DNA of 41,772 bases, taken from positions 1 to 41,772 of IMG/VR virus record IMGVR_UViG_3300020563_000007; one strand, given 5' to 3'. Made by a program: the position numbers and the translations under genes. The notes beneath the pieces were generated by a model that ran no database searches, was not told the origin of the DNA, and saw only the letters and a program-made list of their open reading frames with translations. Shown in pieces: positions 1-41,772 of this stretch. Origin of the DNA: a virus. Position 1 is the first letter of the stretch, and the number at the start of each line of letters is the position of its first letter.

Positions 1-1501
1 TTTCATCCTCAATTTGCTCATCAATCTCAATAATTTCAGAATCAGTTTGGCGAAGAATTCTTTTTCTTACATATTCTGTTGAGTAATACTTACCAATGTA
101 AGGTTCTACTGTTGCAAGAATGCCAAGTCTATTTTGAATAAGTTCTGCTTCTTTAAGTTCAGCAAACTGATTATCATATAAAAAGTCATACTGAATATGA
201 TCACTGATTTTTTCCCAATCTTCTGCTGCAATAATGTTCTTGAGAATCAATTGCGTCTTCAATAAATCATTGAATAAATTTGCAAATCTTTTTCTAAGTC
301 TTCCTACAAATTTAGAGAAATTGAGTTCATCTCTGAGAATCTCTGATGAACGACCAAGATTGAATCCATCCCCACCGCCAGGTAGTCTTGATTCTGGAAC
401 ACCTAATGAACGATACAATTTCTTTTGGAAATATTCAATGTCAGAAAGTTCTCCAAGATTTTGCCCGCCAGGAAGAGTTGTGATTTCTGTACCACGACCA
501 CCCTCTCTTCTTGGAAGCCAAAAGTCTTCAAGCATGGACATCATTTTTTTATCATCACGAATCTCACCTGTATTTGCATCATAGACCATTTTATTTCTAT
601 AACGCATCATCACATCTTTAAGGTATTGCTCTGCCTTTACCTTTGGAAGATTACCAACATCGATGTAGAAAATTCTGCGTTCTGGAGCACGAGATAATCT
701 ATAGATAACCAAAGAGTCCTCAATCATTCTTAGTTGATTGAGTGCTTTGATTGCCTTATGTAGATATGAAAGAACTGTACTTTTATTTCTATCGATTAAT
801 CCAGAAGTACAATATGTAATTGAATCTTTTGCAATTTTGATTGTACCTTTTTGTCCAGTGAATCCTGAAAATCCACCAGGACCTTTCATACTATCTTGAG
901 TATATACAAAATACTCTTCGATTTCAGGATAAGTAATACTTTCTTTAGTATAATTAAGATTGGCAGTTTGAAGTTTATTTGGATCTCTTTTCTTTTCTTG
1001 TCTAATGTGCTTAATTTTTAGTGGGTCAATGTATCTTAATTCCTTGATGCCATCTGTTGGATTTTTAAGATCAATAACCTTTAGATAAAAAATTCTTCCA
1101 TCAACATACCAATTTCTAAAAATTTCGTGACATTTTTTGTCAAAGTCTAAAATTTCTTTGATATATTTAAACTCTTCTCTAATTGCAGATTTTAATCTAT
1201 CACTAGCATTCAAATTTGAAAGTTCAATCTCTACAGGGGAATCATACAAATCGCTAACGATTGCTTCATTTACAACATCTTCAATGGCTTTATCACATTC
1301 TGGGTGTAAAGCCATTTCACGATATCTTTTGATTAAATCAAACTCAGTTCTATATACCCCTTCTATATCAACATACTGACCATAAAATCCAGATTGGAGA
1401 TAGAAATCAACCCCGTCCTCATTATTAGGGGGGACGGGGGATGCTATGGATTTGGATTTTTGTTCTGAATCTTCAATCGAAAAACCAAAAAGTTTCGCCA
1501 T
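1..1501 (-). CDS. gp20: Portal vertex protein gp20 (3' end cut by window edge)
   Basis: Portal protein: forms the dodecameric ring at the special capsid vertex, nucleates prohead assembly and is the channel through which the terminase packages DNA. I translated the minus strand from the ATG at 1501. It begins MAKLFGFSIEDSEQ and stays open for 500 codons to the window edge. Recognisable gp20 stretches include ALHPECDKAIEDVVNEAI, YIDPLKIKHIR, DRNKSTVLSYLHKAIKALNQ, DSLVIYRLSRAPERRIFYID, TLPGGQNLGELSDIEYF and SRLPGGGDGFNLGRSSEILR. T4 gp20 has 524 residues, so only the C-terminal tail should be missing. It follows gp19 by 33 bases, as in T4 order, with a CTAAATA promoter-like box over the gp19 stop. 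There is no strong Shine-Dalgarno sequence. Identification is very secure; this is the classic cyanomyovirus marker gene. Confidence 0.97.
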   Translation of the reverse strand, partial: MAKLFGFSIEDSEQKSKSIASPVPPNNEDGVDFYLQSGFYGQYVDIEGVYRTEFDLIKRYREMALHPECDKAIEDVVNEAIVSDLYDSPVEIELSNLNASDRLKSAIREEFKYIKEILDFDKKCHEIFRNWYVDGRIFYLKVIDLKNPTDGIKELRYIDPLKIKHIRQEKKRDPNKLQTANLNYTKESITYPEIEEYFVYTQDSMKGPGGFSGFTGQKGTIKIAKDSITYCTSGLIDRNKSTVLSYLHKAIKALNQLRMIEDSLVIYRLSRAPERRIFYIDVGNLPKVKAEQYLKDVMMRYRNKMVYDANTGEIRDDKKMMSMLEDFWLPRREGGRGTEITTLPGGQNLGELSDIEYFQKKLYRSLGVPESRLPGGGDGFNLGRSSEILRDELNFSKFVGRLRKRFANLFNDLLKTQLILKNIIAAEDWEKISDHIQYDFLYDNQFAELKEAELIQNRLGILATVEPYIGKYYSTEYVRKRILRQTDSEIIEIDEQIEDE

Positions 1502-1531
1502 TTTATAACTTGAATTTATCTATTATTCTAT

Positions 1532-1539
1532 TATTTAGT
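1532..1539 (-). promoter_or_regulatory. Late-promoter-like box, CTAAATA variant, before gp20
   Basis: On the minus strand this reads ACTAAATA and overlaps the gp19 stop codon, 30 bases before the gp20 ATG. It differs from the T4-like late consensus NATAAATA at one position (C for A). The same variant occurs before two other genes in the window, which is why it is listed. Promoter activity is inferred. Confidence 0.4.
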
Positions 1540-2125
1540 TGATGTTTTCTCCACCCGCTTGAGGAGCATTACCCTTGATAGCTTCCCACCAATGCACTTG
1601 CATCTCAACTGTGAATTCCTGAATGCCCTCAGTATCATACGAAAGGTTAATTGGAGCAATATTAGTTGGGAAGATATCATAGAAATGATATGCTCTCAGA
1701 GTTTCTCCACTACGATCTAACTGATAGACAAATGCATCTGCTTGATAAGATGCAGGATCAGTTGAACCAGTGTTATCAGATACTCTGTTGATTGAATTCA
1801 TCCACTTCTCAAATGCCGAACGAATTGCAAAATCAGTATCGTTGATAACGGTGATTGTCCAACTATCAAAGGTTCTGTCGCCAGCAACATGAAGAACACG
1901 ACCTCTAAATGGAACGGTCACATCCGAAATGTTCGAAGCAGGTAAGTTTGCTGCTTTAACTAAGAATCTTGCTTTATCAAGAACTTCTGAACTTGCTGGA
2001 GCAATATCTGGGAATGAAAGTACAACCTCAAACAGGTTGCTTCTAGCACCACCACCAGTCAGCTTACTCTTGAAGTCGGTAATCTTTCTTAATGGGGGTG
2101 GATTTAATTGGGTTCTGGTAGCCAT
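1535..2125 (-). CDS. gp19: Tail tube protein gp19
   Basis: Major tail tube subunit: hexameric rings stack inside the sheath to form the conduit for DNA. The 196 residues compare with 163 in T4. The sequence fits the Hcp/gp19 tube fold: LFEVVLSFPD near the N terminus, ARFLVKAANLPASNISDVTVPFRGRVLHV around residues 50-80 (the 'LPG'-type segment of tube proteins), TFDSWTITVINDTDFAIRSAFEKWMNSIN at about 85-112, and the C-terminal YDTEGIQEFTVEMQVHWWEA strand. It lies between sheath gp18 and portal gp20, as in T4. The start is supported by an AGAGG Shine-Dalgarno sequence about ten bases before the ATG in a 22-base gap. Confidence 0.96.
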   Translation of the reverse strand: MATRTQLNPPPLRKITDFKSKLTGGGARSNLFEVVLSFPDIAPASSEVLDKARFLVKAANLPASNISDVTVPFRGRVLHVAGDRTFDSWTITVINDTDFAIRSAFEKWMNSINRVSDNTGSTDPASYQADAFVYQLDRSGETLRAYHFYDIFPTNIAPINLSYDTEGIQEFTVEMQVHWWEAIKGNAPQAGGENIN

Positions 2126-2147
2126 AGTTTTAAAACCTCTAAGTTAA

Positions 2148-4319
2148 TTAAACAGTACCGATTACTTCTTCAAAAGCAACACCAGTTCTGGTGGCAACAA
2201 AAGTTAGTCCGATGAAATTGATAGAACGAGCAGGTTTGATGTATATATCAGCAACAAACTCATTTGCATCAATGACAGCGGCAGTGTTGTTTGTTTCGTC
2301 ACAAACAACAACATAATCAAAGATTCCTCTCTTGGCTTGAACATCACGAAGGAATGGTTCAACAATATTTACAAAGTTAGTTCTTGTAATTTCATCGTTG
2401 AATTCAAAAAGTTGATCTCTAGCAGCTGCTGAGATTGCATCTTCCAGATAGAGGAATAGTCTGCGAACATTGATTCTATCAAATGCAGATGCTCTTGCGA
2501 GAGCAGTCTTATCACCAAAGAGAATGATTCCAGAACCAGGTGAGAAGATTACTGGATTAATTCTTGCAGAGTAGAGACGATCTCTCTGTGCCTTAGATGG
2601 ATTATATGCTAGTTTAATAGCATTCAGGATAGTTCCTCTAGAAGTACCCGCTGGTGAGAACCATGGGAAATTGTTGATATCATTTCTGGCGCAGAGTCCA
2701 GCCATGTCTCCATTTAGTGGAACATATCTAAATGTATTATTAAATCTATCAAACATGTACTTATATCCACTATCAAATACAGCATATGATGAAGAAGTCA
2801 GTGGAGCGTAGAAACTAAGTACATTATCTGTAATTGTTGAAGCAGAATTTACAGTAGCACTTCCAACTGCAGTTTCTGTAAGGAATGCACCCCTATATGG
2901 TGAGATGAATGCAATGGCATCTTTTCTAATTTCAGCAACAGAAATTAGTTTGTTTGCTAATGCTTGTGCGTTTTCTTTTCCATATCCAGCTGAACCCATG
3001 ATTAGGAAATTAATATTATATTCCTCAGTATTTTCAAATAAATCATATCCACCACTGATATCTGCAATCGAAGAACTTAAAGCACCTGTCGTTGCAATTC
3101 CACTGCTATAGTCATAGTTATATCCTTTTTCAAGAGTTAATGTGTTATTTCCAGTTGCTGAGAAAATAATACCCTCAGCTTCTTGGTCCCATGCATTATC
3201 TGATTGTAGAGTAAATCCACTGCTGAATCCAGTTGTAACGATTCCAGCAGGTTGGGAACCACCAAAGATATATGCTGAGTTATCTGCAAGATATCCTCTC
3301 CAATATGATGGAGAACCTACAGAGAACTCTGCATCTTTTGCTTTGGAAAGTGAAAGATGCTTCTCAAGAATTGTCCCAACAGTGCCAGTAACTTCTCCAG
3401 TACCATCAATTACAACCACATGAATTTCATCATGTCTTGCATTTCTAGTTTCTGCATATGCAGTTGTACCAGGTCTGCTTGCAATTGAATTCCATGCAAT
3501 TGTTACAGTTGTAATTCCAGCAGAAGAAATTACAATATTTTGATTGTCGAACCAATCTGAGACTCCACTATAAGAGGATGATGCATATGCGACGGACGAA
3601 CCATTTGTGTGGAAACCAACCGATCCTGTTGCATTAAATGCATAAACTCCGCTTGGAGTATAATCTATTGGTGTTACAACTGATGTGGATGAGACTTTGC
3701 TCTGAATCTTAACGCTAACGGTACTTTGTCCAATTCCAGTAACAACCCCTCTTAACGTAAATCCAGTTAATGAAGAAGTTGTACCAGCACCAATATCGGT
3801 TTTACCATCAAGACCTTGAGTTACTCCGTAACCAACTGCAAGACCTGCAGTGCTAATTCCTGTCAGAATTTGGTCTGCTCTTGAGTCGATAAGTGCAACC
3901 TTTAGACCATTTCCCCATGAACCTGGGTTTTTAGCTACCACAGTTACATTGGGAATGACATTCTCATCATATTGCTTATTTGTATAGTCGTCAAGACTAT
4001 TAATTGTAACGCTAGTTGCTGCTCCTGCTAGAGCATTAGTTAAAGATGTTCCTGATGCTCTTACAACTCTTAGGGCTCCACCATATGCCAAATAAGATGA
4101 AGCAGTTAGCCACTGCTCATAGTGCTTATCAATTGTATATGGCTTACCAAAAACATTGAGTAGCTCCTGCTCATTTTGAATTAGTGTTGGCAAATTAACA
4201 GGGCCTTTGGCAAAAGGTGCAACAATAGCACCAACTTTATCAGAGGTTGGGTCTATCCTTCCATTAGTAAGATCAACCTCTCTTACTACAATTCCAGGAG
4301 ATGCTAAATTTATAGGCAT
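2148..4319 (-). CDS. gp18: Contractile tail sheath protein gp18
   Basis: Tail sheath subunit: forms the contractile outer layer around the gp19 tube and drives it through the host envelope. The 723 residues compare with 659 in T4. The N terminus MPINLASPGIVVREVDL is typical of sheath proteins (start with P, G and V residues), followed by AIVAPFAKGPVNLP and YLAYGGALRVVRA. The C-terminal third (about 610-723) carries the conserved sheath core: NVRRLFLYLEDAIS, LFEFNDEITRTNF, FLRDVQAKRGIFDY and SINFIGLTFVATRTGVAFEE. The middle (about 130-400) is a Ser/Thr/Gly-rich surface-domain region that differs most from T4. It has its own exact late-promoter box and a GGAG Shine-Dalgarno sequence seven bases before the ATG, consistent with very high expression. 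Confidence 0.96.
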   Translation of the reverse strand: MPINLASPGIVVREVDLTNGRIDPTSDKVGAIVAPFAKGPVNLPTLIQNEQELLNVFGKPYTIDKHYEQWLTASSYLAYGGALRVVRASGTSLTNALAGAATSVTINSLDDYTNKQYDENVIPNVTVVAKNPGSWGNGLKVALIDSRADQILTGISTAGLAVGYGVTQGLDGKTDIGAGTTSSLTGFTLRGVVTGIGQSTVSVKIQSKVSSTSVVTPIDYTPSGVYAFNATGSVGFHTNGSSVAYASSSYSGVSDWFDNQNIVISSAGITTVTIAWNSIASRPGTTAYAETRNARHDEIHVVVIDGTGEVTGTVGTILEKHLSLSKAKDAEFSVGSPSYWRGYLADNSAYIFGGSQPAGIVTTGFSSGFTLQSDNAWDQEAEGIIFSATGNNTLTLEKGYNYDYSSGIATTGALSSSIADISGGYDLFENTEEYNINFLIMGSAGYGKENAQALANKLISVAEIRKDAIAFISPYRGAFLTETAVGSATVNSASTITDNVLSFYAPLTSSSYAVFDSGYKYMFDRFNNTFRYVPLNGDMAGLCARNDINNFPWFSPAGTSRGTILNAIKLAYNPSKAQRDRLYSARINPVIFSPGSGIILFGDKTALARASAFDRINVRRLFLYLEDAISAAARDQLFEFNDEITRTNFVNIVEPFLRDVQAKRGIFDYVVVCDETNNTAAVIDANEFVADIYIKPARSINFIGLTFVATRTGVAFEEVIGTV

Positions 4320-4354
4320 CTTTATTCTCCGTGCTATCCAGAATTATCTGAAAT

Positions 4355-4362
4355 TATTTATT
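4355..4362 (-). promoter_or_regulatory. T4-type late promoter box (AATAAATA) before gp18
   Basis: The minus strand reads AATAAATA, an exact NATAAATA late box, 35 bases before the gp18 ATG in the widest gap of the window (84 bases, 4320-4403). Its place before the abundant sheath gene fits. T4-like late boxes are read by gp55-type sigma with the gp45 clamp; neither gene is in this window. Confidence 0.75.
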
Positions 4363-4403
4363 AAAAAGTCTATTTTGAATGGGGAAGCCATGCATGAGTA
4401 TGA

Positions 4404-4634
4404 TCACCAGTCAGGATATTCCCACTTTATTATTCCCCTTGGTCTCTTTCTAGTTTCTGTAGTCCTCTTAACAGTACATTCTTTGCATTCATAAGAATAT
4501 GCAGATGGAAAAGAACCTCTATCCTTGCGAGTTAAGTAAAAGTCTTCTAATAAATTTTTAACTTTTCCACAAACTCTACATCTCCTATCGAAAAATAATA
4601 AATGTTCTAATTCTATCTCCTTATCTAAATCCAT
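4404..4634 (-). CDS. Small zinc-ribbon protein between gp17 and gp18
   Basis: A 76-residue basic protein, function unknown. Two CxxC pairs are visible: CRVCGKVKNLLEDFY near residue 19 and YECKECTVKR near residue 49, about 27 residues apart. This pattern resembles the zinc-binding loop at the N terminus of phage recombination endonuclease VII-like and HNH proteins (C-x2-C-x-x-x-K-x-L-x-x-FY...CKxC), but no HNH or endonuclease catalytic residues follow, so I do not call it a nuclease. The ATG at 4634 is chosen because it forms a TGATG overlap with the gp17 stop and has GGGA upstream; a GTG 15 bases earlier is possible but less likely. Co-translation with gp17 suggests a link to packaging or regulation (inference). 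Confidence 0.75.
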   Translation of the reverse strand: MDLDKEIELEHLLFFDRRCRVCGKVKNLLEDFYLTRKDRGSFPSAYSYECKECTVKRTTETRKRPRGIIKWEYPDW

Positions 4635-6328
4635 CACATGTAGTCCCACATGTAGGACCTATCCCCATATTCATCAACATTCCATATTTCCAAAGTTTCC
4701 TGTCTATTTGATTTGCTTGCAATCATCCAACGATCACCAGTATCTTGATCAATAATACTTTCCATATCATCTAAACCATCTGAAAGAAATCCAAATGGTG
4801 ACATATCTTGTTCTATCTGATTTTTTTGCTCCTCATAAATTCTTTTTCTTATATCATTGTCTGTCATCTCTTTAAAATAGTCTTGAGCAACAAGCCATGC
4901 AAAAATAACCAAACACATTGCTAAGTCATCATTGCAACCTTCTTCTGCTTCGAACGATCTATTTTTTTGTATAAATGTTGTCAATTCTGAAATAACATCA
5001 TAATCATAAATCATCAACTTATCATCTTCAATAAGAGTTTTCAAGTTGGAGCATCCTAATTTTTTAACGGATGCAGTCATTCGAACTCCCAGCTGAGATT
5101 TCTTGCCACTAAATCCCGAACCAACAATCTGTCCCGCCCTACCTCTCATAGAGCACATAAGAATGTTGTCATATTCTAAATCAAAGTGAAGAATATTTGA
5201 TACTTGGTCCCCAATATCATTTACTTCAATTAAAACCCAAGAATCATTATAACCTTTTGCTACTTCATGTATGATACTTGGAAATAGCATTGGTTTGATT
5301 TCATTATTTTTATACTTACCAACAACTCGATAAGGAAACTCTGTAATATCAAAGATTACAAATGCAGAATAGTCATTGCCAATTCCACGAGCCACATCGA
5401 CAGTCATTAAATAGTTGTGCTCTTCTATTGGTTCTTCATAGATATCAAGACCTTTATTTCTTTTTATTGGGTCATTATATACTAAAGTTTTTAACTTACT
5501 TGGATTAACTAGAGTATCAACAGATCCTAAGAATTCACACTCGAACTCAACTTTAAACTGTTGTTCTGAGGTGTTAGCAATCGTCTGCTCTTTCCATACA
5601 GCGTCTCTACCAGGTACTTCGGACCAATGAACGTCTGTTGGCACATATTCATTTCTACCGCGTTCAGAGTCATGCCACATACGGTAGAAGTGATTCATAC
5701 CGCGTGGTGTAGAAACAATAATTACCTTTGTGCTTTGTCCAGAAGAAATAGTAGGATAAACAGAGGCAAAGAAGTCATCAGCAATGTGATTCGGGATGAA
5801 AGCGAACTCGTCAAGAAAGATGATATTATAGGATCCGCCTCGGACAGCAGATGAAGAAGTAGAGTTAGCCGAAATCTTGGAGCCATTTTCTAGTTCTAAA
5901 GATCCTTTATTCCATGATATGATACCCTGTTGCATCCATTTAGGTAAGTTTTCATAAGCAAGTTGTAATCTTTGAAGTAAGTCTCTTGCTGTAGATGCTT
6001 TGTTCGCTAGAATAGCTATATTAACATTATCGTTGAATACTGCATAATGTAACAAATATGAAACACAAGTCGTAGATTTACCCGTCTGGCGGGGCATCTT
6101 ACAAATATTAAATCTGTTCTTGTGGAAATTATCAATTAATTTTTCTTGAAACGGATACATCTTAAATGGCACAAGACCGTGATCCAGAGAAACAATTTTA
6201 ATATAATTTCTGGCAAAATAAACAGGATTTTCTTTACACTTTAAGAACTCAATAATTTGTTCTTCGGTAAATTCAATTTGTGTATTTGCTTTTTTTAGAT
6301 TAGGATTACCAAGATAAACTTCACTCAT
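4634..6328 (-). CDS. gp17: Terminase large subunit gp17 (packaging ATPase/nuclease)
   Basis: Large terminase: an ATP-driven motor docked on the portal that pumps DNA into the prohead and cuts headful ends. Its 564 residues are shorter than T4's 610. The ATPase domain has Walker A MPRQTGKSTT (residues 78-87), Walker B NIIFLDEF (D173, E174) and a coupling motif VSTPRG (205-210). The RNase H-like nuclease domain shows the expected acidic residues: D311 in LMTVDVARGIGNDYSAF, E368 in VLIEVND, and D467/D468 in CNDDLAM. All catalytic positions are present, so it should be active. A GGAGG Shine-Dalgarno sequence lies inside the end of the upstream gene, three bases away. Unlike in T4, three genes separate it from gp16. 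Confidence 0.98.
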   Translation of the reverse strand: MSEVYLGNPNLKKANTQIEFTEEQIIEFLKCKENPVYFARNYIKIVSLDHGLVPFKMYPFQEKLIDNFHKNRFNICKMPRQTGKSTTCVSYLLHYAVFNDNVNIAILANKASTARDLLQRLQLAYENLPKWMQQGIISWNKGSLELENGSKISANSTSSSAVRGGSYNIIFLDEFAFIPNHIADDFFASVYPTISSGQSTKVIIVSTPRGMNHFYRMWHDSERGRNEYVPTDVHWSEVPGRDAVWKEQTIANTSEQQFKVEFECEFLGSVDTLVNPSKLKTLVYNDPIKRNKGLDIYEEPIEEHNYLMTVDVARGIGNDYSAFVIFDITEFPYRVVGKYKNNEIKPMLFPSIIHEVAKGYNDSWVLIEVNDIGDQVSNILHFDLEYDNILMCSMRGRAGQIVGSGFSGKKSQLGVRMTASVKKLGCSNLKTLIEDDKLMIYDYDVISELTTFIQKNRSFEAEEGCNDDLAMCLVIFAWLVAQDYFKEMTDNDIRKRIYEEQKNQIEQDMSPFGFLSDGLDDMESIIDQDTGDRWMIASKSNRQETLEIWNVDEYGDRSYMWDYM

Positions 6329-6331
6329 AAT

Positions 6332-7762
6332 TTAGTAAATCTCCCTCCACTGAAGAGCAGCAGCAACGCTAGCAGTGGCATTACCAGTAGTAGTGATGGT
6401 TCTTACAACAAGCACATAAATTTCAGAGTTTGATGAATCTATATTTTGAACAATAATATTTTTCTTTGCCTGACTTAACGTACCAGAAGCAACTGGTGAA
6501 AGTGAGTTTTGTGATGCACCAGAAGGAACATAACCAGATGCAAAAACATCACCATTATTGTAAGTTGTTGCATTAATACAAAACTCAACACCACTATTAT
6601 CAGAAGCAGAAGTCCAAGTTAAAGTTCCCGCATTACTCAAATAAGCAGAACTTGGAAGTTTTATAACTTTATAAACAATACTATTTGTTTCACAGAATAA
6701 TGAAATATTATTCAATTTAACTGATATTCTATTTGGATATCCCTGAAAAATATTTTTGAGACGAATGGCAACCAAAGGAAGTTCTGTTCCTGCTGGTGTT
6801 GGTGTGGTTCTTGTAGCAGTCATTGTATAAGCAAAGTCAATACCACTTTCTACATATCCACCTTCTGACATTACAGAAGAACAAATCTGATCAAATGATG
6901 CTCCAATACCTACACCAGTATTTCGGAGTTCGCAACGAACTGGTAGGTTTGGATTTGCAATATAAACTGTGCTCTGATAGTTGGAATGGTTGAATTCGTG
7001 TGCGGTGATGAGTTGTCCATTATGAGCAAATCCACAACGAACTCTACCAACACCTAACCACTGAAAATCTATAAATGCAAGTTGAGTTTTTGTAATATCT
7101 AAATTGAACCCAGAAGTTCCCGTTCCATCACATTTATCTCTGTTCCATTGTGATTGTGGAATCCTGGTTTCGGTTGCAATACCACTTACAAAAGTTCTGA
7201 TTACCCAATTGTTTGTTCCAATACCAGTATTTATTCCATCAGAAGTATTAAGACCCACCTGTTCAAAATAAATTCCGTCTCTATCATCAAAATATCCAGT
7301 TCTTTTAGTTGCATTTCGTTGAGGAGCATAGAAGTTAAAAGAACTAAAAATTAGTTGTCCTTTTCCTGGTTGATAGTGATGATAAAACTTCGTTTGATGA
7401 ACACTAAATGCAGTTGTTCCAATACCAGTTTGTAATCTTGCACACGCTTGGTTTTGCAAAAATGATACTGTTGAACCTGCACCAGAAACACTATCCAAAA
7501 AGTTTGGGTCAATAGCATATAAGTGCTTGTAGTCGCCAAGAGTAAATGGTTCAGAAACTCTACTCCTACCAAATGCATCAACAGCATTTGTATCTGGGTT
7601 GATAGTAATAAGAGTATCTGATGAAATTCCAACAGTTCCAGTAACTGGAAATGGGTTGTCAAGTGTAACTACCTCGCCATTTTTATTGGCGATCATATTA
7701 ACTTCAAAAAGAGTTCTCTCTTGATTTAAAAAATCTTGAGTACTTTTATTAAATTGTGCCAT
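6332..7762 (-). CDS. Putative virion structural protein, 476 residues, in gp16-gp17 cassette
   Basis: No enzymatic motif is seen. The protein is rich in Thr, Ser, Gly and Asn, and looks beta-rich throughout, as phage structural proteins do. A clear landmark is NAVDAFGRSRVSEPFTLGDYKH at about residues 58-80; a similar DAFGRxRVSxPxTL motif occurs in other marine phage virion proteins as far as I recall. Then come YHHYQPGKGQLIFSSF, GYFDDRDGIYFEQ and WNRDKCDGTGTSGFNLDITK, giving a probable jelly-roll or lectin-like body. It starts at an ATG three bases after the 102-residue gene and ends three bases before gp17, so the three are surely co-expressed. Head decoration or head fibre is a guess based only on neighbours. 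Confidence 0.7.
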   Translation of the reverse strand: MAQFNKSTQDFLNQERTLFEVNMIANKNGEVVTLDNPFPVTGTVGISSDTLITINPDTNAVDAFGRSRVSEPFTLGDYKHLYAIDPNFLDSVSGAGSTVSFLQNQACARLQTGIGTTAFSVHQTKFYHHYQPGKGQLIFSSFNFYAPQRNATKRTGYFDDRDGIYFEQVGLNTSDGINTGIGTNNWVIRTFVSGIATETRIPQSQWNRDKCDGTGTSGFNLDITKTQLAFIDFQWLGVGRVRCGFAHNGQLITAHEFNHSNYQSTVYIANPNLPVRCELRNTGVGIGASFDQICSSVMSEGGYVESGIDFAYTMTATRTTPTPAGTELPLVAIRLKNIFQGYPNRISVKLNNISLFCETNSIVYKVIKLPSSAYLSNAGTLTWTSASDNSGVEFCINATTYNNGDVFASGYVPSGASQNSLSPVASGTLSQAKKNIIVQNIDSSNSEIYVLVVRTITTTGNATASVAAALQWREIY

Positions 7763-7765
7763 AAA

Positions 7766-8074
7766 TCACTGACCCCAAGACAATCTCTCTGGTTGATATC
7801 TTTGTGCGTTTTTAATTCTTGAAGTATTTACCTGATTTGGATAAACGTTATGAACGATTGCTCCAGGATATTCTCCTTGGATTTGTTCTGCAAGTTCATT
7901 TTTGGGAAGCATCTTGCCTTCCACTTCCAAACGATACATCTTCCCTTCCCAAACAACGTCGGCAAAGAAAGACTCGGTTGCTTGTTCTGGTTGAGAGGAA
8001 CCTACATTTAGAGTTCCATTGAAATCACCATTGATAGTGATACTTTCTGAAATAAATTGTTGAAAAGATTTCAT
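7766..8074 (-). CDS. Putative internal head protein with T4-like capsid-targeting peptide
   Basis: A 102-residue protein beginning MKSFQQFISES. The first ten residues closely resemble the T4 capsid-targeting sequence MKTYQEFIAE of internal proteins (6 of 10 identical, the rest conservative). They end in I-S-E, the (I/L)xE pattern cut by prohead protease gp21. If the analogy holds, it is packaged in the prohead core and cleaved after E10, leaving about 92 residues. The rest contains FFADVVWEGKMYRLEVEGKML and ELAEQIQGEYPGAIVHNVYP, probably one small alpha/beta domain; it is not strongly basic, unlike T4 IPs. It lies between the basic mosaic protein and the 476-residue structural protein with 1-3 base gaps, and has only a weak Shine-Dalgarno sequence. 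The function is inference; the peptide similarity is directly visible. Confidence 0.65.
   Translation of the reverse strand: MKSFQQFISESITINGDFNGTLNVGSSQPEQATESFFADVVWEGKMYRLEVEGKMLPKNELAEQIQGEYPGAIVHNVYPNQVNTSRIKNAQRYQPERLSWGQ
8045..8074 (-). other. Candidate capsid-targeting peptide and prohead-protease site
   Basis: Encodes MKSFQQFISE, the first ten residues of the 102-residue protein. In T4 the equivalent decapeptide MKTYQEFIAE directs proteins into the prohead core and is removed by gp21 after the glutamate. Confidence 0.55.
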
Positions 8075-8075
8075 T

Positions 8076-10124
8076 TTAGTTACAGTTCCAACGACGTAGT
8101 GCTTTGTTAATTCTTGAATCTGGGTCTCTTGCAGTTTTTGCAGAAGTCAGTTTTGATTTCATGCCTTTCATTCGACGGCAGAAGTTAGCACGGCGTTTCG
8201 CTCTTTTACCTTTTGGTTTCTTCTCAGTTACTGCAGTCTGAAGTTTTGAACCAGGATTCTCACGACGATAAGCATCTACTGCTGCTTGACTCAATCCATC
8301 AGTTTTATCCTGACGATTGACTTTCTGCCAATCTTCCATAAACTGTTGGAAGGTTTTTAAGTCTGGTTCATAATGTGCAACCTGCATCTCTTTTTTAGGT
8401 TCTTTTTTAGCAAGTGGTGAATTGATTCCTTGTCTAATCTGTTGATATTTTTGATCTATTTTTCCAGCAGCACCAGGATTCCCTTGCTTCAGTCTATCAA
8501 CATCTTGTGGAGTCATTCCACCCATACCTGTTGTCTTTTTACCACCAATTTCAAAACTAGGACCTTCACCAAGTAAGTCACTACCAATACCTTTAGTTGG
8601 TTTTAATGGTTCTGGTTTGATGATATCAATAAACTCTGCGTAATGATTTCCATTAGCATCTTCAATAGATACGCTCTCCTTATTCATTTCACCACTATCA
8701 ACATAATCTGCTGCAGTGTCGATGTAATCAGCTGCTTTTGTAATCTTTGACTGAACCCATGCTTCTATCTCACCTTCACCTTTCTTCATTTTTTTCTTAA
8801 GTCTATTTGCAGCCTTAATGATTGTTGAAAGTTCTGAACGAGCCATTGAATACTCGTGGTCATAGGCTTCATTAGCAGGATGGACCGTTGCAATATTAAA
8901 TTTTTCTTGATTTGATGGTTCGTATGGTATTGAAAACATGGACCAATATTTTGGACCATATCTGCACTCACGCATCTTTTCCATTTTTTTGCACTTTGGA
9001 CAATATCTCATTTCATTTTCAAAAATTGGACCATCCCAATCATATGCAAGTGCATTAGTACTCTCTGATTTTGTTCCCCAGTTATCAGCACCTTTTTTGC
9101 GGCATTGAACAAGTGCTCCAGATGCATATGCACTTGGCCAAACCTTAAATCTTGCTTTTACTTTGTGATAACAGGCATCTTTGTTACCACTACCTTTGCC
9201 TGGTTTATCTTTCGATGCTTCGTTGAGTTCCATTGCTTCTTTGATTCCTGGTTCTGCTTTGACGTAATTTTTATCTTTTTTGCCTTTAGCAAAAGTTGGA
9301 ACATTTGTTGGTTTTGCTGCTCCAGATTTTTGTTGCTGCCCCTTATCTTTTTGACGCTTACGGCGAATTGCTGATCTAATTAACGCTTCACCTTTTTTAC
9401 CTTTTTTCTTTAAAGACTTTAATCTTCCGCTACTAAAACATTTAGGAGTTTTAGTTTCACCTGGTTCATTTGCACATGGAGAACCATCTGCCTGAACCCA
9501 TCCTGGTTTTCCACTTTTAGATTTGGAACCTTTAAACCAATGGTGAAGGGTTCCTTCATTAATCCAATCATCTGGAGTTTTTTGATGCTTATCAACAAAT
9601 GCATTATGCAATTGTTTAGCAGTCATATCATGCTTTTTCATAATTTTTCTCATGAGACCATCAATAGAATCATAAGAAGTATCATCTAATTTTTTTAATC
9701 CTGATTCGAGTTCTTCAACAGCATCATCCTCACAACCACAATGCTCCTTTACATCTTTAAATTTCTTATGATGTTTTTTAGCATCTGCCTCCATTTTTTT
9801 CAAACGAGTATAATAATCTGGAATTTCATCTAGATGCTGAAGAGCAATATCTGTTGCAAGATCTTTATCCTTTGTGTGTTCATGCTCGATTGGAATTCCC
9901 ATTTCAAGTTGCTTTTTTATAAAAGAAACTTCAAGGCGATGTTTCTTTGCAATTTGTTCAACTGTCTTATGGGACTTTACTTCGTGCATTTCATTGAATG
10001 GAGATTCGGATTTAGTCTCTTCACCACGTTGTCTTTTTTTACGAGCAGCACAATGAGCCTTTTGAGAAAATCCACTAGGATTATCACAATTTATTGATCT
10101 TTTATATTTGTCAGACCAACTCAT
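8076..10124 (-). CDS. Mosaic of small Cys/Lys-rich phage modules (DUF5661-like), 682 residues
   Basis: A very basic modular protein with no catalytic motif. Modules in order: CDNPSGFSQKAHCAARKKR (13-31); a DUF5661-like helical block (about 50-112: LEMGIPIEHEHTKD, TDIALQHLDEIPDYYTRLKK); YDSIDGLMRKIMKKHDMTAK to TPDDWI (151-188); PGWVQADGSPCANEPGETKT (207-226); CYHKVKARFKVWPSAYASGA (318-337, DUF5872-like as far as I recall); a Cys cluster YCPKCKKMEKMRECRYGPKY (374-393); a helical EAWVQSKITKAADYI block (454-468); an internal targeting-like KTFQQFMED (590-598); and a C-terminal CRRMKGMKSKLTSAKTARDP to WNC (649-681, DUF6321-like). Each block resembles small proteins or domains in marine phages. Its lysine content and its neighbour with a targeting peptide suggest a prohead core or DNA-associated protein; that is inference. 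Confidence 0.75.
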   Translation of the reverse strand: MSWSDKYKRSINCDNPSGFSQKAHCAARKKRQRGEETKSESPFNEMHEVKSHKTVEQIAKKHRLEVSFIKKQLEMGIPIEHEHTKDKDLATDIALQHLDEIPDYYTRLKKMEADAKKHHKKFKDVKEHCGCEDDAVEELESGLKKLDDTSYDSIDGLMRKIMKKHDMTAKQLHNAFVDKHQKTPDDWINEGTLHHWFKGSKSKSGKPGWVQADGSPCANEPGETKTPKCFSSGRLKSLKKKGKKGEALIRSAIRRKRQKDKGQQQKSGAAKPTNVPTFAKGKKDKNYVKAEPGIKEAMELNEASKDKPGKGSGNKDACYHKVKARFKVWPSAYASGALVQCRKKGADNWGTKSESTNALAYDWDGPIFENEMRYCPKCKKMEKMRECRYGPKYWSMFSIPYEPSNQEKFNIATVHPANEAYDHEYSMARSELSTIIKAANRLKKKMKKGEGEIEAWVQSKITKAADYIDTAADYVDSGEMNKESVSIEDANGNHYAEFIDIIKPEPLKPTKGIGSDLLGEGPSFEIGGKKTTGMGGMTPQDVDRLKQGNPGAAGKIDQKYQQIRQGINSPLAKKEPKKEMQVAHYEPDLKTFQQFMEDWQKVNRQDKTDGLSQAAVDAYRRENPGSKLQTAVTEKKPKGKRAKRRANFCRRMKGMKSKLTSAKTARDPDSRINKALRRWNCN

Positions 10125-10136
10125 TGAAAAAACACA

Positions 10137-10550
10137 TTACTCTTTATTATTTAGAAAACCTTGTTTAAGTAGTTTTGACAAATCGGCAGTTGATCCAACA
10201 AATAGTGCATTATTGTTAGTAACATTTGTTGTTTTAACCTTATCTTCTTCTACTTCCTTAAGTTTCTTTTGAAGGTCAATCAACTTATCAGTTGTATCAG
10301 CAACACTTTTAATGAGTTGTCCAGCAACTTCATATGCCCTAGGACTACCACCTTCTCCCGCAAGCTCCATAATGCCATTGATGGCCTCTTGACCTTTTTC
10401 AATCAAAGAATACAAATTGGCACGAGTATATTCATAATCTTTTTTAATATCATCTTTATTTCCACCAACAATTTCAACATCTGTTGGTTGTTTTTCAACG
10501 ATGCTAGAATCTGTATTAAAGGTCAAATCTAAATTTTCATATCCAGGCAT
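10137..10550 (-). CDS. gp16: Terminase small subunit gp16
   Basis: Small terminase: an oligomeric regulator that stimulates gp17 ATPase and helps choose the DNA to package. The 137 residues compare with 164 in T4. The body is a long helical region: DDIKKDYEYTRANLYSLIEKGQEAINGIMELA (about 33-64), SPRAYEVAGQLIKSVADTTDKLIDLQKKLKEVEE (about 69-102), then a short C-terminal tail NNNALFVGSTADLSKLLKQGF. The YEYTRxNLYxLIEKGQEAI block and the NNALFVGSTADLxKLL tail are typical of T4-like cyanophage gp16. It follows gp15 by six bases, as in T4, with GGAG about 13 bases before the ATG. The usual next gene, gp17, is about 3.8 kb further downstream. Confidence 0.93.
   Translation of the reverse strand: MPGYENLDLTFNTDSSIVEKQPTDVEIVGGNKDDIKKDYEYTRANLYSLIEKGQEAINGIMELAGEGGSPRAYEVAGQLIKSVADTTDKLIDLQKKLKEVEEDKVKTTNVTNNNALFVGSTADLSKLLKQGFLNNKE
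10148..10155 (-). promoter_or_regulatory. Late-promoter-like box, CTAAATA variant, before the 682-residue gene
   Basis: The minus strand reads TCTAAATA inside the last codons of gp16, 23 bases before the ATG of the 682-residue gene. It has one mismatch to NATAAATA and is the same variant as before gp20 and the 112-residue gene. It could start a separate transcript for the gp16-gp17 cassette. Confidence 0.4.
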
Positions 10551-10556
10551 GATATT

Positions 10557-11402
10557 TTATACATCTCCACCTTGAACAATATTGTATCTTCTAGAGTCTG
10601 TAAAGAATTCCGTTGTCTCTGAGAATCCAAAGTCATCATCTGGTCCAAGAAGTGCATCATCAATTTGTGTTATGACTCCATCATTGTTCAGATCTTCAAG
10701 TGCCTTTGGAGTGACAGTATATCTCATTTCCCTCTTAGCAGAGGTTGTATTTGTACCACTATATGTATCAACTTGAACTTTTCTGATAAGACCGTCTGTT
10801 GTATCGGAAATGGCACCAAACAGATATGTTTTAACAGTAAATGATAGTGTATAAATTAAAGCTCTTCTTGTACTGAAATCACCTTCATAATCATCTGTAA
10901 ATGAAACATTATTCAGAATGATTGGCATATCTCTTTTTTCTCCAATTGAATCCACTAAGTCAATTGTTAGATTCAATGCTGGTTGAAAGCATGGTAAAAT
11001 TTGCTCAACGATTTGAAGAGCATCATCATTTAGTTTGCAATAAATTGATAAATCGAATCCAATATTATATGGAACTGGCATAAAAACTTTCTTCAAATTA
11101 GTTCCATCAGAAGCTTTAAATGATTGGGTTACGCCTGCTTTTCTACTTGCATCATAACTTAGAGAAACCATTTCAAATGACATTCTTGGTAGAGTCATTG
11201 CAATTGGTTTATTCAATTCCGATTGCTCAGTCAATCTAGCAAGAAACTTTTGTCTAGGACCATATGATAAAGGAACTCTAAGTTCATCAACTACATTAAC
11301 ATCATTTTTATCATAATGCCTAATGTAAATTTGATTAAACAGGGTTCCAAATCCTATAATAGTTTTTCTAATAATTTCGTGATAATAGTAAGTACCTAAC
11401 AT
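10557..11402 (-). CDS. gp15: Tail completion and sheath stabiliser protein gp15
   Basis: gp15 forms a hexamer that caps the finished tail, stabilises the sheath and is the tail side of the head-tail joint. The 281 residues are near T4's 272. The N terminus MLGTYYYHEIIRKTIIGFGTLFNQIYIRH is typical of the family, followed by VPLSYGPRQKFLARL, LPRMSFEMVSLSYDASRK, FMPVPYNIGFDLSIYCKLNDDALQIVEQILPCFQP and a segment near RALIYTLSFTVKTYLFG. Its ATG overlaps the gp14 stop in TAATG, so the two are translationally coupled. The last 60 residues look flexible and acidic. Confidence 0.95.
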   Translation of the reverse strand: MLGTYYYHEIIRKTIIGFGTLFNQIYIRHYDKNDVNVVDELRVPLSYGPRQKFLARLTEQSELNKPIAMTLPRMSFEMVSLSYDASRKAGVTQSFKASDGTNLKKVFMPVPYNIGFDLSIYCKLNDDALQIVEQILPCFQPALNLTIDLVDSIGEKRDMPIILNNVSFTDDYEGDFSTRRALIYTLSFTVKTYLFGAISDTTDGLIRKVQVDTYSGTNTTSAKREMRYTVTPKALEDLNNDGVITQIDDALLGPDDDFGFSETTEFFTDSRRYNIVQGGDV

Positions 11403-14400
11403 TAGTAATTTCCAAATGGATTCGATTCTGAGAAGTCTATAATTTGATCTGCTTCAAATTCAATTTCATCATTTTCTTCATAGTCATCTAAGTTTCTCAA
11501 TGAAGCTGCAGCAGGAACTTCGCTGAGAGTTAAATATTCATCAACAACATATATAGCCGATGAAGCGGCGCCAACTAAAAGTTCGCCAGGAACAAACTTG
11601 CCATTTTCAATAGAAATCTGAATAATCCTATCATCAGCATCCCAACGCTTAACCCTTGCAGTGGTGCTTGAAATTGATCCAGTCACAACTTCATTAAACC
11701 AATACGTACCAACTCCAATGATTACTGGAGGTGATCCAATCGTAACCGTTGGTGGTGATTGATATCCAGAACCTGGGTCATCAATCAAGATATAATCAAT
11801 TTCATTAGTAACAGAATTCAATACCGCTCTTCCTCTTGCAGTTGTAAATCCAGCGGTAAAGTCTCTATCTGTTACAGTATTTGCAATGCTTACCGTAGGA
11901 GCAACTGTGTATCCAATACCTGGTTTTGTGATGACAACAGAAGTTATAGTGCCACTGACTCCAACAACGCCATAACCTTCTGGAATTTGTCCAAGAGGTC
12001 CAGAAATAGTTACTGAAGGTGTTGCCGTATATCCAAGACCAGGATTTGTTATTAAAATCTGATTCAGTCTTCCTGAAGATCTTAGGTTTGCAATAGCAGT
12101 TGCTCTAAAGTTTGAACCAACTCCAGTTGGACCAGATACAGTTACATTTGGATTGGTTAGGTATCCATATCCACCATAAGTTAGAGTTACTGAAGTAAGA
12201 ACTCCAGACGTGACGCTTGCTATTCCAGTTGCTCTGAAATCTGAAGGTGTTCCTGTTGGCGCTTCAATTGCAGCAGAAACAATTGATGTTACAATACCAG
12301 AAAGAGTAGTACTATTATTATCTAGAGATATTACTCTTCCGTTTGATATTGAGCATCCAATACTAATTGAATTCAATGTTCCAATACTATTTTCAAAATC
12401 ATCAAATAATACTGTATTGGAGTTTGGAACTGGAGTGGATGTTGGAACTGCAGATGTTCCTGTCGAAACCTTTGTCCCAAAAATATCGTCCAATAAAATT
12501 CCACTATTTGTAGAATTTTTAATAACGGGTGGAGTTATATCTGCATTTGTTACCAGTTCAATAACAGTTACTGTTGGGAATGAGTATCCGCTAGTATCTG
12601 TTCCATCAACGGTAAGTGTAACTGTCTGTACTGGAGGTGGATCATAGTCAGATGATAAGTATAGATAATGCCAAGTATCGTCAAGAGCATAGACATTTGA
12701 AGTTAATGATATTGTTCCGATACCAACTTCAAAATATCCTGAAGAATTAACTCTCATATCAACATTGTTAGCATACCCACCATTGGATAATCTGTTCAGT
12801 TCTATGAAAGTTGAAACACCTGATAATGTAGATGGAACTTTAACAAACATTTGAATAGAACCAGTTATTCCAATAGAGACGACACCTGCTCCAGAAATTG
12901 CTGGTCTAGTAATATTTCTATTCGGTTCTGTTGAAATTATTTTCCAAGAATTTGAACCAAATTTTGGTTGATTGACAAATCCAGGACTTAATACTAAGAA
13001 ATCAATATTTAATGATGGCTCAGTTGTATAGTACCTACCTGAGCTCAATAGTGAATATGAAATTGTAGATATACCACCAGATGAGACTAGTGAAGAAGAT
13101 ACTCTGGCAGTTGATGCTATACCTGTAGGGTTATCAAAGGTTAATGTTGGATTTGTGATGTAGAATTGTCCAGAAGATGCTATCGAAATGCTAGAGACAG
13201 TCTCTCCATAAACTAGCCCACCAACTGCGATAACTGTTGCAGTTGATCCAACTCCTGTTGGACTATCAATTGTAATAGTTGGAGCCTGACTATATCCTAT
13301 ACCAATATTTGCAATATTAAATGAGGATAACTGCTCATTTTGAATATTTGCAGTGGCAATTGCCGTTACAAAACCAATTGGATTTGGGGGACTAAAAGTA
13401 ACTCCTATACTTAGTTTTGGAGAGTAACTAGAACCACCATTATTAATTACTACTCTATCTAACGCTGTGTCTGCTATAACTGCGGTTCCTGCTGCACCAA
13501 TAAATGTGGGACCAGAGAAAGTAACACTTGGTGATGTGGTGTATCCTTGCCCACCAGAAGTTACAGGCACAAAAGATACCCCCTTTCGATAAACATCTAT
13601 AGAGCAAGTTGCTGCCGCACCCGTACCACCTCCACCGCTAATTGTTATAGTAGGTATTGAAGTATATCCCCAACCAGCGTCTTTTAATACAATTTCTTTG
13701 ATTGAACGGACTCCAGCAACTGAAGTTGTAATTGCAACTGCTTGTGCAGTTCTTCCGAATGCAGGAGCATTAGAAAATGTTACAGTTGGAGTCGATGTAT
13801 ATCCATATCCATCATTATTCAAATAGATTTTTCTAACATAATTGCTGTTTATATCTGCACCAAGAACTGCTGTTTGACCATAACCCACTAATCTGAGTGA
13901 TAGAATTTCTCCTTGATTTGCGATTACAGCATCTACATCTTCATTACCAGTATCAAAGACTTCATTCTCATATTCAAAGAGTTCGCATGATAACTCATAC
14001 ACATAACCTTTTCCAAGTTGATAAAATGGTTTTTCATGCTCAACAAATTTAACTTCAAATAATCTTTGACCAAGTGGAAAATAAATTACATCACCTTCTC
14101 TAGGTCTTAAAGCTACTTCTACTTCATATGCATCTTCTTCCTGTAAAAATGGACTAATAAATTCTTCAAATCTTTCTCTTGAAATAACTAAATTCAATTC
14201 ATCCTTTAAACTCATCCCAAATTTAGTTAAAATATCTCCAGCACCAGTATATCCCTCATAATTATTTACATATGCTTCTAGTAAATAAGAATCATCGAAT
14301 TTTGAAGTTTGAACTTCTTCGATAATTGTTTTTTTATTAACAAAAAATCTAGGAACATATACAACTTCAACACCATACATTCTTAACTGTTCATTGATTA

Positions 14401-14461
14401 AATCCTGAACAAGTCTTTGTTCAGCAGCGGATCCTTGTAAGAAAAAGGGATTTAATGCCAT
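11402..14461 (-). CDS. gp14: Neck protein gp14 with a very large GxGYT-repeat/LamG-like insert
   Basis: gp14 with gp13 forms the neck that closes the filled head and accepts the tail. T4 gp14 has 256 residues; this one has 1019. Residues 1 to about 175 are clearly gp14: MALNPFFLQGSAAEQRLVQD, YVPRFFVNKK, YLLEAYVNNYEGYTG and REGDVIYFPLGQRLFEVKFV. The last 100 or so (from YWFNEVVTGSIS to NPFGNY) look like the native C terminus. Between them lie about 720 residues with seven copies of a glycine-tyrosine repeat (for example YGYTSTPTVTF, WGYTSIPTITI, QGYTTSPSVTF), a LamG/concanavalin-like domain (about 490-630: IQMFVKVPSTLSGVSTFIEL ... DDTWHYLYLSSDYD) and four more repeats. The reading frame is intact. 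It is coupled to gp13 and gp15 by TAATG overlaps. The insert probably projects from the neck; carbohydrate binding is possible but not shown. Confidence 0.92.
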   Translation of the reverse strand: MALNPFFLQGSAAEQRLVQDLINEQLRMYGVEVVYVPRFFVNKKTIIEEVQTSKFDDSYLLEAYVNNYEGYTGAGDILTKFGMSLKDELNLVISRERFEEFISPFLQEEDAYEVEVALRPREGDVIYFPLGQRLFEVKFVEHEKPFYQLGKGYVYELSCELFEYENEVFDTGNEDVDAVIANQGEILSLRLVGYGQTAVLGADINSNYVRKIYLNNDGYGYTSTPTVTFSNAPAFGRTAQAVAITTSVAGVRSIKEIVLKDAGWGYTSIPTITISGGGGTGAAATCSIDVYRKGVSFVPVTSGGQGYTTSPSVTFSGPTFIGAAGTAVIADTALDRVVINNGGSSYSPKLSIGVTFSPPNPIGFVTAIATANIQNEQLSSFNIANIGIGYSQAPTITIDSPTGVGSTATVIAVGGLVYGETVSSISIASSGQFYITNPTLTFDNPTGIASTARVSSSLVSSGGISTISYSLLSSGRYYTTEPSLNIDFLVLSPGFVNQPKFGSNSWKIISTEPNRNITRPAISGAGVVSIGITGSIQMFVKVPSTLSGVSTFIELNRLSNGGYANNVDMRVNSSGYFEVGIGTISLTSNVYALDDTWHYLYLSSDYDPPPVQTVTLTVDGTDTSGYSFPTVTVIELVTNADITPPVIKNSTNSGILLDDIFGTKVSTGTSAVPTSTPVPNSNTVLFDDFENSIGTLNSISIGCSISNGRVISLDNNSTTLSGIVTSIVSAAIEAPTGTPSDFRATGIASVTSGVLTSVTLTYGGYGYLTNPNVTVSGPTGVGSNFRATAIANLRSSGRLNQILITNPGLGYTATPSVTISGPLGQIPEGYGVVGVSGTITSVVITKPGIGYTVAPTVSIANTVTDRDFTAGFTTARGRAVLNSVTNEIDYILIDDPGSGYQSPPTVTIGSPPVIIGVGTYWFNEVVTGSISSTTARVKRWDADDRIIQISIENGKFVPGELLVGAASSAIYVVDEYLTLSEVPAAASLRNLDDYEENDEIEFEADQIIDFSESNPFGNY
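11716..13876 (-). repeat. Coding repeat array in gp14: 11 GxGYT modules around a LamG-like domain
   Basis: A degenerate protein repeat of about 45-65 residues with core pattern (N/S)xGxGYxxxPxVT(I/F), then a glycine/alanine-rich strand. Cores before the LamG-like domain: DGYGYTSTPTVTF, AGWGYTSIPTITI, GGQGYTTSPSVTF, GGSSYSPKLSIGVTF, IGIGYSQAPTITI, SSGQFYITNPTLTF, SSGRYYTTEPSLNI. After it: GGYGYLTNPNVTV, PGLGYTATPSVTI, PGIGYTVAPTVSI, PGSGYQSPPTVTI. Boundaries are approximate. Confidence 0.8.
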
Positions 14462-15303
14462 TATCCAATAAAGTCGTAAGGTGGAAGTTCGTAATCCATT
14501 GACATTCTCTTTGTTATTTCATCAATTTCTCTTTCTGCATCTTCATAAATCTCTCTACCATTTAATTCAATTCCACCAGGTAACTTAACGCCACGGAACT
14601 TGATTAGATTTTGTCCCCATTGTCTTTTGATCAATGCAGTTAAGTATCTTTTAACAAAACTATCATTATATACTTTAGAAAAATCTGTTGGGTCAAGTGC
14701 TCTATAACAATCCATAACTAACCAAGTATCAACTGTTTTTGCCCCCCAATCAATATCTAAATATAATCTATTTTGCCTTTTATTAAATCTTATTTGCTTA
14801 TCTGTTGAAAGTAAAAAATCAATATCTTCTAGATATGTTTTTACCATTGCATACTGTAAGAGTTCAACTGAATTAAAGTAGTATAAATCATTCAAGAATA
14901 GTTGATACTTAATACTCCACATTCCAGATGAAACGGAACTCGTATCAAACTTATATATTTTTTCAATCCCAATTACAGAGTCTGGAACTTGAATATAGTT
15001 TGAATTTTCGTAAAAGTTAAAAGATGTGGATCCATAACCCGTAATTGTAGAACTCGCAGTTGTAGTTACAATTCCAACACCATTGTCATTTTTTGCTCTT
15101 CCTCTATCAATATCCGCTTGCGTTATCTTGTACTTTAAGTACATTCTTTCAACACCATCAAAATGACGCTCATTAAAAAATTGAATTGCATCATCAACCA
15201 GATCATCAATCTGATCATCATCTACGTTTATTTCTAAAACAGGAGCTCCTAATTTTCTTAAACAATAGTCAATCAATTGTTGGCGTGTTGATGGTTTTGC
15301 CAT
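14461..15303 (-). CDS. gp13: Neck protein gp13
   Basis: Neck protein, paired with gp14 in head completion. The 280 residues are close to T4's 309. The family-typical N terminus TRQQLIDYCLRKLGAPVLEI (5-24) is followed by DDQIDDLVDDAIQFFNERHFDG, the conserved acidic-aromatic block, then MYLKYKIT. Later blocks are DSVIGIEKIYKFD, LFLNDLYYFNSVELLQYAMVKTYLEDIDFLL, RQNRLYLDIDWG and LTALIKRQWGQNLIKFRGVKLPGGI, with a C-terminal YELPPYDFIG. The ATG overlaps the stop of the coiled-coil gene, and the stop overlaps the gp14 start (TAATG each time), so three consecutive genes are translationally coupled. Identification is secure. Confidence 0.96.
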   Translation of the reverse strand: MAKPSTRQQLIDYCLRKLGAPVLEINVDDDQIDDLVDDAIQFFNERHFDGVERMYLKYKITQADIDRGRAKNDNGVGIVTTTASSTITGYGSTSFNFYENSNYIQVPDSVIGIEKIYKFDTSSVSSGMWSIKYQLFLNDLYYFNSVELLQYAMVKTYLEDIDFLLSTDKQIRFNKRQNRLYLDIDWGAKTVDTWLVMDCYRALDPTDFSKVYNDSFVKRYLTALIKRQWGQNLIKFRGVKLPGGIELNGREIYEDAEREIDEITKRMSMDYELPPYDFIG

Positions 15304-15668
15304 TAGAGTTCTCCCTCATTAGGTTTAGTATCTTCTATCAACTCAACATCCTCACTCGTAACTGTCTTTTTGATCTTTTTCTTTGGTGGCATAGAAACCA
15401 ATCCAAATTGCATTTCTGACTCTACAGTTTCTAATAACTTCCTTTCTTCCTCCTCTAATCTTTCCATTTCAGCAATTTTCAATTCGGCAATAATTGCTTT
15501 TGCCTTTTCCAATTCAGCAATTAAATCTTGAACTCTTTTATTTAATCCATCAATAATTTGATTACTAGAAGAAACACGAGCTTCTAAAGCAATCACTTGA
15601 TTTAATAAATCAAAAGATTTCTGTTGATAAGAACCTAATAAAATTTTATAATCTACGTCTGAAGCCAT
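15303..15668 (-). CDS. Short coiled-coil protein in the wac (fibritin) position
   Basis: A 121-residue protein, mostly a predicted coiled coil: residues about 15-85 show heptad-like spacing (LLNQVIALEARVSSSNQIID, LNKRVQDLIAELEKAKAIIA, then a Glu/Lys-rich helix). A basic patch PPKKKIKK and an acidic tail SEDVELIEDTKPNEGEL follow. It has no similarity I can see to T4 fibritin and lacks a foldon-like C terminus. However, it occupies exactly the place of T4 wac, directly before gene 13, and is also coiled coil. It has its own exact late box. A whisker-like or neck-attached role is positional inference; a chaperone or assembly factor is an alternative. Its stop overlaps the gp13 ATG. Confidence 0.75.
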   Translation of the reverse strand: MASDVDYKILLGSYQQKSFDLLNQVIALEARVSSSNQIIDGLNKRVQDLIAELEKAKAIIAELKIAEMERLEEEERKLLETVESEMQFGLVSMPPKKKIKKTVTSEDVELIEDTKPNEGEL

Positions 15669-15690
15669 ATTAATGATTCCATAATAAAGT

Positions 15691-15698
15691 TATTTATC
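15691..15698 (-). promoter_or_regulatory. T4-type late promoter box (GATAAATA) before the coiled-coil/gp13 genes
   Basis: The minus strand reads GATAAATA, an exact NATAAATA match, in the 32-base gap before the 121-residue gene (22 bases before its ATG). It would drive the coupled coiled-coil, gp13, gp14, gp15 and gp16 run. Confidence 0.75.
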
Positions 15699-15700
15699 TA

Positions 15701-17824
15701 TCAGAATGCACCACCATCGATTGTGATATTTTGAAGGAATCTTTCTCCACCTACGCATGTAATAACTTGAGATTGACCAGCACAATCATTAACCCAAAGA
15801 GAACCAATTTCAATCGGTGCATAAACAACATCCGACATAACGCTTGAAGTTTCTGTTACAGATGATGCAACAGCAACTCTATTTACAGATTCATCCCAAT
15901 AAATTGCAGCTTTTTTCGCTGATGTTGTGTAATAATGCATTACAACACCAACATCAATATTTTGATCGGTTGATGGTGGTACTAAGCTGCCTCCACTATT
16001 AACTAATCCAAGTTCAATAATACTATCTTCAACTTTAAGTTGTTCAGTATTAACAATTGTTTGGGTTCCAAGTACAGTAATATCGCCTGTGATTGTGACA
16101 CTACTTGCAAAACTTACATTACCAGTAGTATTTGAAACTGTGATTGAAGGAGACCCATCAGCAGCATTAATAGTTCCTGTTCTAATAATGGGAGCTGATA
16201 ATGTAGTTGTATTTGCATTATATGATAGAGTTGGATCTACATATGCAGTTTGTCCTGCTCCAGCGGTTGATGAATCAACAAAGGTTAGATATCTTGTATT
16301 GGAATCAACTACGGATGAGACATCAATTGATGATGATCTAGTTGCTGTTGAAATTGTACCTGTAATTGTACCAGTGATTGTACCAGTGACTACAAGGTCA
16401 TCTTCAACACGAACTGTAGTTGCAACTTCTCCAGACTTAAGGATTAAGTTTCCAGAGTTTGTACTAATAATATTAGTACCTTCAGTTCCAACACCAATAT
16501 TACCAATTAATGCACCACCAGATGTTACCTTGATACCAGAAGTAAATGTTGCAAATCCAGTTGTATTTGTCTGTGCAGTAATATCAACTGTATTTGTTGC
16601 AGCATCAAGTCTTAGATTACCTGAAGATGTATCAATTTGAGTTGTACTATTAACTCCTATTTGAATATTTTTGACGGTCTCGCTACCAACAATCGTAGAA
16701 TTACCTTGAACATCAAGATTTCCTAATACACTAGCATCACCAACTGTTACTACTCTTGAATCTGCACCTGTTAAGAATAGAGACCCTGATGTTGTATTAA
16801 TGGTTCTCGCTGAAGTAATACCAATAGTAACATTGGCACCCCTTAATCCACTAGTAGCCGATACAATTCCACTAAAGCTACCATTTAACCAGGTTTTTCC
16901 CTGAGTTGCATCACCAATATTATAAGCATTGTCGATATTTGGAAGCCAGTTTCCTTCTACATCAGCATTAACAATAATATTATCTGTCTCAGCATTTCCA
17001 AGAGTAATGTCACCATTGAAAACTGCATTACCCTCAAAAGTCGATGCTTGAGATACACTTAGAGCAGCACCAACATAAAGGTTTTGTGCAATACTAGCAC
17101 CACCCTTAACATCTAACGCACCTTGACCAAGGTTTGTTGTGTTGGCAGTGCTAGCAATCGTTGTAACACCTGTAATAGAAGCACCAGCACCAACGAAAAG
17201 ATTTCTCGCTAATCCTACCCCACCGTTAATAACAACTGCTCCAGTGCTCGTAGAAGTCGAGTCTGTGGTGCTTGTGACTCTAAGACCAGATACAAAAGTT
17301 CCTAACCCAGAAACTTGAATCTGACCACCGATATTTGTATTCTTTTCTACTCCAAGACCACCATCTACAACTAAAGAACCAGTATCTTTATTAAATGAAT
17401 CTGTAGTATCCGAAACATAAACTGCAGACTGGAATGTACTAAATCCAGTAACATATAGACTTGATAAATTAACTTGTGTTAATGCACTTGACCAGGATAA
17501 CTGACCATTTGCATCAGATTGCAGCAGACCACCAGCTACTGGTGTTGCTGGTAGTACATAAGTAGTTACACCTGCTAGTACATTGGGTGCCTTAAGACTT
17601 ATTCTGTTCGAACCGTTTCTATCTACTAAGTTTAAATATGCAGACTCAATTCCGTCTTCTCTAGTCCAATATCTTTGACTTCCGAAGAATTTATTATTAC
17701 CAATCGTATCATCAAGACCAATGTAGAAATCATAAAAGTCAGTTGTAAATCCTGGTTCCCCCGCTCCAAGTGCTGGCAATCCAGCGTAATTACCTCTTTT
17801 AAACTGAATTACGGCGGCTGTCAT
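15701..17824 (-). CDS. Tail-fibre-like structural protein with Mtd-like N terminus
   Basis: A 707-residue probable fibre or adhesin. Residues about 5-45 (VIQFKRGNYAGLP, GAGEPGFTTDFYDFYIGLDD) match the small N-terminal domain found in phage major tropism determinants and hyaluronate-lyase-like fibres (Mtd_N), which attaches such fibres to the baseplate or tail. A middle region repeats a glycine block: TGSLVVDGGLGVEKNTNIGG, TGAVVINGGVGLARNLFVGA and QGALDVKGGASIAQNLYVGA, each followed by a fibre-like beta segment. The C-terminal third has more strand-turn repeats and ends RFLQNITIDGGAF. No intramolecular chaperone or S74 peptidase motif is obvious. An exact TATAAATA late promoter and a GAGG Shine-Dalgarno sequence eight bases before the ATG support the start. 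Receptor binding is likely but unproven. Confidence 0.82.
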   Translation of the reverse strand: MTAAVIQFKRGNYAGLPALGAGEPGFTTDFYDFYIGLDDTIGNNKFFGSQRYWTREDGIESAYLNLVDRNGSNRISLKAPNVLAGVTTYVLPATPVAGGLLQSDANGQLSWSSALTQVNLSSLYVTGFSTFQSAVYVSDTTDSFNKDTGSLVVDGGLGVEKNTNIGGQIQVSGLGTFVSGLRVTSTTDSTSTSTGAVVINGGVGLARNLFVGAGASITGVTTIASTANTTNLGQGALDVKGGASIAQNLYVGAALSVSQASTFEGNAVFNGDITLGNAETDNIIVNADVEGNWLPNIDNAYNIGDATQGKTWLNGSFSGIVSATSGLRGANVTIGITSARTINTTSGSLFLTGADSRVVTVGDASVLGNLDVQGNSTIVGSETVKNIQIGVNSTTQIDTSSGNLRLDAATNTVDITAQTNTTGFATFTSGIKVTSGGALIGNIGVGTEGTNIISTNSGNLILKSGEVATTVRVEDDLVVTGTITGTITGTISTATRSSSIDVSSVVDSNTRYLTFVDSSTAGAGQTAYVDPTLSYNANTTTLSAPIIRTGTINAADGSPSITVSNTTGNVSFASSVTITGDITVLGTQTIVNTEQLKVEDSIIELGLVNSGGSLVPPSTDQNIDVGVVMHYYTTSAKKAAIYWDESVNRVAVASSVTETSSVMSDVVYAPIEIGSLWVNDCAGQSQVITCVGGERFLQNITIDGGAF

Positions 17825-17860
17825 CTAGATTGCCTCGCTTTTGATACTCTTTCCTTTAGG

Positions 17861-17868
17861 TATTTATA
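17861..17868 (-). promoter_or_regulatory. T4-type late promoter box (TATAAATA) before the fibre-like gene
   Basis: The minus strand reads TATAAATA, identical to the T4 late consensus, in the 48-base gap 17825-17872 and 36 bases before the ATG of the 707-residue gene. The gap also holds the GAGG Shine-Dalgarno sequence. It is the best-looking promoter of the window. Confidence 0.82.
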
Positions 17869-17872
17869 TTTT

Positions 17873-18187
17873 TTACCAAGTTCCACCATCTAAATCAATA
17901 TTATTTGCTCTAGATTGATCTGTATCCAAAGCATCGATAAAAGAACCTGGTAATCCAGCAGCAGAAGCTGTATTTACCGTTGCAGCGGCTGCTACTAAAA
18001 TTTGATCTGGATCTACAAATACATATTTGTTCAGAGCAGCATTATAAACCATAACAAACTTATCAGCTCTACCCGAGATATCTATATCTGATATATCAGA
18101 TAATTTAATTCCAGATCCAGCAAATGAGTTGGATGCAATTACTCTAATTGTGTTTTGTTGTCCTACTCTAGCCTTTATAGATGTCAT
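17873..18187 (-). CDS. Small putative structural protein with DGGTW C terminus
   Basis: A 104-residue protein of unknown function. It starts MTSIKARVGQQNTIRVIAS, has a middle KLSDISDIDISGRADKFVMVYNAALNKYVFVDPDQIL (strand-turn segments often seen at fibre junctions) and ends RANNIDLDGGTW. The ending matches the 707-residue fibre-like protein next to it (ITIDGGAF), suggesting a shared tail for attachment or folding. The ATG overlaps the stop of the 112-residue gene in TAATG, so the two are made together. A virion role is inferred from context. Confidence 0.65.
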   Translation of the reverse strand: MTSIKARVGQQNTIRVIASNSFAGSGIKLSDISDIDISGRADKFVMVYNAALNKYVFVDPDQILVAAAATVNTASAAGLPGSFIDALDTDQSRANNIDLDGGTW

Positions 18188-18525
18188 TAAGTTGTTACTC
18201 CTTCTCTGACTAAAGCGTTTCCTTCGATAACCCTTGTTTTGTATCCAGTAGAGCTAGTAATTACTATATCGTAAACATATCTACCTGGTTTTAAATCTGC
18301 GGTTTGACCAGAAGTTAAGGCAATTCCAACTGTACCATTAGCAGCATTACTTATTGTTGCTGTAAATGCTGTAGAAGAAGAACTGGCAGGATGTTTTTTA
18401 AGTTTGGATGCTATGGAATAATTTGTCAGATTAAAAGAAGTATCACCTTGAGTGTTAGTCAGATTAAATGTTTGGAAAAAGTCAGTACCACAATTAATCA
18501 CTAAATTTGATACATATACTGCCAT
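18187..18525 (-). CDS. Small beta-sandwich structural protein (BppU-N-like)
   Basis: A 112-residue protein. The pattern VINCGTDFFQTFNLTNTQGD, then LTNYSIASKLKKHPASSSST, TATISNAANGTVGIALTSGQ and KPGRYVYDIVITSSTGYKTR, is that of the small beta-sandwich found in phage baseplate upper proteins (BppU N-terminal type) and similar virion proteins, in which an unextended strand is followed by a 'YxxxxKLKK' strand and a 'GxYxYDI' strand. It has no enzyme motif. A CTAAATA-type promoter box and a small palindrome lie directly before it. It is coupled to the 104-residue gene downstream. A baseplate or fibre-adaptor role is inferred from fold resemblance and location. Confidence 0.65.
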   Translation of the reverse strand: MAVYVSNLVINCGTDFFQTFNLTNTQGDTSFNLTNYSIASKLKKHPASSSSTAFTATISNAANGTVGIALTSGQTADLKPGRYVYDIVITSSTGYKTRVIEGNALVREGVTT

Positions 18526-18536
18526 CTACTTTTTGA

Positions 18537-18555
18537 AATAACATCTCATGTTATT
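18537..18555. repeat. Perfect 8-bp inverted repeat with 3-base loop
   Basis: AATAACAT, a CTC loop, then ATGTTATT on the plus strand; perfect 8-bp arms. It lies in the leader before the 112-residue gene, next to the CTAAATA box and touching the upstream stop codon. No T-run follows on either strand, so it does not look like a terminator. Confidence 0.5.
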
Positions 18556-18736
18556 ATTTAGTTCCGATAGACTCTAAAGAAATAATAGTCTCCTGGGTTT
18601 TCAAAAATAATTTGACATAGCATTTTGCAACATCTCGCATTTTCTCTAAATCATTACACGCATCAATTTCTCTTGAGATTTTTGCATATTCAAAATTTTT
18701 GTTTAGATTTTCTAAAGTAATTTCGTCAGGATTCAT
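18554..18736 (-). CDS. Small conserved-looking protein, 60 residues, unknown function
   Basis: A 60-residue, mostly helical, acidic protein: MNPDEITLENLNKNFEYAKI, then SREIDACNDLEKMRDVAKCY and VKLFLKTQETIISLESIGTK. The tail resembles a small protein seen beside baseplate genes in marine T4-like phages, but I cannot name a function. It has no Shine-Dalgarno sequence. Its ATG lies 11 bases inside the end of the preceding small gene, so translation is probably coupled. The codons are in frame and clean. The regular pattern of charged and hydrophobic residues supports a real gene. Confidence 0.65.
   Translation of the reverse strand: MNPDEITLENLNKNFEYAKISREIDACNDLEKMRDVAKCYVKLFLKTQETIISLESIGTK
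18555..18562 (-). promoter_or_regulatory. Late-promoter-like box, CTAAATA variant, before the 112-residue gene
   Basis: The minus strand reads ACTAAATA, 29 bases before the ATG of the 112-residue gene and overlapping the end of the 60-residue gene. It is the same octamer as before gp20. Confidence 0.4.
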
Positions 18737-18935
18737 TTTTTAAAAGTTGTACTAATAGAGTTTTAATTTCACTTAATTCATTTTTCAATTCCAATATTTC
18801 TTGTTTTTCTTTATTCCTTCTTTCCCTTTGTTTAATATACTGCGAATATTCATATTCATCTGTATTAATTATTGCACCAGAACTTGTATCTCTGTACAAG
18901 TTCTTTTCGCCTTCAACACGAATCATTTTTTTCAT
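18726..18935 (-). CDS. Small coiled-coil protein, 69 residues, unknown function
   Basis: I start this gene at the ATG at 18935, one base after the stop of the DUF4815 gene, giving MKKMIRVEGEKNLYRDTSSG. A longer frame from 18998 would run 62 bases into that gene and adds an unlikely hydrophobic leader. The first half (IRVEGEKNLYRDTSSGAIIN, TDEYEYSQY) has an ordered strand-rich look. The second half (REREKxEILELKNELSEIKTLL type) is a short coiled coil with leucine spacing, ending LLVQLLKNES. The function is unknown. Its position after the baseplate genes and before small structural genes suggests an assembly role, which is inference only. Confidence 0.68.
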   Translation of the reverse strand: MKKMIRVEGEKNLYRDTSSGAIINTDEYEYSQYIKQRERRNKEKQEILELKNELSEIKTLLVQLLKNES

Positions 18936-18936
18936 A

Positions 18937-21900
18937 TTAAGCCAATGCAATAGCACGAATATCCTTAAATTTAGGAGATTTTGCCTCATTGGTTCCACTC
19001 ATAACAATTTTAATAGAATATCCAGTAAATTGCTCTAAATCATCAACACTGAATTGATATTCAATGAATTCATTTTCCCTACTAGAGCGAACTAGTTTAT
19101 CTGGTTTTCCATTATTGTTTGCTTCATTAACAATAGTATCCCCAAAACCATCGTTATTTGTATCAGTTAAGTTATCATAACCAGGGAACAGATTATATGA
19201 TTGTGCAATTTCACTAGAGTCTGCTTTAAAGAGTCTATAAAGAACTCTAAAATCTGCAGAGGAGTCTCTGTATGCTGAAACAAAGACTTTAAGTGAAGTT
19301 GCTGGTTGAGATAAATTAACTCTCTGAGACACATAGATAGCAGAATGAGGGTCTCCGCTTAGTTGATTAACTCTAGAGTCATTTGCATAGTCAAGTATTG
19401 GATTATTGAGACGATTTCTTCCAAGAGCAACAAATGCTGTCTGAGTATCGATCGCAGGGGAAAGATTTGGATCATTAGACTTCATTGAAACATTAACAGT
19501 TAGAGATCTGTTCTTTGGAAGTGTGGTTAATCTTGTTGTCTCATTGATTCTTGAACATACAATTCTTGGAGATGAAAGGTCATTAATTTGATTGAGTTGA
19601 ACTGCTTCAAATCCATTATCCAAGAATGATACCTCTGAACCACCTGCACTTGTGCCAGAAACTGTTCTAATTGAACCAGAAACTGATGAAGACTGACCTG
19701 GTGTAATTACATTGAATTGTGGGATAATAGAATTATACTGAATATTTTGAGAAACCGAAATATCATCTCCACCAACTTGAGACTCAAGTGAGAAGTTCAA
19801 TTGCGATTCTCCAGTGGAACGAGAACCCCTATCAATTTCAATATTATAACTATCGATATCATTGAGACTTCTTAACGTTGCATCAGAGGACATGTCATGG
19901 GTTTTATTTACTCTTGTTAAAGAAACATCTCCAATTTCATACTTATAAACAGGGTCATTTACATAGTGTTTTCTAATAGCAGTTCCATCAACACCTCTGG
20001 TTGCAATTCCAAGTACGCCACTGCCAATGCTATTATAGTAGATAACTTCATTATTAACTTTTAGATATCCAAATGCTGTAGTTATTCCTTCAAATCTTGA
20101 AAATCCAGTGGTATTAGCTAATGAAATTGTAGTATCTGTTATATCTAAATCAACGGTTAGGGAAGTTGGATTTGTATTTGGTTTAACTCCACTAATAGTA
20201 ACTTTATTATTATTGGAAGTCATGCCATGATTAAACTGAGTAACTTCTAGAACATTTCCAGAATATTGACCACCAACAGCTGTTGATGTAATAACTACAG
20301 TATTCGCATATGAAACTTGAGTTGTATCATTAGTATAAACTTGAAGACTGCCACCTAAAAGGAAATTGTCACCCTGTACATTAGTCAAATATAGTGTATC
20401 ATATCCATCAATTCCACTGATAGACAGTCTAGCACCTGTACCAGAATTGCCAACATCTGCTGTAACAACTCCAACAACATCACCAACAGAAAATCCTTTT
20501 CCAGTTGCAATACCAGTTGTATTGATTACGACTTGATTAAGTTTTCCTGTATTGAAGAATGAAACTGATTGTGCAATTAAATCACTACCATTTCCTGTAA
20601 TTGGGTATAGGCGAACATTTGGATATGAACCGCCAGAATAACCAGCACCAGTAGAAATCGTTGTAATTCCAGTGAATGAAACACCACCTCCAACTCTTTC
20701 AATGTATCCATTAGCCAGAGAAGTGCTTGCCTTAACTCTCTTACCAGGTACTAATTGTTGTTTGATAGAGTTTAAATAAACAGTTGTAATACCAACATTA
20801 ATTTTTCTTGGGAAGATTCTTATTGAATCTGGAATTAATTTTTGAATATTGGAGTCACCAACTTCTAACTTTGGATTGTAGAAGAATGCAGATCCAGATT
20901 GGGAAGTAAATTTCGCTTTATAAAGTTTGAATTTCAAATCTTCAAATTGGCTCGCTGTCCAAATAGTACCATTTTGGGATTTAAATAGACTTCCTCCAAT
21001 ATATTGTTTCGTTACCATTACAGACTCTGCATCTGGTAAATTCTGCCCATTTACAGTCTTTTCACCCATTCTCGCAACCCAAAGTTCATAATTATTCGTT
21101 GTAGGTGCAAGAACAACAATTGCATATTCTCTTTGTGGTTGTAAGTATATTGGTGATGGGAAAGTTACTTTTGTTGCAACAGATGCATCTGAAGATATTC
21201 CAATTTGACTTGGTTCTAAAATTACTCTCGCAAAATCTTGTACAAGTCTATCAGTAGGTGTTCCAAGTTCAACATCTCTAACTTCAACATAGCATTTTTC
21301 ATTTTCATCTTTGCTTGCAAAGTATAAATCTACTGCAGTTAAGAAAGCACCCGTCTCATCAACAGTGAATGATTGTGCAAGTGGATCCTTTCCACCACCT
21401 CTATTAGGTGGTGGTGGGGGTGGAGTTCTTACAATAACAGTATCTTGTCTGTAAGTATCTACTATTCCGCTAGCAGAATATGTTGTTTCACCACTACTGA
21501 TCAGCAAACTACCAGGAAGTGGAGTTGCATTTGTTGAGCTAGTTGTTAGTTTAAATGTTCTACTACCAGTTTGAATTCTTATTGATGGTGGAGGAGTTGT
21601 TAGTGGATCTCTAATGAAGAATGAACCAATTAAATCACCAAAAGTGTCAGCTACTAATCTAATATTCGAAACTATGCAGGTGGCACCACTAGTTTGTCCA
21701 ACAAGAGTCATTCCACTTGTAACATAACCACTATATTTGCCTAGAACTTCTTCCGAGAGTGAAGCAATATCAATATTTAAAACCGTTGCAGATGCTGAAT
21801 ATTGAGTACTTAATGATAATGAGGTATTATATGGATTTGAATTGTACGTTGTTGTTGGTGTTAAATATGGTCCAGATTTGTGATCGGGTCTAGATGTTCT

Positions 21901-24900
21901 AAAAGTAATGAGTTTAGATGCACCTACAAACCCATCTACAGTCTCTCCGACTGAGAAAGTTCCAGATTGCATTTCAATTTCAAGTAGTTTGGGAACAACA
22001 TCAATACCCGATATTCCATCAAGGAATGGGTAGTATCTTCCTAATGGTTTTAATCCACCAGATGCAAATTGTACGTTTCTAGAACGCATGTACGTGTCTG
22101 GTTCTGAACTAATTAGAACATTATCGATGTAGGAACCATTCCATCCACCAGTTATTGTTCTAGTTCCACCAGGGACATATACGTTTCTAACCCAGTTATC
22201 CGAAGCTGGTGAGAGAATAACTCTTCCAATATATTCAACCATTTGGAATGGATTTACATTTTCAACTCTTGAAGCTAATGGTTGCTGAATCCATTCCTTT
22301 TCTTCATAATTGAGAGTGATTAAATCTCCAGTCTTCTTGACATTTGGATCTAGAAGTGCCAAATTGCTGCTAAAGTCTGCAGTATCGGAGTTAATGGAAT
22401 CTGATAATGCTGGTTCTAATTTTAATGAATAGAAATCAGTTGGTGTCTTTAATTCTTTGCTTTCAGTATCAACATCAGACTTTGAATCAAAGTTTGTCAA
22501 ATCCATTCTTCCATTATCAGAAAAATCATCTACAAAGAATCCTGACTTAAACCTTGATAGTCCATCAGCATCTTGTATTTGAAGACTCTTTGTATTAAGT
22601 TCTAACAAACTTAAAGATGTTACTGTTTCTAAGGTTTCTATTCTGTCCTCTAGTTTTCCAATATCTCTCATCGTATATCTTCTATTATCAATTAAATTAA
22701 TAGAAGCATCTTTTACATTGTATAAGTATGGTGGGTAAGATATTGTAGCGATTGTCATCGCTTCTTCAACATTTACTGGTTCTTTAGGTGGAGTTGAAGA
22801 AGTTCCTTTAACTACACTGATATTTCCTTGTTTATCTAAAACAACTTTATCAACTCTTGATAGATAATACTTATATCCTAAAATGGAACTTTCATTTGGA
22901 GAAACAACCAAATTGGTATTTACTGATGACGAACCAAATGTGCGACTAGAAAAATCAAATGGGGAACTTGAAGTTGAAGTAAAATCGGAAACCCTTGGTC
23001 TAAAGTCAATTACATCAGAAGCTCTTGTATTATTTGCTAGTATTGGAATATCTTTTGTATATCTTTCTTTATCATAAGAATTTACTGTGTAGAAGTCACC
23101 AGTATCGTTTGATGGGACAACATACTTATCAAATATAATCAGTAGCTTTCTGGAAGGTGATACAGTACCTCTATTTCTAACAATTCTAGAGTAATCGTAA
23201 TATTGCTCTTTTTGACCCTTATCTAGAGAATATCTATCTGTAATGTTTAAATAACTTCCAGATGTAATTGCTTGAATTGATGATTGAATATTTGATTCAC
23301 TAAAAGTAACTAACTCACCGACAACAAATTTATTTGAGTTTAGATAAACAAATTGAATATCTGTTGAAGATGGTTTATTTACAATTTGAGCAACAGATCC
23401 ACTTTCAGAACCTGTAATTTTTTCACCAATAATTGCATTAATGTCAAGTCCTAACCCACTAACAAATTGTAAAGTATCTAAAGTTGGTGTTGAAGTTGAT
23501 AAAGACTCATAAACTGCAATCAGTTTTACAGCGTCTGGGACATTCAGTGATATTTCTCTATCTTCAACTCTTAGACCATAATAAGGACTCGTTGATAGTC
23601 CAGAAATTGATGTTGAAACTCCAGAAGAAGTAGAACTTACGATTATCTGAGCACTTCTAATATAATCCTTTCTTTTACTTTTTACAGCCTGCCTCTTGAT
23701 TGTTGTATTAACTGTTACGCTACCAATTCCAGATCTTAATCCAGTAAAGTTTATTTGTGAATTATTTGCAGATAACGATACTTGGTCTGAAGTTAGTTGT
23801 TCAACTGCACCATCATTATAAATTATCGAATATCTATCGCTATCATAAGGTTCAAAAAATGCACTACTAAATCCTAAAGTATTTGTATTGAGACTTAAAT
23901 TTCCAGAGGGGCTTGTAGATTGTCCATTTACTTGCTTTACAATTGTTACCGTAGATGAATTTAAATCTACAGTGGAAACATTTGGAGAAGATAATTTAGC
24001 ATATAAAAATGCGTTATCTTCATTTTGAACTTTTGGAAGTCCGATGGTAAAAGTAGCATCAACTGTTCCCGATCCTGGAACTCCACCATCACATACTCCA
24101 AAAACTGTGCTAACTCCAGTCAGATACAAATATTGTAAATCTGTTGATACTGCTGTTACTCTATTATATGTTTCAGTTGTGAATCCAGGTCTTTGATATC
24201 TAATTATCGTATTGGTTGATATTCCACTGAAGGTTTTTCCAGCACATGTTGCAATACCAATGGAATTAACAGTAATTGTATCAGTTATTGAAAATCCTGT
24301 TGGGATTTTTCTATCTAAAATAGTATCTGCAGAAAAATCTGTGGTTATTCCAGATGCAGTTGTATATGATTGATAAACCGATTTTATGTCCTTAATACTA
24401 TTTGTTTCTACAGCAACAATGGATCTTCTATATTCAGAAGATTCATTAATTAAAACTTGCTCTCCAACAATAAAGTTTCCAGAAGTTTGAGAAAGATAGA
24501 TTCCTGTGGTCCCAGATGGTCCTGGAGCTTGTACAAGATAACCTGAAGCTCCACTACTTAAACCTCTAATATAACTTGTCGCTGGACAAAATCCAGAAAA
24601 TACAAGTTCATTTAAAGTTATTTTTGTATAAGTTTGGATATCAAAAAGATATAGATTAAATGCTGAGCTTTCATTTACATAATCTGAATTTGCTGAAAAT
24701 GAATAAACTCTCGCTCTACCAATTGTTTCACCAGATGCTGCATTATTAGAAGTTTTTCTATATGTTTGTAGATCAACATAGTTATTATTATTATTTAATC
24801 CAACAAATGGGCATCCACGAACGTTATTGACTTTTACTAGATTTCCCATTTCAAATGGGATTGAAGCAGATGTTACTGTTTCTAAATCTCTAGGTTTTTC

Positions 24901-26025
24901 TACATCTAAGATTGTTGTTCCTGGAAAATCAATATCATATCCTCTAACATAAGCTTTTCCTGGAGAAATTTTTACGCAAACTAAGTCATCAGATGGGGTA
25001 TTATTTTGCTCTGTTTTTTGATCAGAATTATAAATTCCACCATTGGATAACCTATCATTTAAAGATTCTGCTAATTCAACGCCAAAAGCCCCAACGGAAT
25101 AATCTCCAGATTCTTCAAAAGTTCTCTTTGCGAAATAATCTTTGATTATTGAATATGTTGATTTATCCTGCAGTTTTTTAATTTCACCATTATCAATTCT
25201 TACTAGTTCAATAAAATTCTTATCATCAAAATCTGTTAATACTTTTTTTGCTAAAACAGTTGAAATTTTTAATCTATCTGCTCCAGGAGCGGCATAGTTG
25301 GAAAATCCACGAGCATTATCATAAAGGGAAGAATCATCGCCAGAAGAAATTAATTCTTCAGAAATATTAAATCCAACTCTATATGAAGATGAATTTGAGT
25401 ATGGATCTAATATAATAGTGTCTTTTTGTACTTGTACAAAAGTTCCTCTAATAAAATAAACACCCTCACTAACATGAACGGCTGAGGATACTGAAGTTGC
25501 ACTGCTATCTACGCAAGAAGCAAAACTATCACCAACCTGGAGAGTTGTATTGCCATATGTTATAGATTCTTGAAGAATTAGAGTTTCCCCATCATTAAAT
25601 GGTGCTGGTTCTAAATCTATATTTGCGTTTATATATTTTACATATATTGTAGGATATTCAATATCTAAATCTGGTGGAAGTAGAATCTTTTGTACAGATG
25701 CAGTTACTCCAGATTCAGCACCTGTGATTTTTTTACCAACAATACTATTCAAATAAATTGAAATATCAATTCCAAAATGTTGTGGGTTTAATTTGACTGC
25801 ATTGTAAAGTCTATCATATGTGACTCCACCAGGAATCACCATTGATCCATCTTTGAAAATATGACTACCAAAAGATTCAATTTGATTCTGTAGAATAGAC
25901 TGTAGAGTCGTTAATTCTCTAGCTTGTACAGGATATCCTGGTTTAAATAAGACACGATAAAAATTATCATTCTTATCAAAATCATCATAATATGGATTGA
26001 TATTTAAATTAGTTTTTTGTGGCAT
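18937..26025 (-). CDS. DUF4815-family baseplate protein, 2362 residues
   Basis: A large virion protein in the region of T4 genes 9-10. Its N terminus matches DUF4815 proteins of marine T4-like phages: NINPYYDDFDKNDNFYRVLF, KPGYPVQARELTTLQSILQN, and SHIFKDGSMVIPGGVTYDRL (first 75 residues), continuing through KVKPGKAYVRGYDI-like text near residues 345-370. The middle holds YSLDKGQKEQYYDYSRIV and RKLLIIFDKYVVPSNDTGDF. A proline tract P1535-P1540 followed by NRGGGKDPLAQSF links to a conserved beta domain (about 1545-1660). The C-terminal part has two GxGY-type repeats, an RGVDGT module (about 1960-2020) and a final lectin-like domain ending near SIKIVMSG. T4 gp10 is 602 residues, and direct homology is not visible. 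It probably forms outer baseplate or pin structures (inference). Confidence 0.85.
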   Translation of the reverse strand: MPQKTNLNINPYYDDFDKNDNFYRVLFKPGYPVQARELTTLQSILQNQIESFGSHIFKDGSMVIPGGVTYDRLYNAVKLNPQHFGIDISIYLNSIVGKKITGAESGVTASVQKILLPPDLDIEYPTIYVKYINANIDLEPAPFNDGETLILQESITYGNTTLQVGDSFASCVDSSATSVSSAVHVSEGVYFIRGTFVQVQKDTIILDPYSNSSSYRVGFNISEELISSGDDSSLYDNARGFSNYAAPGADRLKISTVLAKKVLTDFDDKNFIELVRIDNGEIKKLQDKSTYSIIKDYFAKRTFEESGDYSVGAFGVELAESLNDRLSNGGIYNSDQKTEQNNTPSDDLVCVKISPGKAYVRGYDIDFPGTTILDVEKPRDLETVTSASIPFEMGNLVKVNNVRGCPFVGLNNNNNYVDLQTYRKTSNNAASGETIGRARVYSFSANSDYVNESSAFNLYLFDIQTYTKITLNELVFSGFCPATSYIRGLSSGASGYLVQAPGPSGTTGIYLSQTSGNFIVGEQVLINESSEYRRSIVAVETNSIKDIKSVYQSYTTASGITTDFSADTILDRKIPTGFSITDTITVNSIGIATCAGKTFSGISTNTIIRYQRPGFTTETYNRVTAVSTDLQYLYLTGVSTVFGVCDGGVPGSGTVDATFTIGLPKVQNEDNAFLYAKLSSPNVSTVDLNSSTVTIVKQVNGQSTSPSGNLSLNTNTLGFSSAFFEPYDSDRYSIIYNDGAVEQLTSDQVSLSANNSQINFTGLRSGIGSVTVNTTIKRQAVKSKRKDYIRSAQIIVSSTSSGVSTSISGLSTSPYYGLRVEDREISLNVPDAVKLIAVYESLSTSTPTLDTLQFVSGLGLDINAIIGEKITGSESGSVAQIVNKPSSTDIQFVYLNSNKFVVGELVTFSESNIQSSIQAITSGSYLNITDRYSLDKGQKEQYYDYSRIVRNRGTVSPSRKLLIIFDKYVVPSNDTGDFYTVNSYDKERYTKDIPILANNTRASDVIDFRPRVSDFTSTSSSPFDFSSRTFGSSSVNTNLVVSPNESSILGYKYYLSRVDKVVLDKQGNISVVKGTSSTPPKEPVNVEEAMTIATISYPPYLYNVKDASINLIDNRRYTMRDIGKLEDRIETLETVTSLSLLELNTKSLQIQDADGLSRFKSGFFVDDFSDNGRMDLTNFDSKSDVDTESKELKTPTDFYSLKLEPALSDSINSDTADFSSNLALLDPNVKKTGDLITLNYEEKEWIQQPLASRVENVNPFQMVEYIGRVILSPASDNWVRNVYVPGGTRTITGGWNGSYIDNVLISSEPDTYMRSRNVQFASGGLKPLGRYYPFLDGISGIDVVPKLLEIEMQSGTFSVGETVDGFVGASKLITFRTSRPDHKSGPYLTPTTTYNSNPYNTSLSLSTQYSASATVLNIDIASLSEEVLGKYSGYVTSGMTLVGQTSGATCIVSNIRLVADTFGDLIGSFFIRDPLTTPPPSIRIQTGSRTFKLTTSSTNATPLPGSLLISSGETTYSASGIVDTYRQDTVIVRTPPPPPPNRGGGKDPLAQSFTVDETGAFLTAVDLYFASKDENEKCYVEVRDVELGTPTDRLVQDFARVILEPSQIGISSDASVATKVTFPSPIYLQPQREYAIVVLAPTTNNYELWVARMGEKTVNGQNLPDAESVMVTKQYIGGSLFKSQNGTIWTASQFEDLKFKLYKAKFTSQSGSAFFYNPKLEVGDSNIQKLIPDSIRIFPRKINVGITTVYLNSIKQQLVPGKRVKASTSLANGYIERVGGGVSFTGITTISTGAGYSGGSYPNVRLYPITGNGSDLIAQSVSFFNTGKLNQVVINTTGIATGKGFSVGDVVGVVTADVGNSGTGARLSISGIDGYDTLYLTNVQGDNFLLGGSLQVYTNDTTQVSYANTVVITSTAVGGQYSGNVLEVTQFNHGMTSNNNKVTISGVKPNTNPTSLTVDLDITDTTISLANTTGFSRFEGITTAFGYLKVNNEVIYYNSIGSGVLGIATRGVDGTAIRKHYVNDPVYKYEIGDVSLTRVNKTHDMSSDATLRSLNDIDSYNIEIDRGSRSTGESQLNFSLESQVGGDDISVSQNIQYNSIIPQFNVITPGQSSSVSGSIRTVSGTSAGGSEVSFLDNGFEAVQLNQINDLSSPRIVCSRINETTRLTTLPKNRSLTVNVSMKSNDPNLSPAIDTQTAFVALGRNRLNNPILDYANDSRVNQLSGDPHSAIYVSQRVNLSQPATSLKVFVSAYRDSSADFRVLYRLFKADSSEIAQSYNLFPGYDNLTDTNNDGFGDTIVNEANNNGKPDKLVRSSRENEFIEYQFSVDDLEQFTGYSIKIVMSGTNEAKSPKFKDIRAIALA

Positions 26026-26027
26026 CT

Positions 26028-27602
26028 TTAAAATTCCAGGATAATTTTAACGTCTTCTTTTTGTCTAGAATTTCTTGAAACAAGAGGTCTATTATCTAAG
26101 TAAATAATATCCCCTGTTCCTTTATTTATCTCAGATGCTGCAAGACCATTTGTAAATTGTATTCCAAGATTTATATTTTTATTTCCAGTTGGATTTGTAG
26201 TGATTCCAGTATATCCAGTATCAACAGAACCAGAGAACCCATCAGTAGTGGTTATTGTTCCTCCAGATGATGAGAATTCGTATCTTCTACCTAAGCTACT
26301 AACTCCAACATAATCCTGCTGATCATAAGTTGATGGGTGGTAGAATAAAGATCTATCTGTAAAGTATTTGATTACTTTAGTCTCTTCATCATATGAAGCA
26401 ACATAACCAACCGCAGTAACATTATTACCATCAACAACTACACTTTGGGATATTTCTTTTCCAATCGTTAAATAATTTTCACCACTGATAGTACCATCAT
26501 TTCTCAACTTAATCGCATTTGTTGCAGAAAATTGACTTTCATCATAAACATTAGTTGAATTGACTCTTAATGGATTTTTTACAACTGAAACTTGGGCAAA
26601 TGCAGTATCAGTTGGAAAATCTTTATTTGAATCATCAAATCTAGCATAAAGCAATACTCTATCAGTCCCTAATTCCTTATAGATATCATATCCATGACCT
26701 CTAGATGGTGGAATAATTGGAATTAGTTTTGCTGGGTTGCTGATATTACCTGCTGGTTGTAGAGGTCCCAAATCTACCATAGCATAAGTATAATTCTTTC
26801 CTCCAGCAGATACAACAGCAGAAGTTATTTTTCCACCACTATCTACTGAAATAACTGCTTTACCACCAGTTCCATCTCCAACTATATTTACTTCACCTGA
26901 ACTATAATTTTGTCCAGGGTTATCGATATAGATTTTTTTAATTTGATTTTCATTAACAGTGGAATCACCGTTTTCTCTGACAGATTGGATTTGGGAATCT
27001 GTACTGGTGCTCCAATTTGAAGGAACAGAAATATATTCTGTAGAATCAAATTTTATAATATCACTTGGGGATACAGTAAATAAGTATTTCCAGGTATATC
27101 CATCACCACTATTTCCAGCTACTGATGGTTCTAAATCAGTAAAAAGTGGTTCATCTTGAGATGCATTTCCAGTTGTATTGATTCCACTCGATCCATTATC
27201 AATGCAAATATAGACTCTATAATCACTATTCATTACATAATAATTTGCATCGTATAAACGACTTGATGAAGTTACTGGAGATAGGTTTGTTGTGCTATAA
27301 TCATGTCTGTAGATTTCATATCTGCTTCCTCTAGTCCAATCAATTCTCCTTACCAATCTCCTAACATTTGAAGAAGTAACTTTTTTCCCAAAGAGAGAAG
27401 TATCTTGAACATGGGACAAATAACTAAAATTATCTGTTGGGGTTTCTACATTATCATTCCAGTTAGTCACTCTACCAAAACCGACTTGTGTTGGGTTTGG
27501 CAGTCCAACAACAATGTAATAGGAATTATTGGTACTATCTACCGATTCAACAAAATTGTTTGCATTTAATATTCTAAATTGATCAGTTATAATTGCCGAC
27601 AT
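26028..27602 (-). CDS. gp8: Baseplate wedge protein gp8
   Basis: Baseplate wedge subunit: in T4 a dimer joins gp7 and gp10 within each wedge. The 524 residues compare with 334 in T4. N-terminal blocks fit gp8: FRILNANNFVESV, NSYYIVVGLPNPTQVGFG, DWTRGSRYEIYRHDYS, YVMNSDYRVYICIDNGSSGI and SGDGYTWKYLFTVSPSDIIKF (about 165-185). The extra length includes two GxGY-like repeats (PGQNYSSGEVNIVGDGTGG and GGKNYTYAMVDLGPL, about 228-280), the same module that expands gp14. The C terminus NRPLVSRNSRQKEDVKIILE is typical of cyanophage gp8. It has its own exact late box in the 31-base gap upstream and no strong Shine-Dalgarno sequence. Confidence 0.93.
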   Translation of the reverse strand: MSAIITDQFRILNANNFVESVDSTNNSYYIVVGLPNPTQVGFGRVTNWNDNVETPTDNFSYLSHVQDTSLFGKKVTSSNVRRLVRRIDWTRGSRYEIYRHDYSTTNLSPVTSSSRLYDANYYVMNSDYRVYICIDNGSSGINTTGNASQDEPLFTDLEPSVAGNSGDGYTWKYLFTVSPSDIIKFDSTEYISVPSNWSTSTDSQIQSVRENGDSTVNENQIKKIYIDNPGQNYSSGEVNIVGDGTGGKAVISVDSGGKITSAVVSAGGKNYTYAMVDLGPLQPAGNISNPAKLIPIIPPSRGHGYDIYKELGTDRVLLYARFDDSNKDFPTDTAFAQVSVVKNPLRVNSTNVYDESQFSATNAIKLRNDGTISGENYLTIGKEISQSVVVDGNNVTAVGYVASYDEETKVIKYFTDRSLFYHPSTYDQQDYVGVSSLGRRYEFSSSGGTITTTDGFSGSVDTGYTGITTNPTGNKNINLGIQFTNGLAASEINKGTGDIIYLDNRPLVSRNSRQKEDVKIILEF

Positions 27603-27621
27603 TTTTAAACGGTTTTCTTTC

Positions 27622-27629
27622 TATTTATT
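27622..27629 (-). promoter_or_regulatory. T4-type late promoter box (AATAAATA) before gp8
   Basis: The minus strand reads AATAAATA, an exact NATAAATA match, in the 31-base gap between the giant gene and gp8, 19 bases before the gp8 ATG. The expected leader is short. Confidence 0.72.
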
Positions 27630-27633
27630 AAGG

Positions 27634-30600
27634 TTAATCTGGTAGAATTTTTCTAATAGCTCCATTATCTCTCAATCCATACCCTCTTCTTTGAATTGTT
27701 GGGAACGTTGATAGTCCAGAATTAATTGTTCTTCCAGATACACCAATAGATATTGGATTACTTGCTCTGGATAGAGAAGATAATCTACCCCATGAATAAT
27801 ATCCATTAGGATTATAAATTGATGTTCCTAATGTTTGGATTCCAGTTGTCACTGTATTAGATCTGATATTACAAACAATTTCATTCAATGCTGGTAAAGC
27901 ACTTACTCTGTAAATGTTATCAACGTATTGAGTTCCTACACCAATAACATCATTATTATTTGAATAAATTGATGTAACTCCACTACCAACATTTGTACCA
28001 GATACAAATATATGATATCCAACTTGAAGATCAGTATATGCATTAACAAAGAACTTGAGTGCAAGGGCAGTTCCAATTCCAGCGGTAGTTGTAATTCCAG
28101 TTATGATTCCAGAGAAACCTTGAACTATAGAAATATCTTTTACTAGTTCTGAAATTACTTTTGGTTGTTCAACGAGAATTTGTGGTGGATTCGTGCTTGT
28201 ATAACCAAATCCAGGTTTTACCAAAGTTACTGAAGACACAGAACCATTTACAATTGTTGCAGTAGCACTTGCAATTGAAGTAGAATTTTGTGGTCCAGCA
28301 GTTGTGCCAACACCAACTGAAGATCTCTTAGGAGCTGAAAACTTAACAGAAACTGTTGCAGTTGTGTATCCAAATCCCGCATTGGTTATCGTTAATCCAG
28401 ATATAGTACCAGCGACTGATACTGTTGCAGAAATTGCAGCAGCAACTGGAGACTTATCTTCAATTATTAATGCATCAAATGATGGAATGTTAATACTGGA
28501 TTCATCCTCTTCATAATTAAAGAATCTAGCGTTATCGACAAATATTTCATTATCTCCAGATTGAATTGTTTTAATAACTCTTGCTGTTGGATAAATTTGA
28601 CCCTCTAAAGAATCCCTATCTTTATAAACAATATCACCATTAATAATTAAGTCTCTTTTCTGCTTAGACCAATCTATAGAGCGATAATTAAATTCATCAA
28701 TTCCAATATTTTGATAAAGATCTGTCTCTAGTGTATCTGAAGTTGGGATATCATAAACAGTTCTTTGAGAAATTTGAGACAATGACGTTGAAATTCCATT
28801 TGCCCTATTAACAAATACTGAATCTCCAATTTTTATCGTCTCTAAAATATCAGTCTGTTCGCTATCAACACCTCTAGTTCCATTATAGAAGAATATGGAA
28901 ATATTATCTTCAACTTTAGGTGCTGAAATAAACTGAATTGAAGAACCACCATCAAATATATAAGCAGATTTTGGTTCTTGTAATACACCATTTAAGAATA
29001 CTAGTAAGACAGCATCTAAATCTATGAGTGCGGAATCATTATTTTTCTCATCTTTTTCAAAACTCACTAGCTCGGAATTGTATCTGAGTGGGAATACGGA
29101 GCGAGTTCCATTTTGAAGTGGTTTAATTGAATCAATAAAGTCTAATTGTCCAAATTGCCATGATGCAAATTTATCATAATAAACATCAAGGACTGTTAAT
29201 TGAAAATCTGCTACTGGAGAAACCAAACCTTTCGCGGTAACTAGACCAACTGGTTTAAATACATCTCCAATTTCAAATGCATATCCAGGTCTATTAATAA
29301 TGAATTTGGAAACTTCAAATAGTGATCCTGGCGCGATAGTTCTTGAACCAGGTATTGTTCCTAGACCGACAGCATATGTTACAATACCAACAAATGTTGT
29401 GATTGCTGAGGCAACATCAGCACAATCTCCAGGGTTATATACTCCAGGTAATTCAGAAATATCACCTTCAATAGTATAATCAAAGACTTGAGTTTCACTA
29501 GAGTACCCACCAATGGTTATAGACTCATTTCTCATGGCTTGAATTGCCATATCTCTTGCTTGTTGGAATGCATAGATTGATTCTGCTTCCTCTCCAGCAA
29601 GGTACGCATTGTCGATATAAATCTTACCAGCATCATATACTGAGTCATTACCACCATATTGGAGATTGTATGTAATACACTCTAAAACATCAACAATATC
29701 ATCAATACAATTTTGATTTCCACCTGGAACTGTAAATGCTGGGAATGCCGCTAACATTCTACCTACAGCAACTTCACCAATTAACGTCTTATTTGCAAGA
29801 ATCAATCTTGCAGCATCTGCATTTCTTCCAGAAGTTATTGGATTTGAATTTGGACCGACTTCTAAAGAAATTAATGCATTTAGTCCAGTAGTGGTAGTAG
29901 ATCCAATTCCTAATCTAGAAACCCCAGTGATTTGTAGATTTTCATAAGTTGGTTCGGAAACTAAAATATCAGGATTTGCTGTATATCCATTTCCACCAAC
30001 AATAACAGTAAATGATAGACTTCCACCAGCTCCAACATTGGCTCTAATTGAAGCTGCTACTCCAGTATGTCCAGGTTGATAAACACTAACACCAATTGCT
30101 GTAAGTCCATTATATCCAGATCCAAGAATATCTGTACTACCCAATCCAACAGATACAATCGAACCACCTGCACCAACCACAGCAGTCACAGAAGCACCAA
30201 CAAGGGGTGCAAAACCTAATCCATTTGTTGATCCAAGAGAAACAATCAAACCGCCTCTTGGGAATTGATTTTGATTTACATCCGAAATAGATGTAACTTT
30301 TGTTCCATCAGTAGATGTAATACCAGTAAATGTTATACTGGATATTCCAGCACTTTCTCCATATAAGAAATTATTACCCGCATTATTTACAGTTGTTGGT
30401 GTCTGGAATAATCCATTGATTAAAACTAATCCACTTCCAGTCTCAATACCACTAGTATTGACGCCAGCAATAGTAAGTCTAAAAGTCTGCCCAATACCAG
30501 TGAAGTCTTGGGAAATATCATCATATATTAAATTATTTTCATAATTTTGTCTTAAGAAAACTCTACCATTAAATTTAGAAAATGGTCTTGGAAGTCCGCT

Positions 30601-33600
30601 ATCATCTAAAGTTACTAATCCACTTCCTTTTGGTGGATCTGTAAAGAATACTTTGTTTCCAACAATGTTGTAAGAACCTTTATAAACTCTAGCTGTTGAA
30701 GCATCCATATGACTGGTAGCTACTGTACCAACAAATCCCCTTTCAACATTGACTAATTTAATCATGCCCGTAGATATTGGACCAGTGCTGGTAGTTCCTA
30801 GTCCAACTCCAGCGACTTTCATATACTCATCTTCAACTCTAATAATATCACCAGTCACAATTGAAGAAATTCCACTGATTGAGAAAACAGTTTCTCCTGT
30901 TCCAATGAAACCACCATTACCATCAACTGTATATACTATTGGGGTCCAAGCGAGTGGAGACTGAATGACATCATCAACTGCAATTATGGTTTTTTCATTT
31001 TTCTTAACCATCTCAAATATATGTGCATTTCCACTACCTAAAGTCGTGAAAGTTACAGAAATTCCAGCGGTTGCATATTCTGGTCTTGTTGCAATTCTAA
31101 ATTCGGTGTTATTATCTTTAATAGCCCACACTCTATATGGAAGTCTGTTTGTCACTACTCCAACAGAATCTGCAGTTAAACCAATGCCAACAGGCGCAGA
31201 AGAAACTCCAGCAATAGTAGAACCAGGTTTATAAATTAAAGCTTCTCCAGTACTAAAGAAGTGATTTGGAATTGTGAATTTACCTGTTGCTGGGTTTAAA
31301 ATTGAACTATCTTGAGGATTAAATTCTTTTGTAAAAATTGGAGTGTTATTATACTCTAGTTCAAATTCCGTTTTATTGATTCTCTTACTATTAAATGAAT
31401 CAAATAATCCTATTCCGATACTTTGTGTTCTATTAAATCCATAGGTTATTTCTGGGTAAGAATTTTCTAAATCTAAATCGGTATAAATTATTTCATTATA
31501 TGACTTAATAGTAACTATACCAGTTACTGATGCATCTGGGAAAAATCTTACTCGAACATTGCCAGATGAAATATCTGCACCAAAAGTACCAATACCCGTG
31601 GTACTTCCAACCGATAAGAAAGGATACTGTGTAGAAAATACATCGGTTCCATCGGCATTGATTGTTAGTATCTGATGTAGTGCATATGTTGAACCATAGC
31701 TAACACTAACTAAAGATTTGATTGATGTAATCTCTGAGGATGTACATGTTAGGATAGTTGTAACACCAGTACCAACAACATAATTGGATTGGTATTTTGC
31801 ACTTCTCTCCGTACCTTCTGGTTGGAAATCATTTATAAATCTAATTGTTCCAATTCCAGCAGATGTTGAACCAAATCCAACTGCATTAGTTAATACTCTA
31901 ACTTGAGACGTAGTTGGATTTGTATATTTTAATGTTAATGTCCCACCCACTAAAGAAGCATCAAATTCTCCAAAATCATTAAAAGATATTCCTTCAGAAG
32001 AATTAGAATCAAAGTAATAATCTGCTAGATAAGTATTTGTTCCATCATGACTCAAATAAACTTCCACAAAATTCATTGTATTATCATTCAAGTTAGAAAT
32101 ATGGAACATTGAATGGACAGCATCATATTGATTAGCTGGATATTCAAAAATAGTTGCAGTAGAACCAGCAGAAACTAAAGTATTTGTAGATAGGTTTTTA
32201 ACCAGACCAATAGAAGTTGATGCAACTCCAACAACATTTGGATTTAAAACTTCCTTAATAAATTTTATGTCATAATCAGTATCATATGGATCATTTGGTG
32301 TAAATCTCAGGGAAAGAACATCAAATGTATCAATATTTCCAGTTACATCAGCAAATTCCTCTTCTTTCCATATAGTAGTTAATGCATCAGTTTCGAATCC
32401 AGGAGAGAATGTTATACCAAGTCCAGTATTTGATAAATATCCCTTTCTTAGAGTAAATACTGATTCCTGGTTATTATCATACATCAGCAATAATTCATAT
32501 AGTGCTATTTGAGTTCCTGAGGTATTTCTAATCTGAACTAAGAATCTTGCAAAGGAATCTGTATATTCATCCAAATCAATAAATGTATCTGATACATTTT
32601 CTTTATTTGTAAATTGATCGCTAACATCATCTATTGATAGAACTCTATTTGTTTTGCAAATCAAACCATCTACAAACTTTTTATTAAAAGTCTTTAAGAA
32701 CTTAGATGTCCCATTTTGAGTAGAAGTATCTTTTGATAATGCAAATCCGTAGATTGTATCAACTCTCTTATCTTCACTTACATCATAAATTATTAGACCA
32801 TCTACAGAAGTAGATCCGATCGAGACTTTTTTATTAGATATAATTTCAGTATCTACAAAGTTTTTAAGTCCAGTTGTATGTAAAAGTCTATTGATTGTAT
32901 CAATTGAGTCTTTATATTGGATTGTACTCTTTACAGAATATGAGAGATTTTGGTAATAGTCATTATCTGGTAAAACCTGAATATCATTATTTAATTGCCC
33001 ACTATTTGTTTTCCAACCAAGAGAAGCAGTTACTCCATATCCAACATTGAATTTACCTCTACTATGGATAATTTCCGAAATAGTTCCCACAGAACCAGAT
33101 TCTGTTCCCCTAACAATGTCAGATTCTTTAAATGAATCTCTACCAGATATTTTGATATAATCTTTTAGAACTGCAGAAATGTAAAGATCTGAAGGTAGAT
33201 TATTTAAATATAAATTCTCCCCTACTAAAAATTCAGTTCTCTTTTGATTTACTTTGAATTTTGGATAGTTTGAGTATTTTGTAATTGTCGCATAAGAACC
33301 TTGTATTGTATCAGCAATTCCTGGATTTGCTGTATATCCAGATAGATTAAATCTAACTATAGCTGGTATAAGATTTTCATAAGAAGAAACAGTGAAGAAT
33401 GTATATCCATAATCTTCGGAATTAAATCCAGATCCACCTACTCCATTTTTTGTAATACCCTCTACAAAAATTAAGTCTCCCGCATTAAACACGTTAGTCG
33501 TAAATCCAACTAGAGGTGTAGTTAAGAAACAAGTTACTATGCCAGAAGCAGATGATTGTATGGTGGAAATACCGACTCCATTTGAGTTATTAGTCGTAAA

Positions 33601-36600
33601 TAAAGTTTTTGAGTTGAAACTAAGTCCAGTTGGAGATTCAAAAATTTCAACAGATGATATTGAATTTGAATTTATTTTTGGAACTAATATTCCACTATTA
33701 ACCTTTTCCCCAGTTTCGTCATCAACAATCACAATTTCTGGTGCGGAGCTATAATTTCTACCACCATCAATAACTTCAATGCTATCAATTGTTAATGAAT
33801 CTTTTAATTTAATCGTTGGTGGAATATTTGCTTCAGGTCTAAGAGTATTATCAGAAGGATATTCAAAAGATTGTTCTATAATTCTTATATCTCTTACTTT
33901 ACCTATTTCATTAGATTTTACAAATAAATTAGCATCTCTTCCATTATCAGTGATGATACTTGTTATGCCAGGTAAAGTTTTATAAGTTTTTGTACTAAAA
34001 TTAACAGAAATTTTGTCAATAGGTCCAGATGCTGTTTTTGAGGTGGTAGAATACTCTAGAGCAGAAGTATTATTTTGGTTATATAAAGTATTTTCTGGTT
34101 GTGATGATAGTGAGACAATAAACGTAGTTGTTCCTACACCAACAACAGAATAATTTTGATTATAGTAACTATTAATGAAAGAAATCTCACAATAATTTCT
34201 TACACTAACATCAGCTGTAGAAATATATCCAGATTTTTCAATATTATAAAATAGAGAATTTGGAAGTAACTCTGAATAATTTAAAGTAAGTTTAGCAGTG
34301 CTAGTCACCCCAACTGTTCCAACACCAATTGTTGATATGATTGAAGTATTTGCTATTGATACAAATTTGTTATTAAAGTCTTTATCTGAGTATAGATTAA
34401 AATTGTAACCACTCAATGAAGAATCGCTTAGATCAAATACTAAATTATTTCCTTTGATTGGTTGTAATTTTGGATTAACTAAGGACAATGCTTGATTAGA
34501 ACCACCAGTAGATGCAATTGAAACTATTACTGGTGGGTTGGATACGGAGTCTTCATAAGTTATTGTTAATTTGATATTGTCTTTATCTACTCTATAAACA
34601 TAATAAACTCCCGTCGATAGCCCAGAAGATACTAAATCAGATGCTGAATAATAAACTTTATCACCAGTTTTATATGAATGTGATGTTATGTTTATTGTAT
34701 CTAATGCTGGATTAACACGATATGAATTGAAACCTACTGGATTAACCAATAACTTTTGAATATCTGACGCAAATTTTAATTTAACCGCAGTAGAAGTTCC
34801 AATACCTACAGATTGGTTAGGAACAACATTTAAAGTAACTGAATCACCTGGAATAAGTCCATGTGCTGTGGATACTGATACAACGGCATCATTTTTTTGA
34901 ATGGTGCATGTTATTTGATTATATGTTGGTTCAAATGAATATTCAAAATTATTAGAACCATTTGTTCTAAAGAACAAACCCTTAGTATTTGTCGTTAGAC
35001 CAACTTGAGTTACTATACCAATGTAGTCTTTTGATTTGTTAATAGCATAGACATATTCAAATGAAGAGTTTAGCAAATTAAATGGTGATGAAGTTTCTGT
35101 ATTTGAAACAGAAATAGGATCTCCACTCTTCTTCCTAATGATAAGTCTTTGATTTGTTTTAAATGGGTGATCTGGTAAATAAATGCTTTGTGTAGGAATA
35201 TCTATTTGATAATTTAATTCTCCTAGAGAATAAGTAACTGCTACTCCAACTCCAGATGTTGTACCAACACCAACAGACTGATTTGGATTGAAATATACCT
35301 TTGAATTTAAATCCGAATCAAAATATTGTAATGGTAATCCAATTTCAATAAAGTTGGGATATACAAATCCCAAAGTGCTAGTTGTGTGAGAAGTCCCACT
35401 TACACCCCTTTTAACTCTTAATAATTTTCTTTCCGAAAAAATATTTAGTACTGACATTATTTCAGTACCTATTCCTATACTTGAACCTATAGAAAGGGTA
35501 TTTGGTATAGTAGAAATATAAATGTCTGTTACTAAACCAGATTGAGTAACTGGATTTGATGGAATATCTTTAAATACGGTAAATCTATCTGTTGATATTG
35601 ATACCTGTCTATTTCCAGCTATTTTTGGAACAAATGTTGATAGACCAGATATTGATACAATATCACGATTATTTAATACATGGAATGGTGTAATATAAAC
35701 TCTTGCTTTATTTTTATCTTCCCAGGTTAGAACCGCATTAGAATATTCTATAGTTGATGATGCAATAGATGTTATTGTCTTACCCTTTAGAGAAGAAACT
35801 ACAGCTGATGCACCTTCAGCATTTGAATTCGAATTATCAAATACTAATGCATCATTTAATTTATAGTCAATGCCGTTTTTTGTAACCTCAACTGTTTTTA
35901 TTTGACCCTTTTCAATAGATGTAATTATCGACTCTTGATTAAATTGTGAGTCATCTTCAATAATAAAATCATTTTGAGAGTATTCATCTGAAATTTTATA
36001 TGGATAAGTATTTCTAACTAGATCTGATTTTGAAAAATCAAAGTCTTGATCTAAATTATTTTCAGCATATAGAGACCTAAATCTATTGCCAATAAAATAT
36101 GGGAATTTTGGTTGATATAATCCATCCGTTGTTATTCCAGCAAAATATGCATATGTTCCATTTGGAAAGTCTGGAGTTTTGCAAAATCTTCCATTGTGTA
36201 TATCTAAGTCTCCAGAATTATCAAATTTATAGTCTTCAACAAAGAATCCTGGCACAAATCCAGATGGTCTATCAACGATAACTGAAGTATCTTCAACATA
36301 TCCTGGTTTTAATATGACTATACCTTGTGCTGAATTAATTGGATTTCTATATCCATATGGTCCATATATTGGATTTCCATCATATGCCCACCCAATAATT
36401 GGTGAATGAGAAGACCCGTTATCATTGAATTCATTTGTTGCAAGTTCATTTAAGTAGGAAATATTGCAATATTCTAACCCAGTGTTTAATTTTGGATGTA
36501 GATATTCAGATCCATATCTCTTTGCATCATTTAAAGTTAAATCTCTAACCTTTGTTTCTAGTTTTACATTTCTTCCAGCAGAAACTACCTTGATAGATGT

Positions 36601-39600
36601 TGTTGATTGTGTATATCCTATTCCAGAATTAATTACAACAACATTAACAATTTGACCATTATTAATTATTGGGCGTAAGACTGCTCCACTACCTTCACCA
36701 ACTACCGTTAATGATGGGGTTGAATAATACTCAGTTCCCTTATTTCTTATATCTACTCTGACAATTTTTCCTGCAAGAACAACTGGATAAAGAGTAGCAT
36801 CTTTACCATTTTTAATTGATATGTTGGGTTTTCTTTCAAAGTTTAAAACTGTACTACCATATCCACTACCAGATTCATATAGGTACAAATCAACAATACT
36901 ACCACGAACAATGGGTGTGCATGTAATTACACCAACATTCGTCGATCCATATGCAACATTAACTGTGACACTGACATCTGGATATTTAAAAATATGATAT
37001 CCACTTCCAGTATTTGAAAATTTAGTAAAAATATTTCTAGTATAATTTGTTGATATTGTTGCACCTATTCCAGCATCTGCCAATCTAAAGGAATCATTAT
37101 CTTTCTTTATAATATAGTATCTGTTTGATGTTGATAGACCAGAAATTGGGGTGCCAGTATATTGATATTCAACAATATCACCCTCTTTAAAATTATGATC
37201 AGTAAAACTAATTGTATGCTCTATTGTAGAAATTCCTACTGGTTTAACATATAGTTTTCTATTTTGATATCCAGACCCAGAATCTAAGACTTTAATTGAC
37301 TTTAAAGTCTTTTTACCGAGATAAGTTCTAAACTTATGGATTCCTGTATTTGACGCTGTTGTGAATCCAACTGTATTAATTCCAGTTATGTAATCATTAA
37401 AAGATGGATACAATCTAACAGTTTTATTATTTAAAACCCTTACAAAATAAGTTGCATTTTCCAGCAGGAATCTATTTTGATCAGCATTTGAACCAAGATA
37501 TGTTCCGATACTAACTGGAGAATTTCCGTTAGATTTATATACTACAGCTTCACCATTTGAAAATTCGTGATTCGATAGAAATGTTATTGTTTCTGCAGTT
37601 TCGCCAACGCCACCAAAATTACTCAGAAGTCTCGCATCAAAATCAACTTCTCTAAAAGTTTTTTCTACAATAGGTTCTAATAAACATCCACTACCATTAC
37701 CACCTTGAATACTTAATGAAATAACTTTTTCAAGTTCAATATTTTGCGGATCTACTAGTACTTCTTTAACAGAACCACTTATAACTGGTTGAACAAGTGA
37801 AGTTGTACCAGATCCAGTTGGTGGTCCAGATACAATTATTTGTGGTGGATTAACTACATCATAATCAATTCCAGAGTTTAAAATGCTTATAGATTTTAAT
37901 GGTCCATAATAAATCTTATCTTGAGATTTATAATTTTTTATTTCGACACCATTGACCAACATTCCAATAAACTCTTTATCATTCTCTACTCCATCATTAT
38001 CTTTGATGACTTCTCTAAGTGGAAATTTCCTTAATAATTTTTGTGGTTCAATATTTTTATTAAATTTAGATTCCACTACAAAACTATGCTTTCCACCAAC
38101 TCCAGGAGAAAGAGGATTGAATGTAATATAATCATCTATTTGAATAAATGAATTTGATGCATATAATTTTATTTGTTTTGGATCAGTTAATACTTTTACA
38201 AAATATTTCCCTGTAGCAAGTCCAGATATTGGTGTTGTTTCTGGACTATAGATTACAGCATCTCCTGTCAAAAATGGTATAGAAGTTGGGAATGAAATAA
38301 TAGAATAATCATCATCTGATAGTTCTTTTTGAATTGCACCGCTTTGAGTAGTTGCTGCGCCAATAAAAGTCGAAGCTGTACCAACTCTTATTGATGGTTT
38401 GGATGGTGTTGCATCAAGTCTGAAAGTGTATGATGGCAAAGAATTCGATGCCACATACATAAATTCATTTGCATCATCGGAATACACATTCTGAACATCT
38501 GCAAATAAAGTATCATTACCATACTTCAACGGTACTAATTCACTAGATGTTTTCTTAATGATTCTTCTTAATAGATGTGGTATCGAAGTCGAAGTGGTAT
38601 ATCCAACATAACTTAAGGTAACTTCTTTTGTTCCCCCATCAATACCTGTTACTTTTGCATTGGAAATTCTAACAGAACCAGTAACAGCATTAATAATATC
38701 AACTCTATCATTAACCTTTAAACTAGAAGAATCTATATCAGATTTTAAAGTAAAAACTTTAGATGATAGATTAAAAGAATCAACTTCAAAAGTACAGCTA
38801 GTATTATATACCCAAGAATTTGCAAAAATTTGCTTATAAGTTCTGTCGTTGGGGTTGCTTGGATTTTTTATTAAGTCACCTAGGTGTTTGATATAAATTT
38901 TTTCATTTTCAAGATTTAAAGCTTTATCTTCAATCATCTGTAAATTTGAAATTATGGAACATACTTTTAATTCTACTTTCTTATCTAAATTTCCATTTTC
39001 AAATCCAAAAATTGTCTGATTTGATCTTATCGAATCTTTGTTCGAAATATTTTCAGATATACCTGAACAATTTAAAAGTTGATTTACAGTTTTATCTGTA
39101 TATACAATAGTATTATTTCCAGATATTGCTGTCCCAGATTTCTCAAATCCAATTGTCGAATCTACAGTAATAATTGAAGATCCTATTGAAACATCACCAA
39201 TTACTTTAGTATTTGCTGTTACTGTAAGGTCACCTTCAATTAAGTCTTGATCGCTATACCCAATGAATAAACCTAGTTTATAATATACTTTATTTTTTCT
39301 GGTTAAAATTTCTACTTCAGATACAGCTGCACTTGTTTTAGTATCTAAAGAACTATAAATTGTTTGCCCAACTAAATTATTTGGATTTCCAGAAATTGCT
39401 TCGGTTAAAATAATAACTCTTCTAATGTACTCTGAATCAGATGGTTTAAAAAGAAATTGCTCTAGGTCAATTACTTTTGGAGTAACTCCATACAAAACTT
39501 TATAGAGGATTTTAAAAGATTCTTCAGTACCTTTTGACTGATAGAATGATCTTGCTTCTTTTAGAAAATTGCCAACATTTAAATCGGAAACAAAATCAAC

Positions 39601-40143
39601 ATTTTCCAAACCTGGAGCAATAGAATATTTGATTTTATTATAAAATTCTTTTAAAAATAGAGAGCTTAGATTTTGTACAGAAGAATATTGCGTATGTGAA
39701 GATGCGGTTGTTTCTGAAAAAACTAATTCTTCTGGATTATTTGAATCTCTATAACTAGTAATTCCACTAAATCCTCTAACACATCCAGTGAAAGAGTTTG
39801 TTGTAATTCCAGTATATGTAATAATTTCATCATCAATCTTTAGCAAACCATAATATTGGGGAAATCCCTTTGTACTCAAAACATTGATTGTTGAGCTAGT
39901 AGAGGTGATTGAAGAAGTTATTGAAGTGAATCCAACAATAACTTCTGGAGTTAAGTTGTCAAGATTAATGTAAGAATTAAAATTCTCAGAAATATCCGAT
40001 GGACCACTTGGATATTCTTGAGAAATATAATATTGTTTTAAAAATTCAGATGCCTTTGGGCTTTCATCTAATATGAATGCAGGTAACTGATTTTCAATAA
40101 TTTGATATGCCTTTACCTTTGATTCGATACCAGTTTGAATCAT
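27634..40143 (-). CDS. Giant baseplate wedge (gp7-position) protein, 4169 residues, with YHYH-like domain
   Basis: A single intact 12.5-kb frame between gp6 and gp8, where T4 has gene 7 (1032 residues). The N-terminal 300 residues (YQIIENQLPAFILDESPKAS, FLKEFYNKIKYSIAPGLENV, FYQSKGTEESFKILYKVLYG) look like cyanophage wedge-initiator proteins. A YHYH-like domain lies at about 1235-1350 (SPIIGWAYDGNPIYGPYGY; NGRFCKTPDFPNGTYAYF). Many modules recur: H-x-F-x-T-G-D blocks, RGxxGT blocks, GxGYT repeats, and FLNGVLQEP-type blocks near 3240 and 3710. A helical Cys-containing domain is at about 3440-3590 (NCIDDIVDVLECITYNLQYG). The gene starts at an ATG one base after the gp6 stop, behind GAGAGG. It probably builds the wedge core with large outward extensions; gp7 homology is inferred from position and N terminus. 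Confidence 0.88.
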   Translation of the reverse strand: MIQTGIESKVKAYQIIENQLPAFILDESPKASEFLKQYYISQEYPSGPSDISENFNSYINLDNLTPEVIVGFTSITSSITSTSSTINVLSTKGFPQYYGLLKIDDEIITYTGITTNSFTGCVRGFSGITSYRDSNNPEELVFSETTASSHTQYSSVQNLSSLFLKEFYNKIKYSIAPGLENVDFVSDLNVGNFLKEARSFYQSKGTEESFKILYKVLYGVTPKVIDLEQFLFKPSDSEYIRRVIILTEAISGNPNNLVGQTIYSSLDTKTSAAVSEVEILTRKNKVYYKLGLFIGYSDQDLIEGDLTVTANTKVIGDVSIGSSIITVDSTIGFEKSGTAISGNNTIVYTDKTVNQLLNCSGISENISNKDSIRSNQTIFGFENGNLDKKVELKVCSIISNLQMIEDKALNLENEKIYIKHLGDLIKNPSNPNDRTYKQIFANSWVYNTSCTFEVDSFNLSSKVFTLKSDIDSSSLKVNDRVDIINAVTGSVRISNAKVTGIDGGTKEVTLSYVGYTTSTSIPHLLRRIIKKTSSELVPLKYGNDTLFADVQNVYSDDANEFMYVASNSLPSYTFRLDATPSKPSIRVGTASTFIGAATTQSGAIQKELSDDDYSIISFPTSIPFLTGDAVIYSPETTPISGLATGKYFVKVLTDPKQIKLYASNSFIQIDDYITFNPLSPGVGGKHSFVVESKFNKNIEPQKLLRKFPLREVIKDNDGVENDKEFIGMLVNGVEIKNYKSQDKIYYGPLKSISILNSGIDYDVVNPPQIIVSGPPTGSGTTSLVQPVISGSVKEVLVDPQNIELEKVISLSIQGGNGSGCLLEPIVEKTFREVDFDARLLSNFGGVGETAETITFLSNHEFSNGEAVVYKSNGNSPVSIGTYLGSNADQNRFLLENATYFVRVLNNKTVRLYPSFNDYITGINTVGFTTASNTGIHKFRTYLGKKTLKSIKVLDSGSGYQNRKLYVKPVGISTIEHTISFTDHNFKEGDIVEYQYTGTPISGLSTSNRYYIIKKDNDSFRLADAGIGATISTNYTRNIFTKFSNTGSGYHIFKYPDVSVTVNVAYGSTNVGVITCTPIVRGSIVDLYLYESGSGYGSTVLNFERKPNISIKNGKDATLYPVVLAGKIVRVDIRNKGTEYYSTPSLTVVGEGSGAVLRPIINNGQIVNVVVINSGIGYTQSTTSIKVVSAGRNVKLETKVRDLTLNDAKRYGSEYLHPKLNTGLEYCNISYLNELATNEFNDNGSSHSPIIGWAYDGNPIYGPYGYRNPINSAQGIVILKPGYVEDTSVIVDRPSGFVPGFFVEDYKFDNSGDLDIHNGRFCKTPDFPNGTYAYFAGITTDGLYQPKFPYFIGNRFRSLYAENNLDQDFDFSKSDLVRNTYPYKISDEYSQNDFIIEDDSQFNQESIITSIEKGQIKTVEVTKNGIDYKLNDALVFDNSNSNAEGASAVVSSLKGKTITSIASSTIEYSNAVLTWEDKNKARVYITPFHVLNNRDIVSISGLSTFVPKIAGNRQVSISTDRFTVFKDIPSNPVTQSGLVTDIYISTIPNTLSIGSSIGIGTEIMSVLNIFSERKLLRVKRGVSGTSHTTSTLGFVYPNFIEIGLPLQYFDSDLNSKVYFNPNQSVGVGTTSGVGVAVTYSLGELNYQIDIPTQSIYLPDHPFKTNQRLIIRKKSGDPISVSNTETSSPFNLLNSSFEYVYAINKSKDYIGIVTQVGLTTNTKGLFFRTNGSNNFEYSFEPTYNQITCTIQKNDAVVSVSTAHGLIPGDSVTLNVVPNQSVGIGTSTAVKLKFASDIQKLLVNPVGFNSYRVNPALDTINITSHSYKTGDKVYYSASDLVSSGLSTGVYYVYRVDKDNIKLTITYEDSVSNPPVIVSIASTGGSNQALSLVNPKLQPIKGNNLVFDLSDSSLSGYNFNLYSDKDFNNKFVSIANTSIISTIGVGTVGVTSTAKLTLNYSELLPNSLFYNIEKSGYISTADVSVRNYCEISFINSYYNQNYSVVGVGTTTFIVSLSSQPENTLYNQNNTSALEYSTTSKTASGPIDKISVNFSTKTYKTLPGITSIITDNGRDANLFVKSNEIGKVRDIRIIEQSFEYPSDNTLRPEANIPPTIKLKDSLTIDSIEVIDGGRNYSSAPEIVIVDDETGEKVNSGILVPKINSNSISSVEIFESPTGLSFNSKTLFTTNNSNGVGISTIQSSASGIVTCFLTTPLVGFTTNVFNAGDLIFVEGITKNGVGGSGFNSEDYGYTFFTVSSYENLIPAIVRFNLSGYTANPGIADTIQGSYATITKYSNYPKFKVNQKRTEFLVGENLYLNNLPSDLYISAVLKDYIKISGRDSFKESDIVRGTESGSVGTISEIIHSRGKFNVGYGVTASLGWKTNSGQLNNDIQVLPDNDYYQNLSYSVKSTIQYKDSIDTINRLLHTTGLKNFVDTEIISNKKVSIGSTSVDGLIIYDVSEDKRVDTIYGFALSKDTSTQNGTSKFLKTFNKKFVDGLICKTNRVLSIDDVSDQFTNKENVSDTFIDLDEYTDSFARFLVQIRNTSGTQIALYELLLMYDNNQESVFTLRKGYLSNTGLGITFSPGFETDALTTIWKEEEFADVTGNIDTFDVLSLRFTPNDPYDTDYDIKFIKEVLNPNVVGVASTSIGLVKNLSTNTLVSAGSTATIFEYPANQYDAVHSMFHISNLNDNTMNFVEVYLSHDGTNTYLADYYFDSNSSEGISFNDFGEFDASLVGGTLTLKYTNPTTSQVRVLTNAVGFGSTSAGIGTIRFINDFQPEGTERSAKYQSNYVVGTGVTTILTCTSSEITSIKSLVSVSYGSTYALHQILTINADGTDVFSTQYPFLSVGSTTGIGTFGADISSGNVRVRFFPDASVTGIVTIKSYNEIIYTDLDLENSYPEITYGFNRTQSIGIGLFDSFNSKRINKTEFELEYNNTPIFTKEFNPQDSSILNPATGKFTIPNHFFSTGEALIYKPGSTIAGVSSAPVGIGLTADSVGVVTNRLPYRVWAIKDNNTEFRIATRPEYATAGISVTFTTLGSGNAHIFEMVKKNEKTIIAVDDVIQSPLAWTPIVYTVDGNGGFIGTGETVFSISGISSIVTGDIIRVEDEYMKVAGVGLGTTSTGPISTGMIKLVNVERGFVGTVATSHMDASTARVYKGSYNIVGNKVFFTDPPKGSGLVTLDDSGLPRPFSKFNGRVFLRQNYENNLIYDDISQDFTGIGQTFRLTIAGVNTSGIETGSGLVLINGLFQTPTTVNNAGNNFLYGESAGISSITFTGITSTDGTKVTSISDVNQNQFPRGGLIVSLGSTNGLGFAPLVGASVTAVVGAGGSIVSVGLGSTDILGSGYNGLTAIGVSVYQPGHTGVAASIRANVGAGGSLSFTVIVGGNGYTANPDILVSEPTYENLQITGVSRLGIGSTTTTGLNALISLEVGPNSNPITSGRNADAARLILANKTLIGEVAVGRMLAAFPAFTVPGGNQNCIDDIVDVLECITYNLQYGGNDSVYDAGKIYIDNAYLAGEEAESIYAFQQARDMAIQAMRNESITIGGYSSETQVFDYTIEGDISELPGVYNPGDCADVASAITTFVGIVTYAVGLGTIPGSRTIAPGSLFEVSKFIINRPGYAFEIGDVFKPVGLVTAKGLVSPVADFQLTVLDVYYDKFASWQFGQLDFIDSIKPLQNGTRSVFPLRYNSELVSFEKDEKNNDSALIDLDAVLLVFLNGVLQEPKSAYIFDGGSSIQFISAPKVEDNISIFFYNGTRGVDSEQTDILETIKIGDSVFVNRANGISTSLSQISQRTVYDIPTSDTLETDLYQNIGIDEFNYRSIDWSKQKRDLIINGDIVYKDRDSLEGQIYPTARVIKTIQSGDNEIFVDNARFFNYEEDESSINIPSFDALIIEDKSPVAAAISATVSVAGTISGLTITNAGFGYTTATVSVKFSAPKRSSVGVGTTAGPQNSTSIASATATIVNGSVSSVTLVKPGFGYTSTNPPQILVEQPKVISELVKDISIVQGFSGIITGITTTAGIGTALALKFFVNAYTDLQVGYHIFVSGTNVGSGVTSIYSNNNDVIGVGTQYVDNIYRVSALPALNEIVCNIRSNTVTTGIQTLGTSIYNPNGYYSWGRLSSLSRASNPISIGVSGRTINSGLSTFPTIQRRGYGLRDNGAIRKILPD

Positions 40144-40144
40144 A

Positions 40145-41772
40145 TTATCCTCTCTTTAGCTCTCCGTTTGAATAACTTGAAGTTACTTTAAATCCTACTC
40201 CTGAAATCTTCTCACCAGAAGAAATAGTATCCTTTACCATATTTATGGTGCTCTTTGAAACATCAAAATCCAAATACAAATCTTTTAATCCAATAACATC
40301 ATTCGATTCTGGATATGCTTGAATCTCAATAATATTGTTTTCTAGTTCAGTTTCTGTAATAACTGTAGTTGAAAGCATTATTTCTCCAGTAACATAATCA
40401 ACAGTTCCAGCAGATTTAATAATTACTCTATTTGTATTATTTTCTTTGATTTGCTTTACGATTGATAAAATTCCAGTCTTCTTATCTGCATTTGGAACAT
40501 CTGTTAAATAAACTGTTTCCAATTCTCCAGAAATTTTAAATCCAGTGGATTTAATATTAAATCCAGCAGAATCCACATGGAAAGCATTTCCAAAGCAAAG
40601 TTCATATTGAGCAGATTGATTAACTAATGCTTTTAAATTCCTTCTAATTCTTACTCGGGTAATATTTGAAGTAATTGATCTATCTACATTATCAATTACA
40701 TTCAAAATTTTACTATACTTAAATCTACCACCAAACTTATTAACCTCAACAGAATTAGAATAAGATTGTAGTGAATTGGTAATATTAGTTTTTAAATCAT
40801 TGACATTATTAACTTGTGAAGAATTATAATAGACATATGAATCAATCTCAACATAAAGAACCTTCAGATCTATAATTTTTTGATTGATACCTGTCAGTGA
40901 ATAATTTTTTAATCGACTTAAAATAAAATCTTTATCGAAGTCAGATATAAAATCTCCATTTTTTGGTTTAATACTTATCTGAACTGTTCCAAATTGAGGT
41001 GGATTTAATTCTTCACCCCCAACAACAGATACTGATTCTGTATTTGGATAGATTGATTGAATAATCGCTTCATAATCTCTAGCTGTTACTGCCCTATATT
41101 GTGCTGAGTACAATCTTGGTGCAAAATATTTAATTGATTCTACTGGTTCAATGCTTGTTCCATTAGAAGACTTATTAACTGTAGTTAAGGTTGTAGAAGA
41201 TACCGTTGCAGATCCTCCTAGAGAATCAACAAATGTACCTGCAAAAGCAAAATTTGTAGCTCCATTCCCCTCTTCACCATCAGTAACAATATAAGTTACT
41301 GTGATGATTGTGCCATTTTCAAGTTTTTTACCAAAGTAACCATCACCAAAAAGTAATTCATACTTCTCATCCTGTATCTCTTGAATTAAATAAATTTCAG
41401 AAGTTGAATTAATGCTCAGAATATTATCAACTCTTTGATATTCTCTACCTACCCCTGTATCTGATGTACCTTTTACTTTAACTATAATAGTCTGAGTATC
41501 AATATATGAGTTATCTAAGATAAATCTTTGGTCTAAACTACCATCAACTGTAAAGGTCTTTTTCAGTAAAGTTCCTTGGTAAATCTCAATTGGTTCGTCA
41601 GCAGTTCCAAAAGTTGCTGTCTGATTTGTGACTGTGGTAGTTATATTTTCTGGGATTGAAAAGATATATGAATTCTCATTTGATGCCGTTCCAACGCACA
41701 CAGGACCCCTTGCTTCAAGAGTTAGGGTAGGGCTGGTGAATGAACTACTAACGCCCACCTGAAGCGTTACAG
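40145..41772 (-). CDS. gp6: Baseplate wedge protein gp6 (5' end cut by window edge)
   Basis: Baseplate wedge subunit of the J family; in T4 gp6 forms the iris ring that holds the wedges around the hub. The frame is open to the right edge (codons for V-T-L-Q precede the GTG at 41758), so that GTG is not taken as the start. About 541 codons are visible of perhaps 640-660. Landmarks are EIYQGTLLKKTFTVDG, YELLFGDGYFGKKLENGTII, APRLYSAQYRAVTARDYEAIIQSIYPN (the conserved baseplate-J segment), SVVGGEELNPPQFGTVQISIKPKNGDFIS, the NRVIIKSAGTVDYVTGEI segment and the C-terminal KDTISSGEKISGVGFK. The stop is one base before the giant gene's ATG, so the two are coupled. Confidence 0.94.
   Translation of the reverse strand, partial: VTLQVGVSSSFTSPTLTLEARGPVCVGTASNENSYIFSIPENITTTVTNQTATFGTADEPIEIYQGTLLKKTFTVDGSLDQRFILDNSYIDTQTIIVKVKGTSDTGVGREYQRVDNILSINSTSEIYLIQEIQDEKYELLFGDGYFGKKLENGTIITVTYIVTDGEEGNGATNFAFAGTFVDSLGGSATVSSTTLTTVNKSSNGTSIEPVESIKYFAPRLYSAQYRAVTARDYEAIIQSIYPNTESVSVVGGEELNPPQFGTVQISIKPKNGDFISDFDKDFILSRLKNYSLTGINQKIIDLKVLYVEIDSYVYYNSSQVNNVNDLKTNITNSLQSYSNSVEVNKFGGRFKYSKILNVIDNVDRSITSNITRVRIRRNLKALVNQSAQYELCFGNAFHVDSAGFNIKSTGFKISGELETVYLTDVPNADKKTGILSIVKQIKENNTNRVIIKSAGTVDYVTGEIMLSTTVITETELENNIIEIQAYPESNDVIGLKDLYLDFDVSKSTINMVKDTISSGEKISGVGFKVTSSYSNGELKRG

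Follow-up and report, generated by a model that had tools for sequence, protein, structure and literature searches.

Organization of the gp14 locus

The window, i.e., the whole stretch of 41,772 nucleotides analysed here (IMG/VR virus record IMGVR_UViG_3300020563_000007), encodes on its minus strand a 1019-aa protein (11402..14461) that corresponds to T4 gp14, the head closure protein Hc2. The gene is flanked by gp15, the tail sheath stabiliser (10557..11402, minus strand; PF16724, 290 bits), and by gp13, the head-tail adaptor Ad2 (14461..15303, minus strand; phrog_211), which is without the fibritin-binding domain III of T4. The gene order gp13-gp14-gp15 is kept as in T4, and the gp14 open reading frame (ORF) overlaps each neighbour by one base. 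PHROG_460 (head closure Hc2) matches the whole protein with an E-value of 6.2e-146 and has its best stretch at residues 1-318, while the Pfam family T4_neck-protein (PF11649) matches residues 3-174 with 103 bits against a cut-off of 25. Using phmmer, we aligned residues 3-171 with residues 27-183 of the T4 gp14 PDB chains. The PF11649 match and the alignment to T4 gp14 delimit a conserved Hc2 core at residues 1-177 (13931..14461, minus strand).

At the other end of the protein, family alignment and VIA-align define a beta domain that is conserved in cyanophage gp14 (residues 913-979; 11525..11725, minus strand), followed by an acidic tail with an NPFG motif (residues 980-1019; 11405..11524, minus strand). 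NPFG is present at the C end of 75 of the 76 complete related gp14s. Other T4-like gp14s carry variants of a [SND]P[FY] motif, with SPFD in T4, RB69, and Acinetobacter Navy97, DPYS in phiN3, and DPFG and DPFS in two further proteins; the motif is absent in ECML-4. The first-pass annotation had described both ends of the protein as native T4 ends flanking an insert. For the N end this holds, as shown by the Hc2 profiles and phmmer, whereas the C end matches T4 only by this short motif. The full-length model gave VIA-align rows that aligned from residue 185 to residue 978 (Z 5.8, 68 aligned), which weakly suggests that residues 181-206 come together with 913-979 in a single barrel around the insert.

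T4 gp14 (PDB 9LU4-9LU7, 9MKB) thus shares with its counterpart in the window the N-terminal ~170 residues, the gene order, and a short C-terminal [SN]PF motif. In contrast, it is only 256 aa long in the T4 record used, one quarter of the window protein as had been noted before, and its 79-residue arm (178-256) has no repeat HMM match and no space for a jelly roll.

An identical 1019-aa gp14 occurs in 8 other contigs (L001, L081-L087). Because the 205-kb record among them (L087/G001) contains two Photo_RC genes, and because the closest match of the window gp15 in the phage collection is that of Synechococcus phage S-SRM01 (66%), the source phage looks like a cyanophage.

Repeats and a predicted jelly roll within gp14

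The insert comprises gp14 residues ~207-912 and consists of repeats interrupted by a predicted jelly roll at residues ~488-681; the span given earlier, 11716-13876, corresponds to residues 196-916. Profile HMM and AF2 define a first repeat array (residues 207-487; 13001..13843, minus strand) with ~7 GxGY-type units, 5 of them found by the HMM, and a second array with 4 units (residues 736-912; 11726..12256, minus strand). Between the jelly roll and the second array lies a linker, assigned by family alignment and low pLDDT (residues ~682-735; 12257..12418, minus strand). The repeat consensus, read by eye, is ~V-x-S-I-x-I-x-x-x-G-x-G-Y-T-x-x-P-x-V-T-(I/F), followed by a G-x-G-A-x-A-x-A-like stretch. 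Unit 7 reads GRYYTTEPSLNIDF, after which the ~190-residue domain begins.

The first-pass annotation had counted 11 GxGYT repeats. By eye we also find 11 units, seven before the jelly roll and four after it, and a profile HMM made without seeds from the window detects 9 units of at least 11 bits in residues 207-912. None of 500 shuffles of these residues reached 10 bits (best 7.6). The strict GxGYT motif occurs in 5 places and GxGY in 8 inside the insert, while the loose pattern G..[YF]..P occurs 11 times, once out of register. A pattern that looked in the DNA for two neighbouring GYT units was too strict and had no match in the window. In the full-length AF2 model, block-mean pLDDT in the repeats is 80-90 at residues 201-300, 47-83 at 321-450, and 58-88 at 741-910 except for 38 at 861-870. 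Overall, however, this model (25 rows) has a mean pLDDT of 55.2 and is poor in the core and in the jelly roll, so that an outward projection of the insert is unreadable from it. Compared with the PDB using Foldseek, it had no match at E ≤0.001, and its rows in VIA-align were weak (best Z 5.8).

To the segment at residues ~488-681 (12419..13000, minus strand), AF2, fold search, and family alignments assign a LamG/concanavalin-A-like jelly roll. AF2 modeling of residues 420-802 with 16 related sequences gave a mean pLDDT of 48.7 and a pTM of 0.48, with a strand-rich domain that reaches block means of 60-90 at residues ~530-639. The top Foldseek rows for this model include the LamG domains of agrin and SHBG, a sialidase carbohydrate-binding domain, and pentraxin, the best at E 5.8e-5 and probability 1.00. 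VIA-align returned a best Z of 13.2 (rmsd 2.9, 155 aligned) over model positions 82-262, i.e., window residues ~501-681 with low-confidence stretches included; for models that match nothing clearly, the best Z is typically 7-8. Because the Foldseek E-value is this low and the Z score lies well above that reference, we consider the predicted LamG/concanavalin-A-like fold well supported, in line with the domain proposed in the first-pass annotation. The best VIA-align rows belong to the lectin-like subdomain of the clostridial neurotoxin family, which we read as a shared concanavalin-A-like fold alone and not as kinship.

A Pfam scan of the segment returned no family, and Pfam and NCBIfam scans of the window gp14 gave no LamG match. 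A single peptide pattern of the jelly roll had 66 matches in bacterial and archaeal genomes, none of them a relative, and tblastn of the segment in the phage collection found nothing at E 1. The fold itself does not reveal a function, as jelly rolls need not bind sugar.

gp14 length and LamG-type inserts in related phages

Alignment of gp14 proteins shows that the insert varies in length among cyanophages while the ends are kept. Among the best 80 of 598 related loci, a sample biased to close relatives, 76 gp14s are complete: 62 have 450-488 aa and 8 have 548-559 aa, with one each at 753, 844, 849, 1019, 1021, and 1030 aa. Among isolates, gp14 measures 390 aa in syn9, 470 in P-SSM2, 644 in S-8S53, 656 in S-PRM1, and 657 in S-CAM9. 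The common short form already has ~4 repeats, with 4 HMM matches each in P-SSM2, L006, and L013, and the S-CAM9 protein has 8 matches that almost tile its insert. In the phage collection, none of 2303 matching records covers 80% of the window gp14 in one place. Repeat arrays in gp14 are therefore a cyanophage trait of which the window lineage is an extreme form; repeats as such are ordinary, whereas the additional ones and the jelly roll are unusual.

Nor is the jelly roll a one-off. A profile scan found the window-type domain in 25 viral-contig loci, in all 25 inside gp14 and with the gp14 end. The gp14 start is visible in 20 of them, all 1019-1030 aa long and representing 11 distinct sequences; 8 loci are identical copies. 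The cultured cyanophages S-SSM7 and Sf-FS3 carry a LamG-type insert among the repeats of gp14 proteins of 762 and 763 aa, respectively. Laminin_G_3 scores 31.2 in Sf-FS3 against a Pfam cut-off of 27.6 and falls narrowly below it in S-SSM7 (26.6). The S-SSM7-type jelly roll matched 111 viral-contig stretches, of which 80 loci were retained for inspection, and a third type is found in L031 and L120 (gp14 of 753 and 759 aa). Across these 80 S-SSM7-type and 2 L031-type loci, the gp14 start is present in 72/82 and the C end in 78/82, with at least one end in each. As such inserts occur in other cyanophages, the lectin-fold insert in gp14 is a recurrent variant. Among the matches listed in our literature search, none describes in its title or abstract opening a cyanophage gp14 with an insert of LamG or lectin type. 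Two studies on cyanophage evolution do not use the word "neck" in their main texts, nor does the second use "gp14".

In S-SSM7 and Sf-FS3, as in the window, the LamG-type domain interrupts the repeats, but it follows the second repeat in S-SSM7-type gp14 and the seventh in the window protein. By eye, all three types start shortly past the PxVxF-type strand of a unit. Window and S-SSM7 jelly rolls have no detectable similarity (blastp E 0.43, hhalign E 0.38), whereas those of the window and L031 types show a weak similarity (blastp E 0.004, hhalign E 0.0033), so that a jelly-roll cassette may have moved between these two.

Further variation was seen in the neck genes of these phages. The gp14s of L017, L016, and L007 (548-559 aa) have another insert of ~70-90 residues near the C-terminal beta domain, outside the repeat array. 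Two gp14s of 844-849 aa (L062:1473-4016 and L077:1324-3855) combine many repeats, with 10 HMM matches in L062, with yet another inserted module. In S-SRM01 (L207), an HNH-domain ORF (9430-9957) separates gp14 from gp15. In S-CAM9 and S-SSM7 (L092, L093), gp15 is also enlarged to ~360 aa by an insert ahead of its C end, and S-CAM9 gp13 has grown to 373 aa.

Divergence and number of gains

In all 8 comparisons of long-form gp14s with the window protein, conservation is lowest in the jelly roll, with 46-71% identity against 74-81% for the core. Such divergence would be expected of an exposed binding face, or it may reflect weak constraint instead of selection.

We examined a single origin of LamG-bearing gp14 with three trees, and their outcomes were mixed. 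A gp14-core tree of 92 rows (careful method) needs 4 changes in LamG, of which starred branches force 3; in this tree, however, the truncated rows L056, L067, L072, and L073 had been labelled as being without LamG, and among them L072 is sister to the LamG-bearing L031. When these four were left out, a 77-row core tree (quick method) again needed 4 changes, with starred branches forcing 1, and one LamG clade was not rejected (AU p 0.317; 0.345 and 0.312 for subsets). A tree of concatenated gp13, gp14 core, gp14 C end, and gp15 (quick method, 48 of 129 loci), which presumes that these genes share their history, needs 4 changes with 2 forced. It rejects one LamG clade (AU p 0.0052) and a clade of window and L031 types (p 0.0135), but recombination among neck genes could mimic such a rejection. 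On these sequence comparisons, repeated capture or transfer of the jelly roll is likely, if not proved.

Position of the insert on the virion

As described in a preprint (PMC12270204), T4 gp14 forms a hexameric stopper ring touching gp15. Residues 55-177 contain the strands of its core. Its C-terminal arm (178-256) has no ordered structure in the neck complex when isolated and makes its contact with gp15 once the tail has joined. The insert of the window protein sits in this gp15-facing arm and is therefore expected to emerge at the gp14/gp15 level. By analogy with T4, the C-terminal arm presumably contacts gp15 in the window phage as well.

The first-pass annotation had placed the insert where T4 carries its fibritin whiskers, and here the comparison points elsewhere. 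According to the same preprint, T4 fibritin docks on domain III of gp13 (residues 190-239), and not on gp14 (PMC12270204). This domain is missing from the related gp13s, which in 129/129 loci (102 distinct sequences) fill 9 of the 50 T4 domain III positions, compared to 61/61 at positions 240-300. The T4 gp13 span 175-255 (81 residues) is represented by 38 residues. Searches with Fibritin_C and T4 Wac had no match in the 205-kb record, possibly a fragment, that carries the identical gp14, nor in P-SSM2, S-SSM7, syn9, S-CAM9, and S-SRM01, whereas all three controls (RB69, Aeromonas Asswx_1, and Acinetobacter Navy97) were positive. Thus, the whisker system seems to be absent in these cyanophages. 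Like fibritin (Wac), the insert would be a neck appendage, but fibritin is a trimeric protein bound to the gp13 domain that is missing here.

The window also encodes a 707-aa ORF (15701-17824, minus strand) that lies upstream of gp13, from which a single 121-aa ORF separates it, and whose residues 6-36 give a near-threshold match to Mtd_N, the major tropism determinant N-terminal domain (24.2 bits; cut-off 26.3). In the T4 record, wac also lies upstream of gp13, on the same side as this ORF.

Proposed function and alternatives

By homology to T4, gp14 would form a hexameric head-closure ring. We propose that in cyanophages the C-terminal arm, which binds gp15 in T4, acquired a beta domain with GxGY-type repeats, and that in the window lineage this array may have expanded to ~11 units and taken in a jelly roll just past the PxVxF-type strand of the seventh. 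Six arms would then project from the neck, level with gp14/gp15, and display six jelly rolls. These may be low-affinity binders of glycan or another host surface that could hold the particle near the cell until the baseplate fibres engage. That gp14 arms display ancillary lectin-like host-surface binders at the neck, combining a predicted fold with putative binding, we consider about an even bet (probability roughly 0.5). The proposal builds on established points: the gene is gp14 and contains an insert with repeats, its long form is conserved in many loci, other cyanophage gp14s have LamG-type inserts, and the fibritin docking site is missing.

By analogy, the lactococcal neck passage structure (NPS) is the nearest functional precedent. 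In two reports, the 936/P335 NPS arrays carbohydrate-binding modules at the neck, with a variable distal part and a conserved base (PMC6669499, PMC10684548), which the window module would resemble in its presumed site and binding. The neck-borne carbohydrate-binding module of a 936 phage gave weak host-cell binding in a fluorescence test, the TP901-1 collar was reported to be non-essential (both PMC6669499), and neck passage proteins are described as a diversity hotspot (PMC10684548). Unlike the window module, which lies inside a T4-like head-closure protein, the NPS of siphophages is a collar protein in its own right, built on a BppU-like base. For a BppU-like N-terminal ring domain, no BppU profile match was listed in the window gp14, whose N end is Hc2. 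Neck-borne lectin-like decoration is thus of a known kind, and what would be unusual here is that the ring protein of head closure itself carries it.

The leading alternative is structural, in that jelly roll and repeats would bind the phage's own parts (gp15, the top of the sheath, or a stowed fibre) to reinforce the joint or hold fibres as fibritin does. Jelly rolls often serve protein contacts, undetected fibritin and the missing gp13 docking domain leave a vacancy, and the T4 gp14 arm binds gp15 (PMC12270204). However, most sampled gp14s are too short for the domain (62/76 complete proteins at 450-488 aa, with the bias to close relatives), and dissimilar jelly rolls at differing repeat positions argue against one fixed partner, which makes this role rather unlikely in our view.

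Nearly neutral accretion, by which repeat arrays of structural proteins grow and gain domains by recombination with little function, would fit the occurrence of these repeats in PHROG families of virion, fibre, and baseplate proteins and in BFVD structure matches, and also the different inserts in the gp14s of 548-559 and 844-849 aa. It appears quite improbable, since 20 complete loci, 11 of them distinct, retain every part of the 1019-1030-aa form even where jelly-roll identity falls to 46%, the same fold recurs, and within the window only one other ORF has matches to the repeat HMM, three weak ones. An assembly or frame artefact can be dismissed because of the eight further contigs with an identical gp14 and the diverged full-length forms in other loci.

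Cyanophage attachment is still poorly known, and attention has mostly been on tail fibres and baseplate. If a core neck protein has lectin-like arms, there would be a second address for host contact and host range, in genes that enter records merely as "neck protein" or "head closure Hc2". The gene also shows that an essential ring protein tolerates an insert of 700 residues. More tentatively, T4-like cyanophages might have given up fibritin whiskers and put lectin-like arms into essential gp14, with at least two to three captures at the same repeat phase, making the neck a second evolvable host-contact site; of this wider scenario we are doubtful. The cultured phages S-SSM7 and Sf-FS3 carry an insert of this kind, which already puts cryo-EM and binding tests within reach.

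Other open reading frames in the window

Two further large ORFs lie on the minus strand. The 4169-aa ORF (27634-40143) contains a YHYH domain (86.5 bits) and, at residues 3441-3558, a weak sub-threshold Phycobilisome match (19.5 bits; cut-off 22.2). The 2362-aa ORF (18937-26025) matches DUF4815 with 208.6 bits.
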